A stretch of 64,000 nucleotides of DNA, taken from assembly GCA_011525665.1 (NCBI GenBank), contig WYAU01000021.1, forward strand, positions 1 through 64,000, read 5' to 3'. The DNA is from Candidatus Brocadia sp. GTDB lineage: Bacteria > Planctomycetota > Brocadiia > Brocadiales > Brocadiaceae. Positions 1-64,000 of this stretch are shown here, piece after piece. Made by a program: the position numbers and the translations under genes. The notes beneath the pieces were generated by a model. That model saw only the letters and a program-made list of their open reading frames with translations, was not told where the DNA came from and made no database searches. The stretch's first letter is position 1; each line of letters opens with the position of its first letter.

Positions 1-248
1 ATTTCTCCTTGCGCCCCTATATCCCCCATCTCCCATTTCCTCGCTTTGGCTTACTTTTGATTCCATGTACCTTAGTATGCCTTTGGTACTTCATTTTGTC
101 CAGCAAAAAATTTGTCCAACTGTAAGCGCTCCTTGGGGGGGAGAGGGGTATTTTCGTGCCAATATTATTATGACAGCAGAGACGCATGTCCTACCGGTAG
201 AGGGGGGGCATTTCATCTTCCCTCAAAAACTTCCTAAAAAAGTGGCGT
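1..248. other. Left edge, no gene recognised
   Basis: Non-coding tail downstream of the minus-strand TPR gene. A run of G around 134-141 followed by GAGAGGGG resembles the GC-rich repeats found elsewhere in the window, but too little is present to assign it. The small plus-strand reading frame from 65 overlaps the TPR gene antisense and has no family features. Confidence 0.5.
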
Positions 249-2210
249 TTACAAGCCGTCATCCTCCAAATTTTTATCTGAAGTTTTACTTGCCAATTCT
301 TCTTTTATTATTGCCAGATTGTTTCTTGCCTTTTCGTTGTGCGGTTCGCGCTTGAGCACTTCTTCAAATTCAGCAACGGCCTCGCTTAATTGTCCCCGTT
401 CCGCATAAATAATACCAAGATTATTGTGCGCCCTTACGTAATTGTTGCTGAGTTTCAGGACTCTTTTGAATTCGCTGAAGGCCTCCGCGGACATCCCTTT
501 TTGATAATACACCGTTCCCAGGTTGAAATGTGCCTGTACGTAATCAGGGTTTATCTTTATTGCCTCGGTAAATACAGCTATTGCCTGATCAAAAAATCCC
601 TTTTTGCTGTAAATTGTCCCTATATTATTATAGGCAGCATGGTATGATGGATATAATCGCAGCGATTCCTTATAGGAATCGAGCGCCCTTGTATAGTTTC
701 CCTCCCTGACATACATATTCCCCAATGCATGATGAAGGAGTGCCGCTTCAGCCGCGTCTTCAAGGGTTTTTAGGAAAAAGACCTTTTCGTTTCTCCAGTC
801 CCTGTTCCTGAGAAGTGTTCGCCCTGAGTAAAAAATCAGAAGGGCAATGGCCAGTAGAATCGTGACATGCCTTAGTGTTGAAAATACGTGTTTCTGCCCC
901 TCCCATGGGACGGTCAATAATATTGCTATTACGCCACAAAAACCAACTGAAGGAATATATAAAAACCGTTCTGCCATGACAAAACCCATATCCCACGGCG
1001 CCGAAATACGAACAAAATTGGATAGCGGTATCAATGTCACCAAATAAAACAGGATCATAAATGACACAGAAGACCATCGTTTCCTCAGCCATAGAATAAG
1101 AAAAACGAGCACGATGATTCCACATGTTGATAAAATAACGGCAGGCTCTGTTATCGAAAATGACAGGGGATTCTGGATGTATGCACTTAGGTGTACGGGG
1201 TAAAGAAGTTTCCCTCCATAAAGAAATATGGTTTTTATGAATGAAACGGCTGTCGGGTAAATGCCCTCCATTTCTTCCCCGCCGGGATTGACCACGGTGG
1301 AAATCTTCAAAATAACAAACCGGGTGACACCATAGAGAAGCAGAACAAAGAAGTAAGGCGCACTCATCAAAAGCGATGCGGCGAATCGTCTTTTCCCTCT
1401 CAATCCTGCAAAATAACAGGTATAGGCTATCAGGAGAAATGGCAATGTCGCCACCATCTCCTTGCAGAGCATTGCAATGGCAAAGAAAACAAGAGAACAG
1501 GTATAGTAAATCTTTCCTTGATTGAGAAACTGCCTGAACGTTTTCAGATCCCCCCCCCTATCTCCCCCTTCGTAAGGGGGGGGGTTTGGCGTGGGCCCGG
1601 CCAGATCATAACGTAAAGGATCGCCGGTAAGGTTTGTTTTTTCAGGAATATCTTTTCTCTGCCATTTTTTCCCCGTTAACAGGGAAGACGGGGGGATATG
1701 TATTGTTCTTTGATAGAAATAAAAAGCCGATAGAAAAAATATCGCGGCAACAACGTCGGTGCGTCCGGATATCCATGTTACAGACTCCGTATGAATCGGA
1801 TGGCAGACAAATAGCAAAGAGGCGGCAAGAGAGGTATAACGGTTATCGAATAACAGATTAAATATGAGATAAACCAAAATACCGCAGATAGTATGAAAGA
1901 TGATATTGGAAAGGTGGAACCCCCACGGGTTCAGTCCCCACAGGACGTAATCAGCCATGTAACTGAGGCTTATAATAGGCCGGTAGTAGCCATATTTAAA
2001 ATCAATGATATCGTCGGTTGTATCGAAAAAATCCCGTGTAAAATCCTCCCAGAAACAGCCCCATTTTCTGATTCCTTCGTTGTCAACGATCAAGACCATA
2101 TCATCCCAGACAAACCCCCCCCTTAGCGCATTTAGATAAACGAGGAAGGAAACCGAAATAAGGGAGAGTATCGGGAAATAATAGCGTAATTTGCCCATCG
2201 TTTTATTCAA
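249..2210 (-). CDS. GT-C-like polytopic membrane protein with C-terminal TPRs
   Basis: A 653-residue membrane protein. The N-terminal two thirds holds many hydrophobic segments and an early lumenal-type acidic motif (WDD, about residues 35-37), as in GT-C fold glycosyltransferases and TMTC-like O-mannosyltransferase relatives. The last 150 or so residues form about four and a half tetratricopeptide repeats (pattern N-N-I/L-G-x-I-Y...A-x-x-x-F/Y...P). By family it would transfer sugar from a lipid-linked donor outside the membrane while the TPRs bind a partner; the substrate is unknown. It overlaps the end of the upstream sulfatase-fold gene by 8 bases, so the two are probably co-expressed. 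A loop near residues 204-220 (PNPPPYEGGDRGG) is encoded by a GC-rich repeat and is foreign to the family. The membrane plus TPR architecture is clear; the catalytic role is inference. Confidence 0.75.
   Translation of the reverse strand: MNKTMGKLRYYFPILSLISVSFLVYLNALRGGFVWDDMVLIVDNEGIRKWGCFWEDFTRDFFDTTDDIIDFKYGYYRPIISLSYMADYVLWGLNPWGFHLSNIIFHTICGILVYLIFNLLFDNRYTSLAASLLFVCHPIHTESVTWISGRTDVVAAIFFLSAFYFYQRTIHIPPSSLLTGKKWQRKDIPEKTNLTGDPLRYDLAGPTPNPPPYEGGDRGGDLKTFRQFLNQGKIYYTCSLVFFAIAMLCKEMVATLPFLLIAYTCYFAGLRGKRRFAASLLMSAPYFFVLLLYGVTRFVILKISTVVNPGGEEMEGIYPTAVSFIKTIFLYGGKLLYPVHLSAYIQNPLSFSITEPAVILSTCGIIVLVFLILWLRKRWSSVSFMILFYLVTLIPLSNFVRISAPWDMGFVMAERFLYIPSVGFCGVIAILLTVPWEGQKHVFSTLRHVTILLAIALLIFYSGRTLLRNRDWRNEKVFFLKTLEDAAEAALLHHALGNMYVREGNYTRALDSYKESLRLYPSYHAAYNNIGTIYSKKGFFDQAIAVFTEAIKINPDYVQAHFNLGTVYYQKGMSAEAFSEFKRVLKLSNNYVRAHNNLGIIYAERGQLSEAVAEFEEVLKREPHNEKARNNLAIIKEELASKTSDKNLEDDGL
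1550..1600. repeat. GC-rich short repeat inside the TPR membrane gene
   Basis: A C-run, the core CCCCCTTCGTAAGGGGG and a G-run form a short palindrome inside the coding sequence, kept in frame. Similar C/G-run palindromes occur near 16221-16250, 26061-26080, 38424-38452 and 41733-41752. It adds a Pro/Gly-rich loop to the protein. Confidence 0.6.
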
Positions 2211-3573
2211 GATAACCCAATGATCTCAATTTTTCCAAACTTTCCTGGTCTACTTTTGCCCTTTTTACCTTTGACTTTGGTTTTCCCGTGGCGACAAACC
2301 AGTTGGAGAGCCTGTTTTTCATCTCAGCATGTTGTAACGGCTCTTTTTCGATGACATTTGTTATTTCATATGGGTCTGCTGTTAAATCGTATAATTCTTC
2401 TTTCTGATACTTGCGGTCGGTAATATACTTCCATTTTCCCATCCTCAGGGAAATCAAATTCTTGCCGAAACGATTCAGTTCACTGATGACCGCAGGATTG
2501 GACCCCTCCGAGTCATCAGGAATTTTCCCCTTTATAACTGACAACAAGCTTCTTCCCTGAAAATGATGACGCTCTTTGATATCCAGCCAGTCAAGGATCG
2601 TCAGGGGGATATCAATAATACTACAAGGGGTATCGAAAGATTTTTTTGCCGGCTTTATGGCAGGACATCGGATAATGAGCGGCACGCGAACAGATTCCTC
2701 ATACAATTGATAGCCATGATCCAAGGTGTTGTGTTCTAAAAAACCTTCTCCGTGATCCGATACGAGCACGATCATGGTATTTCCTGTGCCCTGAATGGCA
2801 TCTAATAATTTGCCGACAGAGTGATCCACGTAATTGATTTCGCTGTCATAGAGGGCAACCAGCGACTGCAGTATCTTTGAGCCTTTTTCTATCCCCGCTG
2901 CAGTGCGTACCTTTGGCAGGTTCGTATCGTAAAATTGCTTTAGCTCATCCTGATAGTCCGGAGCGTAAGTATGAATCCACGGCTCCCGTTTTGAGTATGG
3001 CCAATGGGGATCAAAATAGTGTACCCACAAGAAGAACGGTTTACCATTCGCATATTGTGCCATAAATTCAATTGCCGTTTTTGTTATCTCTTCTGCATTA
3101 TTAAATTTGCATACCAGAAAATGGTCAAAACCCTGTGCAAAGCCGAGTTCCGGTGTGAGATGCGGATTGGACGAAATTCCCAATGTCATCAATCCATTTT
3201 CCTTTAGTACCTCGGCAAGGGTTATGTGGGATGAGTCCAGTATTTCCTGGCCGTAAATATTCCCCGACTTACAGACACCGTGTTTTATGTTGTGCTGGGA
3301 AGGCATGAGGCTTGTAAACAACGATGCCATGGCGGGCGCTGTCCAGGAGGAAGTGGAGGTAGCTTTATTAAAGAAACACCCTTTGTCTGAAAGGGCATCG
3401 ATCACCGGGGTTGTGTTTCTCGCATATCCATAACACCCCATATGATCCGCACGTAGGGTATCGATGGATATTACAACTACATTCTGTCTTTTTTGACAGC
3501 CAATCAAAATGGGAAGAAAACACAGTGCAAACCAAAGCGTATAAATGCTTTTATATTTTTTTGAAAAAATCAT
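2203..3573 (-). CDS. Sulfatase-fold (alkaline phosphatase superfamily) lipoprotein
   Basis: A 456-residue protein with an N-terminal hydrophobic stretch ending in LIGC, a lipobox that would place it on the outer face of a membrane. The sulfatase fold is evident from the early metal-site segment VISIDTLRADH (Asp near 38) and the later VSDHGEGFLEH metal site. The usual formylglycine motif C/S-x-P-S-R is replaced by T-A-P-A-M around residues 78-82, so a Thr sits where the nucleophile belongs. That pattern suits phospho- or sulfotransferase-like members rather than a classical arylsulfatase. Its end overlaps the TPR membrane gene, suggesting joint work on an envelope glycan or lipid (inference). 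A terminator-like hairpin with a T tract lies only 8 bases before the start codon. Confidence 0.8.
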   Translation of the reverse strand: MIFSKKYKSIYTLWFALCFLPILIGCQKRQNVVVISIDTLRADHMGCYGYARNTTPVIDALSDKGCFFNKATSTSSWTAPAMASLFTSLMPSQHNIKHGVCKSGNIYGQEILDSSHITLAEVLKENGLMTLGISSNPHLTPELGFAQGFDHFLVCKFNNAEEITKTAIEFMAQYANGKPFFLWVHYFDPHWPYSKREPWIHTYAPDYQDELKQFYDTNLPKVRTAAGIEKGSKILQSLVALYDSEINYVDHSVGKLLDAIQGTGNTMIVLVSDHGEGFLEHNTLDHGYQLYEESVRVPLIIRCPAIKPAKKSFDTPCSIIDIPLTILDWLDIKERHHFQGRSLLSVIKGKIPDDSEGSNPAVISELNRFGKNLISLRMGKWKYITDRKYQKEELYDLTADPYEITNVIEKEPLQHAEMKNRLSNWFVATGKPKSKVKRAKVDQESLEKLRSLGYLE

Positions 3574-3581
3574 ACCTGAAC

Positions 3582-3625
3582 AAAAAAGGGTTTTCCGGTA
3601 CCTTGTAAGACGCCGGAAAACCCTT
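3582..3625 (-). terminator. Rho-independent terminator hairpin abutting the sulfatase start
   Basis: The arms AAGGGTTTTCCGG and CCGGAAAACCCTT pair perfectly over 13 bp around a 14-base loop. On the minus strand the hairpin is followed by six T. It suits termination after the small exported protein gene (3768-4187). The sulfatase ATG at 3573 comes 8 bases after the T tract. Confidence 0.7.
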
Positions 3626-3689
3626 GAAATAAAGGCAATACACCTTCTAATAAATATTTTTTATCCTCTTTGCCATTAAAAGAACGAGG

Positions 3690-3760
3690 AATTCACCCCC
3701 GCAATCTCTTCCGTAAACGGAGGAGAAATGGCGGGTAAAAGTTGCCAAAGGTCTAATTTA
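3690..3760. repeat. Degenerate GC-rich repeat in intergenic DNA
   Basis: Contains CCCCCGCAATCTC, CCGTAAACGGAGGAGAAA, and AAAGTTGCC followed by a GGTCT-like string. The same order of motifs (CCCCC..., CCGTAAACG, GGAGGAG, AAAGTTGCC, GACCT) recurs at 48405-48505, so the two are probably copies of one non-coding repeat. Confidence 0.45.
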
Positions 3761-3767
3761 CCAACCT

Positions 3768-4187
3768 TTACTCGTCAATCCCTTTAAACCGGAAATTAAT
3801 GATAAAATTTTCATCTTCGTCTTTCTTTATTTTGAAAGTGGTTTTTTTGGAACCGAGGTTAGCTTTTTTTGCCTCGACGGTGTACGTTGCGTTGTCTTCG
3901 AGTCCCCCAAACCCCCAGAATCCAGAACTCTCCGTTAGTCCCTCTCCCTTGCCTCCGGTATTGCTTTTTATAATCACTTTAGCGCCTTTAACAGGGTGCT
4001 TTTCTTTATCCGATACATATCCATATACTGCCAGTCCCGATGTTGAAGATTTGAGGTCAAAAACCGTACCTTCCAGCGCCAATAGTTTCTTTCCCTTCGC
4101 ATAAACAGGCGCTGACCATGAACCTGCAATACCTAACATTATGGCAAGACATACTGCCAGGCGCAACGTGGTTCTCTTTTTCCCCAT
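3768..4187 (-). CDS. Small exported protein with carboxypeptidase-regulatory-like domain
   Basis: 139 residues with a clear Sec signal peptide (basic start, hydrophobic core, cleavage after PVYA near residue 30). The mature part has the beta-sandwich signature of the carboxypeptidase regulatory-like / Cna-B-like fold: VYGYVSDKEKHPVKGAKVII, then an ESSGFWGFGGL turn and a YTVEAKKANLGSK strand. Such domains usually mediate adhesion or structure in the periplasm or on the cell surface; no catalytic residues are visible. It stands alone, 80 bases after the GltB-like gene and followed by a strong terminator at 3582-3625. The fold is likely; the specific role is unknown. Confidence 0.7.
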   Translation of the reverse strand: MGKKRTTLRLAVCLAIMLGIAGSWSAPVYAKGKKLLALEGTVFDLKSSTSGLAVYGYVSDKEKHPVKGAKVIIKSNTGGKGEGLTESSGFWGFGGLEDNATYTVEAKKANLGSKKTTFKIKKDEDENFIINFRFKGIDE

Positions 4188-4267
4188 TGTAACTGCCTCC
4201 TTTCTTTTTTACGCTATTCGTGGTTCACTTCCACGAGAACAGGTTTTTCAAACAGATATGGTACTAT

Positions 4268-5941
4268 CTATTTTTTCCCTTTTCCCTTTGCCTTTACCTT
4301 CATTACAGGCTTTTGGGATGCTTTTGGCTTTGCCTTCGCCGCCGGTTTTTTCATGGGTTTTTCCTTTCCCATGAGGATCTGTTCGGCTTCCTCGCTGTCT
4401 GCATCCATAATATATTTTATACCAGTTACTTCAGCGGCTTCGCGGGTCAGACATACAACATCGTCCCTTGTTAAATATTCCAAAGCAAACTTTCTTGTGC
4501 CGCACATTAACTGTCGCAGACCCTGGGAGAGACGTTGATAGTATGAATAAACGCCAATTGCCCCTGGCGGTACTTCCCGACCATTTGTACCAAATAGTCT
4601 TTTTACCCTGGATGCCAGAACAAATACTTCTTCCAATGTTTTTCCATACGGTTCAATAGTTTTATCGATATCGTTCTTTTTAATCTGCTCGGCAACCAAT
4701 TTTCCCACATGGGCAGCACAGAGTGGCGGACGAGCCATCCCCACAGCCTTGACATAAGGCGCGCCAAGCGCCATAGCCTTAAAGATATCATCTTCAAAGG
4801 CAAAACCTCCGGCAAGGATAATATCCGGAACGTACTGCCCCTTTGATGCCAATTTATGTACATAATTATAGGTAAGAGCTGCGATGTATAAGGTGGGTAC
4901 CCCCCATTCATTCATCATATGCCAGGGGCTCATACCAGTGCCACCACCGGCACCGTCAACGGTCAGCACATCCACGCCGGCGACAGAACTATAACGAACC
5001 GCCCTGGCCAGATCCGAAGGCCTATAAGCGCCCGTCTTCAGGAATACATATTTCGCGCCTGCCTTTCTTAATTCTTTAACCCTTTTTACAAATCCCTCTT
5101 CAGAAACCATTCCGACCCTGGAGTGTCTTTCAAATTCTTTAAATGATTTTCCAAAAAGAGATGCCACCGTATTGTCATAAGGATCGGGTAGGACTATATA
5201 ACCACGGTCACTCAATATCCTTGCCTTTTCCAGGCTATCGATCTTGACTTCGCCCCCAATATCCTTAGCGCCTTGCCCCCACTTCAGTTCTACAGCCTGA
5301 ACACCCAATTTTGAAATACCATACTCTATCACCCCCAATCGGGAATCTTCCACATTTTCCTGCAGTACAATGGTTCCGTAACCGTCCTGCTGCCAATCCT
5401 GAAAGGCCTTTACACGGTACTCAATGTCGGGACAATACGTTATCTTCCCGTTTTCAAACTTGGAATTTACATCCATGCCCCCTACATTTTCGCCAATCGT
5501 TAAAGCCGTTCCGGAAATTGCAGAACCAACGGCTATCCCGTCCCAGTGTGTCTTTGCAACTTTCGTCGAACCCAACCCCGGAATCATAATGGGTAGCTTT
5601 AATTTAATCCCCTTGTCCCGGCCTAACCGTGTTTCTGTGTTTACATTTTCAAAGATTGCCTTGTCGCTGTCGGCCTCTATTCCTATCGCCCCAACGGCAG
5701 TTCCCATGATATTTAAATGGGAAAAGTCCAGAGGGTAGTCCTTGTCTGCCCCGGCCGTGATAGTCCCGAAGGGTTGCGGATATAAATTTTCCGACGCCCT
5801 GAAGGCGGATTTACCGATCTCGCATAAGCCGGGACACTCATCCACGCAAACCGAACACATGCCGCTCGCGTGTGTCCTATCGTTAGGTGTCCTATTTTTC
5901 GTACGTGTTGCAGCAGACGCATTTGGTTTTGAAAATGACAT
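4268..5941 (-). CDS. FMN-binding glutamate synthase family protein (GltB-like)
   Basis: About 557 residues. The central part matches the FMN/[3Fe-4S] domain of glutamate synthase, with the typical segments VKLKWGQGAKDIGGEV-like (GxKxxxGG), TVDGAGGGTGMSP and ILAGGF. There is no amidotransferase domain, so it would need ammonia or a partner subunit. A Cys cluster C29-x2-C32-x3-C36-x3-C40 near the N-terminus could hold an iron-sulfur cluster. The last 35 or so residues are almost only Lys, Ala and Pro, like a histone H1 tail, which is unusual for this family. The start at 5941 is chosen because AAAGGGG lies 7 bases upstream; an ATG at 5959 overlaps that ribosome site. Whether it makes glutamate or oxidises another substrate is open. 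Confidence 0.85.
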   Translation of the reverse strand: MSFSKPNASAATRTKNRTPNDRTHASGMCSVCVDECPGLCEIGKSAFRASENLYPQPFGTITAGADKDYPLDFSHLNIMGTAVGAIGIEADSDKAIFENVNTETRLGRDKGIKLKLPIMIPGLGSTKVAKTHWDGIAVGSAISGTALTIGENVGGMDVNSKFENGKITYCPDIEYRVKAFQDWQQDGYGTIVLQENVEDSRLGVIEYGISKLGVQAVELKWGQGAKDIGGEVKIDSLEKARILSDRGYIVLPDPYDNTVASLFGKSFKEFERHSRVGMVSEEGFVKRVKELRKAGAKYVFLKTGAYRPSDLARAVRYSSVAGVDVLTVDGAGGGTGMSPWHMMNEWGVPTLYIAALTYNYVHKLASKGQYVPDIILAGGFAFEDDIFKAMALGAPYVKAVGMARPPLCAAHVGKLVAEQIKKNDIDKTIEPYGKTLEEVFVLASRVKRLFGTNGREVPPGAIGVYSYYQRLSQGLRQLMCGTRKFALEYLTRDDVVCLTREAAEVTGIKYIMDADSEEAEQILMGKEKPMKKPAAKAKPKASQKPVMKVKAKGKGKK

Positions 5942-6474
5942 TTTCAAACCCCTTTCCATGAATTAAATTTATCAAACTAAACGGTAATTGAATATGCTTT
6001 TCATAATTTGTGAATTAAATTTTGAATATATACACCTTTTTAAATTTACTGTCAATAATATTTCTACAAAGGAGTAAACGATAACTATGCTAGCATATAA
6101 CATGCCAGTGCATGGGCACGGGTCTTCCTGTTCGTAAAAATTTATTGCGGCAATGCTGTAGAGTGATGAAATTGCATTTAGTTGCAATAAAAAAGAATGA
6201 TAATTTTGGTTGTAAACAAAACAGTCAAACTATATAATCTGATGCATAAAATGAGGCGTGTTGGCTGAAAATAACCTGCACTGAGCCGGTTTATTCCCGC
6301 CAGAGGGTAAGAATGGGATTATATTTTCGTTCCTTTTTTATGATTTGCTTATTCAGGTATCTTCCAAAAAGAATTTTGATAATTCTGGTAAAAAATCAGC
6401 ACAGTTAATGAAAAATATAAGGGAGAAGGTAATTTAACCGCGGCTTGCTGCGGCAAGATGGGGGATATGAAACT
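5942..6474. other. Divergent intergenic region, gltB-like / moxR
   Basis: AT-rich DNA between divergently transcribed genes and likely to carry both promoters. A small GC-rich hairpin (CCGCGGCTTGCTGCGG, 6438-6453) sits just before the moxR start. No convincing gene is seen; the 71-codon minus frame at 5972-6187 has no recognisable features. Confidence 0.5.
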
Positions 6475-7470
6475 GTGAAGACACGGACAAAAACTATAGC
6501 GAATGACAGAAATTTTGCAAAAGAGAAGGTTGAAAAGATTAAAAGGGAAGCAGGAAAGGTCATTGTCGGCCAGGAAGAAATGATTGAGAGTATTATTATC
6601 GCATTTCTTTCAGACGGCCATATCCTCCTGGAAGGTTATCCGGGACTGGGAAAGACCATTACGGTAAAAACCGTTGCCCGTGTGATGAATGCAAAGTTTA
6701 AAAGGGTGCAGTTTACACCGGACCTCATTCCCGGCGATATTACAGGATTTGAAATGTGGGACCCGGAAACGAGGAAAAGCAGGATACAGAAAGGGCCTGT
6801 GTTTACAAACTTATTGCTCGCTGACGAAATTAACCGCGCACCCGCAAAGGTTCAGAGCGCGCTGCTCGAAGCGATGCAGGAAAAACAGGTGACGATTGGG
6901 CGGGAGACCTATCCTTTAGAGGAATTATTTCTTGTATTGGCAACACAGAACCCTATAGAGATATCAGGAACGTATTTATTGCCCGAGGCTGAAATAGACC
7001 GCTTCATGTTTAAACTAAAAGTACGTTACCCGACATATAGCGATGAAAGAGAAATCACGGAAAGACAAATTCGGGATGTGGAAGCGGAATTAGACGTTGT
7101 TTTAGACGCAAAAGAAGTAATCTCTCTGCGACATACAATTTCCGGATGGATGCCGCTGGAAGAAACCTCGGCCATTGTAAAATATATGACGCGGCTGGTC
7201 AGGGCAACCAGACCGGAAGAAGGCAATGGCGAATTAAGAAATCTTGTCATGTACGGGGCATCGCCCCGGGCCACCATCGCATTAGCGAAGGCTGCCCGTG
7301 TTTATGCCTTTATTCACGGAGACGATATGGTATTGCCGGAACATGTCCAGAAAATGGCCTATCCCGTCCTGCGACACAGGATCATCCTTACCCATGAAGC
7401 GGAATCCCAGGGCATGGATTCCGACAGCATCATTGAAAAAATCCTTCAGCATGTCCCTATTCTGGAATAA
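6475..7470 (+). CDS. moxR: MoxR-family AAA+ ATPase
   Basis: About 331 residues. Walker A GYPGLGKT (residues 54-61), Walker B LLLADEINRAP, the arginine-bearing second region and the C-terminal AAA lid are all present at the usual length. MoxR ATPases act as chaperones for assembly or metal insertion together with VWA-domain partners. The DUF58, BatD-like and VWA genes follow directly in the same direction, the classic moxR/bat arrangement. A GTG at 6475 preceded by GGGGG at 6460-6464 is preferred; a TTG at 6445 in the same frame would add ten residues with no family support. The client complex is unknown, but the envelope VWA proteins next door are the obvious partners. Confidence 0.92.
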   Translation: MKTRTKTIANDRNFAKEKVEKIKREAGKVIVGQEEMIESIIIAFLSDGHILLEGYPGLGKTITVKTVARVMNAKFKRVQFTPDLIPGDITGFEMWDPETRKSRIQKGPVFTNLLLADEINRAPAKVQSALLEAMQEKQVTIGRETYPLEELFLVLATQNPIEISGTYLLPEAEIDRFMFKLKVRYPTYSDEREITERQIRDVEAELDVVLDAKEVISLRHTISGWMPLEETSAIVKYMTRLVRATRPEEGNGELRNLVMYGASPRATIALAKAARVYAFIHGDDMVLPEHVQKMAYPVLRHRIILTHEAESQGMDSDSIIEKILQHVPILE

Positions 7471-7475
7471 ATGAG

Positions 7476-8330
7476 ATGAAAAGGAGGATAAGGCTCTCGT
7501 TACAACGATTAATCGGAAACCTCTTCGAAGGGGTGTTTTCCAGTTACGTAAATGCCCTGCATGGTCTGGAACTTGACGAGATCCGGCAATACCAGCCGGG
7601 CGACGACTGTAAATCCATCGACTGGAAGGCAACGGCAAAGACCGGAAAACTTCATGTGCGCATGAAGCTGGTGGATAAACGGGTGACCATCGTATTTCTT
7701 GTTGACAAAAGCCGTTCGGAGAAATTTGGTTCTTTTTTCAATACAAAAGAATACGTTCAATCGGGCGTCCTCTCAATTCTTGTTCATGCCGCAGCGGAAA
7801 CCGGCAATGAGATAGGTTTTGTTACATTTACCAATAAGGTAGAAAATTATATCCGGCCAAAGGCCGGCGAGAAGGAAGCGCTCATAAATGTACAAAATAT
7901 TTTACGTGAAACACCTGAAAACGCCCGTACAGACCTGAATGTCGCGTTTAAATTTTTACTCGGAAAAATTTCTTCCCCTGCTCTGATATTTATATTATCT
8001 GATTTTCTGGCGTCTTATAATTATGAACACTCACTCAAAACGCTGTCGTATCTGCACGAGGTAATCCCTATTGTTATTTCAGACAGAACGGAAACAACCC
8101 TGCCGCACGCGAAAGGGTTTTTGACCGCCCGGGATATAGAGACCGGTACGATAAAATTACTGGATATCCCGACGGCGCTGGAAGTATCTTTACCACACCT
8201 GGCTTTATTTAGAAAATTAAATATAGACCATCTGGCAATATCGGCAGAGGATGACGAAGAAATGTGGATTACAAAAATCTCTGAATTTTTCGACAGACGC
8301 ATCAGGAGAGGGGGAAGAAGGAGACGATGA
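7476..8330 (+). CDS. DUF58 domain protein
   Basis: 284 residues, starting 5 bases after moxR. It carries the DUF58 hallmark LDEIRQYQPGDDCKSIDWKATA around residues 28-49, and a degenerate VWA-like fold (VFLVDKSRSEKF, a DxSxS-like site) in the second half. DUF58 proteins are cytoplasmic partners of MoxR ATPases. Its last four bases overlap the ATG of the next gene (ATGA), indicating translational coupling. Function beyond MoxR association is not known for the family. Confidence 0.9.
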   Translation: MKRRIRLSLQRLIGNLFEGVFSSYVNALHGLELDEIRQYQPGDDCKSIDWKATAKTGKLHVRMKLVDKRVTIVFLVDKSRSEKFGSFFNTKEYVQSGVLSILVHAAAETGNEIGFVTFTNKVENYIRPKAGEKEALINVQNILRETPENARTDLNVAFKFLLGKISSPALIFILSDFLASYNYEHSLKTLSYLHEVIPIVISDRTETTLPHAKGFLTARDIETGTIKLLDIPTALEVSLPHLALFRKLNIDHLAISAEDDEEMWITKISEFFDRRIRRGGRRRR

Positions 8331-9715
8331 AGTATTTTTATATCAGTTTATTCATCTGTGTCAGCATCGTATTGTGGGGAAATAGTTTTTCTCATATTAA
8401 CGCACAAGAGCAACCTCAAACCCAGGAATTTACAGAAATGGGGCAAGAGCCGGTCATAACGGATAAACCGCTTGAAATCTGGACATTTATTGATGATTAT
8501 CGCCTCATTCCCGGCAAGACGCTGCACCTGACCGTTCAGGTACTGTGGAAGTTGGGGGTAACCGTTAATCTGGAAGGTGTGGACAAAATCGATCTTTCCC
8601 CGTTCTCGGTAGAAGGCGTAATAATAGGAGAGCGGCAGATCTTTGATAATGACCACGATTACATGATAATTACCTATGCACTTTCATTGCCATCAGATAT
8701 AAAAGACGGTATCTATTCAATCCCGCCCATTTCTTTTTCTTACAGAAATGAAGTGGACAAAAGCGAAGGCGTGACGGATTCATCGCCTGTCGCAGTGAAA
8801 AAGGTGCCAATCCTTGTCGAAGGAAAAGTGGACAAGGACGTTATTACCATCGGCGATCGTATCCATTATGCCCTTACGATCAGGCATAAAAAAAACGTGA
8901 AGATATTGTGGGAAAACGTAGAAAAGCTCACTTTTTCCCCGTTTGAGGTTTTAGAAATGGATAGAGAAAAATACACGGAAGGAATTATCGAAAAGGCAGT
9001 AATAAACTACACTCTCTCGCTCTATGAATTGGGAGGGAAAAAAAAGACCCCTGAAATTCCCGAAATTTCGGTCTTATACTACGAGGAGTCCGATACAAAA
9101 TCCGGAGAGGCAAAGGCCGGCACCCAGGCCATAGAGACAAAGGAAGCCAGGACGGTTTCTATTCCCATCATTATAAACAGCCTTTTAAAGGCCGTGGATG
9201 TTCCCCTCGAAGGCATCAAAGGCCCACTGCCTTATTCAAAAAAATCCCTGTTTTTCCATGGATATTTACCGGCAAGCCTGGGTATTGTTGTGTTTCTCTT
9301 CCTTGGTGCTGTAACGTTACGTGCTGTCAAAGAAAAGATGGCGCCTGTTTCCGCAAAACCGGTGAGTGAAACTCCCCAGATTGCCCTGGAAAAATTAAAA
9401 AGTGCCGTTTCGTCTTCTCCGTTTACAGGCGATGACTCACGAAACAGGGAAAATATACACACTATTAACAAGAAATTAAGGGCGTACCTCGCTACGCTCA
9501 TTGGCATGTCAAACGAGACGGCGCAAGCCGTCATAACGTCAGGTTTCCTTAACTATGATACGAAAAAACAATTCACCGGGGAAACCTCTGCAGTTATCCA
9601 AACGGTACTAAAACAACTCGACAGCCTTATTTTTGGAAAACACATTGAGAAAGATGCATTTGATAAAATGTTGCAGGGAGTTGAAGGAATTATAGCGCGG
9701 ACCAGTCCTCAATAG
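8327..9715 (+). CDS. BatD-like exported membrane-anchored protein
   Basis: 462 residues with an N-terminal signal peptide (cleavage near INAQE), about 280 residues of beta-rich repeats resembling the BatD 'oxygen tolerance' domains (two copies of a VDKIDLSPFSVEG / VEKLTFSPFEVLE type strand), one transmembrane helix near residues 305-330 and a cytoplasmic C-terminal tail of about 110 residues. Its position between DUF58 and a VWA gene in a moxR operon is what one expects for BatD. It probably sits across the inner membrane and links the MoxR/VWA machinery to periplasmic targets (inference from the family). Confidence 0.75.
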   Translation: MKYFYISLFICVSIVLWGNSFSHINAQEQPQTQEFTEMGQEPVITDKPLEIWTFIDDYRLIPGKTLHLTVQVLWKLGVTVNLEGVDKIDLSPFSVEGVIIGERQIFDNDHDYMIITYALSLPSDIKDGIYSIPPISFSYRNEVDKSEGVTDSSPVAVKKVPILVEGKVDKDVITIGDRIHYALTIRHKKNVKILWENVEKLTFSPFEVLEMDREKYTEGIIEKAVINYTLSLYELGGKKKTPEIPEISVLYYEESDTKSGEAKAGTQAIETKEARTVSIPIIINSLLKAVDVPLEGIKGPLPYSKKSLFFHGYLPASLGIVVFLFLGAVTLRAVKEKMAPVSAKPVSETPQIALEKLKSAVSSSPFTGDDSRNRENIHTINKKLRAYLATLIGMSNETAQAVITSGFLNYDTKKQFTGETSAVIQTVLKQLDSLIFGKHIEKDAFDKMLQGVEGIIARTSPQ

Positions 9716-9796
9716 TTTCTTAATGAACATATTGTTACGCTTTCGGCAAAAACAATTTTTGCTTTTTGCTCGCTCTGTGATGTTAGGTACAGATAA

Positions 9797-10816
9797 ATGA
9801 CCTTTGCCAACCCCTTATTCTTTCTGCTTCTCATTCCTTTCGGTTTACTCTGGCTCTTCCGGAGGGAAAAGAAGTTTCTTGGGTATTCCAGCCTCTGCTA
9901 CGCCAGAGAACCTGCAGGGACCAAACGGGTTATCGCCCGTCTCAATAGGCCTGTTTTTTTTGGCGCCGTGTTTTTTGCGATCGTGGCCATTGCACACCCC
10001 CAGACAAAATATTACCAGGAGAAAACGACCCTGCAGGGGCGGGAGATCGCCCTTTCCATCGATACCTCTTTCAGTATGACGGGAACGGCCATTGAAACGA
10101 TCAAAAAGATTGTCGGTGATTTCATTAAAAAACGGTCGAATGACCTTATCGGTATCACGATCTTTGGTACGGATGCCGCACTTATTGTCATTCCTACCAT
10201 GGAGACTCAATTACTGGAAAAATCCCTGGAGCGGGTACAGGCCTCTCAGGTGGGCTATCAGACCGCCATTGGCGAAGGTCTTTTTACGGCCGTCGCTGCA
10301 CTGTTTGAAAAAGAAATGGGAAATAAATTTACCATAAAAGAATTGAGAAACAGCATCAATAAAGAATACCTTGCCGATTACGCCATTTCTTTTATCAAAG
10401 AAATGGAACAGAGAGGGGTCCTGAAAAACAAGCTCATCATCCTCTTTACGGATGGGATATACAACATTGGCATTTCGCCCACACGTCCCTTGCGCCTGTT
10501 GAAAAGAATGGGGATAAAGGCGTATGTTGTGGCGGTCAAGGCATCGGATGTTACCGGAGTGGATCCGGAAGTCGCTGCTCAACATATTGAAGAGTTAAAG
10601 GAGGCCGTCGAGTCAACCGGTGGAAAGTATTACCACGCGGAGAACTTTGATGAAGTTGCAAAATTTTACAACGAGATTGACACAATAGAAAAGGACAAGA
10701 TTACCATAGAAACCATTCTCAGAAAAAAAGACCTTTATCTCTTTCCCACCCTTGCAGGCCTGTTTCTTCTTTTGCTTTCTGTTTTTATAGAGAATGTCTG
10801 GGTGCGAATACCATAG
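9797..10816 (+). CDS. BatA/BatB-like VWA membrane protein
   Basis: 339 residues. Hydrophobic helices near the N-terminus (about 5-20 and 52-68) and one at the C-terminus (about 312-332) flank a von Willebrand factor A domain. The MIDAS motif is intact: D89-T-S91-F-S93, with later Thr and Asp positions in IGEGLFTAV and LFTDGIYN. This is the aerotolerance BatA/BatB type, which binds ligands through a divalent metal and is activated by MoxR ATPases. It is the last gene of the moxR operon, separated from the BatD-like gene by 81 bases, and converges with the acyl-CoA synthetase gene. Confidence 0.87.
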   Translation: MTFANPLFFLLLIPFGLLWLFRREKKFLGYSSLCYAREPAGTKRVIARLNRPVFFGAVFFAIVAIAHPQTKYYQEKTTLQGREIALSIDTSFSMTGTAIETIKKIVGDFIKKRSNDLIGITIFGTDAALIVIPTMETQLLEKSLERVQASQVGYQTAIGEGLFTAVAALFEKEMGNKFTIKELRNSINKEYLADYAISFIKEMEQRGVLKNKLIILFTDGIYNIGISPTRPLRLLKRMGIKAYVVAVKASDVTGVDPEVAAQHIEELKEAVESTGGKYYHAENFDEVAKFYNEIDTIEKDKITIETILRKKDLYLFPTLAGLFLLLLSVFIENVWVRIP

Positions 10817-10871
10817 CGTAGCAAAGCCGAGCGATCATGTGTGTTTTGCTTGTAACCTGCCCATCCGTATT

Positions 10872-12269
10872 TCAGTTTTTTTCTATTGCCGGATGACCGG
10901 CACCTTTCTGTAATACTCTCCTTTTCAGAAGCATGGACAGAGCCCTTACACTCCGCTCGGGAGAAGGGTAAACAGGGAATTCGCGTTCTTCAAATAATTG
11001 TTTCACCTTCGCGGTAAACGCACCTCCCACCGTGCATATAACCGCGGGCTTTCCCGACTGTTTCATGGTATCCGTGACAAGATCGACCACCTCCTCAGTC
11101 ATGCCCTGGGGTGCCATGAGGGGAATGACAATGGCCGCATCATATTCGTCGCTTTCGATCATGCATGCATGTAAGGCGGTGTAATAGTCTTTATCGCATG
11201 CACTTCCGGTCAGATCAACGGGGTTGTTTATCACGTAGAACGTTGAGAATTTGCTTCTCAGTTTCTCTTTTAAGCGGGGAGAGGGAGACGGGACTTCCAG
11301 TCCGTTTTCAGAACAGTGATCGGCCACAATAACACCAAAACCACCGCCATTGGTAACAATGAGAATTCTGTTTCCTCTCGGGGGATTTTGCATGGAAAGG
11401 GCCTTAACACCGTCGATAAATTCCTCCAGACCGTTTGCCTCAATAATCCCGGATTTCAGGAATGCTGCTTTGTATATTTCATAGTTTCCCGCAATTGCAC
11501 CGGTATGGGATTTGGCGGCTGCAATACCGGCCGCACCCTTTCCAACCTTGAGCGCTACAATAGGTTTCTTCTTCGAACAGGATTTGGCTGCTTCGATAAA
11601 CCTCCTCCCATGGTCGACTGACTCCATATAGATAGCAATTACCTTTGTATGGATATCATCACTTAAAAATGGCAAGAGAGCAGACTCCCCCACATCGATC
11701 CTGTTCCCGTAGTTCACCATCCTGGCTATGCCTAATCCTTCCTGTGCAGCAAGATCCAGCAGGGCAACGGCAAAGGCGCCACTTTGAGAGAGGATAGAGA
11801 GCGAACCCTTTTTCGGACTGCTGACCCTTTCCCACGACAGGAATGAGGTAGTAAAATTGGTGTAATTATCCAAAACACCCAAACAATTAGGACCGAGGAC
11901 CTTGATATCGTTTTCGATTGCAACCTGCCTGATCCTCTCTTCCATTTCAATACCTTCGGCCCCCATTTCCCGGAAACCAGCGCTGATAATTATGGCATGG
12001 TGAATTCCTTTGCGTGCCTGTTGCTTTACTATCTCCAATACCAAAGACGCAGGAATAGCTATTACCGTTAACGCAATTTCATCCGGCACATCCAGTATCG
12101 AAGGAAAACATCGTAATCCGTAGACCATCCCGTATTTGGGATTTACCGGGTATATCTTGCCTTGAAAACCCTTATCAAGGAGATTTTTCAGGATTATGCC
12201 CGGCAAACTGCCCGGTTTTTCTGTTGCGCCAATAATGGCAACCGATGAAGGATTAAAAAAAGTTTCCAT
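10872..12269 (-). CDS. ADP-forming acetate/acyl-CoA synthetase alpha subunit
   Basis: 465 residues, the length of a stand-alone alpha subunit. The N-terminal CoA-binding Rossmann domain (SSVAIIGATEKPGS) is followed by succinyl-CoA-synthetase-like domains with LSQSGAFAVALLD and the phospho-histidine segment KSHTGA (His255). The enzyme makes ATP from acyl-CoA, ADP and phosphate, or the reverse. No beta (ATP-grasp) subunit lies in the window, so its partner must be encoded elsewhere or the protein acts as an acyl-CoA or protein-acetylation regulator. It converges with the VWA gene. Family assignment is firm; the direction and substrate in vivo are inferred. Confidence 0.88.
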   Translation of the reverse strand: METFFNPSSVAIIGATEKPGSLPGIILKNLLDKGFQGKIYPVNPKYGMVYGLRCFPSILDVPDEIALTVIAIPASLVLEIVKQQARKGIHHAIIISAGFREMGAEGIEMEERIRQVAIENDIKVLGPNCLGVLDNYTNFTTSFLSWERVSSPKKGSLSILSQSGAFAVALLDLAAQEGLGIARMVNYGNRIDVGESALLPFLSDDIHTKVIAIYMESVDHGRRFIEAAKSCSKKKPIVALKVGKGAAGIAAAKSHTGAIAGNYEIYKAAFLKSGIIEANGLEEFIDGVKALSMQNPPRGNRILIVTNGGGFGVIVADHCSENGLEVPSPSPRLKEKLRSKFSTFYVINNPVDLTGSACDKDYYTALHACMIESDEYDAAIVIPLMAPQGMTEEVVDLVTDTMKQSGKPAVICTVGGAFTAKVKQLFEEREFPVYPSPERSVRALSMLLKRRVLQKGAGHPAIEKN

Positions 12270-12679
12270 CTGTTAATCTGCGGTTTCAACTCTTGTTGTC
12301 TATTTCTAAAATCCCAAGCACGATAACAATACGAAAAGGGTAAATCAAGAATAAAAATATGCAAGGAATTAATCTGTTACAAAAACAAGGTCATTCATCT
12401 TGATATTTCGGTGTGTCCCCACATCGAAACCCATGTACGTGTTTATATCATTTTGTTCAGGAGGAAATAGAACAACTAATATATTTGTTATTTTTTGCTT
12501 GTATAAAATAATATCAATGCTATAATCCCCGGTAATTAATACAATCATCAAATCAACATAATTAATAAAAAGCATCACGATAAAGGGCAAACTCTGAGCG
12601 ATCAGGGGACGCAAAGGAAAAGGGTCTTTCAACTTACAGGGATGTAGGGTTAGAAAAGACAACCTTTAAGAAAAAAGAC
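12270..12679. other. Intergenic region, no confident gene
   Basis: AT-rich stretch. A 97-codon minus frame (12369-12662) has no recognisable motif and its first 20 or so codons look like chance translation. No tRNA or obvious ribosome-site/ATG pair is seen. The terminator at 12680-12732 implies that something is transcribed across part of this region. Confidence 0.4.
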
Positions 12680-12732
12680 AGCCTTACTGCCGAAGATGTT
12701 TTAAATAAACATTTTTGCAGTAAGGCTTTTTT
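12680..12732 (+). terminator. Rho-independent terminator upstream of the unknown exported protein
   Basis: Arms AGCCTTACTGC (12680-12690) and GCAGTAAGGCT (12717-12727) pair perfectly, with an inner ATGTTT/AAACAT helix, followed by six T on the plus strand. An A-rich run on the left side makes it potentially bidirectional. It lies about 150 bases before the next gene, with no known gene ending here. Confidence 0.75.
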
Positions 12733-12883
12733 GCTTTATAAGATTTTTCAAACACATTTTGCAGAAGGGTAATAATATACCGCAAGCGGAAGAAAAACCA
12801 ATTAAAAAAACAATCATAAATGCTTCATACAAAATAGCTATAGATTTTACCGTATCGTTTGAATTTTAGAGAAAGGAGGTAAC

Positions 12884-13891
12884 ATGAAAGAAATACAATT
12901 CCTGTCAGGTCCTATTGGTAGATTAGGAGCAACGTTTCTAACCGCCATGGCGTTGGGACTGTTTGCAACATCTTGTATTGTTACTGAAAAAGATTACAAA
13001 GGCATCGAGAGTATCATTAGGCAGATTGGCGCTAACAATTACAAGGGTTTGGATATAATTGTCAATGGCTCAGGCGAAGCCTGCATACAGGGAAATGTTA
13101 CGCCTGGCCAAGCTTCAGGTCATACCAAGATAGCCGCAGGTTTTCAATTCAAGGCAGAGGAAGTATGCCAATTACCAGGCACAACCACCCCGAAGACTAC
13201 ACGCATAGGGATGCGAAAGGATGAATCTACGCCAAATATGAAAGTCGCTACTATTTACGGAGACCTTAATGGGATACCTATTGCATTTCGTAAGGACGAG
13301 GATACCGCACGCAAATTGTCAGAACAGTATGGCGGCGACTGGGAAGCTTTTGCACAACAAGAAACCATAACTATGTCCCCGCACCCAAAGCTTGACAACC
13401 TTAACTTTGGTTACATCAGTCAAGTTATCTTGCCGCTGTCTCCGAGTGGTGAGGTTCTGCCAGACTTAATGCCTCAGCATGTAGTTATTTCTGTCAACAA
13501 TAAGGAATGGGTTACATTCACAGGAGACATTAAAATCAACTATCCTGACGTATTGATTAGCATCGCAACCCGTAATCCCAAAGGTGAAATATTACCTTGG
13601 CGTTTGTCATTAAATTCGCCAGTGTCTATTGACGCTTTGATAATCAAAAATACAAAGAAAAGCAAAGTTAAGGCAGAAATCTATGGTGAGCTAATCCGCG
13701 ATGGCGAGACCGTACGTGAACTTCCTTTACGCAAAATTACTCTTAAAAAATTGGATCGGGCAACCGTTTCGGAAGTGCAAATCCCAACCGAACATTTGGA
13801 GTCAGGGATTTACGTCCTTCGGATTACGGCTCGAGACGGAAAAAAGAGAATTCTGGGAGAAAAAGTTATCCGAGTCGAACTGGAAGGCTAG
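12884..13891 (+). CDS. Exported or lipoprotein of unknown function
   Basis: 335 residues. A strong ribosome site (AAAGGAGG at 12872-12879) precedes the ATG. The N-terminus has a hydrophobic stretch (about 13-30) ending FATSC, a weak lipobox, so it is probably exported and perhaps lipidated. The mature part contains a charged middle region, and the C-terminal 100 residues look like a beta-sandwich (ESGIYVLRITARDGKKRI). I do not recognise a family. It stands alone, preceded by a terminator hairpin at 12680-12732 that could act in its 5' leader. Codon use and reading-frame length support a real gene. Confidence 0.7.
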   Translation: MKEIQFLSGPIGRLGATFLTAMALGLFATSCIVTEKDYKGIESIIRQIGANNYKGLDIIVNGSGEACIQGNVTPGQASGHTKIAAGFQFKAEEVCQLPGTTTPKTTRIGMRKDESTPNMKVATIYGDLNGIPIAFRKDEDTARKLSEQYGGDWEAFAQQETITMSPHPKLDNLNFGYISQVILPLSPSGEVLPDLMPQHVVISVNNKEWVTFTGDIKINYPDVLISIATRNPKGEILPWRLSLNSPVSIDALIIKNTKKSKVKAEIYGELIRDGETVRELPLRKITLKKLDRATVSEVQIPTEHLESGIYVLRITARDGKKRILGEKVIRVELEG

Positions 13892-14322
13892 TGCTTACTT
13901 GCAGTAATAAGCGATATTATGCAAAGCAATAAACAGGCGAAATCGCAGGCTTTCCACCAAAAAACAATGATAAGTGATAAGGGTCAGGTCTTGCCAGGTT
14001 GTCCGAGAATGTGGTCAATAGATTAATAAGAGACAAAGGAAATTGTGCGTAAATTAAAATACATCGATAAACAAGTCAGGAAAAGGTTAAAATGTTTGTA
14101 TCAAATCATACTTTTATCTCAGGTGCATAAAAAGGACATGAAACTACCAAAACGAAGGCTTGTTTTCTTCGTATTACCTTACACCGTGGCGAGCCTTATT
14201 CCCATTTTCAGCATCTTTTTTACATTCCATCCAATACACATCTGTTTAAACTCTGCACAGACTTTTCCCAGTCTCGTAATTACAAAGCAGAACTTTTTAT
14301 GAAAAAGCAGCGGAAATAGCCA
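13892..14322. other. Intergenic region, nothing definite
   Basis: AT-rich spacer between the unknown exported protein and the MFS transporter. An 85-codon plus frame (14045-14302) has one hydrophobic stretch but no ribosome site or family signature. No hairpin with a T tract was found. Confidence 0.45.
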
Positions 14323-15627
14323 ATGCAGCTCGATGACAAGAAAGCGATCTTCGGATGGAGCATGTATGATTGGGCCAATTCGGCCTTTGCCACAACGATT
14401 ATGGCCGGATTTTTTCCGGTTTTTTTTAAACAATTCTGGAGTGCCGGCGCTGATGCCACCGTAAGTACCGCAAGATTAGGACTTGCAAATTCTATTGCCG
14501 GCATTACTGTGGGTCTGTCAGCTCCTGTATTGGGTGCTATTGCAGACAAAGGAAGATCAAAAAAGAAGTTTCTTCTTTTTTTCGCTTACATGGGTGTGGT
14601 GATGACTTCTTCCCTATACACAGTTTCAAAGGGTAATTGGCCTATTGCTGTCATGTTGTATGTCCTGGCAACCATTGGGTTTTCCGGAGGTAACATTTTC
14701 TATGACGCATTGATCACTGGTGTTGCATCTGAGAAGAAGATAGATTTTGTTTCTGCTTTGGGTTTTTCTCTGGGCTATCTGGGGGGAGGTATACTTTTCA
14801 CTCTAAATGTATGGATGACCCGCAGTCCTGAAACATTCGGATTTGCAGATGCCAGAGAAACTATAAAATTCTCATTCCTCTCCGTAGGTATCTGGTGGGC
14901 AGTCTTTTCGGTTCCGCTAATCCTCTTTGTGAAAGAGCCAAGAAATGAAAAAGCTAATTCAGCTACAGGTATAAGCATGGTGAAGGCGGGTTTTGCTCAA
15001 TTAAAAGAGACTTTTCATAATATCCGGCATTTGAAAACCATTTTTTTGTTCCTTGTCGCTTACTGGCTCTATATTGATGGTGTGGATACAATTGTACACA
15101 TGGCGGTGGATTATGGCATTTCCATTGGCTTCGAATCCAGCGACTTAATCGTTGCATTGCTTGTCACCCAGTTCGTTGGTTTTCCAGCCGCCATAGTATT
15201 TGGTTACCTTGGGGTTAAGATAGGCGCCAGACGCGCCATTTTTATCGCCATTGCGGTTTATCTGTTTGTTTCCATCTGGGGCGCTTTTATTCAAAGCAAA
15301 AAAGAGTTTTTTATCCTCGCCATTATCGTTGGTCTGGTCCAAGGAGGTATTCAGGCACTAAGCCGCTCATATTATGCAAAAATAATCCCTCCCGACAAAT
15401 CAGCTGAGTACTTTGGCTTCTATAATATGCTCGGTAAATTCTCAGTTGTTATCGGCCCGGTCCTCATTGGCGGAGTCGGTCTGCTGGTAAAATCTATGGG
15501 TTACAGTAGTAATATTGCATCACGAGCAGGCATCATATCGGTTTCGTTCTTCTTCATAGCAGGCGGAACGCTGTTCTATTTTGTCCATGAAGAGAAGGGT
15601 AGATACGAGGCTAAATATTTGTCTTAA
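14323..15627 (+). CDS. MFS transporter, UMF1/Atg22-like family
   Basis: 434 residues with about twelve hydrophobic segments. The N-terminal FGWSMYDWANSAFATTIMAGFFPVFFK and the loop following TM2 (APVLGAIADKGRSKKKFLL, a motif-A variant) are characteristic of the UMF1 / Atg22-like branch of the major facilitator superfamily. The second-half signature GLVQGGIQALSRSYYAKIIPPDKSAEYFGFYN is also typical. Substrate unknown; amino-acid or small-metabolite efflux is suggested for relatives. It ends just before a decayed second MFS gene. The membrane topology and family are clear. Confidence 0.9.
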   Translation: MQLDDKKAIFGWSMYDWANSAFATTIMAGFFPVFFKQFWSAGADATVSTARLGLANSIAGITVGLSAPVLGAIADKGRSKKKFLLFFAYMGVVMTSSLYTVSKGNWPIAVMLYVLATIGFSGGNIFYDALITGVASEKKIDFVSALGFSLGYLGGGILFTLNVWMTRSPETFGFADARETIKFSFLSVGIWWAVFSVPLILFVKEPRNEKANSATGISMVKAGFAQLKETFHNIRHLKTIFLFLVAYWLYIDGVDTIVHMAVDYGISIGFESSDLIVALLVTQFVGFPAAIVFGYLGVKIGARRAIFIAIAVYLFVSIWGAFIQSKKEFFILAIIVGLVQGGIQALSRSYYAKIIPPDKSAEYFGFYNMLGKFSVVIGPVLIGGVGLLVKSMGYSSNIASRAGIISVSFFFIAGGTLFYFVHEEKGRYEAKYLS

Positions 15628-15647
15628 AAAGCCCCTGATTAATTGGG

Positions 15648-16180
15648 ATGTGGATTTCCTGGTTCGTCGGTACCGGCTTTTATGCGGCGATCTCCGGTTT
15701 CTCAGGGCGGGTAGGGAGGTTCATCTCACTAACCCCTCGGGGACTTATTTTTACCCTGCTTGGAAACGGCCTTCTTATCGGATCTGCCATGGCAGGCATG
15801 TATGGTAACCGGGTAAAAAGGAGTATTTTTTATACCGGAAGTATCTGGATACTGACATATGGTATTATGTTATTTTCTCTGGTACAATCATATACCGTTG
15901 CTTCGTGCATTATCTTTTTTACAGGGATTGCAGGCGGGGCATTCCTTGTCCCCATCAATGCAGATATCCAAAAGATCGCGCCTGATAAGTTAAGGGGAAG
16001 AACCTTCGCCTGTAGGGATATCTTTGTCAATGCAATGATGCCCCCACTACTGATAATAGGTAAACTAACGACCTCTTTTTTCCTCGCCGTGAATTGATGT
16101 TGTATTTAGGCGCGGGGATTTTTCTGATCGGCATCACCGTGGCATGGAGAATTATCAAACTTAATACTATACAGCAATAG
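15648..16180 (+). pseudogene. Truncated, frameshifted MFS transporter (C-terminal half)
   Basis: The frame from 15648 encodes about 149 residues corresponding to the second half of a 12-helix transporter (GRVGRF, MYGNRVKR, GIAGGAFLVPINADIQKIAPDKLRGRTFA). It stops after LAVN at 16097. The missing last helix continues in another frame from 16097 to the TAG at 16180 (LYLGAGIFLIGITVAW). So both the N-terminal half and the reading frame are lost. The motif around PDKLRGR resembles lysophospholipid-transporter (LplT-like) proteins, and the next gene is a PlsC-type acyltransferase, the same pairing as LplT with Aas. A sequencing error at 16090-16097 could explain the shift but not the missing N-terminus. 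Confidence 0.7.
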
Positions 16181-16190
16181 GCAATAAAAA

Positions 16191-16934
16191 ATGCATAGTC
16201 TCCAAACGAATCACACGAAATCCCCCGTTCTTAAAAAGGGACGAAGGGGAATTAATCACTCAACAGGTACAGGTATTTATGGCATTTATCCCAGGATACG
16301 TAGCTTTCTGAACAATTGTTTCTTCTTTGTGCTCAAGGCAATAGGCGTTGTTTTATTAAAGGTATTTTTTCCTATCGAGGTTGAAAATAGAGGACAAATA
16401 CCGCTTCGAGGGCCTCTCATTGTGGCTGCGAACCATTTCAGTTACATGGACCCTATCGTACTTCAGGTGATATTTCCACGGCGTATTTCTTTCATGATGA
16501 CGGAGATCTATTACGAGGGGCGCTGGAAATGGTTTTTTAAAATATTACGCTGTATCTGTGTAAGAGAGAAAGGCTCCAACAGGGCGGCGCTGAAGGAAGG
16601 CATTGAAGTACTGAAAAAGAACTCCGTCCTGGGGATCTTCCCCGAAGGGGGGGTAAGCAGGGAAGGACGTCTTCAGGAGGGAAATCCGGGTGTCGGTTTT
16701 CTTGTTGTAAAGAGCAGCGCGCCCGTCATTCCGGCATTTATTACCGGTACTTATGAGGCATTACCAAAGGGCGCCAGGATACCGAAAATCTCCCCAATAA
16801 AAGTAACCTTTGGCAGACCCCTGGTATTTGATACGAGTGAAAATAAGGAAAATAAAAGAGGAATTGTGGAGATTACACGGTCAATTATGGAACACATTGA
16901 AAAACTCTCTTTTTCAGATACACAAACGAAATGA
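16191..16934 (+). CDS. PlsC-type 1-acylglycerol-3-phosphate acyltransferase
   Basis: 247 residues. The catalytic HX4D motif is N-H82-F-S-Y-M-D87-P, followed by the substrate-binding FPEGGVSREGRLQEG block and VIPAFITGTYEALP. The enzyme acylates lysophosphatidate or a related lysolipid at the membrane face; a hydrophobic segment lies near residues 42-61. The first 25 or so codons (KSPVLKKGRRGI) are encoded by a GC-rich repeat, so the ancestral start may have been altered. No good ribosome site precedes the ATG, only 10 bases after the decayed transporter. An alpha/beta hydrolase follows 24 bases later, suggesting a lipid-remodelling cluster. Confidence 0.85.
   Translation: MHSLQTNHTKSPVLKKGRRGINHSTGTGIYGIYPRIRSFLNNCFFFVLKAIGVVLLKVFFPIEVENRGQIPLRGPLIVAANHFSYMDPIVLQVIFPRRISFMMTEIYYEGRWKWFFKILRCICVREKGSNRAALKEGIEVLKKNSVLGIFPEGGVSREGRLQEGNPGVGFLVVKSSAPVIPAFITGTYEALPKGARIPKISPIKVTFGRPLVFDTSENKENKRGIVEITRSIMEHIEKLSFSDTQTK
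16210..16255. repeat. GC-rich repeat at the 5' end of the acyltransferase gene
   Basis: AATCCCCCGTTCTTAAAAAG followed by GGACGAAGGGG gives a short palindrome of the same style as the repeats at 26061-26080 and 38424-38452. It lies inside the first 22 codons of the acyltransferase frame. Confidence 0.5.
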
Positions 16935-16958
16935 GTTTCTGAAGTTTTTATAAAAATC

Positions 16959-17735
16959 ATGCAATATAATTCCGTACTGAGCGATTTATCTCTCTATAGC
17001 AGGGAATTTACCCTTGGCCACGGCAATACGGCATGTCTGCTGATCCATGGTTTTGGTTGCGGACCGATCCAGATGAGGGAACTTGCAGAGAATTTATGCA
17101 GGTGGGGTTTTACCGCCAGGGGCATTCTTTTACCGGGGCATTGTGGAAATGCTGGCGGAACCTCTTCAAACTCGCATCATGATTGGAAAGAAAAGGTAGC
17201 GTCTGAATATCATCGGTTAAAATTGGAATACAAAGAGGTCGTCGTTATCGGATTTTCCCTGGGCGCATTATTGGCCTTGCAATTGGCCATAAAATACCCG
17301 ATAGAAAGGCTCATACTCATGGGCACCCCACTGTTTATAATCCGGGAATATCTCCCGATACAGAGTTTAATCAGGGTATGCAAATTTCTGAAAAGGGTAA
17401 AGGCATGGAAGAGAAGGTGTTATATGGAATCGGAAGGATACACCGGTTACCTGCACCAACCGGTCGATACCCATTTTTCAATCCCGGCATTATATGGTCT
17501 CACCGAGATCATTACGGCTGTGGATCTCAGACTCAGGGATGTAAAGTCACCAGCGCTCGTTATCCATTCCAAAAAAGACCTGATCGCTGCCCCTGCAAGC
17601 GCGTGGCACGTGATGAAACATCTTGGTTCAAACAACAAACGATTGGTATGGCTTGAGCGAAGCCATCACCTGGTGATGTATGATAAGGAAAAGGACGTGG
17701 TTTTCAAAGCTATAAAAGAATTTGTAACACTGTAG
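16959..17735 (+). CDS. Alpha/beta-hydrolase, carboxylesterase/lysophospholipase-like
   Basis: 258 residues with the alpha/beta-hydrolase core: oxyanion segment LLIHGFGCGP (residues 28-37), nucleophile elbow G-F-S100-L-G, acid HSKKDLIAAP and the His in ERSHHLVMYD. The length and the short lid match the Est30-type monoacylglycerol lipase / carboxylesterase group (GFGCGPIQMRELAENL, LLPGHCG). It would hydrolyse short acyl esters or monoglycerides in the cytoplasm. It follows the PlsC-type gene by 24 bases and is probably co-transcribed with it. Substrate unknown. Confidence 0.88.
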   Translation: MQYNSVLSDLSLYSREFTLGHGNTACLLIHGFGCGPIQMRELAENLCRWGFTARGILLPGHCGNAGGTSSNSHHDWKEKVASEYHRLKLEYKEVVVIGFSLGALLALQLAIKYPIERLILMGTPLFIIREYLPIQSLIRVCKFLKRVKAWKRRCYMESEGYTGYLHQPVDTHFSIPALYGLTEIITAVDLRLRDVKSPALVIHSKKDLIAAPASAWHVMKHLGSNNKRLVWLERSHHLVMYDKEKDVVFKAIKEFVTL

Positions 17736-18013
17736 TTTTTTGAAAAAATGTGCTCAGAGGCCGAAAAATGAAATCACGGCAATGGACCAACAAGAAGAGA
17801 TATGTAAATTCCCGGATCAGTCAAATATTTCAGAAAAGAATATTTCCGGATTAGAAATACTGGCAAGATGAGAGAATAGCAAAGATTTAAGATATGGCGC
17901 TGCACGTTCTTTGCTTTCAATTTCACTGAAAAAGGCAATTCCTATTATTTATCATCGACTGACCCTTCAAGCGTGATGTGTTTTATGATGTTTGAATAAC
18001 GTCTCAATGTAAA

Positions 18014-20011
18014 TCAGGTGTGCTTCTGCGCCCATCGGAGATGGAGGGTATCACGCTTATAGTAATGCAACACCTGTACCTTGTGTTCCGGGAAACCGAG
18101 GAAATTGCTGAAGTAAAAGAGGAAGACCAAGAGGGTATTTAATTTAATGATAAAAAAACCCTTTATCACCATAAACGGCGCGACCTGTGCAGTATAGTGA
18201 AGGAGGTATTCCCATGCCAACACAATGCCCAATCCAGGCACACCTACGATGGAAAGACCAGCCATAAATAGCAATAAATTTGCAAGGGTAGAACGGGAAA
18301 GCCGTGCGGTATAACTTGTATAATTTTCACTGGCTGTAGTAAAACTGTATAGTGAATAAAATGCAAGCCCCGCAAAGGCAACAGCAAGGACAGTTATTGC
18401 GACCCAGTAAAGCTGGTTTGATGCGTCTGGGTTTCTCAGCAGAAGCAGCGTGTGTTCTATTCCAACCGTAGCCGCGGAGCACGTGAGGGTCACAAAGAAC
18501 ATACCCACCTTTCTTATATTGCAGAAGGTTAGCATGCTGAAACCAACCGCCAGCGCCAGCAGTAGCTCATCTTTAGCGTTAAAATACTTCCAGTTGATAA
18601 TAAAGGTGGTAACAGCGTCTCCACGATCATTACTGACAAATTTCACATGAAAAATGTTTCCATCGAGAGCAAACATTACGACGCTGAAAGCCATCCATGT
18701 CACAGCAATCACGCCGGCAAAACGTCTCGCCGGTTTCCCGTCGAAACGGAGGAATTTTAAACCAAGAAACCCGTCAATAAAGTCGAATGTCCGCAGGAAA
18801 AAACCGAACTCTTTGAACGAGAGCGCATAGAGCCAGGTTCGTAACCACTCGGGAAGCAGCCTGATGAAGTGTTTCCCGGTGTTGGTCATTTGGGGCAGCC
18901 GTGTCTCCATAGTATGATAAAAATGTAACAATGACGGGGTGCGCAGGAATTCAAAGGTGCGATAGATGCCATGTGACACTACGTGAACCAGCGCCAGCGT
19001 CCGTAATCCGAAGAATATCTCGATGTAGATAATGGCTAATTGTGTCATGGTGGCATATGCAATGGTATTCTTCGCGTCGGCATGCTGCCTGCTCATGTGG
19101 GTCGTAATAAAGGCTGAAAATGCGCAAATACCAACAGCAGCGGCGATGGCATTTGCGGGATGCGAGATCGTCCATACTTCAGGCCAATACGCCGGAAGAG
19201 ACCACTCACCGGGCCAGAAGCGCAAGAGAAGAAAGATGGGAATATGCGTTGACAATGAACCGTAGAAAGCAGCGCTGGACGGTGTGGGGCCCTCCATCGC
19301 CCGCGGGAGCCATGTCCAGGGAAAAATGCCGGACTTAAAGAAGCATGCGATAATCAACAAGACCATTGCCCATGCGTAGCCGCGTTCCTGAAGCACCACG
19401 AGGCGGGCCATGTCATCGGTGTGTAAAAAGGTAAGGAGCGCTATCAGGGCGAGCAGAAAGACATCACCGGCCTCGTAAATAAACAGCACCCGCATCGCAT
19501 TTTTGAGCGGATTGGTACGATGTTCATAGAAGGCAATTAGAAGCACCGAGGAAAAGCCCAGCAATTCCCAACCCATAAAGAAAAAGACGGTGTCTGAACT
19601 GAGAACGATAAGTTTTATGGCCAGGTGGAAGATGAAATAGAGGGAAAAGAATTTATGATAATACGCATCGCGGTGCAGGTAAAAGAGGGAAAAGTGGCCA
19701 ATGACTCCGATAATGATCGTCGTAAAGGACAGAAAGACAAACGTGATGATATTCCAATGCACAATGAATGGCCAGCCAAGGAAACCGAAAGAATCGAGCT
19801 GTACCGTAACCTCTCGAAATCCAAGGAAATACAGGGCAACTGCGACATGGATATAGTCAGTGACGTTTCCCCATTTGACCAGCTTGCGAATTAAATATTC
19901 GTTGCGCTTCTGCTGACTGATAAAATAGTGGATGTTTACAAAAAATATCTTGGCAATCGGGGACAGGATGAAATAATAAATGAGATAGGGAACCAGAGAT
20001 GTTTCTTCCAC
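18014..20011 (-). CDS. dabB: DabB-like proton-translocating subunit of inorganic carbon transporter
   Basis: 665 residues, polytopic. The core is homologous to NuoL/MrpA antiporter-like subunits, with GWELLGFSSVLLIAFYEHR, KSGIFPWTWLPRAMEGPTPSSAAFYGSLSTHIPIFLLLRF and the conserved Lys/Glu path residues. Paired with DabA, this is the DAB energy-coupled CO2/bicarbonate uptake system, in which DabB supplies the proton gradient. It starts with GTG; AGGAG lies 6 bases upstream and overlaps the TAG of dabA, so translation of the two is coupled. It is the second gene of a two-gene minus operon. The distinction from complex I NuoL rests on the DabA neighbour and the PTPSSAAFYG signature. Confidence 0.9.
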   Translation of the reverse strand: MEETSLVPYLIYYFILSPIAKIFFVNIHYFISQQKRNEYLIRKLVKWGNVTDYIHVAVALYFLGFREVTVQLDSFGFLGWPFIVHWNIITFVFLSFTTIIIGVIGHFSLFYLHRDAYYHKFFSLYFIFHLAIKLIVLSSDTVFFFMGWELLGFSSVLLIAFYEHRTNPLKNAMRVLFIYEAGDVFLLALIALLTFLHTDDMARLVVLQERGYAWAMVLLIIACFFKSGIFPWTWLPRAMEGPTPSSAAFYGSLSTHIPIFLLLRFWPGEWSLPAYWPEVWTISHPANAIAAAVGICAFSAFITTHMSRQHADAKNTIAYATMTQLAIIYIEIFFGLRTLALVHVVSHGIYRTFEFLRTPSLLHFYHTMETRLPQMTNTGKHFIRLLPEWLRTWLYALSFKEFGFFLRTFDFIDGFLGLKFLRFDGKPARRFAGVIAVTWMAFSVVMFALDGNIFHVKFVSNDRGDAVTTFIINWKYFNAKDELLLALAVGFSMLTFCNIRKVGMFFVTLTCSAATVGIEHTLLLLRNPDASNQLYWVAITVLAVAFAGLAFYSLYSFTTASENYTSYTARLSRSTLANLLLFMAGLSIVGVPGLGIVLAWEYLLHYTAQVAPFMVIKGFFIIKLNTLLVFLFYFSNFLGFPEHKVQVLHYYKRDTLHLRWAQKHT

Positions 20012-20020
20012 ACGGTGCTC

Positions 20021-22669
20021 CTAGGTGGTAATGTGTCCAAACAAGAGATGCTCCGGTTCAAGGAAAAACCGCGGATCGTCACTCAGATATACAGGCACAT
20101 CCGCCGTTTCTCCAAACTCTTCGAACCTGCCTTCTTTGCCGCCCTTCCACAAGAATATCTTTTCCTGATCCTGATCGTGAACGGCAAGGGTAATCCAGTT
20201 GTGTCTTACGAGACACTGAAAGTGTCCGGGTTGGGCAGTATATCCGAATGCCTCTCCAAGGATGGTTTCCATCACCTCCACCTTACAGCAAACGAGCAGG
20301 ATCAGCCTGACAGGCTCATGTACCTCAACCATCTGCCAGGGCAGCCCCAATTGCAGGTCGCTGAGATGTCCGTTCATTACCCCTAACAGCGAGGTAATGT
20401 TATGGGGCAATTTGGTACCACAGCCGTAATGTTCGTTATCAATAAAGCTAAAATAGTACTCAAGGTTAATTCCCGAGCATACCGGCCCAACCGCTCCGAG
20501 GATGTTTCTCAGGGATTTTCCGGCAGGATCAACTGTATAATTATATGAAATCAAAAAGGCGCGCCTGTCCAGGAAAAGGTTTCTCGTCAGATACCGCGGA
20601 CCTACGATAGCAATGGCATTGGTGCAGTGCCCGTACTCGGGTCTCGGCTGGGTAAAATCCATCGCCCGTCCGTGGGCATAATCGGCAAATGCCTCTTCTG
20701 ACAATTCCGTTTTGACCTCATCAAAGCGCCTGCACCGCTCCTTTGCATCCAGCGCAGCCGCACGTCGAATGGCATTTATATACTTTTTCAGGCGTGGCTC
20801 AATGGGGTTGGGAAGATCGAACAGGATGACATCATCGCTGCAGGTGTTGTGATATCCACCGATGAACCTTGTTGAATCCGGGATGTTTATGCCGTTTTTT
20901 GCCAGTCCGGCACGTACTTCCGGTTCGTTGCAGATAGCCGCAAAAAGACGTCCGTTAGGCGCACCGCGTCCCCCGGCGCATGCCCCACAATCATGGGCAG
21001 CCTCGTGAGGATTATTAAGACTACTCGATCCGTGTCCCAGAACAAATATATAGGGTGAAAAGTTATCTGAAAACCCGGCGCCCTTGAGGATCGCCGTAGC
21101 GCGAACAATGCGGTCTTCCAGACTCCATCCGTTTTTGTTTTCACCGGTTTCCTTTTTGTAGATCAACTGAGTTTTGGGTTCGTGGGCAGCCAGATACCGT
21201 CGCAGCCTGGAACTGTACTGAGGAAAAAGGATATCCATTATATAGGGAAGGAGATTAACCAGACCGCTGAAAATCGTGTGGACAAAACTCCCGAAAAGGG
21301 TCTTGGACGCCTGTGTAATCGCCCACTGCACTCTCCCGTAGAACTGGAGTTTTTTGGGCATTGCATCTTCAGGCTTTACCGCCTTTTCGTAAATTTGCAC
21401 GGATGGCTTAACCAACGGATGAGGACACATCTTGCGGTAGTGCTTCTCCGGCGCCGCCTTAAATCTCATATCAAGGCCAAAATGGCCCGCCGCACCCAGG
21501 GTTTCTGCTCCCTGATCTATCTGCTCCAGATGGCGGCGGAAAGATTCTTCACGGTCGTCGATGCAGCAGAGGACCTGATAGTTCCTGAGCCTGTACGGTG
21601 GTTTCTCGATAATGGCGCACTGCCGGTATGCGGAAAGGAACTGGTTGTAAAAGGTATCCTCATAGGCGCGCTGCCAAATCTCCTGGCGATTTTCATCGGT
21701 GAGCTGGGCAACCTCTTTGGGAAACGGAGCGTTATCTTTAATATCCAGTGCCTTCACAATAGCAGCAACAAAATACGGGTCATACAACGGTTCCGGCTTA
21801 TAGACGGGTATTTTAAAAGTTGATATCTCACGTATGGATTCTATGGCGGCTAACTCCAGCGTGAGAATGACGGAAACGGCCTCTTCAAACACAGCCTTTA
21901 CATCATGCTTTGGGACCCACTCCACCGTGGTTTCCAACGCCTTTATGGTACCTGCCCATCCCTTGTACCGGTAGAGGGTACGGAATATATAATCATCAAG
22001 ATGTTCATCAGGAATAGCCAGCACTTTAATCAGAAAAGCCGTGGCATCACTGCATTGATACTGCTTCACCAAAGCGATGATTTGTTTTACTGTTTTGAGA
22101 AATTTCGTGCTTAAGAAACCACCCTTCGAGTAAATGTCACAAAAACAATACCATAGCCCCCTCTCCCGGTGCGGCATGGGCCAGTAGGCAAGACCAAAGT
22201 CAAAATAGGATGCCATAAACTTGAAGAAAATAGGTCCCATCAATTCGTCAATATCTATATTGTGGACAGTCCGAATTGCCTCCCGGTAATAGCCGGGCCG
22301 CTGATAAGCCGTATTCTTTACAAACTGCATGATTCGGGCGTCCGGCGCGGGACGGGTATGAGGCTTCTCCGTCATGAGGTCAAACAGCATTTCAGGCTGA
22401 ATCGCAAGCTGATGACGTTCAATATATTCCCGGATATTCTTGAGAAGGGCATTTGCGGTGATGCGCCCCCGTTCAAACGCGAGGTGAAACTCTTCTTCGG
22501 ACATAAAGGCCTTGGCGCCATACGCACGCCCCGCCTGCTTGACACCTTCAAAAAAGTCGTATGCCTCAAAATGGTGAATGGTGTTGTGATGAACAAAGAA
22601 TGGCAGCGGGCCTTGATCAGGCATCAGGTGCTTTGCGTGCTCGATTGCGTGATTAATCTTGTCAGACAT
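20021..22669 (-). CDS. dabA: DabA-type (DUF2309) inorganic carbon transporter subunit, copy 1
   Basis: 882 residues, a full-length DUF2309/DabA protein. The beta-carbonic-anhydrase-like zinc site is intact: C369-I-D371-D-R and H546 (LGHGSSS) with C561 (DCGACAG); the His-to-Cys spacing of 15 equals that in the characterised DabA. Other hallmarks are FVHHNTIHHFE at the N-terminus, GAAGHFGLD and the C-terminal INLEYYFSFIDNEHYGCGTKLPHN. DabA hydrates CO2 to bicarbonate vectorially when driven by DabB. It is followed by dabB with overlapping stop/ribosome site. A second dabA of 836 residues is transcribed divergently across the intergenic region 22670-23462. Confidence 0.93.
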   Translation of the reverse strand: MSDKINHAIEHAKHLMPDQGPLPFFVHHNTIHHFEAYDFFEGVKQAGRAYGAKAFMSEEEFHLAFERGRITANALLKNIREYIERHQLAIQPEMLFDLMTEKPHTRPAPDARIMQFVKNTAYQRPGYYREAIRTVHNIDIDELMGPIFFKFMASYFDFGLAYWPMPHRERGLWYCFCDIYSKGGFLSTKFLKTVKQIIALVKQYQCSDATAFLIKVLAIPDEHLDDYIFRTLYRYKGWAGTIKALETTVEWVPKHDVKAVFEEAVSVILTLELAAIESIREISTFKIPVYKPEPLYDPYFVAAIVKALDIKDNAPFPKEVAQLTDENRQEIWQRAYEDTFYNQFLSAYRQCAIIEKPPYRLRNYQVLCCIDDREESFRRHLEQIDQGAETLGAAGHFGLDMRFKAAPEKHYRKMCPHPLVKPSVQIYEKAVKPEDAMPKKLQFYGRVQWAITQASKTLFGSFVHTIFSGLVNLLPYIMDILFPQYSSRLRRYLAAHEPKTQLIYKKETGENKNGWSLEDRIVRATAILKGAGFSDNFSPYIFVLGHGSSSLNNPHEAAHDCGACAGGRGAPNGRLFAAICNEPEVRAGLAKNGINIPDSTRFIGGYHNTCSDDVILFDLPNPIEPRLKKYINAIRRAAALDAKERCRRFDEVKTELSEEAFADYAHGRAMDFTQPRPEYGHCTNAIAIVGPRYLTRNLFLDRRAFLISYNYTVDPAGKSLRNILGAVGPVCSGINLEYYFSFIDNEHYGCGTKLPHNITSLLGVMNGHLSDLQLGLPWQMVEVHEPVRLILLVCCKVEVMETILGEAFGYTAQPGHFQCLVRHNWITLAVHDQDQEKIFLWKGGKEGRFEEFGETADVPVYLSDDPRFFLEPEHLLFGHITT

Positions 22670-23462
22670 CGTTTCCGCTGATGAAAGAGAAAAACTCTAC
22701 AAGTAAAAAACAAAAATCAAGAATAAACAATTCCCTGCAGAATTTGGTAAAGGAGAACAAGAGAGATAGATTTACTCATATTTATGATAAATTTCTGAAT
22801 GATGGTATGGCAGTAATGGCAGCCAAGAATCGCACAACCTGTTTCAACGAGGAATGAAATGTCTCAACGAAAAACCCACTCAGATTAACTATCTAATGAA
22901 CTACTTTACGCAGTAAACTCACGAAAACATGATACAGAAAATATCTTGAAATTCAAGTGTTATTTAAAAAAAACGGAATATTATAGGGATTATTCTTTAA
23001 AATGCAAGTTTATTCTGAGTAAATATTTTATTTTTGATAAATTGCTTGGCAATACCCCATTCGGTCTATTAATCGGATTCATTGACTCGAAAATCTTCTG
23101 ATGTATTTGATCTGTTTATCCGGCATAAAAAAATCGAGGCAATCGAATATTAAGATATGGTCTTTGTATAGACCAATAAGGGTCAGAAAGGCGGAGATTC
23201 CATTCGTTTGTGTTTAACCATGCAGTTTTACTATACTCACAGTTATATTTACCCTGCAATTCTCATAAAAAACTTGTAATTATTTCTTTTTTTGCTATAG
23301 TAATAAATTTAATTGTGGTGAACGGTATCAGAACAACAAACCATGATTCTGTTTACCCCATGCGTAGCCCTATTTTATTGCATTACCCGTTTTTAGAATA
23401 GATACCTTGAAATACGTATTTCCTTCTCAATTAGCTAGTATTCATCTTATAAGCCGAAAGAA
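22670..23462. other. Divergent intergenic region between the two dabA genes
   Basis: AT-rich and the probable control region of both dab operons. An inverted repeat GGTCT-N6-AGACC lies at 23159-23174 and could bind a regulator; this is only a motif guess. A 63-codon plus frame (23210-23401) has a hydrophobic centre but no ribosome site or family features. No tRNA or terminator was found. Confidence 0.45.
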
Positions 23463-25973
23463 TTGCCTGCCCCTATGACGAAACCGCACGATTCTTCTTT
23501 CGATGAACATGCAGTAATCCATGATCTGAAGCACTACTTGCCGGCCCAGAACCCATTAAAAGATTTTATCCATCACAACACCCTGCATGCATTTCAGAAC
23601 CTGAAATTCCACGATGGCTGTAGCCGCGCATCTGAAATCTTTGGTTATAGCGTAAGCCTTTCCATTGACGAATACCGGAACCTTTATAAATCGGGCCGCA
23701 TTCGGGAAGATATCCTTGAAAAAGTTATTGCCGAACGAAAGGGGCCCTCCCTTTTACAGGAATGGAAGGAGCATGCGCTTTTCAGGCAATACGGAGATCT
23801 CCCGCCGCCCCGGATAGGGTCGCTGCGCGCCAACTGGAAAAGGCATTACAAGATTGATATGGATTCTCTAGTGCATCCGCTGCTCTTCCGCGTCCTTTGC
23901 AGTTACCTGGACCAGGGCATTTCCATATGGAAGTTTCCCGTCTGGAACAAGGGTTTTCTCACCTCTATAAAAGAAATGGAACGGCTCAGTTTCACCAGTT
24001 TTTTCAGAACAGACTGGCCCAGAAGGCTTTTGCTGAAAAGTGACTGTACAATCGAAGCGTTGCTGGACATCCTGATTGGAGACGAATCGCTCTACAAGCA
24101 ATACTTATTTGATCAGCAGTTTGCCCATCAGGGATGGTCAGGGATGGTTTCCCTGGTGGAGGATATACCACAAACCCTGCTGGACCGAAAGCAAATTACT
24201 CTCAAGGAACTGATTATATTTGAGCTCCTGCTGGAAATAGATGCGCTCGATTTTCGTTTTGGTAAAAACTGGCAGCCGCTCTGCAAAAGCCTTAAGGAAA
24301 AACCTGCCGACCTATTCGCAGAGATTCCGGAACGGGATCTGCATGAAGTGAGGCAGATCTGGCAGGAGGCGTTTGAATGGAGCTATTACGACGAAGTACT
24401 CTCAGGTCTCATCGCAAAAAAACAGGATGAAAACAAGGTGAATTACGCCAGTTTCCAGGCGGTTTTTTGCATTGACGACCGGGAATGTTCGTTCCGTCGT
24501 TACATTGAAAAATTGGATCCCGACAGTGAAACCTTCGGTGCGCCCGGATTCTTCAGTGCGGAGTTTTTCTATCAGCCCGAAGGGGGAAAGTTTTATACGA
24601 AGCTGTGCCCCTGGCCCGTGACGCCCAAACATTTAATCAAGCAGGTCGAGAGCAAAAGCGAACGGAAAAAGGATGTGCATTTCTCCAAACATGCCCACTC
24701 TTTTTTTGGCGGGGCATTGATTGCCCATACGATTGGGTTTTGGTCGGCAGTTCGGTTATTTTTCAACATTTTCAGGCCAACAATGGGGCCTGCTGCGTCA
24801 TATTCCTTCCGCCACATGGACAAGTTTTCAAAGCTCACCATTGAAAATATCCATCCGGGTGATACGGAAAATGGCCTGCAAATAGGGTACACCATTGAGG
24901 AGATGGCAAACCGTGCTGAAGGGCTTCTGAAAATGATCGGACTGGTGAAAGATTTTGCCCCGATTGTGTATCTCGTAGGGCATGGCGCAAGCAGTGTAAA
25001 CAATCCCCACTTTGCAGCATATGATTGCGGTGCTTGTTCCGGAAAGGCCGGTTCCGTAAACTCACGCGTGATGTGCCATATCCTTAATCATTCCGGGGTG
25101 AGAAAAATTCTGAGCACACGGGGCGTTGCCATTCCGCCTGAAACCCAGTTTGTGGGCGGTCTGCATGATACCACCCGAGACGAAATTATCTTTTTTGATG
25201 AAGGCATTCTATCGCTCGGCAACCAGAAAAGACATCAAATTAACCTGAAAACCTTTGAAAATGCCCTGGACCTTAATGCCAAAGAGCGATCGAGAAGGTT
25301 TGTTTCCATCAACACCAGACAACAACCGAAAACCATCCATAAAAAAATTCTCCGGCGTTCGGTATCACTCTTTGAACCGCGTCCGGAACTCAATCATGCC
25401 ACAAACGCCCTGTGCATTGTCGGCAGAAGGTTGCTAACCTCGCACCTGTTTTTAGATAGGCGGGCGTTTTTTAACTCATTTGATTACCGGGTTGACCCTG
25501 AGGGAAAATATCTGCTCAATATTTTAAATGCCGTTGCCCCCGTGTGCGGAGGCATCAACCTTGAATATTTTTTCTCGCGGGTGGATAACCAAAAATTGGG
25601 CGCCGGAACAAAACTTCCTCACAATGTCATGGGACTGTTTGCTGTCGCTAATGGCGCTGACGGGGATTTACGGCCGGGGCTTCCCAGCCAGATGATTGAG
25701 GTGCATGACCCTGTCCGGCTCCTGGTCATCGTAGAGCATTTCCCCCACGTGGTGCTGAAAACAATCCAAACGGTGCCGGCAACCTATGAATGGTTTGTCA
25801 ATGAATGGGTGCACCTCATTGCAATCAATCCTGAAACGCAGGAACTTTTCCGTTTTAAGGATGGGGCTTTCTTTCCGTATAAACCGCTCAAACAAACAAT
25901 CGAGACGGTTTCGGATATAACACCACTGATAGAAGAAAATATTGATAATTTGCCCGTCTACGTATTGGAATAG
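23463..25973 (+). CDS. dabA: DabA-type (DUF2309) inorganic carbon transporter subunit, copy 2
   Basis: 836 residues. Zinc-site residues are conserved as C336-I-D338-D-R, H507 (VGHGASS) and C522 (DCGACSG), again 15 apart. The N-terminal FIHHNTLHAFQ and C-terminal GGINLEYFFSRVDNQKLGAGTKLPHN match copy 1, but the two differ throughout and in length, so they are old paralogues rather than a recent duplication. The frame opens with TTG at 23463; an ATG four codons later (23475) is an equally good start. The partner dabB follows after about 300 bases that contain a repeat element. Confidence 0.92.
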   Translation: MPAPMTKPHDSSFDEHAVIHDLKHYLPAQNPLKDFIHHNTLHAFQNLKFHDGCSRASEIFGYSVSLSIDEYRNLYKSGRIREDILEKVIAERKGPSLLQEWKEHALFRQYGDLPPPRIGSLRANWKRHYKIDMDSLVHPLLFRVLCSYLDQGISIWKFPVWNKGFLTSIKEMERLSFTSFFRTDWPRRLLLKSDCTIEALLDILIGDESLYKQYLFDQQFAHQGWSGMVSLVEDIPQTLLDRKQITLKELIIFELLLEIDALDFRFGKNWQPLCKSLKEKPADLFAEIPERDLHEVRQIWQEAFEWSYYDEVLSGLIAKKQDENKVNYASFQAVFCIDDRECSFRRYIEKLDPDSETFGAPGFFSAEFFYQPEGGKFYTKLCPWPVTPKHLIKQVESKSERKKDVHFSKHAHSFFGGALIAHTIGFWSAVRLFFNIFRPTMGPAASYSFRHMDKFSKLTIENIHPGDTENGLQIGYTIEEMANRAEGLLKMIGLVKDFAPIVYLVGHGASSVNNPHFAAYDCGACSGKAGSVNSRVMCHILNHSGVRKILSTRGVAIPPETQFVGGLHDTTRDEIIFFDEGILSLGNQKRHQINLKTFENALDLNAKERSRRFVSINTRQQPKTIHKKILRRSVSLFEPRPELNHATNALCIVGRRLLTSHLFLDRRAFFNSFDYRVDPEGKYLLNILNAVAPVCGGINLEYFFSRVDNQKLGAGTKLPHNVMGLFAVANGADGDLRPGLPSQMIEVHDPVRLLVIVEHFPHVVLKTIQTVPATYEWFVNEWVHLIAINPETQELFRFKDGAFFPYKPLKQTIETVSDITPLIEENIDNLPVYVLE

Positions 25974-25984
25974 TTTTATAGTAT

Positions 25985-26120
25985 TACCGTGTAAAAACTT
26001 CTTTTTTTGTGTAAGTTTTTGCCTCCCCTTTATCGTTCGACTGAGCTCGCGACGAAGTTCCCTCCTTGTGAAGGGGGGGGAAAGAGGGGTGGTCAATTTG
26101 GTTGCGGCTATGCTGCGCTA
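25985..26120. repeat. About 135 bp GC-rich repeat element between dabA and dabB copy 2
   Basis: One end carries an ACTTC-T-run-AAGTTTTTGCC string and the other ends GGTTGCGGCTATGCTGCGCTA. The centre has CCTCCTTGTGAAGGGGGG. The first 45 bases match, with gaps, the inverted copy at 41753-41800. The last 24 bases match, with one difference, the inverted copy at 38401-38424. This is the most complete copy of the family in the window. Confidence 0.7.
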
Positions 26121-26281
26121 GATAATTTCTGCCAAAGCAGATAGTAGTGTTACAACCAGCAATTGGACAAAAGGTCGTGCAGAATGTAATTGTGGTCTTT
26201 ACCAAACGGGTATCAAGGCAACCGATTGAGAATTTTCTACCATGAATCCCGTCCGGAATGATTTCCGCGGAGAAGGGAGCT

Positions 26282-28219
26282 ATGCAATCATCTCAAATAC
26301 CGAATGAGAGTTTATCGTCTTATCTGTCGACGATGTATAAAACGGGAGACATGGCAATGTTTCTTCCGTATTTTATTCTAATCCCGATACTAGGATTTCT
26401 GATAAGCTGGTCAATTCCGAAGAAAAACGAAAAGGTTATCTCGTGGACAGCTTTTATCACCGTCGGGCTGCATTTGCTGACGGCTGCCGGATTTATTATC
26501 TACTGGCTTTTGCAACATCATCCTTACCTGAACCTGCCGGGATGGGTGCTCTACCAGACTTCCAAATACTCATTTTATTTTAGTCTTTATTTTGATAACG
26601 TCACAGCTACCTACCTGATCGTAGGCGATATCATCCTCTTCCAGGTAGCTGCTTACAGCCGCTGTTATTTACATCGCGAAGAAGGCTATAAAAGGTTTTT
26701 CAGCACGATTCTCTTATTTTATCTGGGATACAACATTACCATTTTTTCCGGCAATCTGGAAACCTTGTTTATCGGGTGGGAAATGCTCGGCATCTCTTCC
26801 TTCCTGCTGATTGCCTTTTACCGTGACCGCTATCTGCCTGCAAAAAATGCCGTAAAAGTAGTTTCCGTTTACCGGCTCGGCGACGTGGGGCTGATACTGG
26901 CCATGTGGCTGAGCCATCACCTGTGGCACGGGAATGTATCATTTCTGCAGTTAAGCAGCCATGAATTGGTAAGCGCAAAACTTCAAACAAACACCCTCCT
27001 TGGCCTCTTTGTTTCCTTGACAATACTAATGTCAGCAGTTGCAAAATCAGCGCAGCTTCCGGTAACCTCGTGGTTGCCACGCGCCATGGAAGGACCCACT
27101 CCGTCCAGCGCCATTTTTTACGGTAGCCTTTCTGTTCACATAGGCGTCTTTGTTCTCTTGCGCACGATGCCCTTTTGGGAGCATCAGTTAGCCGTCCGGA
27201 TTTTTATCGGTGTGATCGGGTTGGCAACCAGTGTCATTGCAACGGGAATTGCACGGGTACAGTCAACGATAAAAACCCAGATCGCCTATGCTTCCGCTGC
27301 GCAAATCGGGATTATGTTTATTGAAGTAGCTGCAGGCTTTGAGGAGGTTGCCCTCATTCACTTTGCCGGAAATGCCTTCCTGCGGGCGTACCAGCTCCTG
27401 GTTTCCCCTTCGGTGGTGAGTTACCTCATACGGGAACAGTTTTATAACTTTAAACCCCGCGAGCACACCTTTGAAGATTCTTTTTCTAGAAAGGCGGCAT
27501 ACACCATTTACATGCTCTGCATGAAAGAATGGAATCTTGACAACCTGATGTACCGCTATATGTGGAATCCACTGAAGTGGTTAGGGAAATGGCTGGATTT
27601 CCTTACCCTGAGCCGGGTTGTTTATTTCGGTATCCCGGCTTATTTTGCAGGGGTGGCTCTTGTTTACTACCGGGAACTGCTTTGGGAACCCTTTGAAAAA
27701 TCTCTTCCCTATCTGTTCTGTTCTATTGCCCTGATGCTGGTATTGAAATCATTCGCCGAAAGAAAATTGGCGCGTATGAGCTGGCTGCTGGTGATCATGC
27801 ATCACTTTTGGATTGCGCTGGCGATTTCCGTCAACGAACGGTTCTATTTCAACGAGGACCGCCTTTATTTAAGCGGTATTGTCGTTGCCGGAATTGTAGG
27901 GTTCATCATTCTCTGGTGGCTGCGCTCTCATGAAGGCAGCATTGATATGGATCAGTTTCACGGCCATTCGTACCGCCACCCGAAATTTGCATTTGTTTTT
28001 CTGCTGGCATGCCTGGGGCTATCGGGTTTCCCAATCTCGCCTACCTTTGTGGGGGAAGATCTGATCTTTATCCACATTCGTGAAGACCAGATTGTGTTGG
28101 CCATCATGGTTTCGCTGAGCTATGTTATTGACGGACTTTCCCTCATCCGGATGTACGCGCGCGTGTTTCTCGGACCGCATTCAAAATCAATTTACGAAAT
28201 GGCATACCGGTCTTCATAA
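26282..28219 (+). CDS. dabB: DabB-like proton-translocating subunit, copy 2
   Basis: About 645 residues, with many transmembrane helices of the NuoL/MrpA type. Signatures are GWEMLGISSFLLIAFYRDR, SAQLPVTSWLPRAMEGPTPSSAIFYGSLSVHIGVFVLLR and a HFAGNAFLRAYQLL segment parallel to copy 1. It works with the upstream dabA as an inorganic carbon uptake unit. I place the start at 26282 because GAAGGGAG lies directly before that ATG; an in-frame ATG at 26258 would add eight residues. The 300-base gap from dabA, filled by a repeat, contrasts with the coupled arrangement in copy 1. A RayT-type insertion follows 18 bases after its stop. Confidence 0.9.
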   Translation: MQSSQIPNESLSSYLSTMYKTGDMAMFLPYFILIPILGFLISWSIPKKNEKVISWTAFITVGLHLLTAAGFIIYWLLQHHPYLNLPGWVLYQTSKYSFYFSLYFDNVTATYLIVGDIILFQVAAYSRCYLHREEGYKRFFSTILLFYLGYNITIFSGNLETLFIGWEMLGISSFLLIAFYRDRYLPAKNAVKVVSVYRLGDVGLILAMWLSHHLWHGNVSFLQLSSHELVSAKLQTNTLLGLFVSLTILMSAVAKSAQLPVTSWLPRAMEGPTPSSAIFYGSLSVHIGVFVLLRTMPFWEHQLAVRIFIGVIGLATSVIATGIARVQSTIKTQIAYASAAQIGIMFIEVAAGFEEVALIHFAGNAFLRAYQLLVSPSVVSYLIREQFYNFKPREHTFEDSFSRKAAYTIYMLCMKEWNLDNLMYRYMWNPLKWLGKWLDFLTLSRVVYFGIPAYFAGVALVYYRELLWEPFEKSLPYLFCSIALMLVLKSFAERKLARMSWLLVIMHHFWIALAISVNERFYFNEDRLYLSGIVVAGIVGFIILWWLRSHEGSIDMDQFHGHSYRHPKFAFVFLLACLGLSGFPISPTFVGEDLIFIHIREDQIVLAIMVSLSYVIDGLSLIRMYARVFLGPHSKSIYEMAYRSS

Positions 28220-28237
28220 CCATCCAAAGAGAACGTG

Positions 28238-29284
28238 GGGGTCAGACCTTAAAAATAGAATACAAAATCTGATCGATCTCTTGTTTTAATCTTCTTTCTG
28301 TTTTCATTCGCTCACTTATCCGCAGGGAGGCTTTTGTTACCGCACTTAAACTTACACCAAACACCACCCCTATCTTCTTATTATCTAATCCACTGTGTTC
28401 CTTTAACAGGTATATGCATACATCCCTGGCTCTTTGCGGTACCCGTCTCTTCCTCTGGAGTAGCTGACTTCGTTCGACCTCGAAATACCTTGCAACTTCG
28501 TCCAATACCTTTTCCACTATCCCGTCATCCCCTACCATCTTTTTCTGCGGTAATTCTGCATCCCTTGCAGAGAGTCGGTTGATAAATTTCTTTTGTACCC
28601 AACCAACAAACTCTTCGCTTCCCAGGATAAGACCATATTTGACCTCATCCAGAAATTTCTTTTCCTGACCTGATTTTTCTCTTATTAACTTCCTGTATTC
28701 AGCCCTCGATTTATTTTCATCCTTGCCTAATCCTTCTAAAATCCCCTCACAGAATAACCAAGGATGGATTTTCTTTGTCTTTACATAATCATGGTAGCTG
28801 CTCCATGTATACTCCTCTAATTCCTTTACTATGCCTGCACGGACAGGATTTAAATGGATATAGAAACTTAATCCCCTCCAGTAAGAATCCTCTCCTACGA
28901 GTATACTTTTGAATCGTCCCTGGAAAAGATGCCCACTCCTTCTATATTTCCGGTTAAAATAGATGCTGTAAGATGTTTGCACCCATTGCATTGCCTTGGA
29001 AAGATTCGCCTCTCGTGTGCGTAAAAACAGATGATAATGATTCCCCATCAGGACAAAGGCAAATATCTCTAACCGGAACTTCTCAGAGGCCTTTTCGAGA
29101 TACTCCAAAAATCTATGATAATCCCCATCGGCATAAAATACCTCTCCCTGAGCAACTCCTCTTGAGATAATATGATATATTGCATTGGTATATTGGATTC
29201 TCCAGGGTCGTGCCATAATGACGGATTAAAATAACTTAATGTTGTAATCTTGTCAAGTGTATTCTGTAATCAAGGTCTGACCCC
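28238..29284 (-). mobile_element. RayT/TnpA-REP type element with inverted ends
   Basis: The transposase gene is bounded by imperfect inverted repeats. The left end at 28238-28263 begins GGGGTCAGACCTT and continues to AGAATAC; the right end at 29259-29284 is its reverse complement with 22 of 26 positions matching. The element sits exactly between the stop of dabB copy 2 and the terminator of the formate dehydrogenase gene, so it has not broken a gene. No target duplication was evident. Confidence 0.7.
28242..29216 (-). CDS. HUH (Y1) REP-associated tyrosine transposase
   Basis: 324 residues. The Y1 transposase domain has the HUH pair in MGNH60-Y-H62-LFLR and a Tyr in TSYSIYFNRKY (83-86), followed by RRSGHLFQGRFKS and HLNPVRAGIV, all typical of TnpA_REP / RayT proteins. 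The C-terminal third (RARDVCIYLLKEHSGLDNKKIG...SAVTKASLR) is a DnaA-C-like helix-turn-helix found in one branch of the family. It acts as a single-strand DNA endonuclease on palindromic ends. The frame is intact, so the element may still be active. Confidence 0.9.
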   Translation of the reverse strand: MARPWRIQYTNAIYHIISRGVAQGEVFYADGDYHRFLEYLEKASEKFRLEIFAFVLMGNHYHLFLRTREANLSKAMQWVQTSYSIYFNRKYRRSGHLFQGRFKSILVGEDSYWRGLSFYIHLNPVRAGIVKELEEYTWSSYHDYVKTKKIHPWLFCEGILEGLGKDENKSRAEYRKLIREKSGQEKKFLDEVKYGLILGSEEFVGWVQKKFINRLSARDAELPQKKMVGDDGIVEKVLDEVARYFEVERSQLLQRKRRVPQRARDVCIYLLKEHSGLDNKKIGVVFGVSLSAVTKASLRISERMKTERRLKQEIDQILYSIFKV

Positions 29285-29309
29285 ATTATTCTCTTTTTCA
29301 AAACGAAAA

Positions 29310-29348
29310 TAAAAAAGGCTACCAAGGGATTTGATCCCCTGAGTAGCC
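29310..29348 (-). terminator. Rho-independent terminator of formate dehydrogenase
   Basis: On the minus strand GGCTAC...GTAGCC encloses an inner GGGGAT/ATCCC helix, followed by TTTTTT. The hairpin occupies 29317-29348 and starts 27 bases after the fdhA stop. Confidence 0.85.
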
Positions 29349-29375
29349 TTTTCAGTAACATTTTTCCCGAAGAGT

Positions 29376-32072
29376 CTATATCTTTTCGATCTTTGCCCCG
29401 CAGACCTTGTATTCGGCCGTCTGGGTGATGTTGTCGTAGGCATCCTTTGTCAGCTTGTTCACGGCAGCTTCCGCAAAATGCATGGGCATCCAGATGACAC
29501 CCCTTTTTACCTTGTCAGAGACCTCGGCACGGGCAGTTATCTCACCACGACGTGATGCAACTCTTACCATTTCACCGTCGAAGATACCCAGTTCTTTAGC
29601 ATCCGCCTCATGTACCTCGACAAAGCAATCGTTTGTCTTATGGATAATACCGCTTGACCTTCTGGTCATCGTCCCTGCATTATAATGGTACAGGGTGCGT
29701 CCTGTGGTAAGCAGTAACGGGTATTCCTTATCAGGGCTCTCGGCAGGTGCACGGTAGGGTAATACAAAAAACTTCCCAAGTCCCCTTGGAAATTTGCCTT
29801 CATGCAAGAATTTTGTACCCGGGTGCTTTGTGTCGGGACAAGGCCATTGAATACCGTTTTGCTCGATCCTGGCATAATTAATGCCTGCGAACATGGGGGT
29901 AAGGCTTGCAATTTCGTCCCAGACCTCTTTGGGAGACGGATAACCCATATTATAACCCATACGCGTAGATATTTCACAGGTAATTTGCCAGTCGGGTTTC
30001 GTGTTCCCAATGGGATTGATTGCCTTGCGTACACGTTGTACACGCCGCTCAGTGTTGGTAAAGGTACCATCCTTTTCAGCGAAACTGGCGGCCGGCAGGA
30101 TAACATCCGCATACTTTGCCGTTTCTGACATGAAGATGTCCTGCACCACCAGGAATTCAAGGTTTTTTATCCCCTTAATGGTGTAATCCTGATTCGGTTC
30201 ACTAAGGACCGGATCTTCCCCGATTACATACAACGCCTTAAACTGGTTCTTGTTCATCCGCTCGAACATGGTTGGCGAAGTTGCCCCGAGGGTCCTTGAC
30301 AGTTTAACGCCCCATGCATTTTCAAACTTCTCCATAACCGCATTATCAGTGACGTCCTGGTAGCCAGGCATTTTATTGGGTATACACATATCCGTAGCAC
30401 CCTGTACGTTATTCTGTCCTCGGATGGGATTGACACCGGTACTGAGTTTTCCGATATGACCGGTCAACAGGGCGAGGTTTGCGATGGTCCTTACATTATC
30501 CGTACCGCAGGTATGTTCGGTAATTCCCAGGGTATAATAGATGGCCGATTTATCGGATCTTGCATACAACCGGGCAGCCTGGCGAATATCTTCTGCGGGA
30601 ATACCGGTATATTCAGAGGCCTTTTCTGGGGTAATATCCTTGAGGAATTCCTTGAGTTCCTCATAACCTTCGGTGCGTGTCTTAATGAACTCTCTATTTT
30701 CCAGACCCTCAGCAATGATAACGTGCGCCAGTGCGTTGAGAAGCCAGTTATCTGAACCAGGCTTGACAGGGAGGTACAGTTTTGCATGCTGGGCAAACCA
30801 GATTTTACGGGGGTCTGCCACGATGAACGTACACCCCTTCCGCAAGGCCTTTTTCATCTCCAACCCTACGATGGGATGCGCCTCTGTGGGGTTACCGCCA
30901 ATCAGGAAAATAAGCTTGCAATCCTTGATTTCACTGATGGAGTTGGTCATTGCACCGCTACCGAATGACATCGCCAGACCGGCGACGGAGGGTGCATGTC
31001 AGGTCCGGGCACACTGGTCTACGTTGTTGGTGCCAATCGCAGCCCGTGCAAATTTCATCGCCAGATAGTTTTCCTCATTGGTGCATCGCGAAGAACTCAG
31101 TACCCCAATGTAATCGGGTCCGTACTTTGCCTTTATTTCGCTCAATTTAGAAGCAACGAAATTCAACGCTTCGTCCCAGGTAGCCTCTTCGAATTTTCCA
31201 TTCTTTTTTATGAGAGGCTGCTTTAATCGGTCGGAATGATGGACAAAGTCATACCCAAATCGCCCTTTCACGCACAGATTCCCATCATTCGGAACAGACC
31301 CTGTCTTTGACGTCACCTTGACTACCTGATTCCCTTTCACGTTTAAATACATCGTACAGCCCACACCGCAATAAGGACAGGTAGTCTTAACCTGTTTAAA
31401 TTCCCAGTCCCGGCCCATTCCAACTGCCTGTTTCTCTACCAATGAACCAACAGGACAGGTAGATACGCACTGGCCGCATAACACACACGTCGTCTCACGC
31501 CTCGGTTTACCAAAGGGCAAACCTGTTTCTGTATCAAATCCACGATTCTTAAAATCAATAGCGTAGTCTTGTTGTACTTCGGCACAAATACGGACACATC
31601 GACCGCAAAGGATGCACTTGCTGGTATCCTGTTGAATGGCAGGATTTTCATCTTCAACAACGCCACCGTCGGGCTTTTCAAAGAAGCGGCTTTCCCGTAC
31701 ACCATACTCATAAGCGAGGTCTTGTAATGTACAGATACCACATTTCTCACAGGTCATGCAATCCCTGGGATGATCAGAAAGGATTAATTCCAAAACCATC
31801 TTGCGTGACTTCAGCACCTTCTCAGAGTCAGTCCGGATTACCATGCCATCAGTAGCTTCCGTACTGCAAGACGTAATAAGAGCACTTGAATTACCCCTCT
31901 CCACTTCCACCATACAAACACGGCACGCCGCAAAGGGTTCCAGGCGCGGGTCATGGCAAAGAGTTGGAATACGAACGCCAACGGAATTGGCTGCCTGCAA
32001 AACCGTTTTACCTTTATTCACCTCTACGGACTTACCGTCTATGTTTAATGTAATTTTTGGAACCATCACCAT
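29376..32072 (-). CDS. fdhA: Selenocysteine formate dehydrogenase alpha subunit
   Basis: One gene of 898 residues read through an in-frame UGA at 30999-31001, residue 358, which encodes selenocysteine. The context Q-C-A-R-T-Sec-H-A-P-S-V-A-G-L matches the active site of Sec formate dehydrogenases. The N-terminus has a [2Fe-2S] site (C39, C50, C53, C69), a His/Cys cluster (H101, C105, C108, C111 or C114), two ferredoxin-type clusters (C153-C163, C196-C206) and the CPYCGVGC cluster site (C242, C245, C249, C277). The rest is the molybdopterin or tungstopterin domain. This is the multi-cluster, NAD- or ferredoxin-linked cytoplasmic type that can reduce CO2 to formate. AAGGAG lies 8 bases before the ATG. 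A terminator follows. Confidence 0.93.
30971..31001 (-). promoter_or_regulatory. UGA codon and bacterial SECIS hairpin in fdhA
   Basis: Eighteen bases after the UGA comes GGTCT, held as a loop between TCGCC and GGCGA (30971-30985). The E. coli fdhF SECIS also has its apical GGUCU 18 bases after UGA, as I recall that sequence. This arrangement recruits SelB with Sec-tRNA and marks the UGA as sense. Confidence 0.88.
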
Positions 32073-32220
32073 AATACTATTCTCCTTAATTGGTTAACCT
32101 ACCCTTATGTTGGAATTGATTTATTCACTACCATTTTAAATCTTGTATATTTTTGCCGAACACCCAAAATCAGCGACGACGTTTCACGCCGTCCGCAGGA
32201 GTGTCTTGTTAGATGTCGGT

Positions 32221-32569
32221 TCATCTTCTCTTCTGGATGTAATTAAATAAGCAAGTCTTATCTGAAGTCTGATAGTCTTTAACCTCGTTTGATGTTGACG
32301 GATAACCCTGCCATTTCAGAGTATGGCATATCCGAGCTTTCAAAGCCAACTCGATTGCATACCCACAAAGATAAACCGCACCATCATATCTTCTTGATGC
32401 CAAAAGAATCTCGGCGTTTTTGAGCCTTGCCTGGGCGTTCTTCTTGAGATCTTTCCTTTGGATCAGTGGGGTCGATTCTGCTTATTACTTCCTTTGCATA
32501 GTTATTAACCAGTTTTTTTAATTTGACAAAGTACCGCGTAAGTTGAGGAAATATATATAAAATTTTCAC
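32221..32569 (-). pseudogene. Broken HEPN-domain gene
   Basis: Two minus frames carry parts of one protein. The upstream frame gives KLVNNYAKEVISRIDPTDPKE, and after a shift near 32460 another gives RKDLKKNAQARLKNAEILLASRRYDGAVYLCGYAIELALKARIC and ends at 32221. The segment RYDGAVYLCGYAIELALKAR is typical of HEPN proteins, often the toxin or accessory part of an MNT-HEPN pair. The protein is truncated after about 70 residues of HEPN homology. No intact antitoxin or nucleotidyltransferase lies beside it. Confidence 0.6.
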
Positions 32570-32578
32570 TACCTTAAT

Positions 32579-33382
32579 TCACCTTACCATAATTCCTGCA
32601 TACCCTACAACCTGATCATAATCGCCGGTAATGTCACCACTGGTTTCATACCTCACGAGTTCCGACATCATCGCTCCCCGTTCCTTGGAACACACCAGCA
32701 TGGCTATAGTGGGATAAACGCCACACATCGTAATGTTCATTTCGCGTACTTTACGATATAAGTTGTCCTCATTAAGGGCCAAAACCTCATCGATAGCAAT
32801 CTTATCCTTCCTGTTAGCTGATGCCTGCGACTCGTGGTGCGTCATATCAGAAGAGGCTACCACAAGGGTACTGGGGCGTAATTTCAGTAACACCGACGAT
32901 AGACTTTTCCCTATATTTTTAAGGTCTGTAATGTTCCTGGAAGATATAACCATTACAACAATTTTACAATGGGGATTAAAGTATTGAATAAAAGGTATCT
33001 GCACCTCAGCGGCATGCTCATAGAGATGGGCCTCCTGGTCTTTCTCAACGAGATTACACACATGAACCAGTTCGTTCACCACCTCTTCATCAACCTTGAC
33101 GTCCCCAAGGGGTGTGCGCCACAAACCATCTGGCCAGATGGAATATGGCACACCGTAACCTGTATGATTCGGCGCTAATATAACCACGGTATCAGGTACT
33201 TTAATCCATGAATAAAGATGCCCTGCAACGCGTCCTGAATACATATATCCGGCATGCGGAGAAACAATGCCCAATACGGCCTTTTTTTTACAATCCTTGA
33301 TCACGAAACCTTCTATATCGCTCTTTAACTGGGCCGCATCTCTGCTATAAAAATTCCCCGCTACAGCCGGTTGTCTTATCAC
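32579..33382 (-). CDS. amrB: MEMO1 family protein (AmmeMemoRadiSam system protein B)
   Basis: 267 residues with the full MEMO fold signature: RQPAVAGNFYSRDAAQL at the start, GIVSPHAGYMYSGRVAGHLY, VVILAPNHTGYG, EHAAEVQIPFIQYFNP and VVASSDMTHHES. MEMO relatives are structurally close to extradiol dioxygenases; the His residues in PHAGY, PNHTG and EHAAEVQ form the expected metal site. In bacteria this protein is usually encoded with an AMMECR1 protein and a radical SAM enzyme, but neither partner is adjacent here. Biochemical role in bacteria is not settled. Confidence 0.92.
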   Translation of the reverse strand: MIRQPAVAGNFYSRDAAQLKSDIEGFVIKDCKKKAVLGIVSPHAGYMYSGRVAGHLYSWIKVPDTVVILAPNHTGYGVPYSIWPDGLWRTPLGDVKVDEEVVNELVHVCNLVEKDQEAHLYEHAAEVQIPFIQYFNPHCKIVVMVISSRNITDLKNIGKSLSSVLLKLRPSTLVVASSDMTHHESQASANRKDKIAIDEVLALNEDNLYRKVREMNITMCGVYPTIAMLVCSKERGAMMSELVRYETSGDITGDYDQVVGYAGIMVR

Positions 33383-33702
33383 ATTGTCTTCCCTATCCTG
33401 ACCGTAAATTTAACACCTTCGGCGACGTTGCTGGTTTAACTGCCGTCGATTGAACTAACAATTTCAAATGTAACATAACATTATGAAACAGTCAAACTTC
33501 TTTTAGATAAACCGATGGTATTTGTTCCTTATGAATATGGAACCCGGCCATATTTTATAACTACTGATCGCTTTCATGTTTAAATATTGAGTAAATTCCA
33601 TTTTTTATTTGAAAGATGCCTATACAATGTTTTAAAATTTTACAAAGTGTATTTAAAATTCTCTTTTAATACTGAAATTCACTGTCATCAAGGAGTTCGA
33701 TT
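33383..33702. other. Divergent intergenic region, no gene
   Basis: AT-rich spacer holding the promoters of the MEMO gene (minus) and the PP-loop gene (plus). The only clear signal is the ribosome site AGGAG at 33691-33695 before the TTG start at 33703. No hairpin or RNA gene was found. Confidence 0.45.
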
Positions 33703-34767
33703 TTGGCAAAGGCATTAGCATTATTATCAGGCGGTTTGGACAGCACCCTGGCAATCCGTGTTATCCAGAAACAGGGGATCGAGGTGATTGCCCTTAATTT
33801 TGTGACCGTATTTTGCCGGTGCACCTCCCATGGAAGCTGCAAACTTGAGGCTGTAAAGGTCTCAGAAAAATTTGGAATACCCATCAAGGTCATCAACACC
33901 ACTGAACGATTTCTGGAACTCGTGAAAAAACCGAAGTTTGGATACGGGAAAAACATGAACCCCTGCATTGATTGCCGGATTAATATCTTTCGTATCGCCG
34001 GCGAATATATGCGGGAAATCGGCGCCGATTTCATCATCACCGGTGAGGTGTTAGGACAGAGGCCCATGTCCCAGCGAAAAGAAGCCATGAAGCTTATAGA
34101 TAAAGAGGCGAATCTTGCCGGACTTGTCCTGAGGCCTTTATGCGCCAAACACATGGAGCCTACCATCCCTGAGAAACTGGGCATTGTGGACAGAGAACAG
34201 CTTCTTCAGATTCGGGGACGTTCCCGGAAAGACCAGATACAGCTTGCCGATGTGTTTCAGATCAGAGATTATCCGTGTTCCGCGGGAGGCTGCCTGCTTA
34301 CCGATCCCGAGTTTGCGCACCGGATGCGAGACCTGGTTAATACCTGCGATGCCAATGTAAACGACGTCAACCTGCTCAAGGTGGGAAGGCATTTCAGGCT
34401 CGATGCCCAAACGAAGGCCATTGTTGGAAGAAACGAAGAGGACAACGCCAGGGTCGAATCTCTTTCGAAGGAGGGAGATTTTCTGTTAAGCCTGGTCGAT
34501 ATGCCCGGACCTCTGACCCTTTTGCGCGGGAATGTCACTGAAGAAAAGATCCATAGTGGGGCACGTCTTACTGCGAGGTACGGGAAATCACACGTCCTAC
34601 CTTCCTCAAAAGTCCTGATAAGACAAGTAAAGAATGACGCGCATCAAAGAATCATAGAGGTTGCGCCGATGAGCCAGGAAGAGGCCGACACACTCATTCT
34701 TAAGAAACAGCCCTCCATCGGCGCCCCTCGTGAGACATCTCCGGTTACCGAACTTGACGCCGGATAA
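33703..34767 (+). CDS. PP-loop ATPase, ThiI/MnmA-like tRNA thiolation family
   Basis: 354 residues. The PP-loop motif is S9-G-G-L-D-S14. Cys clusters CRCTSHGSC, NPCIDCR and YPCSAGGCLL sit at positions expected for sulfur transfer or metal binding. The middle region (ADFIITGEVLGQRPMSQRKEAM) is typical of the tRNA-thiouridylase-like group annotated near ThiI and MnmA. It likely adenylates a tRNA base and exchanges it for sulfur; the exact base is unknown. The start is TTG with AGGAG seven bases upstream. The next gene begins 34 bases after its stop, so they may be co-transcribed. Confidence 0.8.
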   Translation: MAKALALLSGGLDSTLAIRVIQKQGIEVIALNFVTVFCRCTSHGSCKLEAVKVSEKFGIPIKVINTTERFLELVKKPKFGYGKNMNPCIDCRINIFRIAGEYMREIGADFIITGEVLGQRPMSQRKEAMKLIDKEANLAGLVLRPLCAKHMEPTIPEKLGIVDREQLLQIRGRSRKDQIQLADVFQIRDYPCSAGGCLLTDPEFAHRMRDLVNTCDANVNDVNLLKVGRHFRLDAQTKAIVGRNEEDNARVESLSKEGDFLLSLVDMPGPLTLLRGNVTEEKIHSGARLTARYGKSHVLPSSKVLIRQVKNDAHQRIIEVAPMSQEEADTLILKKQPSIGAPRETSPVTELDAG

Positions 34768-34801
34768 AATTTTTACCGAACATTCACCCTCGTGAACGAA
34801 C

Positions 34802-36073
34802 ATGTCTGAAACAGATATAAATGACAAGAAAGACATAAACACCTTAACTACACCTGAAGGAACGGGTCCGGAAAGCAATGCCCCTCCGGGAGAGAAGAAA
34901 AAACGCAGAGGGATTTTTCAGGCAAAATCAATCTTCAAAGACCTGGTTAACCGTTTTGAAAAAATAACGAAGGCCGCCCCATCGAAAAAGACCTTTGTTA
35001 AAGCGGACAAACAGCTTTTCATTATCTTGATCCTTGCCTTCGGAGTTTCGGCCATTGCCCTCTTTTGTTACTGGTACTTGATAGAAAGGCCTTACTATCA
35101 TAACCTCCTTGCCGAAAAAGATGAATTAATCAAGAGCCTAAAATTTACCCGTGATAAACAAAAGAAGATTTACGAAAATACCCTCGATGCTTATGAAAAG
35201 AGATTGACAGATGAATATGTCCTTAAATCAATCTATGATGATAAGATAAACGACTATGAACAAAAACTTGCATCTTACCAAAATGATTATGTCCCCAAAG
35301 AGGAGCATCAAAAACAAGTTGCGGAATTGGAACGCCGCCTCACAGAAGAAACCTTAACCAAAGAACACCTGACAAAAGAAGAATACGGGCAAAAAATCAC
35401 AACGCTGGAACAAAAAGTCTCTCTTTTGGAAGGCAAAAATCTTGACCTGAAAACGACGCTTAAAGAATCCACAGAATTTATTGGAAGAGAAAAGGAATCA
35501 TTGGAAGACATGCTCTTGTTAGAAAGGAAAAAGGCATCAATCCCTTCCGTAATCCTGCCGGAAACCACAAATAAGGTACAGAATCCCGCTGCATTAAAAA
35601 AGTTAGTCACCATAAAAGACAAGCTGAAAAGCATTGAAGAAATGAATATTGCTTTAAGGCCCGACACGTATTTTGAGATGGGTCTCATTTCCTATTACAA
35701 CAAACAATACGATGAGGCGATTGAACAGTGGGAAAATGCGGTATCCTTAAACAAGAGCAATCTCAAGGCGTATATCTGCCTTGGAATTGTCTATCACGAG
35801 GAAGAAATGCCTGACAATGCGATCAAAATCCTAAAACGCGCCATCGAAATCAATCCCAATTACGCCACCCTCCATCTTGCACTTGCCCGTATTTATGAGC
35901 AAAAAGGCTCTCTGGACGATGCGATATACGAATACTCTCACGTGCTGGAAATCAATCCGGAAACGATAGATATTCATAATATACTGGGAACTCTTTATGA
36001 AAAGAAGGGATTGAAAGAAGAGGCCAGAAAATCGTTTGCCCGGTATGAAAAACTGAAGGGGGAAAATAAATAA
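34802..36073 (+). CDS. Membrane-anchored coiled-coil TPR protein
   Basis: 423 residues. A charged cytoplasmic N-terminus of about 75 residues precedes one transmembrane helix (about 76-95, LFIILILAFGVSAIALFCYWY). Residues about 100-250 form a long Lys/Glu-rich coiled coil, and residues 290-420 hold three to four tetratricopeptide repeats (YFEMGLISYYNKQYDEAIEQWENAVSLN and following). The layout is that of an envelope scaffold that binds partners through its TPRs. No enzyme motif is present. It follows the PP-loop gene closely; a functional link is not evident. Confidence 0.75.
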   Translation: MSETDINDKKDINTLTTPEGTGPESNAPPGEKKKRRGIFQAKSIFKDLVNRFEKITKAAPSKKTFVKADKQLFIILILAFGVSAIALFCYWYLIERPYYHNLLAEKDELIKSLKFTRDKQKKIYENTLDAYEKRLTDEYVLKSIYDDKINDYEQKLASYQNDYVPKEEHQKQVAELERRLTEETLTKEHLTKEEYGQKITTLEQKVSLLEGKNLDLKTTLKESTEFIGREKESLEDMLLLERKKASIPSVILPETTNKVQNPAALKKLVTIKDKLKSIEEMNIALRPDTYFEMGLISYYNKQYDEAIEQWENAVSLNKSNLKAYICLGIVYHEEEMPDNAIKILKRAIEINPNYATLHLALARIYEQKGSLDDAIYEYSHVLEINPETIDIHNILGTLYEKKGLKEEARKSFARYEKLKGENK

Positions 36074-36182
36074 TCATCATAAAACAGCAGGCCTGCAGTT
36101 CCTTCTGCATGAAAAATAGCCCGGACTCTGCCGGATGCGACATATTGTCCCGTTGCGTAAGCGCGATGTCCTTTTTTTTCCA

Positions 36183-36599
36183 TCAGGGTGCGACTTGCGG
36201 ATTACTGTGCTCATCCGTTTCGAAAGGCCCTTTCTTTCCGTCACCCGTATCCGTTGATTGCTGGATTGCGGCAAAATCACCCTTTGATATCCCTTCCTCA
36301 ATTGCGTGCCGCCAATCTTCAAACTCGATGCATTTTTCTCGTAACGTGTTTACTTCTTTAACAACTTGCTCTTTCTCCTGTGCTAAAACAGTGCGAATGC
36401 GCAATAACTCTTTATTGATTGCAGTCAACTCATGCACCTCTTCTTCAAGTTCTTTTACCTTACGGGATTGAATTTCCGTTTCTGTCTTCTGACACTCATA
36501 TCGGGAGGCCATGTAAGTTGCAAAAAAGAGACACATGAAACAAAACAATACGACTCCTGTTTTGAGGAGGCTTGATACCTTAGCGCCGCTGACCCTCAT
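36183..36599 (-). CDS. Small single-pass membrane protein with coiled coil
   Basis: 138 residues. One transmembrane helix (about 13-30, GVVLFCFMCLFFATYMAS) is followed by a heptad-rich coiled coil (about 35-95) and a short polar tail. The ATG is preceded by AGAAGGA at about 10 bases. It resembles FtsL/DivIC-like or generic coiled-coil membrane proteins in layout only; no family is recognised. It converges with the upstream TPR gene, leaving 109 bases between them. Confidence 0.6.
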   Translation of the reverse strand: MRVSGAKVSSLLKTGVVLFCFMCLFFATYMASRYECQKTETEIQSRKVKELEEEVHELTAINKELLRIRTVLAQEKEQVVKEVNTLREKCIEFEDWRHAIEEGISKGDFAAIQQSTDTGDGKKGPFETDEHSNPQVAP

Positions 36600-36920
36600 A
36601 TAGCCAATATCCTTCTGTCAAAAATAAAATGATATACACAACAGTGATTTCTGAGTAGCATATAATATTTTGAAGTCAATTGCAATCTGTTTTGAAATCT
36701 ATAGTACCGACAGGAAAATACCCTTTACTATAAAAACGGCATGTGACCGTGTATTTCAAAATCAGGAATGACCACGCCTCAATCCCGTAAGGTACCTCCT
36801 GCAAGTGAAGTGCAAGAATATTTCACTTTGCTGGCATTTGTCTTGACTGCAATACATAAATTTGTTATGAGATACGGATATTATTTTTGGTTTCCAATTC
36901 ATGAAAAAGGGTAAAGAACC
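36600..36920. other. Divergent intergenic region before the YkgJ-like gene
   Basis: AT-rich. A weak hairpin AAGTGAA...TTCACTT lies near 36801-36827 and a sigma-70-like promoter at 36843-36871. No gene is seen. Confidence 0.45.
36843..36871 (+). promoter_or_regulatory. Probable sigma-70 promoter for the YkgJ-gcvT cluster
   Basis: TTGACT at 36843-36848 and TATGAG at 36866-36871 are separated by 17 bases, close to the sigma-70 consensus, and lie 50 bases before the first start codon of the cluster. Confidence 0.45.
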
Positions 36921-37292
36921 ATGACCGAGTTAATCAGCAAGATTGAACTAAAAAAGATCCATCAGATTGCGCAAAGGACACAACAAATAGCACACAAGAC
37001 AGATATATTTTGTTCTGCAATCTTATTGCAGGCGTGGAGGAGGGTTTACTATATTTTTAACAAACGGGAAATTTATGCTTCGTTAAAAAAGCGACAGGGA
37101 AGTTGCCTGCGATGCGGACGGTGTTGCCACGCCTCTTTTAAGTGTCAACACCTTGAATACGACGAAAATGGGCTCTCCCTGTGCAAGGTATACGATCGAA
37201 AACCCCTTATGTGCTCGCTCTATCCCTACAATGCAAATGATTACTTTTTCCATCTTAAGCCAACCTGCGGTTATAAATACGATCACGAATAG
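36921..37292 (+). CDS. YkgJ family cysteine cluster protein
   Basis: 123 residues. The C-terminal half holds the family pattern CLRCGRCCHASFKCQHL, then C...KPLMCSLYP and a last Cys in KPTCGY, a likely zinc or Fe-S site. The N-terminal 55 residues are helical and basic. YkgJ/FliB-like cluster proteins are widespread and their function is not established. It precedes gcvT by 15 bases in the same direction, so they form one transcription unit starting at the promoter near 36850. Confidence 0.8.
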   Translation: MTELISKIELKKIHQIAQRTQQIAHKTDIFCSAILLQAWRRVYYIFNKREIYASLKKRQGSCLRCGRCCHASFKCQHLEYDENGLSLCKVYDRKPLMCSLYPYNANDYFFHLKPTCGYKYDHE

Positions 37293-37307
37293 TAGCATGC
37301 GCCACTC

Positions 37308-38402
37308 ATGAAAAAAACACCCCTTTACGATACCCACCTCAAACTCAATGCAACGATGGTGTCTTACCATGACTACTTCATGCCCCTCCAGTATGACACC
37401 ATTATTAACGAACACCACAGCGTGAGAAAAAATGCCGGTCTTTTCGACGTCTCCCACATGGGAATATTTGAGATTTTCGGAAACAAGGCGTTCCCGTTTA
37501 TTCAGTACATTATCACCAATGACGCGGGAAAACTCGCAGACAAACAGGTTCAATACACCCCCCTCTGCAATGAGCAGGGCGGAGTTCTTGATGACATCCT
37601 CGTCTATAAATGGCACAAAGAACATTTCCTGCTGGTGGTAAACTGCGCCAATAAGGAAAAAGACCTCTTGTGGCTGCAGAAGCAGGCTGGCACTTTTCGA
37701 CCCTTAGAAATAAGGGACTTGACTGACACCATGTCTCTCATCGCTTTGCAAGGCCCCCTCTCCGAACGTATTCTTGAAAACACATTCAGCACAAAATTTG
37801 ATTATCTGAAAAGGTTTTACTTTGATGATTTTGTTTGGGATGGCATACAAATAATAATCTCCAGAACGGGATACACTGGTGAGGATGGCTTTGAGATATT
37901 TGCGGATGCACAGCATGTTGTGAAACTATGGAATCTGCTCATCGACAAAAACAAGGAGGGTGGTTTGATGCCTGCCGGTCTCGGAGCGAGGGACACCCTG
38001 CGATTAGAGGCCTGTCTTTTGTTGTATGGAAATGATATGGACGAGACAATAACTCCCCTTGAGACAACAATTGATTGGGCCGTGAAATTTGATAAAGGCG
38101 GCTTTATCGGTAAAGAAGCCATGCTCAGGCAAAAGGCAAGGGGAATTGACAGAAAATTGGCCGGATTTGAAATGATAGACCGTGGTATTCCCCGTCATGA
38201 TTATCCTGTATTAAAGGGAAACGAAATAATTGGGAAGGTTACCAGCGGATCATTTAGCCCCACCACCAATAAGAACATCGGCCTGTGCCTTATAAAATCC
38301 CAATACAACCGTGTAGGAGAGGAGTTGCACATACAAATCAGGGATAATAATTATAATGCGCAGATTGTGAAGACCCCATTTTACAAGAGGAATATTACCT
38401 AG
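37308..38402 (+). CDS. gcvT: Glycine cleavage system T protein (aminomethyltransferase)
   Basis: 364 residues, the usual length. Hallmarks are LFDVSHMGIFEIFG, IALQGPLSE, ISRTGYTGEDGFEIF, MPAGLGARDTLRLEACLLLYGNDM and VTSGSFSPTTNKNIGLC. The enzyme transfers the methylene group from the lipoyl-bound intermediate on GcvH to tetrahydrofolate, releasing ammonia. GcvH follows 142 bases downstream; the P protein and dihydrolipoyl dehydrogenase are not in the window. The TAG stop is formed by the first bases of a repeat element (38400 onward). In a Wood-Ljungdahl organism this enzyme exchanges glycine with methylene-THF. Confidence 0.95.
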   Translation: MKKTPLYDTHLKLNATMVSYHDYFMPLQYDTIINEHHSVRKNAGLFDVSHMGIFEIFGNKAFPFIQYIITNDAGKLADKQVQYTPLCNEQGGVLDDILVYKWHKEHFLLVVNCANKEKDLLWLQKQAGTFRPLEIRDLTDTMSLIALQGPLSERILENTFSTKFDYLKRFYFDDFVWDGIQIIISRTGYTGEDGFEIFADAQHVVKLWNLLIDKNKEGGLMPAGLGARDTLRLEACLLLYGNDMDETITPLETTIDWAVKFDKGGFIGKEAMLRQKARGIDRKLAGFEMIDRGIPRHDYPVLKGNEIIGKVTSGSFSPTTNKNIGLCLIKSQYNRVGEELHIQIRDNNYNAQIVKTPFYKRNIT

Positions 38403-38460
38403 CGCAGCATAACCGCAACCAAATCCCCCTTAAAACTAGGGGGATGAAGGGGGTTGTTAA
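38400..38460. repeat. Repeat element at the 3' end of gcvT
   Basis: Begins TAGCGCAGCATAACCGCAAC and continues into an AAATCCCCCTTA / TAGGGGGA palindrome. The first 24 bases after the T match, with one difference, the inverted end of the element at 25985-26120. The TAG is the gcvT stop codon. Confidence 0.65.
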
Positions 38461-38544
38461 AAACCTGAAATTGTTTTCGGATTTCGATATTCGTATTTTT
38501 GACTTCTCAATAAAAGATAGTAAAAATTTAATAGGATACTGCAT

Positions 38545-38937
38545 ATGGCAAATATACCTAATGAACTCCTTTACACAAAGACCCACGAATGGGTGAAGAA
38601 AATAAACCAGAACGAGGTGATTGTAGGTATCACGGACCATGCACAACAGCAACTGAAGGATATCGTCTTTGTCGAATTACCTTCCGTAGGAAAAGCGGTG
38701 AAGGCAGGTGTAACCTGTGCAGTTGTGGAGTCCGTGAAGGCTGCATACGATATTTACGCCCCGCTATCAGGAAAAGTCACAAAGGCCAATCAAATAATCC
38801 AAGGAAAACCAGAACTGGTGAATAAAGACCCTTACGGTGAGGGGTGGTTTTTACACATCGAAACCTCCAACCCGAACGAATTCAACAACCTCTTAAGCCC
38901 CGCACAGTATCGAGCTATTAGTGAATCTGAACACTAA
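38545..38937 (+). CDS. gcvH: Glycine cleavage system H protein
   Basis: 130 residues. The lipoyl attachment site is ESVK65A. THEWVKK, VGITDHAQQQLKDIVFVELP and PSVGKAV are classical H-protein segments. It shuttles the aminomethyl group between P, T and L proteins. It is in the same direction as gcvT, the spacing of 142 bases being due to the repeat at 38400-38460. The ribosome site before the ATG is weak (AGGAT). Confidence 0.95.
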   Translation: MANIPNELLYTKTHEWVKKINQNEVIVGITDHAQQQLKDIVFVELPSVGKAVKAGVTCAVVESVKAAYDIYAPLSGKVTKANQIIQGKPELVNKDPYGEGWFLHIETSNPNEFNNLLSPAQYRAISESEH

Positions 38938-39314
38938 ATGTGTAGGGGCATATTGCAATACGCCTTACAGTCAAATACCTGTTGTATAAAAAGTTGCTAA
39001 ATCCCTGACTTGATGCAAGGGATTTCGATGTTTTAGATGTTTCGGTGAGTCCTTTCAGCCGAAACAAAATAGCATAATGACGTACAGGGGTTTAAAAAAC
39101 ATCAGGGGAAAGGGAGTCGGCCTTTTCGGAAATTACCTCTGTGACCTCGCCTGAAAAATGGGCCAGTGGAACAAGAACGCTGCGGCAAGAATAAAGGTAA
39201 TTACTGCGGGGAAGTGGTAATTATGGGCAATAAGGTAAGGGTATGAGCAGCAGGAGGCAATGCCAGAAGCCAAATTTTGTAAACAATACCTCCCCTCCCA
39301 TTAAACGATTAAAT
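38938..39314. other. Intergenic region with hairpins and a possible gene relic
   Basis: Contains a short palindrome-like repeat at 38940 (GTAGGGGCATATTGCAATAC), a hairpin AAATCCCT/AGGGATTT (38999-39025), and a second hairpin GTTTCGG/CCGAAAC (39039-39065); the first may end the gcvTH transcript although its T tract is weak. On the minus strand about 39140-39290 an open frame of some 50 codons is strongly hydrophobic and ends HWPIFQARSQR; it looks like the relic of a membrane gene but I cannot assign it. Confidence 0.4.
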
Positions 39315-39392
39315 TGGTCGGGGCGACTGGATTCGAACCAGCGACCTCGACGTCCCGAACGTCGCGCTCTAGCCAAACTGAGCCACGCCCCG
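39315..39392 (-). tRNA. tRNA-Pro (CGG)
   Basis: The minus strand folds as a full cloverleaf. The acceptor CGGGGCG pairs with CGCCCCG, the anticodon loop is TTCGGGA with anticodon CGG between CGACG and CGTCG, and the T loop is TTCGAAT. The 3' CCA is encoded at 39315-39317. Confidence 0.95.
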
Positions 39393-39496
39393 TATATGAC
39401 CTTTCATAATCTACCATAAAGACGCAAAGGACACAAAGAAAAACCTAAAGAGACAGAAAATTTCTTTATCAGTAAATATCAAAAACCGTGTCCAAT

Positions 39497-41845
39497 TCAC
39501 TTCGCCTCGATCATTACCTTCTCTATTCCGATGTTACCCTCGCTATCGAATGCATTGACAACAAGGGTATAATCGCCAGTCCTCAGGGGCCTCGTAGTGA
39601 TTTGAAAGGATTCCTCCAGACTATCAAAGACACCGTCCATGGCATAGGCAGAGATCCACTCCTGCCCATCGACGGTATATTGAACTTTTACGATATTACT
39701 GTGTTCATCCTTTACTGTGCCGGAAATGACGTACCTTCCCTCTGTACCCGCCGCAACATTCAGAGCCCTCATGCCCGGCCTTGAATTATCAATCACTATG
39801 GGTTGTATCGTGTCTTCTGTGCTAAAGGCAGTTTCCGGCGGGTTGTCGGGTTCATCAGTCGCCGTCAGTCTGACCTGATATTTCCCATCCGGCAACCGCA
39901 AGGTATCCCAGGAATAAGACCCTTTTTTTTGCGTATTCTTATCGATAACCTTCCATGCCTTTTCCTCTACGCCTTTATAACAAATGGTCACTTGCAGGGT
40001 GTCATTGTTCGGGTCTTCTACCTCCCATTGGATATTTTTTTGCGCCATTTGGTGATGGGGTCTTTGGCTGATAACCGCGGGGTGTTTAGATTCCACCTTG
40101 CTGTCCGTTTTTCCCTCCGGCGGCTTTGGAGCCGGTGGCGATGATTCTCTTTCCACGGTAAAATTAACTATACGGGGGGGCCGGTTTCTCGGGAGATAAG
40201 ATATCGACACGGTGCTTATTGTCGGGGTTGAATTGCTGTCCATTGTCTGCAGGGTGGCTTTATACTGTATGAAACGTGCAGCAGGACTTGTTATCCTTCC
40301 CCCGCTTTCCGTATATGGCACAGACCAGCTGCTCCATGTAGAGTCGGGTTTTTCACAATTCCCCGAGCGTGTCGACAAAGTAACCCTCGTCCCTGCCGGC
40401 TGAATGTCTTTCCAGTAAATGCTTCCCCAGTTCGATGGCGCCATGGTATCAAGGACATTAGAGAAAAAGGCCCCTTCCTTCCCGTAGGACGGTGAGATTT
40501 TATAGACGCTCCCAAAATTGCCCGTGCCAAAATAGAGTTCGTTGGCATCTGTGCTGAGACAGCAAAGCGCCTGCATCTCTTCCACTTTTACCAGACTGCT
40601 TGAAGTTTCATCCTCACAAACTTTATATACTCCCGGCATATTTCCGGTAACCACATAGAGGTTATTCTGTGCATCGAAAGACATGCCGAGGATAAATGCC
40701 TGACTGATTTCCACTATTTTTTGGGCAAGGCCATCCGGGGTAATTTTGTAGACGGAGTTGGGAGCGGTTGGAAACCCCGTAGTTTTCACTGTCGTCTCAA
40801 CACCTTTCACTGCTGCCCTTTGCTGCTGAACGGAAGACGCTTGTGCCATGTGTGATTCTTCCGGGAGATTCAGGTCCCACGACTTTTCTTCCTTAAAAAC
40901 CGAGGCGACGATTCCCGTCTGCAAAGGGGGCTGGGCAGGAGGAGCCAGAGGCACCTGGAGCGCTGCACCCGATGCCGTTCCCGCATACACGTTACCCACA
41001 GAATCCATTGCGATACAGTGGATTTCACCTTCACTGGCATCATAAAGTACCTGCGCCTGTCCTGACGGAGCAATCTTGTACACGAAACCGTTTGGTTCTG
41101 TTCCCAGATAGATATTATCATAGCGGTCAAGTTCTATATCCAGGAGATTTGTCTCCGGAGAATCAAAAAACACGGTTGGAATACCATCCGGTGATATCTT
41201 GAACAGAATACCATCGTTTCCCGTTGCGGCAACGAGATTAGAATCTTTATCTACGGACATATCCCATATGTAAGGCGCCGGTAAACTGCAAAACATCGTG
41301 CTCTCGCCTCGGGCGTTTATCTTATAAATAATACCCCGGGGTGCAGTTCCTGCATAGAGATTACCATATTTATCAACGGCAAGACTCTGAATATATAATT
41401 CAGGCGATTTGAAGAATTCCACGGCTTCTGAACCATCTTTTATAAGATAAACCGTTCCCGGATCCCCCGTGCCCACAAATATCCGGTTTTGTAAATCTTC
41501 GGCAATTGACCAGACAAAAGCACTCTCGATTCCCGCAATTGCCTCTATTTTCGGAGAAAGCTGTATTTCTCCTTTACTGTTAATTGACACATTTTGGGTA
41601 CGGCCTTTACTGAAATCGGATTCTGTCGATTGTGTCCACGTATTCGTTGTCGTAGCATAGGAATGAGAAGACAGGAGTACAAGAAAAAATATCATAGCGC
41701 GGCTGAACCCCAGCAAAAATATTCCCCCTGCCCTCCCCCTTCGCAAGGGGGAGATAAAGGGAGGGTAAAAAACTTGCCGGAAAGAGAAGTTTTTGCCGTG
41801 TAATTCGATAAATACTTTTCGCAATGCAGGTCCTTTCATGATCAT
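39497..41845 (-). CDS. Exported beta-propeller protein with C-terminal Ig-like region
   Basis: 782 residues from the ATG at 41845, which lies five bases after the stop of the S55 peptidase gene. Residues about 95-480 contain at least six repeats of the type NLYAGTAPRGIIYKINARG, the blades of an NHL/SMP-30-like propeller. The last 200 or so residues are beta-rich (RPPRIVNFTVERES, YTVDGQEWISAYAMDG) and resemble fibronectin/Ig-like modules. The signal core MIFFLVLLSSHSYA only begins at residue 51; residues 27-46 or so are encoded by a repeat element inserted between the old start and the signal sequence. An ATG at 41695 may now be the working start. It probably acts outside the cytoplasm together with the S55 protein. 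Confidence 0.75.
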   Translation of the reverse strand: MIMKGPALRKVFIELHGKNFSFRQVFYPPFISPLRRGRAGGIFLLGFSRAMIFFLVLLSSHSYATTTNTWTQSTESDFSKGRTQNVSINSKGEIQLSPKIEAIAGIESAFVWSIAEDLQNRIFVGTGDPGTVYLIKDGSEAVEFFKSPELYIQSLAVDKYGNLYAGTAPRGIIYKINARGESTMFCSLPAPYIWDMSVDKDSNLVAATGNDGILFKISPDGIPTVFFDSPETNLLDIELDRYDNIYLGTEPNGFVYKIAPSGQAQVLYDASEGEIHCIAMDSVGNVYAGTASGAALQVPLAPPAQPPLQTGIVASVFKEEKSWDLNLPEESHMAQASSVQQQRAAVKGVETTVKTTGFPTAPNSVYKITPDGLAQKIVEISQAFILGMSFDAQNNLYVVTGNMPGVYKVCEDETSSSLVKVEEMQALCCLSTDANELYFGTGNFGSVYKISPSYGKEGAFFSNVLDTMAPSNWGSIYWKDIQPAGTRVTLSTRSGNCEKPDSTWSSWSVPYTESGGRITSPAARFIQYKATLQTMDSNSTPTISTVSISYLPRNRPPRIVNFTVERESSPPAPKPPEGKTDSKVESKHPAVISQRPHHQMAQKNIQWEVEDPNNDTLQVTICYKGVEEKAWKVIDKNTQKKGSYSWDTLRLPDGKYQVRLTATDEPDNPPETAFSTEDTIQPIVIDNSRPGMRALNVAAGTEGRYVISGTVKDEHSNIVKVQYTVDGQEWISAYAMDGVFDSLEESFQITTRPLRTGDYTLVVNAFDSEGNIGIEKVMIEAK
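41692..41803. repeat. Inverted copy of the 135 bp repeat, inside the propeller gene
   Basis: The reverse complement of 41753-41800 reads GCAAAAACTTCTCTTT...AAGTTTTTTACCCTCCC, then TTTATC, and aligns with gaps to 25991-26034. A C/G-run palindrome at 41733-41752 and a GCGCTA motif at the inner end correspond to the rest of the element. It keeps the reading frame open. Confidence 0.65.
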
Positions 41846-41850
41846 TTCTT

Positions 41851-43674
41851 TTATTTGACCGCTACGGGGATCGTCTGGTTTCCGTTCAGTACATATGATG
41901 TTGGGACGCGCGATACCACTTCGTCAAAAAGAGGTCCTACGCCGCTTTGATTAGAAAAACTCATAACGGAAAGCATCGACGCCGGAAGCGATGGAAAGCC
42001 TTCTCCTTTATAAGTAAGTCCTTTTTTCGCCAGCAGGACGCGCACCATGAGATTGTTATTCCGCTCCATGTTTTCGATATACCGCAGAAGCTGTTCAAAA
42101 TTCGTGGGCAGGTACTTTCCTGCCGCTCGACCCAGATTCAATGCCTGCCCAAAGGTAGCGTCACAGGCCGTAACGTTCACCATACTTCCCGGGAGGGTGT
42201 CTTCGGGTATGTGCATCATTACCGTTTGATAAAAACTTTCTCCCGTAAAGGGCTTCAGACACACATCCACCCGGAGCGTGTCCCCCGGTTTCACCTGTTT
42301 TTTATCCACCCTGATCGACTCAATATATGCCGTTTGCCTGCTATCCAATACAGTAATCTTCAGATCGATCCGGTTTATCCGCACCGACTGAAACTGGTTA
42401 TTGATAATCATCGTAAAAGGCTGCACTATATGATTTAGGGAAAACCACGACTGGTCGAGTTCGTAAAAGACATTTTCGACCACAATAGGTTTTTCATATC
42501 CTTCGATCTGGGCAGAAAGCCGTATCCTGACCGATTTTTCCCCTAATTTCCTTTCCGTTGACAGCACAGCGCTTTGAGCAGCCATCAGGATAAGACTGGG
42601 CGTCAGCAGCTTGTTATCTGCGATCTCAAAATTGTGTTCGAGTTTTTGCGAACCCTCCACCTCGATGCGGCAGGGTATCATACGGGCTGATTCTCCAAGA
42701 ATGCCGCCGATTCCTGCCCTTCTGTCCTGGTTTATTCGGCCAATTATTTCCACAGGCGAAGCCATTTTTACGGAATTTGATTGGCTGCTGAGCACGGTAT
42801 AAACATAGGCGGATGCCATGGGAAGGTCTGCATTTCCCGTTTGTAAAAACGGGTGTCCAAAGGCAAGGACATTATCCCCCTCTATATACGTTACCGTACC
42901 AACGACGGCTGCACTAAGGTCGCCCCTGATCAGGATGGCTGCCACTGATGCCCCCGGAACGAGTTTGGGTCTCCCTACCATATCCGAATAAGAGACACTG
43001 CTCCCCCCTTGCACGGGATATAATCCATATGTCTGAAAAAGGGGGCGCATTCTTTGCAGGACATCAGAGCTGACACCGGAGACTATGAAGGGAGAAAGGA
43101 TGGGAGTAAGCTTTATTTTACCGAAATCATAGCTCGTTATCTCTTGTGATTGTGGTGCCAAGGAAGGGGCCGGTGAGCCTGTTACCGGATCACTTTGCAA
43201 CAAGGATGGAAGTTCCCAACCTGCGGAAGCCAGCGAGAGCCCCTCTTCCTGCGCCGGTATGTTAAGTAAGGTGTTTTTCATTTCGTTAATCGGCGTGATG
43301 CCTGCAATAGCGTCCTTTGCAAAGCTCCATCCATACGCAACAGCGCCAATGAGCCGATTGCCAATATAAACAGGACTGCCACTCATCCCGGCAATAATCC
43401 CGGATTTCTCCAACGGGCCACCCGACATCCTGACCAGGATCATATTGCTTTTTGCCTCCCAGTTTCTTAAAATACCCAACACCTCGACATTAAATATTCC
43501 AATCCGGTCGCCGATAAAAACGGTTTTACCATAGCCTTTCATCCCCGGTACGATCTCGTCGATATTCATAATACTTCCTGCGGCAAAGGGCATGGACTTG
43601 CCGTGCGCAATGAAGGCAGAAAAAATACCCAGGATTACCAGGAAATAAGGCAATGTGTGTCTTTTGCGTTCCAT
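41851..43674 (-). CDS. SpoIVB-like S55 peptidase domain protein
   Basis: 607 residues with a signal peptide (hydrophobic core about 9-23). The first 150 residues carry the S55 signature: IDEIVPGMKGYGKTVFIGD, then the catalytic GMSGSP at about 96-101 with PVYIGNRLIGAVAYGW, and ITPI. The remaining 450 residues are not clearly assignable, with VLAFGHPFLQTGNADLP among the conserved islands. SpoIVB-type serine peptidases cleave envelope regulators; outside sporulating bacteria their targets are unknown. It is followed with a five-base gap by the propeller protein gene, so the two are probably a functional pair. Confidence 0.8.
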   Translation of the reverse strand: MERKRHTLPYFLVILGIFSAFIAHGKSMPFAAGSIMNIDEIVPGMKGYGKTVFIGDRIGIFNVEVLGILRNWEAKSNMILVRMSGGPLEKSGIIAGMSGSPVYIGNRLIGAVAYGWSFAKDAIAGITPINEMKNTLLNIPAQEEGLSLASAGWELPSLLQSDPVTGSPAPSLAPQSQEITSYDFGKIKLTPILSPFIVSGVSSDVLQRMRPLFQTYGLYPVQGGSSVSYSDMVGRPKLVPGASVAAILIRGDLSAAVVGTVTYIEGDNVLAFGHPFLQTGNADLPMASAYVYTVLSSQSNSVKMASPVEIIGRINQDRRAGIGGILGESARMIPCRIEVEGSQKLEHNFEIADNKLLTPSLILMAAQSAVLSTERKLGEKSVRIRLSAQIEGYEKPIVVENVFYELDQSWFSLNHIVQPFTMIINNQFQSVRINRIDLKITVLDSRQTAYIESIRVDKKQVKPGDTLRVDVCLKPFTGESFYQTVMMHIPEDTLPGSMVNVTACDATFGQALNLGRAAGKYLPTNFEQLLRYIENMERNNNLMVRVLLAKKGLTYKGEGFPSLPASMLSVMSFSNQSGVGPLFDEVVSRVPTSYVLNGNQTIPVAVK

Positions 43675-43888
43675 GCAGCAAACTCTACCAAATTTGGCAA
43701 TTTATTGTCAAGGTATAAAAGAGTTGAAATAATTATATTTAAAAATTACACTATTTAGTATAAAATATTTTTTTGGTATTTTAATCTCACGGAAGACGGA
43801 TAAGACACAAACCTTGATTTCTGTCTTCAAGTATATACGTACTTACGTAATGTGCTTATCGTAACAGGTAGTTTCTCCGATCGTAGTA

Positions 43889-44515
43889 ATGGACACAAGA
43901 GTACTCAATCTAAGAGACCCAGATCTTTATTCAACACACATAGCGGCGGCCGCTCAGGCGTTACGAATGGGAAAACTGGTTGCCTTCCCCACAGAAACAG
44001 TGTATGGACTTGGGGCTCACCGGGACAATGCAAAAGCTGTCGAACGTATCTATAAAGTAAAAGAAAGGGGTGAAGAAAAGAAACTGACCTTAATGATTGC
44101 GGACCTCGACGATGCGAAAAAGTATGTCGATCACTTTTCAAGCACCGCAGTGAGATTGATGGAATTTTTCTGGCCGGGCGCTTTAGCAATTATTTTCCCC
44201 TTAAAGAACGGTTCGGATATAAGTATACGATTTCCCGACAACAGCGCAGCCAGGGATTTGATCCGTGCTGCAAAAGTACCTGTCGTTACGACAAGCGCAA
44301 ACATTTCCGGATACCCCCCCTCTACAGATGCACAGCAAGTAATGATGGACTTTCGGGGGAAAATTCCCCTCATACTAGACGGCGGCTCCACACGGTTTCG
44401 CTCCCCTTCAACAATACTCAGGGTAAAAGATGATACCTTTGAGATTCTCCGTCAGGGTATTATTTCGGAGGCTATGATACGAAGTCGTCTTGAGAAGGGT
44501 TTGGTAAAAGTGTGA
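43889..44515 (+). CDS. tsaC: Threonylcarbamoyl-AMP synthase (Sua5/YciO/YrdC)
   Basis: 208 residues, the single YrdC domain. Motifs are KLVAFPTETVYGLGAH at the start, VKERGEEKKLTLMI, FFWPGALAIIFPLK, RFPDN, VVTTSANISG and the C-terminal STILRV. The enzyme makes threonylcarbamoyl-AMP from threonine, bicarbonate and ATP for the t6A37 modification of ANN-decoding tRNAs. No ribosome site of standard form precedes the ATG. It is divergent from the S55 peptidase gene and 244 bases from rpiB. Paralogues with unknown roles (YciO) exist, so the assignment to TsaC is likely but not certain. Confidence 0.87.
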   Translation: MDTRVLNLRDPDLYSTHIAAAAQALRMGKLVAFPTETVYGLGAHRDNAKAVERIYKVKERGEEKKLTLMIADLDDAKKYVDHFSSTAVRLMEFFWPGALAIIFPLKNGSDISIRFPDNSAARDLIRAAKVPVVTTSANISGYPPSTDAQQVMMDFRGKIPLILDGGSTRFRSPSTILRVKDDTFEILRQGIISEAMIRSRLEKGLVKV

Positions 44516-44759
44516 TATTTATGCAGGGAAATCCGGAAACATCCGAGATTCCTGCAGTTGTCATTCAAGAATTGCCACGACGGGACACGTTTAAAATTCA
44601 AACCGCAGAATAAGACCGGTTTTTATTTCTCAGGTGAGACGAGACGCACGTTCTACTCCCGGGTGAAATGCCCGGTATTATTGCAAATACGAACATTTTT
44701 TTGTTTTTTGTTTCTTTTAACTCTCATAAAACTTTTATAAAGACAGTAAAACGGATAGA

Positions 44760-45212
44760 ATGAAAATCGCATTAGCATCAGATCACAGAGGTTTTGATTT
44801 CAAACAGCGCGTGGCATCCATGCTTACACAAATGGGCCACACGGTAAAGGATTTTGGTACGAATAAAAATAACGAATCGGTAGACTATCCTGATTATGGA
44901 TTACAGGCTGCCCGTGCTGTGGGTTCAGGAGAATGTGAACGGGCGATTCTGATCTGCGGTACCGGGATCGGGATGTCTTTGGTGGCAAATAAAGTGAGGG
45001 GTGTGCGGGCTGCATGCTGCCATAATCTTTATACGGTTGAGATGAGCCGAAGGCACAATGATTCCAATGTGCTGTGCATTGGAGCCGATGTTATAGATGA
45101 AGAACTCCTGGAGCAAAAGGTCAAGCTGTGGTTAGAAACACCCTTTGAAGGCGGAAGACACGCCCGCCGCATAGAAAAGATCATGGAAGTCGAAAATGGG
45201 GAAGGAATTTAG
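44760..45212 (+). CDS. rpiB: Ribose-5-phosphate isomerase B
   Basis: 150 residues. LASDHRGFDFK at the start (D8, H9), ICGTGIGMS with the catalytic Cys at 66, and RAACCHNLYTVEMSRRHNDSNVLCIG are classical RpiB features. It interconverts ribose-5-phosphate and ribulose-5-phosphate in the pentose phosphate pathway. The protein length is standard. It is monocistronic, with no close same-strand neighbour. Confidence 0.95.
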   Translation: MKIALASDHRGFDFKQRVASMLTQMGHTVKDFGTNKNNESVDYPDYGLQAARAVGSGECERAILICGTGIGMSLVANKVRGVRAACCHNLYTVEMSRRHNDSNVLCIGADVIDEELLEQKVKLWLETPFEGGRHARRIEKIMEVENGEGI

Positions 45213-45622
45213 TTCGGGGTAATTACTATTTTTCTGTAAATATTCTGACAGACTATACATACAAAGTAACAACCACTTTCATGACGTACCTGTGTGAGAA
45301 AACCACAGCCGGTCATACTTAATATGTGTCCTGTTAATGATTCCACCGCTTTACGCTTGCTATCTAGCCCGGTATGAGAATACCTTAAGGTCATGCCCAG
45401 GTCACTATGTTCCTGCGCGAGTTTATTATGGCCGGCCAAAAGCATCGTAACGCTAATGTATTCGTTGTGTTAGAGAAGCTGCTAAGTGTATACACTAACA
45501 CCTGAAATTTTGGGTAATTTTTGTGGAAATCCTTGTTTCCTATAAGATGTGGATACACTGTATCAACTATTCACAGCTTGCGACCCATTGTGAGTATTGA
45601 CCACCATTACCGAGGGTTTGAT
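45213..45622 (-). pseudogene. Intergenic region with tyrosine recombinase relic
   Basis: A minus frame from 45445 reads HSDLGMTLRYSHTGLDSKRKAVESL, which is the catalytic-Tyr end of a phage-type integrase (SDI-x-MTMRYAHLSPE-like). The rest of the protein is absent: upstream DNA has stop codons and no box I/II motifs. A perfect GTGTATACAC palindrome lies near 45487-45496. I see no attachment site. The region is otherwise featureless. Confidence 0.45.
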
Positions 45623-46819
45623 TTACCGAAAAGAACCAGAAATGAGGTGTTCGATTAACCTGTGCCCTTCCTTTATGTGGAGACCCGAGGCGTGGGCATT
45701 GGCCTCGGTGTAGGGAAGTCCTATACCCTTCTCGATACCGGTGCCATAGACCGCAAAAGGGACGGATTCCGGGGTATGGGTTCGTTTGGCAATGGGGGTA
45801 TAATGGTCAGGAAGCACAAGGATACGCAGGTCACGGAATTTGCTTTTTGCTTCCAGGACAGGCCCGATTATTTTGCTGTCTACCTGTTCAATGGCATGTA
45901 CCTTTTCATGTACGTTACCCTCGTGTCCGGCCTCATCGGGGGCCTCTATGTGTACCAGTACCACATCGTGGGTTTCCAGCGCCTTAATGGCATAGTACCC
46001 TTTGTTGGCATAATGCGTGTCAAAATAGCCGGTAGCGCCGGGTACATATGTAATGTCCCATCCAAGGTAGCAGGCAATACCCTTGATCAAATCTACCGCG
46101 GTAATGACAGCGCCCGTGAGGTTAAACCGCTCTTTAAACGTGGGCATTTTGGGACGATGCCCCTGCCCCCACAACCAGATCATGTTCGCGGGGTTTTCTT
46201 CCAGGTCTATACGCACCGTGTTCACATCGTGATCCGACAAAAGCGCCCGGGAACGATCCATGAGATCGGTAAGGATTTCGCTTCCATGTCCTTTGGGGAG
46301 GTGTTTTTGAATTGATTGCCCCATGATATCGTGGGGTGGAAAACATTTTGCATCCATCTTCTGTGCGCCTCTGTATACCATGATGTGGCGATAGCTCTTG
46401 CCGGTATAAAACTGAATAATGTCATTGCCCAGTTTTTCGTTCAGGAGTTTAATGAGAACGGCTGCTTCGTCAGTTTTGATATGACCGGCACAAAAGTCCT
46501 CTAAAATGTCTTCGCCGGCGGTAATGAAGTTGCACCGGAACGCCCAATCGCTGTCGCCGAGTTTAACCCCGATACTTGCAGCCTCGAGGGGTGCGCGTCC
46601 CGAATAGTATTCCCGGGGATCGTACCCCAGTAAGGTAAGATTTGCCACGTCGCTGCCAGCTGGAAATCCCCCCGGAATGGTTCGAACAACGCCAAGCTGA
46701 CCATTTTGTGCAAGAAAATCAAGGTTGGGGGTACGTGCCGTTTCAACAGGTGTCCTGCCGCTGAGTTTGTCTATGGGATAGTCTGCCATTCCGTCAGGAA
46801 CAATGATGCAGTATTTCAA
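45623..46819 (-). CDS. ApgM-family phosphotransferase, possibly homoserine kinase
   Basis: 398 residues. The alkaline-phosphatase-superfamily core is seen in IIVPDGMADYP, GGFPAGSDVANLTLLGYDP (Ser nucleophile segment) and VLVHIEAPDEAGHEG. This is the archaeal-type cofactor-independent phosphoglycerate mutase family, a branch of which has been proposed to act as homoserine kinase. The gene immediately follows hom, 8 bases after its stop, which favours the homoserine kinase role in threonine synthesis. As a phosphoglycerate mutase it would interconvert 2- and 3-phosphoglycerate. The two cannot be separated from sequence alone here. Confidence 0.85.
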   Translation of the reverse strand: MKYCIIVPDGMADYPIDKLSGRTPVETARTPNLDFLAQNGQLGVVRTIPGGFPAGSDVANLTLLGYDPREYYSGRAPLEAASIGVKLGDSDWAFRCNFITAGEDILEDFCAGHIKTDEAAVLIKLLNEKLGNDIIQFYTGKSYRHIMVYRGAQKMDAKCFPPHDIMGQSIQKHLPKGHGSEILTDLMDRSRALLSDHDVNTVRIDLEENPANMIWLWGQGHRPKMPTFKERFNLTGAVITAVDLIKGIACYLGWDITYVPGATGYFDTHYANKGYYAIKALETHDVVLVHIEAPDEAGHEGNVHEKVHAIEQVDSKIIGPVLEAKSKFRDLRILVLPDHYTPIAKRTHTPESVPFAVYGTGIEKGIGLPYTEANAHASGLHIKEGHRLIEHLISGSFR

Positions 46820-46827
46820 GAGACCTC

Positions 46828-48123
46828 CTATTCTTCCACACGAAGAAATTTTGTATGGTCTTTTATTATATCAAGTTGCTTGATTTCTGTAAGCGCCTTT
46901 TGCAAATTGCCTTCTTCTGCAAGATGGGTCATCATGACCAGAGGGACGCTGCCGTTTTCCTTTGCCTTGTGCTGTATAACCGAGGCGATGCTGATCTCAC
47001 ATTTTCCCAGGATACCGGATATCTTTGCGAGCACCCCGGGCTTATCCACAACGGAAAACCGCACATAATAGCGGGTCTTGAATTGTTGTAAATCAGCTAT
47101 AGGAACATGCTCGCAATGTCCGGAAAAGGCCTTCATGGCTTTAAACGTGATCCCAGCCCTACCCAGTGCAACGTCCACGAGGTCTGCAACCACGGCGCTG
47201 GCTGTGGGCATCTGGCCTGCCCCTCTTCCATAGAGCATTGTTTCTCCTACAGCGCTTCCTGAAATACAGATGGCATTAAAGACGCCGTTTACTGAAGAAA
47301 GCGGATGATCATGGGGAAGAAGCGCGGGGTGGACGCGGAGTTCAATATGATTTTCGGTTTTTTTTGCAATTGCCAGGAGTTTTAAGGTATATCCCAGTTC
47401 ATGTGCATACCCTATATCCGATAAGTCCACGTCGCTAATACCTTCGCGATAAATGTTCTTGAAATCAAAATCTAAGCCAAAACCTATCCTCGCTAAAATA
47501 GCAAGCTTGTGAGATGAGTCTATGCCCTCTACGTCCATGGTAGGATCTTTTTCGGCATAGCCCAATCTTTGCGCCTCGGCGAGGGCATCCTGGTATTTTA
47601 CATTTTCCTTGGTCATTTTGGTTAAAATATAGTTTGTCGTACCATTTACAATGCCAAAAATGGCCTCAATTTTATTGGCAATAAAACCATCCCTCAGTGC
47701 GGCAATAATGGGAATACCACCTCCCACGCTTGCCTCAAAGGAGATGCTCTTGCCGTGCTCGCGCGCCTTGCCAAAAAGTTCTGAGCCATGTAAGGCCAGA
47801 AGCATTTTGTTTGCCGTTACAACATCCTTTCCCTTTTCAAGGGCTATGGTAATGATTTCTTTGGCGGGATGTAATCCCCCGATAAGTTCTACGACGACCT
47901 GTATATCCGGGTTACTGATGAGTGTCTTTGCATCAGTGGTAAAGAGGATATGTGGGGGTAAATCCAACCTGGTTTTAACATCCGGATTAGAATCTGCGAT
48001 ACCTTTTAGGACAGGTACGCAATCGAGTTTTTCGAGAAGGGGTGAATCCTTTTCCAAAAGGATTTTTGCTACACCGGTACCAACCGTCCCCATGCCTATG
48101 AGTCCTACGTTGAGTGTTTTCAT
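46828..48123 (-). CDS. hom: Homoserine dehydrogenase
   Basis: 431 residues. NAD(P)-binding GMGTVGTGVAKIL at the start, the catalytic domain GGGIPIIAALRDGFIANKI, GIVNGTTNYILTKM and GIDSSHKLAILARIGFG, and a C-terminal ACT domain (YYVRFSVVDKPGVLAKISGILGKCEISI) that usually gives threonine feedback inhibition. It reduces aspartate semialdehyde to homoserine. It is the first gene of a minus pair with the ApgM-family gene. Confidence 0.95.
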   Translation of the reverse strand: MKTLNVGLIGMGTVGTGVAKILLEKDSPLLEKLDCVPVLKGIADSNPDVKTRLDLPPHILFTTDAKTLISNPDIQVVVELIGGLHPAKEIITIALEKGKDVVTANKMLLALHGSELFGKAREHGKSISFEASVGGGIPIIAALRDGFIANKIEAIFGIVNGTTNYILTKMTKENVKYQDALAEAQRLGYAEKDPTMDVEGIDSSHKLAILARIGFGLDFDFKNIYREGISDVDLSDIGYAHELGYTLKLLAIAKKTENHIELRVHPALLPHDHPLSSVNGVFNAICISGSAVGETMLYGRGAGQMPTASAVVADLVDVALGRAGITFKAMKAFSGHCEHVPIADLQQFKTRYYVRFSVVDKPGVLAKISGILGKCEISIASVIQHKAKENGSVPLVMMTHLAEEGNLQKALTEIKQLDIIKDHTKFLRVEE

Positions 48124-48616
48124 AAATTACGTATTTCCCTATTATTATAGAATTCGCCACAAAGAGAAACGGCGTTTGAAAAAAGCCCTAGGCGATACCT
48201 GTGTTGTGCCTTTGTATCTTCAGGTCTTTTGAATAGATAAAGTTGAGGAATTACTATAACGGATAAAAATGTTTATTGTCAATAAAATTTGTACATGATA
48301 AAATTTATAAACAATTAAGGGATTGTTGCCACCTGCATCGTTTGATTTTCCTTGTAATGTTTCAAGGGGTCTGATAAATTATTCCGCAAATTTCGGGAAT
48401 TTTCATCCCCCATAATCCCCCCCCGTAAACGAGGAAAAGGAGGAGGGGAAAGCCGTAAACGGAGAAAAGCAGAAGGGGAAAGTTGCCTAAGACCTGATTT
48501 AATAAGAAGAAATTTCTAACCAACCCTGTAGTGGTAATTCATGAATTGCCACTACACTATTAAAGTCACAGAAGGCTTGACTTATAGAAGAAGACTATGA
48601 GATTCTGTAAAAATAC
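48124..48616. other. Repeat-rich intergenic region before pyrB
   Basis: Holds two repeat types. The first, 48405-48505, has CCCCCCCCGTAAACGAGG and CCGTAAACGG, similar to 3690-3760. The second is a 28-base hairpin at 48528-48555. No gene is visible; the pyrB promoter should be here. Confidence 0.5.
48528..48590. repeat. Short palindromic repeat upstream of pyrB
   Basis: GTAGTGGTAATTC followed by ATGAATTGCCACTAC folds into a near-perfect hairpin. It continues to a string resembling AGAAGGCTTGACTTA. A related string (CAATTAATGAATTGC...ACTGAAGGCCTAATTA) is found at 50018-50075 on the other side of pyrB-pyrI. Confidence 0.55.
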
Positions 48617-49543
48617 ATGATAAGCTTTAAACAAAGAGATATTATTTCCATCAGGCATTTTAACAAAGAGGAGTTATTGTATATCCTGGATATGGCAAAG
48701 CGAATGGAGCAGGCGGAGTATACAGATATACTCAAGGGAAAGGTGCTTGCTTCCTTATTCTTTGAACCTTCAACGAGGACAAGATTGAGCTTTGAATCGG
48801 CCATGAAACGATTGGGGGGAATGGTAATTGGCTTTGCCGAGCCAGGGGTTACTTCAGTGGCCAAGGGGGAGTCGTTGAGCGACTCGGTAAAGATTATCGA
48901 AGGATATTGTGATATTATCGTTTTAAGGCATTATCTCGAAGGTTCTGCACAGTTGGCCGCAGATGTCGTGAAAATACCGGTTATTAATGCGGGGGATGGA
49001 GCAAATCAACACCCGACGCAGACCTTTTTGGACCTTTATACAATACAGAAGACAAAGGGAACGTTGGAGGGTCTTACCATCGGTTTTTTGGGCGACATGA
49101 AGTATGGAAGAACGGTGCATTCCCTTGCTTATGCCCTGGCGTATTTTGGTGCCGAGATGTATTTTGTTTCTCCGCCCGGTCTCCGCCTCCCCCGGGATTT
49201 TATGGAGGCGCTCAAAGACCGGAAGGTAAAATGTCATGAAAACGAATCACTCCTGGGTATAAGCAAAAGACTGGACGTGATTTATTGCACAAGAATCCAG
49301 AAGGAACGTTTTGCAGACCCGGTTGAATTTGAAAAGGTTCGCGGCATTTACAGATTAACGAAGACCATGCTGGAAGAATTTGGAATTAAGGATGATTTAA
49401 AGGTCTTACATCCCTTACCACGTGTGGACGAAATGGATGACAGTCTGGATGCAACCGATTTTGCTGTATATTTTCAACAGGCGCGCAACGGTGTTCCCAT
49501 CAGGAAGGCTTTGCTGGCTGCCGTTTTAGGGACTATTGAATGA
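48617..49543 (+). CDS. pyrB: Aspartate carbamoyltransferase catalytic chain
   Basis: 308 residues. Carbamoyl phosphate motif FEPSTRTRLSFE at about residues 49-60, HPTQTFLDLYTI, and LHPLPRVDEM near the C-terminus. It forms carbamoyl aspartate in pyrimidine synthesis. Its stop overlaps the ATG of pyrI by four bases (ATGA), indicating a coupled operon and a class B, allosterically regulated holoenzyme. Confidence 0.95.
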   Translation: MISFKQRDIISIRHFNKEELLYILDMAKRMEQAEYTDILKGKVLASLFFEPSTRTRLSFESAMKRLGGMVIGFAEPGVTSVAKGESLSDSVKIIEGYCDIIVLRHYLEGSAQLAADVVKIPVINAGDGANQHPTQTFLDLYTIQKTKGTLEGLTIGFLGDMKYGRTVHSLAYALAYFGAEMYFVSPPGLRLPRDFMEALKDRKVKCHENESLLGISKRLDVIYCTRIQKERFADPVEFEKVRGIYRLTKTMLEEFGIKDDLKVLHPLPRVDEMDDSLDATDFAVYFQQARNGVPIRKALLAAVLGTIE

Positions 49544-49989
49544 AACATCTCGACGTTGCCGCAATAAAAGACGGATCGGTTATCGATCACATAGACAGCA
49601 AAAGTACGTTGAAAGTTGCAGAAATTTTAAATATTCAGAATGAGGAGCAAATAGTCCTTGTTGGCATAAATTTAACGAGTAAATTTTTAGGGAAAAAAGG
49701 AATTATAAAGATTGAAGGGAAAATTATTGCTCAAAAAGAGGCCAATAAAATTGCCCTTATTGCCCCAAACGCCACAGTCAACATTATCAAGGATTATGAA
49801 GTTGTTAAAAAATTCAAGATTGTAATTCCAGAAATTATCGAAGGTATTGTTAAATGCTTTAACCCTAATTGTGTGAGCAATTATAACAATATAAAAGCCC
49901 GACAACACGTAGTGAATAAAAACCCTATAAAATTACAATGTCACTATTGCGAACGTATTATGAGTACAAAGGATATTGTATTAATTTAA
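49540..49989 (+). CDS. pyrI: Aspartate carbamoyltransferase regulatory chain
   Basis: 149 residues. The N-terminal allosteric domain (VAAIKDGSVIDHIDSKSTLKVAEIL) binds nucleotides. The C-terminal zinc domain has the four Cys ligands in CFNPNC and CHYCE. It transmits ATP/CTP control to PyrB. It directly follows and overlaps pyrB. The sequence is noticeably richer in Lys, Asn and Ile than its neighbours. The family is firm. Confidence 0.95.
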   Translation: MKHLDVAAIKDGSVIDHIDSKSTLKVAEILNIQNEEQIVLVGINLTSKFLGKKGIIKIEGKIIAQKEANKIALIAPNATVNIIKDYEVVKKFKIVIPEIIEGIVKCFNPNCVSNYNNIKARQHVVNKNPIKLQCHYCERIMSTKDIVLI

Positions 49990-50017
49990 TGCCCGGAATT
50001 TCAAAAACAGATCTATA

Positions 50018-50075
50018 GCCGCAATTAATGAATTGCAGTTCTCTATAAAACTTACTGAAGGCCTAATTAAAATTT
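50018..50075. repeat. Short palindromic repeat downstream of pyrI
   Basis: GCAATTAATGAATTGC (50021-50036) is followed by an ACTGAAGGCCTAATTA tail like that of the repeat upstream of pyrB. The two copies bracket pyrB-pyrI in the same orientation. Confidence 0.5.
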
Positions 50076-50092
50076 CAGATTAAAACTAAAAT

Positions 50093-50159
50093 AGCCCGTC
50101 GTATTCAAGCAACCCGATACATCCAGTTGTGGCTTTTAACCTCTTGAATACGACGGGCT
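50093..50159. ncRNA. Long perfect hairpin downstream of pyrI
   Basis: AGCCCGTCGTATTCAAG at 50093-50109 pairs perfectly over 17 bases with 50143-50159, around a 33-base loop that has its own CAAC/GTTG pair. No T tract follows, so it is not a standard terminator. It may protect or end the pyrBI transcript, or be the stem of a small RNA. Confidence 0.55.
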
Positions 50160-50334
50160 GTTCTGAGACTCCCTCATATCCTTACATCACATCGCCTCCT
50201 TTTACTCTACAAGGTTTTCAAAATTTTATCTCATGCGCTTAATAGCAGCGATTAATAAAATGCGCCTTTTTGAGCTCTCTTCTTTTACTTCATAAAGCTC
50301 GCTTATCGCCACTGAATATTTTCAAAAAACCAAA

Positions 50335-50460
50335 GGGAGTTGGGGGCGGTTGATACTTCACAGATTTTTATAGTGGGTGTTGGTAACTTATTTTATTTTC
50401 CTTTAATTACACCGTGGGGAACGTTGAACCCCATTAACACTCCCCCAACTCCATTTTTAT
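50335..50460 (+). ncRNA. Structured non-coding element (three-way junction with T-rich tail)
   Basis: GGAGTTGGGGG (50336-50346) pairs perfectly with 50442-50452. Inside are two further hairpins: GGTGT/ACACC (50376-50380 with 50409-50413) and GTGGGG/CCCCAT (50414-50419 with 50429-50434). The closing stem is followed by ATTTTTATTAT, a terminator-like tail. No known RNA family is recognised. Confidence 0.5.
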
Positions 50461-50536
50461 TATATCACCAAAAGCGATTTTTGCAAACAAGGAGAAAATA
50501 GAATTTACACCTTTACCCATCACCGGTGTTTTATCA

Positions 50537-50618
50537 AAGAGAGCCGTAGGTGGAAGAAAAGGAGACCAGCGTTGGGGCGCTAGCAGGGTAAAACCCTAAA
50601 ACCACCCACAGCTCTCTT
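50537..50618 (+). ncRNA. Structured non-coding element (multi-helix junction)
   Basis: Closing helix AAGAGAGC/GCTCTCTT (50537-50544 with 50611-50618), next helix GGTGG/CCACC (50549-50553 with 50602-50606), then two hairpins AGCG-TTGGGG-CGCT (50568-50581) and AGGGT-AAA-ACCCT (50585-50597). The shape is like a riboswitch aptamer or small ribozyme, 290 bases before panC. I cannot match it to a known class. Confidence 0.5.
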
Positions 50619-50909
50619 GTAGTATAGCATATTTTAAGTTTTTTTACAAATCGCTAAATGCCTATGTTTGTTTTATAACATGTTTTATTATATGTTGTTA
50701 TGATTCACATTTTATCGTTTTAGAAAAAATTTCAAGACATTAATTTTCTTGATGGTTCGTGTGAAAATAGTTAAGTTATGGTATATTCTTATAATAATTT
50801 GTCTTAAAAAGGGTATCTTTAAAGGGAGACAACAAAAATCACTTGTTCCGTAAATACAAATTATTGTACTATTTTAACAAAGGGGAATTACTAAAGAGGG
50901 AGAATTGTT

Positions 50910-51752
50910 TTGTTGCAGGTGATTAAGCTGATAAAAGATATTAAGCAGAGGATTAGAGCATTGAAAGAAGACCGCGTGAGAATTGGTTTCGTTCCCACAA
51001 TGGGCGCTGTGCATGAAGGGCATTTGAGTCTCATAAGAGAAGCAAGAAAAGAAAATGGCGCAGTGGTGGTAAGTATTTTTGTAAATCCCTTACAGTTTGG
51101 GAAAAACGAAGATTTTGATCGTTATCCAAGGACGTTTGATAACGACTGCAATCTCCTTTCTCAAGAGGGAGTAGATATAGTATTCAAGCCGGATACATCG
51201 GAAATGTTTCCTGATGGATTTTGCACATCAGTCGTCCCGGCGCGACTTGAAGATAAGCTATGCGGTAAATTTCGTCCCGGTCATTTTCGGGGTGTTGCTG
51301 TGATCGTGCTCAAATTACTCAATCTCATAAAGCCCGATATCGCCTATCTCGGCCAAAAGGACTTTCAGCAAGCGGTTGTAATTAAAAGAATGGTTTCCGA
51401 TTTGCATCTCGATGTTGCTATAAAGGTGCTTCCGACGATAAGGGATCGGAATGGTCTGGCCTTGAGTTCAAGAAACGCCTATCTCAGTGAGACGGAAAAG
51501 AAAGATGCCCTTTGTTTATACCAGGCGCTGACAAAGGCACATTCCATGGTAAATGCGGGTATTCAAAATACAGAAAGCATAGTGCGGGAAATGGAGAAAA
51601 TTATCAATACCACGAAATCCGCTGTCATTGATTATATCTCCATTGTAAGCCCTGAAACCCTTGAGGAAGAGCCGATAGCGCGCAGTGGTAACGTTGCAGC
51701 CCTGGCGGTCAGGATCGGAAAGACACGACTCATCGACAATATGATTCTCTGA
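50910..51752 (+). CDS. panC: Pantothenate synthetase (pantoate-beta-alanine ligase)
   Basis: 280 residues. FVPTMGAVHEGHLSLIREA holds the HxGH motif (H35, H38), with VSIFVNPLQFGKNEDFDRYPR, FRPGHFRGVAVIV and YLGQKDFQQ. The enzyme joins pantoate and beta-alanine with ATP. It starts with TTG; GAGGGAG lies upstream at about 8 bases. The 5' region is unusually long and structured (50093-50618). No panB or panD lies in the window. Confidence 0.95.
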   Translation: MLQVIKLIKDIKQRIRALKEDRVRIGFVPTMGAVHEGHLSLIREARKENGAVVVSIFVNPLQFGKNEDFDRYPRTFDNDCNLLSQEGVDIVFKPDTSEMFPDGFCTSVVPARLEDKLCGKFRPGHFRGVAVIVLKLLNLIKPDIAYLGQKDFQQAVVIKRMVSDLHLDVAIKVLPTIRDRNGLALSSRNAYLSETEKKDALCLYQALTKAHSMVNAGIQNTESIVREMEKIINTTKSAVIDYISIVSPETLEEEPIARSGNVAALAVRIGKTRLIDNMIL

Positions 51753-51862
51753 TTGCTTTCCACCTCTTACGGTTTCAACCGGCGGATCGAAACTGCAAAG
51801 GAAGTAGCTGTCTATAGTAGCTTAATTAATTAGTGATCTTCATTGCTAAGGAAAATGATACG

Positions 51863-52984
51863 ATGTTGAAAGAATTTGATTGCCGTTTTTTTGCCTCAGA
51901 GAAGCCATGCCGGTTCAAACTCGATTGCCCCGTTGACGATACGTGTCCCCAATACCAGCCCATGGGGAAACGGATCCTCATTATTAAACTGGCTGCCATT
52001 GGAGATGTCCTGAGAACCACCCCGCTCCTGCCTGTTTTAAGGGAAAAATACCCGCAATCCCATATCACGTGGATTACGGATCAATCATCCCTGTCAGCCT
52101 TGGAGGAAAACCCACACATCGATCGCCTCCTGACGTCAAATTATGAAAATACCCTGCGGCTTCAGGTCGAGACATTTGATATTGTAATCTGCCTGGACAA
52201 GGACACTGTGGCATCCAGCCTTGCATCCCTTGTGAAGGCAGAGCAGAAACTGGGCTTCGCACTCTCCGGGACAGGGCTCCTGTATCCCCTGAACAGGGAG
52301 GCTGAATACCTGTTCCGGTTAGGGGTATCCGATGAACTCAAGTTCCGGCAAAACAAGAAGACCTATCAGCAACTCATCTTTGAAGCCCTTGGATTGGGGG
52401 AAAAATACGGGGAATACGTCATTCACCTGCCTGAAAAATATACTGCTTATGGTGAGCAGTTAATGAAGCAATGGGGGATTCATAACGGCAGGCTGATTAT
52501 CGGCCTGAATACAGGTGCCGGGAAAAGGTTTGCTACAAAACGATGGAAATTAGAGGGCTTTGCCGAGCTTGCAGACCGGCTGTCAATTGACCTGAAGGCG
52601 CACGTGGTGCTCTTGGGAGGACCTGAAGAAGTTGAACGGAATAAGGAAATTGCTTCCAGGACAAAGTCCCGGATAATTGACAGCGGGTGCCATCACAGTC
52701 TGAAGGAATTTATGGGATTAATAAACCAGTGTCATCTGATTGTCACGGGAGACACGCTCGCCCTGCATCTTGCAATCGCACTGAAAAAACGGATCGTTAC
52801 CTTTTTCGGGTCTACGTGCCACCAGGAAATTGACCTTTATGGGAGGGGCAAAAAGCTCGTTGCCGGTGTGGATTGCGCCCCGTGCTATAAAGGTAATTGC
52901 AATACGATGATCTGCATGAAAAGCATACATGCCAATGATGTATTTCATGCGTGCAAAGAGGTATTAGAGACTAAATTATTTTAA
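51863..52984 (+). CDS. Glycosyltransferase family 9 (heptosyltransferase-like)
   Basis: About 373 residues. KRILIIKLAAIGDVLRTTPLLPVLREKYP is the GT9 N-terminal signature, and NTGAGKRFATKRWKLEGFAELADRL with LGGPEE, then GDTLALHLAIALKKRIVTFFGSTCHQEIDLYG form the nucleotide-sugar domain. It probably adds a heptose or other sugar to a lipopolysaccharide core. An N-terminal Cys-rich extension (CRFF...KPCRFKLDCPVDDTCPQYQP) precedes the fold and may bind a metal. The start at 51863 has AAGGAAA upstream; a GTG at 51833 in frame is less likely. Its 3' end overlaps the end of the convergent nuoN gene by nine bases. Confidence 0.87.
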   Translation: MLKEFDCRFFASEKPCRFKLDCPVDDTCPQYQPMGKRILIIKLAAIGDVLRTTPLLPVLREKYPQSHITWITDQSSLSALEENPHIDRLLTSNYENTLRLQVETFDIVICLDKDTVASSLASLVKAEQKLGFALSGTGLLYPLNREAEYLFRLGVSDELKFRQNKKTYQQLIFEALGLGEKYGEYVIHLPEKYTAYGEQLMKQWGIHNGRLIIGLNTGAGKRFATKRWKLEGFAELADRLSIDLKAHVVLLGGPEEVERNKEIASRTKSRIIDSGCHHSLKEFMGLINQCHLIVTGDTLALHLAIALKKRIVTFFGSTCHQEIDLYGRGKKLVAGVDCAPCYKGNCNTMICMKSIHANDVFHACKEVLETKLF

Positions 52985-54439
52985 TAAAAAGGTGGCTTGA
53001 TGGGCTATCTCCATGATCTTAGAAGGGAAGATTCCCAACTGGAGTGTCCCAAACACCGAGATGACGATGGCAGCAACGATTAAGGGAGAGATGGTAAGCG
53101 GAGTGAATTCCCGGTTGGATTCCCTCATGTACATAATTACCGTAATTCTGAGATAGTAGTAAACAGAGATGACGCTGTTGACCACGCCAATTACTGCAAG
53201 TCCAACATACCCTGATTTTATAGCGGCGCTGAAGATATAAAATTTTCCCACAAAGCCCGCCATGGGTGGAACGCCTGCCATGGAAAGCATGAAGAGCGTC
53301 ATCGCAATGGCCAGAAGCGGGTGCTTAAAACCCAACCCCGCGTAATCATTGATCTGTATGAATTCATCGCCCTTGTGGCTCAATACGATGACAATGGCGA
53401 ACGCCCCGATATTCATAAAGGTGTATGCCAGGATGTAGAACAATGTGCCCGACACACCCATATCATTTGCTGCTACCAGGGCAATGAGGAGGTAGCCGGC
53501 ATGGGCAATGCTGGAATATGCCAGCATACGTTTGATGTTCGTTTGTGCGATGGCCACAATATTTCCTACGGTCATCGTTAGCACGGCAAGGATGAAAATG
53601 ATCTTTTGCCATTCGTAATGGGCTGAACCGAAGGCAGTCATAAAGATGCGTAAAAAGGCGGCAAAGGCTGCAGCTTTGGGCCCTACAGACATGAAGGCCG
53701 TTATCGCCGTGGGTGCTCCTTCGTAGACGTCGGGTACCCATGCATGGAACGGAACGGAAGCGACCTTGAATCCGAGGCCAATGATTATCAACCCCATTCC
53801 CATGAGTAACAAGGGATCTGAGATACCACCCTTACCTGCAATAAAACCGGCGATTTGTTTGAGGTTGATGGTGCCCGTTGAACCGTAAATGACGGAGATG
53901 CCATAGAGCAGAAAACCCGTGGCGAATGCGCCGAGCAGGAAATATTTTAAAGACGCCTCGTTCGAGACGAGCTTTGACCGTTTAAAACCTGTCAGGATGT
54001 AAATGCTGATGGACATGACTTCCAGACCGACGTAAATATTTAACAAATCAGCACCGGCTGCCATCAGCATCATCCCTATCGTTGAAAATAAGAGGAGGGC
54101 ATAATACTCCCCGTAATTGATCTCCTCGCGTTTAATGTAGCTGTGTGAGATCAGGATCGTAAGCCCCGTGCTGAGTAAGAAGATAAAGTTAAAAAATAAG
54201 GAGTAATTATCGATAGTAAAAGTCTCGTTAAAGGAGAACAGTGTCGTTCCTGTAGGATTTCTGGCAAAGATGGCAGCGATGACAATTCCCGTGAGTGACA
54301 CATAAGCAAGGAGGTTCTTCTCTCCCAATCTTCTGGAAGTCAGGACGTCCAGCAGGAGTACAATCATACCAAAACCTGCCAGGATCAGGATAGGCAAGAT
54401 GCTCAGGATATTAAATGTCATCATCGAAATATTTGTCAT
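52976..54439 (-). CDS. nuoN: NADH-quinone oxidoreductase subunit N
   Basis: 487 residues, about 14 transmembrane helices. Conserved antiporter-type motifs are GLEVMSISIYILTGFKR, KVASVPFHAWVPDVYEGAPTAITAFMSVGPKAAAFA and AYSSIAHAGYLLI. It forms one of the proton channels of complex I. It is the last gene of the nuo operon, 10 bases after nuoM, and its stop overlaps the convergent glycosyltransferase stop. Confidence 0.94.
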   Translation of the reverse strand: MTNISMMTFNILSILPILILAGFGMIVLLLDVLTSRRLGEKNLLAYVSLTGIVIAAIFARNPTGTTLFSFNETFTIDNYSLFFNFIFLLSTGLTILISHSYIKREEINYGEYYALLLFSTIGMMLMAAGADLLNIYVGLEVMSISIYILTGFKRSKLVSNEASLKYFLLGAFATGFLLYGISVIYGSTGTINLKQIAGFIAGKGGISDPLLLMGMGLIIIGLGFKVASVPFHAWVPDVYEGAPTAITAFMSVGPKAAAFAAFLRIFMTAFGSAHYEWQKIIFILAVLTMTVGNIVAIAQTNIKRMLAYSSIAHAGYLLIALVAANDMGVSGTLFYILAYTFMNIGAFAIVIVLSHKGDEFIQINDYAGLGFKHPLLAIAMTLFMLSMAGVPPMAGFVGKFYIFSAAIKSGYVGLAVIGVVNSVISVYYYLRITVIMYMRESNREFTPLTISPLIVAAIVISVFGTLQLGIFPSKIMEIAHQATFLLK

Positions 54440-54449
54440 AAATAACCTT

Positions 54450-56027
54450 TTACCACTCAGTTCTGCACTCAGGAACTATGTCAATCTTTGGTATGACATT
54501 TTTTTGTAATTGCCCGGATTTTTTTGGTTTGTGAACACGGGACGCCACATTTGCCTTTTCTCCCACCTGTTTTAAGAGGTGATTTACCGAGGCATCCATC
54601 TTTCTCAGGAACGAGTTGGGATAGATGCCTATCCAGAAGATTGTCAGCATAATAGGGATGAGGATAGCAAATTCCCGTTTGTTAATATCTTTTAATGTCT
54701 TGTTTTCTTCATGGGTTATTTCCTGAAACATGACCCTTTGAAACATCCAGAGCATGTAGACTGCCGCAAGGATAATGCCCGATGTTGCGATGGATGCATA
54801 CAGAATGCGTGACTTGAATGTACCCACGAGAATAAGAAACTCCCCTACAAAACCGTTTAATCCAGGTAGTCCTATAGAAGATAGGGTGACGATCAAAAAA
54901 AAGGTGGCAAAGACAGGTAACTGTTTGGTTAAACCTCCAAAGTCTGCAATCATTCGTGTATGTCTTCTCTCATAGAGCATTCCGACGATAAGGAAGAGCG
55001 CCCCGGTGCTGAGTCCGTGATTAATCATCTGCGTAATGCCACCCTCGATGCCCTGGATATTGAAGGCAAATATTCCCAGCATGACAAAACCCAGGTGGCT
55101 CACGCTGGAATAGGCAACGAGTTTTTTCAGGTCGTCCTGCACCATGGAGACCAGTCCTCCATAAATAATACCGACAATCGCCATCCAGGAAATTACCGGG
55201 ATAAAGGTATGGCTTGCCTCCGGGAACAGGGGTAAACAGAATCGCACGAAGCCGTACGTTCCCATCTTTAGGAGGACACCCGCCAGGATTACACTCCCGG
55301 CTGTCGGCGCTTCCACATGGGCATCCGGCAGCCATGTGTGAAAGGGAAACATGGGGACTTTGATGGCAAAGGCAAATGCAAATGCCAGGAACAGCCAGAA
55401 TTGAACGGCAAAGGACAGATCGAGCCTGTAAAATTCCAATAGATTGAAGGTATATTCTCCCGTTGCCCTATGATTCAGGAAATACAAGGCAATGATGGCC
55501 AGGAGCATGAACACGCTGCCTGCCATGGTATAAATAAAAAACTTTACGGCTGCATAGATCCTCCTCGGCCCGCCCCAGATGCCGATAAGAAGATACATGG
55601 GGATCAGCATGAGTTCCCAGAACACGTAAAACAAAAATACATCCAGGGAGATAAATACACCAACCATGCCCGTCTCAAGCACCAGCATGGCAACCATGTA
55701 TTCCTTTACATTTTTCGTAATATGCCATGAGGCCAGGATGGAAATGGGAGTAATAAAGGTCGTCAGGAGTATCAGGAAGAGGCTGATTCCGTCGATTCCC
55801 ACATGGTAATGGACTCCGAAGGACGGTATCCACTGCAGTTTTTCGACAAACTGCATCTCATAGGTATGGGCGTCAAAGGTAAAGTATAGGGGGAGAGAAA
55901 TAAAAAATACCACTATGGAAACTAACAGGGCTGTAACCCTGATAAGTTCACTCCTTTTTGAATCCATCGAAAGGATAAAGAATACCCCGACGATGGGAAG
56001 AAAGGTTATAAGTGAAAGAATAGGCAT
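54450..56027 (-). CDS. nuoM: NADH-quinone oxidoreductase subunit M
   Basis: 525 residues. [38 protein letters not shown] holds the key Glu of TM5, and [41 protein letters not shown] and [16 protein letters not shown] follow. A basic tail of about 40 residues after the last helix is longer than usual. It is a proton-translocating subunit, 15 bases after nuoL. Confidence 0.95.
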
Positions 56028-56042
56028 AGAAATTCGGTTATT

Positions 56043-57977
56043 TCAAAATTTTACCTTGCCCAGGACGGCAAATATGATAATGAAGATACAACCAACCACG
56101 ATATAAAAGGCGTAATTGCGTACATATCCTGTTTGCAGGAGACGCAGGATATTGCTGAATCCACCGACAAGACGGGCAATGCCGTTTACAGAACCGTCTA
56201 TCATTCCGGCATCCACGCGCTTCCATAATTGAACCGAGATTTTTTTTATCGGGTTTACAAAGAGGGCATCGTAGATTTCATCGACATAATATTTGTTCAG
56301 CAGGAGTTTATAGATTACACGAAACCGTTCTGCCAGTTTTCCGGGCAGTTCGGGTTTTTTACTATACATCTGATATGCAAGGAATATACCCGCAAGCGCT
56401 ATGGCGGTGGAAACGACCATCATGAGGGAGGAAAGCCATGCGCTGTGGTGTACACCAGCCTCTGCTCCGGAAACTTCAGTGTGGCCGTGCCCGCCGAATA
56501 CCGGTGCCAAAAAGCTGTTAATGACGCTTGCGCCAGGAATCCCAAGAAATCCGCCAAAAAAGGAAAGGGCTGCAAGTACTGTTAACGGAAGAGTCATATT
56601 TCCCGGAGATTCATGGAGGTGTTCCATTGCGTGATGTTCCACCCTGGATACCCCGTGAAACGTCATGAATAACAGGCGGAACATGTAAAAGGCCGTTAAA
56701 AAGGCCGCAACGGCACCGACTATCCAATACAGAAGGTTTCCGCGGACAAGTGATTCCAGCAAAATTTCGTCTTTGCTGAAGAATCCTGCAAAGGGCGGAA
56801 TGCCTGCAATGGCCACCGCGCCAACGAGGAAGGTCTTGTAGGTAACGGGAATATGATTCCTCAGTCCGCCCATCTTCCTCATGTCCTGTTCACCGGACAG
56901 GGCATGGATAACACTGCCTGAACCCAGGAATAGCAATGCCTTAAAAAATGCGTGGGTCATGAGATGGAATACACCTGCTGTAAATGCGCCCACACCACAG
57001 GCCAGAAACATATATCCCAGTTGGCTGATGGTAGAATAAGCCAGTACACGTTTAATATCATTTTGCACCAACCCTATGGATGCCGCAAACAGCGCTGTTA
57101 CGGCGCCAACACTTGCAACCACGGTCATCGTGAAGGGGGATAGCATATACAGGACGTTGCACCGGGCGATCATATAGACACCCGCTGTTACCATGGTCGC
57201 TGCATGGATGAGTGCGCTGACAGGCGTAGGACCCTCCATGGCATCCGGTAACCATGTATACAGGGGTATCTGGGCTGATTTCCCCGTTGCACCCATGAAC
57301 ATGAGCAGGGTAATGATCGTTACCGTGAAGCTACCCGCCTCAAAATTTCCATGAGAAGCGGCACTGAATACCTCCGTAAAATCGATACTATGAAAGGTCA
57401 GAAAGACGAGCATGATTCCCAGGGCAAAGCCAAAGTCGCCTACCCGGTTGACCACGAAGGCCTTTTTGGCTGCATTTGAGGCAGACTTCTTCTCAAACCA
57501 AAAACCTATAAGGAGATATGAACATAACCCTACTGCCTCCCACCCTATGAACATCAGGAGAAAGTTGTTGCCTAAAACGAGCAATAACATAGAGAATGTG
57601 AACAGGTTCAGGTAGCAAAAATAACGGTGGTAACCTTTGTCCTCGTGCATATAGCCAATCGAATAGATGTGAATGAGGAATCCCACACCAGTGACGATAA
57701 GGATCATAAGCGACGATAAGGGGTCTACCTGCAAACCGGCCGTGGATTTAAATGAACCGGATTCAATCCAGCTAAAGAGTTGTTTTTCAAACAGCCGTTC
57801 GCCGGGGGGAAGCAGAAGGAGTCCGCAAAATACGAGTACCGAGATAAAAAAGGACAGACCGATTGACCCGCAGGCAACGTAACCAACAGTTTCCTTGCGC
57901 AGTCTTTTCCCGATGAGCCCATTTATGGCCGTACCAATTAAGGGGAATAATAAAATCAATCCTACGAGATTAAGCAT
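56043..57977 (-). CDS. nuoL: NADH-quinone oxidoreductase subunit L
   Basis: 644 residues. The N-terminal loop, GWEAVGLCSYLLIGFW, SAQIPLYTWLPDAMEGPTPVSALIHAATMVTAGVYMIARC and the C-terminal lateral helix with final TM are present. GPTPVSALIHAATMVTAG distinguishes it from the DabB proteins (GPTPSSA). It provides the distal proton channel of complex I. It follows nuoK with a 97-base gap, the longest in the operon. Confidence 0.96.
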   Translation of the reverse strand: MLNLVGLILLFPLIGTAINGLIGKRLRKETVGYVACGSIGLSFFISVLVFCGLLLLPPGERLFEKQLFSWIESGSFKSTAGLQVDPLSSLMILIVTGVGFLIHIYSIGYMHEDKGYHRYFCYLNLFTFSMLLLVLGNNFLLMFIGWEAVGLCSYLLIGFWFEKKSASNAAKKAFVVNRVGDFGFALGIMLVFLTFHSIDFTEVFSAASHGNFEAGSFTVTIITLLMFMGATGKSAQIPLYTWLPDAMEGPTPVSALIHAATMVTAGVYMIARCNVLYMLSPFTMTVVASVGAVTALFAASIGLVQNDIKRVLAYSTISQLGYMFLACGVGAFTAGVFHLMTHAFFKALLFLGSGSVIHALSGEQDMRKMGGLRNHIPVTYKTFLVGAVAIAGIPPFAGFFSKDEILLESLVRGNLLYWIVGAVAAFLTAFYMFRLLFMTFHGVSRVEHHAMEHLHESPGNMTLPLTVLAALSFFGGFLGIPGASVINSFLAPVFGGHGHTEVSGAEAGVHHSAWLSSLMMVVSTAIALAGIFLAYQMYSKKPELPGKLAERFRVIYKLLLNKYYVDEIYDALFVNPIKKISVQLWKRVDAGMIDGSVNGIARLVGGFSNILRLLQTGYVRNYAFYIVVGCIFIIIFAVLGKVKF

Positions 57978-58074
57978 AGTATATCCTGGTCTGACGGTAT
58001 TGGAACCAGAGAGATTTTATTTTCAGATTCCGGATCAAAATTCAAAATTTCAAAATAAAACGCGCATACCGAAA

Positions 58075-58377
58075 TTACCACTTCATGATATTTATATCGT
58101 CTATGTTTACGGTTTCTTTATTCCTGAACACCGCAACAATAATTGCCAGGCCGACAGCGGCCTCGGCTGCAGCAACAGTCATGGTAAAAAACACAAACAA
58201 CTGGCCCTGCATGGAATTCAGGTAGTGGGCAAATGCTACAAACGACAGGTTAACGGCGTTGAGCATGAGTTCAATGCACATGAAGATTATAATGGCATTC
58301 CTTCGCACCAGGACGCCAACAACACCAAGCGTAAACAGGATTGCACTCAGTACGAGATAGTGGGTGACGGTAATCAT
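58075..58377 (-). CDS. nuoK: NADH-quinone oxidoreductase subunit K
   Basis: 100 residues with three transmembrane helices and the conserved Glu residues in [11 protein letters not shown] and [13 protein letters not shown]. It starts directly at the end of nuoJ with no gap. A small membrane subunit next to the quinone channel of complex I. Confidence 0.95.
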
Positions 58378-58905
58378 TTATAGTTTCCTCTTTGCCAGCA
58401 TAATGGCGCCGATAGCCGCTACGAACAGGAGGATAGAAGTTATCTCGAACGGCAGCAGATAATCAGTAAATAATAAGTTACCGATCAGTTTTGTGTTTCC
58501 TATGCTATTGATGTAAGCGGTGGTATATTCGCCATGTTTTCCCTGAAGGAGTTTCGACCTGAGAACGATACAAATGACGGTAAAAAAGGCGATTCCCATG
58601 AGAACGGCAGGTATCCTTTGAAAAGGTAATGCGTTCTTTGCCTCTTCCTTTATATCCAGGTTTAACAACATGATCACAAAGAGGAAGAGCACCATGATGG
58701 CCCCTGCGTATACAATGATCTGAACAGCGGCAATGAACTGTGCCTCAAGCAATATGTAAAGCACCGCAATGCTGACCATGGTCTGAATAAGATATAAAGC
58801 GCTGAATACCGGGTTTTTCTCAAAAATAAGATAGACCCCGCTTGCTACAGCGACCGCAGCCATAATATAAAATAAATATGCTTCCATGATAAATCCCAAA
58901 CCCAA
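58378..58905 (-). CDS. nuoJ: NADH-quinone oxidoreductase subunit J
   Basis: 175 residues, five hydrophobic helices; VYAGAIMVLFLFVIMLLNL is the standard NuoJ segment with the pi-bulge region. The first codon choice among MGLGFIMEAYL is uncertain: the second Met (58887) may be the start. It follows nuoI by 48 bases. Confidence 0.93.
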   Translation of the reverse strand: MGLGFIMEAYLFYIMAAVAVASGVYLIFEKNPVFSALYLIQTMVSIAVLYILLEAQFIAAVQIIVYAGAIMVLFLFVIMLLNLDIKEEAKNALPFQRIPAVLMGIAFFTVICIVLRSKLLQGKHGEYTTAYINSIGNTKLIGNLLFTDYLLPFEITSILLFVAAIGAIMLAKRKL

Positions 58906-58953
58906 TTACCAAACAATCTGTCACAACCCACCCTACCACTTTTTAGCCAATGA

Positions 58954-59379
58954 TTACCCCGGTAAATTCCTCTTCCTCGTGAGGTCCAATAATTGTTCCT
59001 TATCGAATACGTTTTTGTTCTGATATGTTGCCAGTTCAAAGGTGTCTCTGAGAATTATGGCCCTTACCGGACAGGCCTCTTCACAGTACCCGCAGAAAAT
59101 GCAGCGGAAGGCATCCAATTCATAAGTTTTGGGGTATCTCCTGTGCGTTTCATCCTCAGCGCCCTCTACAGAAATACACTGTGAGGGACATACCCTTGCA
59201 CACAGCCCGCATGCGACACACTTTTCCCTCCCGTCTTTTCCTATTTGCAATTCAGGCAGCCCGCGAAATCGTGCAGAGAGTTTCGGCCGTTCGTCGGGGT
59301 ACTGCATGGTGACGCAGGTTTTCGGATTAAGAAACCGCGTGAGTGTAAGTATCAGACCTTTAATAAGCGGTAAAATCAT
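58954..59379 (-). CDS. nuoI: NADH-quinone oxidoreductase subunit I
   Basis: 141 residues. Two ferredoxin-type clusters are clear: CVACGLCARVCP and CIFCGYCEEACP, binding N6a and N6b. The N-terminal amphipathic part contacts the membrane arm. It relays electrons from the peripheral arm to the N2 cluster. It starts one base after the nuoH stop. Confidence 0.95.
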   Translation of the reverse strand: MILPLIKGLILTLTRFLNPKTCVTMQYPDERPKLSARFRGLPELQIGKDGREKCVACGLCARVCPSQCISVEGAEDETHRRYPKTYELDAFRCIFCGYCEEACPVRAIILRDTFELATYQNKNVFDKEQLLDLTRKRNLPG

Positions 59380-59380
59380 G

Positions 59381-60376
59381 TTATTCCTTAAGAATCATGA
59401 TAAGTCCTGTAATGATGATATTGAGCAGAGAAAGGGGCAACAGGAATTTCCATCCAAAATGCATTAACTGATCGTATCTGAGTCTCGGAAACGTTGCCCG
59501 TATCCATATAAAGAAAAATAAGCAGGCTGACAATTTTATCAGAAACCATACTACCGGAGGTAAAAATGGCCCGTGCCATCCGCCCAGGAAAAAAGTCACG
59601 GCAATTGCAGACACCGTGATCATGTTGGCATATTCTGCCATGAAGAACATGGCAAATTTCATGCTGCTGTATTCCGTGTGGTATCCCGCCACAAGCTCTG
59701 ATTCCGCTTCCGGAAGATCAAACGGAGTACGATTGACCTCCGCAATAGCGCTCGTGGCGTAAATAAAAAATCCAAGTGGTTGTAACACAATGTTCCATAA
59801 TTTCGCCTGGGCAGTGACCACATCCACAAGGCTTAATGACTCAGTTAACATAACCACCCCAATGAGTGATAGCCCAAGGGTCAGTTCGTAACTGATCATC
59901 TGGGCTGAAGACCGTATCCCGCCTAATAACGAATATTTGTTGTTTGATGCCCATCCGGCCATAACGACACCGTAAATACCCAAAGAAGATACGGCAAAAA
60001 TGTAAAGAAACCCGATGTTGATATCGGTAATTACCAGATCCACTTTGTAACCGAATATCTTTACTTTATCTCCGAACGGGATGACGGCAAAGGTCATCAG
60101 GGCGGGAATCATGGCCATAGCGGGTGCCAGTACAAAAAGCAGCTTGCTTGCCTTCTCCGGAATAATATCCTCCTTGAACAGGAGCTTTATGCCGTCGGCA
60201 ATGGGCTGCAATAATCCATGAGGACCGACCCGCATCGGACCCAGCCGTACCTGCATGTGCGCCAGTATCTTTCTTTCGAGCCAGATCATGGAGATAACAG
60301 TAATCTGGATCATGCCAAACACAAGCAGGACCTTAATGCAAGCAATAATAAGATAGACAAGTAATTCTTTGTTCAT
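59381..60376 (-). CDS. nuoH: NADH-quinone oxidoreductase subunit H
   Basis: 331 residues, eight to nine helices. ERKILAHMQVRLGPMRVGPHGLLQPIADGIKLLFKED at the quinone-chamber end, AEVNRTPFDLPEAESELVAGYHTEYSSMKFAMFFMAEY and RATFPRLRYDQLMHFGWK are the standard blocks. It forms the quinone-binding chamber. It begins directly at the stop of the tandem desulforedoxin gene. Confidence 0.96.
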   Translation of the reverse strand: MNKELLVYLIIACIKVLLVFGMIQITVISMIWLERKILAHMQVRLGPMRVGPHGLLQPIADGIKLLFKEDIIPEKASKLLFVLAPAMAMIPALMTFAVIPFGDKVKIFGYKVDLVITDINIGFLYIFAVSSLGIYGVVMAGWASNNKYSLLGGIRSSAQMISYELTLGLSLIGVVMLTESLSLVDVVTAQAKLWNIVLQPLGFFIYATSAIAEVNRTPFDLPEAESELVAGYHTEYSSMKFAMFFMAEYANMITVSAIAVTFFLGGWHGPFLPPVVWFLIKLSACLFFFIWIRATFPRLRYDQLMHFGWKFLLPLSLLNIIITGLIMILKE

Positions 60377-60658
60377 TTAGCCGGCGTTTGCCTCTTTCCG
60401 TTGCATTCTCTGGCCGCAACACTCCAGGATACCGGTCGTTTCAACAACAACGCCTATCTCCTGTCCGCAGATATTGCAAACAAATTTTACCCCACCTTCA
60501 GGCTTATGATGTACCGTTGTCCAGGTGGCCATCATTCCCTTGACGCCCACAAAACGCATCTCCTGACCGCAGCATACCAGCACCCCAAAGCCTTCTTTGG
60601 CGACAACCACTTTTTGTCTGCATATTTCGCAAAAATAAGTTTGCCCCTTTTTTGCCAT
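60377..60658 (-). CDS. Tandem desulforedoxin-like iron protein in the nuo operon
   Basis: 93 residues made of two similar halves. Each has C-x2-C-x15-C-C: C10, C13, C29, C30 and C61, C64, C80, C81, the exact spacing of desulforedoxin (the N-terminal domain of desulfoferrodoxin). Each half should bind a rubredoxin-type Fe(Cys)4 centre and carry one electron. The gene sits between nuoG (3 bases away) and nuoH (no gap), so it is made together with complex I. I know of no complex I subunit of this kind. It may pass electrons to or from the peripheral arm or act as an oxygen/superoxide defence. Zinc instead of iron cannot be excluded. Confidence 0.85.
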   Translation of the reverse strand: MAKKGQTYFCEICRQKVVVAKEGFGVLVCCGQEMRFVGVKGMMATWTTVHHKPEGGVKFVCNICGQEIGVVVETTGILECCGQRMQRKEANAG

Positions 60659-60661
60659 ATC

Positions 60662-63307
60662 TTACTCTGCCTCCCTGTAAATTTTGACAGGGGTATATGC
60701 CCTGTCGCGCAGGAGATTTACCGGCACCCATTCATAATCTTCGGGAATAAAAACTGTACCTTCGGGTGTTTTATCTGTAACCTTTGCCTTGAGTTTTATC
60801 TTATCCCGCACCGATTCAACCGTAACCATATCACCATCCTGGATATGCATTTCCCGTGCATCTTTTCGATTGATTTCTGCAAAACATGCCGGGGCAACCA
60901 GGGTGAGGGACTTTGAATGCCGGGAAAAAGCACCCTGATGATTCAAACTGGCACCCGTAAGCAGTATAAAGGGGAAATCTTTTTTCCTTATAATATTGAA
61001 AGTTGCCGGTTGAATTATTTCAAACGTATATTTTGCCGGTCTGTTCTTATCATAGACAAAAGATACCCATTGAAATTCCTTCCTCTTCAAACGGTCGTAA
61101 TTAACGCCGGCATACGGGGGTGCTATGCTTCCTATTTCGCTCAATATCTCCTTTGCAGATGCGTACGAGTAGGGCTGTCCCATCTTTGTGGCAAGATCAC
61201 ACACAATTTGCCAGTCGGGTCTGGCATCTCCCACCGGCGGAATAGCCTTATTGAGCCGTTGTACGGTCATCCCCATGTTGGTAAATGTCCCTTCTCTTTC
61301 GGAATAAGTAACGGCGGGAAGGACGACATCTGCCAGTTGCGCTGTTTCCGTCAGGAATGTATCCTGTACAACGATAAAGTCGATCTTTTTGAATGCCTCC
61401 CGGACATCTTTACCATTGGGGTAGTTTACGATGGGGTTTTCTCCCATCACGTAAAGTGCCTTTAGTTTTCCGTTGAGTGCAAGATCAATAAGATTTAAAG
61501 ATTCTTTTTGGAAGATATCATTCCCCGGTTTTACACCCCATAGTTTTTCGACCTTTTCCCTGCCGGTCGTATCGGTGATGTCGAGGTATCCCGGAAAGAA
61601 TCCGGGGACTACCCCCATGTCATTTGCGCCCTGAGAGTTATTGTGGGTTCTCGAAAACAAAACTGAAACCTTACGGGGACCGGTTTTTTCATCATGAGCG
61701 GCATTAATCAGTGAGCAGAGGTTCATCAAAGCCTTTATTGTTATTTCTCCCAACGGATCTTCTTCAATGTCCTTACCGCAGACGATGCAACAATTCCCTG
61801 GCTTTGTTAATATCATGGATACGTTCCTCATGGTTTCTTCGGAAATACCGGTTGACTGAGAAGCCTCCCTTACACTGAATTTATCCACGGAGGAACGCCA
61901 TTCAGGAAAATTGTTTGTCGCTGCTTCCGCCTTTTTTAAGTCAACAAGGTTTTCATCAATAATAATCTTAATGAAGGCGTTTATTAACATGGCCTGGCTT
62001 CCCAGGGCATAGTTTAAACGGATATCATTTCTGGCCATGCTGTTGAACAGAACATTTCTCACATTGGCAATAATGAGATTGGCATTGTTCATCCGTATGG
62101 ATTTCCGGGCCATACTTCCCGCTACAGGATGTGCCTCTGTCATATCGGCTCCGAGAAAGAATAAGGTATTTGCATTCTCAATTTCCTTCAGTGACGCTGA
62201 TGCAATCCCGTTAACAACAGATTTATAAATCAGACTGTTCAGATACGGCGATTTTATATTGGACATGTTGTCTACGTGATTCGTCCCCAGCACCGAGCGG
62301 CAGAATTTCTGGAAGAGATAGTTGTCCTCATTGGTGCATCTTTCGGAACCAATACCGCCAGCCAATTTCCCCCCGTGTTCAGCGATAATTTGCCGGAATC
62401 TTTTTGTCGTATGCTCAATGGCGTCTTTCCACGATGCGGGGCATAACTCGCCGTTCTTTCTGATGAGGGGTGTTTTTATCCGTTCAGGTGAATGGATAAA
62501 TTCGTGGCCAAACCGTCCCTTAATGCAGAGATTGCCTTCATTTATTCCTAAACAGTCATTGGATACGATACGGCGCACGCTTTCCGTTTTTGTATTTACT
62601 ACAATCGTGCAACCAACGGAACAATAGGGACAGATTGTCGTCGTACTTTCGAATTCCCATGGCCTGCCCTTGAACCCCAGGGTTCTGTCCTGCCAGGCGC
62701 CTGTTGGGCACACCGCAACGCAACCACCGCAGAAACTGCACTCGAGCGGTCTGTCAAAAGCAGTACCGATGACCGTTTTAAAACCGCGATTCTGGAAGTC
62801 TATGGCGCTGACCCCTTCAATCTCTTTGCATGCGCTTACACACCGCCCGCACAAAATACACCGGTTCCGGTTTAATTCCAGAACCGGATTGTCTCTGATC
62901 ACCGGGTGGTGCATCCTTACGGTCTTAAATCTGCCCGGTCCCAGATTCAGCTCATAGGTAACATTTTGCAATCCGCATTCACCGGATTTATCGCAGGTAG
63001 GACAGGAGAGTTCGTGGTGAGCCAGCAGATATTCCATGGCGGACTTTCGGTACCGGACTACCTTTGGTGTATTTACCTTTACCACCATCCCTTCAGAAAC
63101 GGGGTGTGCACAGGCAAACCGGTGTACAGTTCTTTTCCGTTCGGTGACCTCTACAAAGCAGAGTCTGCATCCTCCAAACTGGGAGAGTTTGGGATGGTAG
63201 CACAATCCGGGAACGTAAATATCGTTATCCCGCGCTGCCTGGAAGATATTCGTTCCTTCAGGGGCAACGATGGGTTTGTCATCAATAACAAGATGTATAA
63301 TATTCAT
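60662..63307 (-). CDS. nuoG: NADH-quinone oxidoreductase subunit G, formate-dehydrogenase-like
   Basis: 881 residues. [2Fe-2S] ligands C36, C47, C50, C66; His98 with C102, C105, C111; two ferredoxin clusters C150-C160 and C190-C200; CPYCSVGC (C226, C229, C233). The long molybdopterin-type domain is kept, but where fdhA has Sec the aligned segment is NHVDNMSNIKSPYLN, with no Cys, Sec or Ser-type ligand in register. So it is probably a structural and electron-transfer NuoG and not an active formate dehydrogenase. Its overall architecture matches the fdhA at 29376-32072. It overlaps nuoF by four bases. Confidence 0.9.
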   Translation of the reverse strand: MNIIHLVIDDKPIVAPEGTNIFQAARDNDIYVPGLCYHPKLSQFGGCRLCFVEVTERKRTVHRFACAHPVSEGMVVKVNTPKVVRYRKSAMEYLLAHHELSCPTCDKSGECGLQNVTYELNLGPGRFKTVRMHHPVIRDNPVLELNRNRCILCGRCVSACKEIEGVSAIDFQNRGFKTVIGTAFDRPLECSFCGGCVAVCPTGAWQDRTLGFKGRPWEFESTTTICPYCSVGCTIVVNTKTESVRRIVSNDCLGINEGNLCIKGRFGHEFIHSPERIKTPLIRKNGELCPASWKDAIEHTTKRFRQIIAEHGGKLAGGIGSERCTNEDNYLFQKFCRSVLGTNHVDNMSNIKSPYLNSLIYKSVVNGIASASLKEIENANTLFFLGADMTEAHPVAGSMARKSIRMNNANLIIANVRNVLFNSMARNDIRLNYALGSQAMLINAFIKIIIDENLVDLKKAEAATNNFPEWRSSVDKFSVREASQSTGISEETMRNVSMILTKPGNCCIVCGKDIEEDPLGEITIKALMNLCSLINAAHDEKTGPRKVSVLFSRTHNNSQGANDMGVVPGFFPGYLDITDTTGREKVEKLWGVKPGNDIFQKESLNLIDLALNGKLKALYVMGENPIVNYPNGKDVREAFKKIDFIVVQDTFLTETAQLADVVLPAVTYSEREGTFTNMGMTVQRLNKAIPPVGDARPDWQIVCDLATKMGQPYSYASAKEILSEIGSIAPPYAGVNYDRLKRKEFQWVSFVYDKNRPAKYTFEIIQPATFNIIRKKDFPFILLTGASLNHQGAFSRHSKSLTLVAPACFAEINRKDAREMHIQDGDMVTVESVRDKIKLKAKVTDKTPEGTVFIPEDYEWVPVNLLRDRAYTPVKIYREAE

Positions 63308-64000
63308 TTTATCGCCATAAAATTACATTTTTCATAACAGAGGTTACACTTGATGCATTTCTCTTTATGAATAAAAGCAACCTCCGTTGTACTCCCGCTG
63401 ATTGCCTTCACAGGACAGTTACGAATACATGCCTGGCATTTGGTACATTTTTCAGGAACCACTTCATACCTGTGAAGGACGACACACATGGCGGTTGGGC
63501 AGGTTTTGTCACGAATGTGTGCAATGTATTCATCCTTGAAATACCGTATGGTAGATTTTACCGGATTGGGAGCCGATTGTCCCAGACCGCAGAGGGACAT
63601 GACCTTCATCTCGTCACTCATCTGTTCCAGTGTTTCCAGATCTTTTTCTTCTCCCTGTCCCATGGTAATGCGGGTGAGAATATCCAGCATGAGGGTGGTG
63701 CCAATCCTGCAGGGCGGGCATTTTCCGCACGATTCATTGGCGCAGAAATTCATAAAGAACCTGGCTAACTCTACCATACAGGTAGTATCGTCAACGACGA
63801 CAAAACTTCCGGAACCCATCATTGCACCAGCCCCGACAAGCGACTCGTAATCGATGGGTGAATCCAGCAGGGACTCCGGAAGGCACCCGCCCGAGGGCCC
63901 CCCGATTTGCACTGCCTTGAATTTTTTCTTTTTCGGAATGCCCCCGCCCATGTCGAAGACGATTTGCCTGATCGTAGTACCCATGGGAACCTCAACGAGC
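63304..64000 (-). CDS. nuoF: NADH-quinone oxidoreductase subunit F with ferredoxin tail (partial)
   Basis: The C-terminal 231 residues; the gene runs past the right edge of the window. The FMN/SLBB domain end (GGPSGGCLPESLLDSPIDYESLVGAGAMMGSGSFVVVDD) and the [4Fe-4S] motif ESCGKCPPCRIGTT with the later Cys in SLCGLGQSAPNP are visible. After that comes an extra 2x[4Fe-4S] ferredoxin domain (CTKCQACIRNCP and CIKCNLCYEKC), as in HydB/NfnB-type and electron-bifurcating NADH subunits rather than in ordinary NuoF. Its stop overlaps the nuoG start (ATGA). Confidence 0.93.
   Translation of the reverse strand, partial: LVEVPMGTTIRQIVFDMGGGIPKKKKFKAVQIGGPSGGCLPESLLDSPIDYESLVGAGAMMGSGSFVVVDDTTCMVELARFFMNFCANESCGKCPPCRIGTTLMLDILTRITMGQGEEKDLETLEQMSDEMKVMSLCGLGQSAPNPVKSTIRYFKDEYIAHIRDKTCPTAMCVVLHRYEVVPEKCTKCQACIRNCPVKAISGSTTEVAFIHKEKCIKCNLCYEKCNFMAIK

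Follow-up and report, generated by a model that had tools for sequence, protein, structure and literature searches.

Oxygen tolerance is a limit on anammox in the ocean as well as in wastewater plants. Native desulforedoxin is a homodimer. The ligand set described for the desulforedoxin (Dx) centre is CX2CX15CC (PMC3116461). With regard to oxygen defence, one published survey reports rubrerythrin and flavodiiron proteins in all anammox species surveyed, the same section also stating that rubrerythrins are conserved only in Scalindua, and gives Kuenenia as lacking Nror (PMC10156729). On the respiratory side, a related Kuenenia NUO-2, which may correspond to the operon treated below, was described in 2013 as being without FMN and possibly ferredoxin-reducing (PMC3578206). 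Under ammonium limitation Kuenenia upregulates several subunit genes of its nuo operon (PMC7438415).

Here we describe a tandem desulforedoxin that belongs to both of these settings, being encoded within the complex I operon of most anammox bacteria and within an oxygen-defence operon in one marine clade. The gene is not listed among the anammox oxygen-defence genes in the available portions of two published studies (PMC10156729, PMC13253579), and our literature search returned no paper on desulforedoxin together with a nuo operon or together with anammox. The desulforedoxin domain itself is known; in the papers searched we found no description of the tandem form, of its constant position within a complex I operon or of its move.

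Results

A tandem desulforedoxin encoded between nuoG and nuoH

The window analysed, a stretch of 64,000 nucleotides, comes from a Brocadia-like organism; its close relatives with names include Candidatus Brocadia, Jettenia, Kuenenia, Loosdrechtia and Scalindua, which makes it an anammox planctomycete. Between two genes identified by Pfam and NCBIfam as nuoG and nuoH, it encodes a 93-residue protein, MAKKGQTYFCEICRQKVVVAKEGFGVLVCCGQEMRFVGVKGMMATWTTVHHKPEGGVKFVCNICGQEIGVVVETTGILECCGQRMQRKEANAG, for which we use the short name tDX (Table 1). The initial annotation had read this protein as a tandem desulforedoxin with two C-x2-C-x15-C-C sites, 3 bases from nuoG and with no gap to nuoH, and both the identity and the spacing were borne out, the gene lying on the minus strand. 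Pfam Desulfoferrod_N (PF06397) matched in two stretches (E=6.5e-16), NCBIfam TIGR00319 desulf_FeS4 matched with E=2.8e-11, and phmmer returned the desulforedoxin of D. gigas as the best solved relative (E=8.7e-7). An AlphaFold2 model (pLDDT 85, pTM 0.78) had 1dxg as its best Foldseek match (TMt 0.92, rmsd 0.6 A over 35 residues, probability 1.00), the E value reaching only 0.095 because the domain comprises 35 residues; against a viral fold library the model gave no match. Both metal sites are intact, and a short helix is predicted at residues 42-46 of the linker that joins them. Given that desulforedoxin is natively homodimeric, tDX could be a fused desulforedoxin dimer. The Pfam search gave no match to the superoxide reductase (SOR) domain PF01880, which rules out tDX being a Dx-SOR.

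Table 1. Positions of tDX, its domains and the neighbouring nuo genes in the window
Feature	Position	Strand	Description
tDX gene	60377..60658	minus	93-aa tandem desulforedoxin; start ATG at 60658, coding 60380-60658, stop TAA at 60379-60377
Desulforedoxin domain 1	60551..60658	minus	residues 1-36; Cys10, Cys13, Cys29, Cys30; Foldseek match to 1dxg
tDX linker	60497..60550	minus	residues 37-54; invariant M42, M43, W46, T47, P53
Desulforedoxin domain 2	60395..60496	minus	residues 55-88; Cys61, Cys64, Cys80, Cys81
nuoF 3' part	63304..63999	minus	whole gene 617 aa, G000:C6:63307-65157
nuoG	60662..63307	minus	881 aa, NuoG/formate-dehydrogenase-like; stop end at 60662, 3 bases before tDX
nuoH	59381..60376	minus	Pfam, NCBIfam; ATG at 60376, 0 bases from tDX stop
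nuoI, J, K, L, M, N	52976..59379	minus	downstream of nuoH, same operon

All eight cysteines are invariant in an alignment of 43 distinct homologue sequences, as are the five linker residues marked in Table 1, and dN/dS of tDX against its relatives is about 0.03-0.13. Since the gene is moreover present in 29 of the 33 genomes of the family, we regard it as a real coding gene; conservation and dN/dS together rule out a chance or spurious open reading frame.

We infer that the metal is iron, although zinc could also occupy these sites. If tDX were a small zinc protein with a structural or regulatory role, its Cys4 sites carrying no electrons, this would accord with zinc-finger-like Pfam hits to the CxxC parts, which are weak and all fall below the curated cut-offs, and with the ability of CxxC sites in general to bind Zn. 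However, the exact desulforedoxin spacing, a desulforedoxin family match that is the best by far, the 0.6 A fit and the redox-gene company that tDX keeps after relocation (see below) make such a protein decidedly improbable.

The surrounding nuo operon and its HydB-like NuoF

Followed past the window edge, the operon of the source genome is complete and reads nuoA-B-C-D-E-F-G-tDX-H-I-J-K-L-M-N. Its NuoF is of the HydB/NfnB type, with an N-terminal [2Fe-2S] domain and two [4Fe-4S] clusters at the C-terminus, and is closest to bifurcating HydB/NfnB proteins (753 bits, versus 425 bits for Thermus Nqo1); the stretches GRGGGGFPTG and CNADEGDPGAFMDRS are kept, close to those of NfnB/HydB-type proteins. 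Because NuoF is so much nearer to HydB/NfnB than to Thermus Nqo1, a flavin donor is plausible in this complex, and a flavin site in NuoF is possible judging by its similarity to HydB. Inspection alongside the FdhA of the same window shows that the catalytic Cys/Sec known from formate dehydrogenase is absent from NuoG. The gene of this formate-dehydrogenase-like FdhA (29376-32072, minus strand) is split by a single in-frame TGA at 30999-31001, in the context CART-U-HAPSVAGL that is the usual place of selenocysteine; a gene for tRNA-SeC (anticodon tca; G000:C57:12252-12344) is present in the source genome, and FdhA is probably a selenoprotein. Elsewhere in the window (18014-28219) we recognised by eye two divergent gene pairs, each made up of a large UPF0753/DabA-like gene and a DabB gene resembling NuoL, which are probably inorganic-carbon transporters.

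Conservation of the operon position in Brocadiaceae

Wherever the 5' part of nuoH is assembled in Brocadiaceae, in 29 of 29 genomes, the order is nuoG-tDX-nuoH; in one of them (G032) the junction is interrupted, with nuoH on another contig. Four family genomes gave no tDX match, and in these nuoH is either unmatched as well or represented by a fragment where a contig ends. Brocadiaceae have essentially no desulforedoxin-domain protein other than tDX, partial duplicates occurring in G032, where a partial second copy of the C-terminal domain lies downstream of tDX (L007:40-195, minus strand). In several Brocadiaceae, small PIN-like or Hic-like genes sit beside tDX between nuoG and nuoH (L009, L016, L024, L026, L029). 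The published numbers of the Kuenenia genes, 2474 for nuoG and 2482 for nuoL (PMC7438415), would fit two Hic-like genes, tDX, nuoH, nuoI, nuoJ and nuoK between them, as in G020; on this count the tDX of K. stuttgartiensis, with a mass of roughly 10 kDa, would be KSMBR1_2477.

The operon position extends to a second family, with nuoG-tDX-nuoH in 8 Scalinduaceae genomes (G310, G371, G396, G381, G407, G408, G412 and G415). In the nuo operons of relatives tDX is thus kept in 29 Brocadiaceae and 8 Scalinduaceae genomes, a conservation that the initial annotation had proposed to look for.

Relocation of tDX in Scalindua and its absence in other anammox lineages

In five Scalindua genomes (G332, G353, G410, G411 and G413) nuoG is followed by nuoH after 24-156 bases, and we found no tDX remnant at this junction. 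These five, together with a sixth (G409) in which no nuoH was detected, have a single tDX away from nuo, within an operon that encodes an NROR-like FAD protein, tDX, a rubredoxin-like/Dx (Rd-Dx) protein, two rubrerythrins and a single Dx, in that order, and a TAT-SOR precedes it wherever the contig is long enough to show this; the locus of G413 was assigned from Dx matches with the same spacing and not from a gene-by-gene reading. The tDX tree groups the relocated copies as a single clade (100/99) nested in Scalindua (84/89), and in the nuoH tree the tDX-less nuo operons likewise form one clade (100/100), sister to the tDX-bearing Scalindua (98/97). Since each tree gives one clade, the simplest history is that tDX relocated once in Scalindua. 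The copy in the oxygen-defence operon being a paralogue is ruled out by the presence of one tDX per genome and by the nesting of these copies in Scalindua as one clade. In a comparison of NuoF-L for compensating changes in the tDX-less clade, the number of sites was too small and the branches differed in length.

The relocated operon has counterparts without tDX. An NROR-like/RdDx/rubrerythrin cluster without tDX is found in G412, whose tDX is in nuo (L160), and an NROR-RdDx-rubrerythrin cluster is also present in G416 (L164), a Scalinduaceae genome that has no tDX at all. The nuo operon of G416 (L130, G416:C154) reads nuoB-C-D-H-I-J-K-L-M and is without nuoE, nuoF and nuoG; elsewhere that genome has NuoF-like genes that are more distant (up to 56%). 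In a planctomycete outside Brocadiales, a distant tandem Dx-like gene (L084:1645-1905, plus strand) adjoins a thioredoxin-reductase-like FAD gene.

Beyond these families, two genomes of the group f4 carry hydrazine synthase alpha together with a nuo operon of the same type, and no desulforedoxin at all was detected in them. In f2 genomes the nuo operon is diverged, and one single Dx of the ordinary form is encoded outside it. As a guess, f4 corresponds to Anammoxibacteraceae and f2 to Bathyanammoxibiaceae. The f4 and f2 genomes carry HZS-alpha and are without tDX, which rules out tDX as a universal anammox marker.

Is tDX a subunit of complex I?

That tDX is bound to complex I had been suggested in the initial annotation, together with the remark that no known complex I subunit has this form. 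The latter holds for the solved structures: no solved complex I chain is a homologue of tDX, and only desulforedoxin and desulfoferrodoxin chains match it. Were tDX genuinely an accessory subunit in the Brocadiales complex, sitting on the peripheral arm with a structural function or as a relay within the complex, this would explain the strict gene order at all readable Brocadiaceae junctions and in the 8 Scalinduaceae, which is kept even where toxin-antitoxin-like or PIN-like genes are inserted beside tDX, as well as the tight spacing to its neighbours, the conserved linker residues M42, M43, W46 and T47, and the joint absence of tDX and nuoEFG from the nuo operon of G416. On the other hand, complex I occurs without an adjoining tDX in the five Scalindua genomes with directly linked nuoG and nuoH, whose single tDX lies elsewhere without a remnant left behind, and with no desulforedoxin at all in the two f4 genomes; the sixth Scalindua genome, with relocated tDX and no detected nuoH, also speaks against this role, as does the lack of any similar solved chain, and operon membership is no proof of contact with the complex. 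As an obligate subunit the suggestion therefore fails on the normal nuoG-nuoH junctions of the Scalindua clade and of the two other anammox genomes. The idea of a fixed subunit is weakened by the relocation, though for Brocadiaceae it may still hold, and we consider it unlikely overall.

A role for tDX in iron handling or assembly, protecting or maturing the Fe-S clusters of complex I, for instance those of NuoG or NuoI, would suit a gene placed between two subunit genes and missing together with nuoEFG in G416. We think it quite improbable, as tDX was relocated to an oxygen-defence operon while complex I was kept, and Pfam and NCBIfam give desulforedoxin only, with no match to an assembly-factor family. 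It might also be argued that tDX is a passenger oxygen-defence gene, placed in the nuo operon for co-expression only and with no link to complex I. It does move as a unit, and in some genomes this junction has also taken up further small genes of PIN-like or Hic-like type; yet these differ from genome to genome, whereas tDX holds one position across two families, and a mere passenger is in our judgement rather unlikely.

Candidate electron partners

The finding that tDX resides mostly in the complex I operon but moved to an oxygen-defence operon suggests a carrier for oxygen or NO detoxification and not a fixed part of complex I. We propose that tDX is a one-electron carrier leading from a pyridine-nucleotide flavoenzyme to enzymes that detoxify O2, ROS and NO, a reading we regard as evenly poised between right and wrong. 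The initial annotation had offered an extra electron carrier or a protective iron protein as possibilities, and this gains indirect support from the presence of the same orthologue in the Scalindua NROR/rubrerythrin/SOR operon. The published absence of Nror from Kuenenia (PMC10156729) and the FAD gene beside the distant tandem Dx-like gene of the other planctomycete also favour the carrier reading.

Under this proposal tDX would consist of two fused rubredoxin-like Fe(Cys)4 units carrying single electrons. In most anammox bacteria it would be made together with complex I and would be reduced where NAD(P)H and flavin act on the peripheral arm, the HydB/NfnB-type module NuoEFG acting as its putative reductase, a role that in the one marine Scalindua clade may have been taken over by the NADH:rubredoxin-oxidoreductase-like flavoprotein. 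The electrons would then pass to rubrerythrins, flavodiiron proteins and, where present, a one-iron superoxide reductase, these enzymes removing O2, ROS and NO. SOR as the sole acceptor is ruled out, because three genomes (G015, G016 and G022) carry tDX with no SOR detected; rubrerythrin and flavodiiron proteins are better candidates. The source genome has a Dx-less SOR and, in a separate cluster, a rubredoxin, a TrxR-like FAD protein, a rubrerythrin and a cytochrome c'. It is possible that this classical Brocadia rubredoxin does the same job alone, in redundancy with tDX.

Although speculative, tDX might also be the dedicated outlet of an electron-bifurcating complex I, in which electrons from NADH would be split at the NuoF flavin and part of them sent through tDX to the enzymes acting on O2, ROS and NO. 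We find this more specific version doubtful; if true, it would mean that complex I is coupled directly to detoxification in anammox bacteria. More generally, the switching of tDX between the complex I operon and the NROR/rubrerythrin operon points to a link between respiration and detoxification that can be tested.

Comparison with known systems

Relative to the desulforedoxin of D. gigas (1dxg), tDX has the same CX2CX15CC ligands and the same fold, with about 50% identity in the aligned domain; the D. gigas protein is a separate chain of 36 residues, whereas tDX unites two such units in one chain of 93 residues through a conserved MMxTWT linker. With desulfoferrodoxin, the two-iron superoxide reductase (Dx-SOR), it shares the Dx domain (PF06397) but not the catalytic SOR domain, and the anammox SORs examined are separate Dx-less proteins. 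With complex I, tDX is connected by being encoded in the same operon, in which the HydB-like NuoF brings extra Fe-S clusters; it is no known subunit of the complex, however, and the nuo operon does without it in one clade of Scalindua. Finally, in the chains in which rubredoxin and NADH:rubredoxin oxidoreductase serve FDP, SOR and rubrerythrin, tDX would by analogy be expected to behave alike as a one-electron Fe(Cys)4 carrier linking a flavoprotein to O2/ROS reductases, and the relocated gene sits in just such an operon; it differs from rubredoxin in its carrier fold and in being encoded, in most anammox bacteria, inside the operon of complex I.
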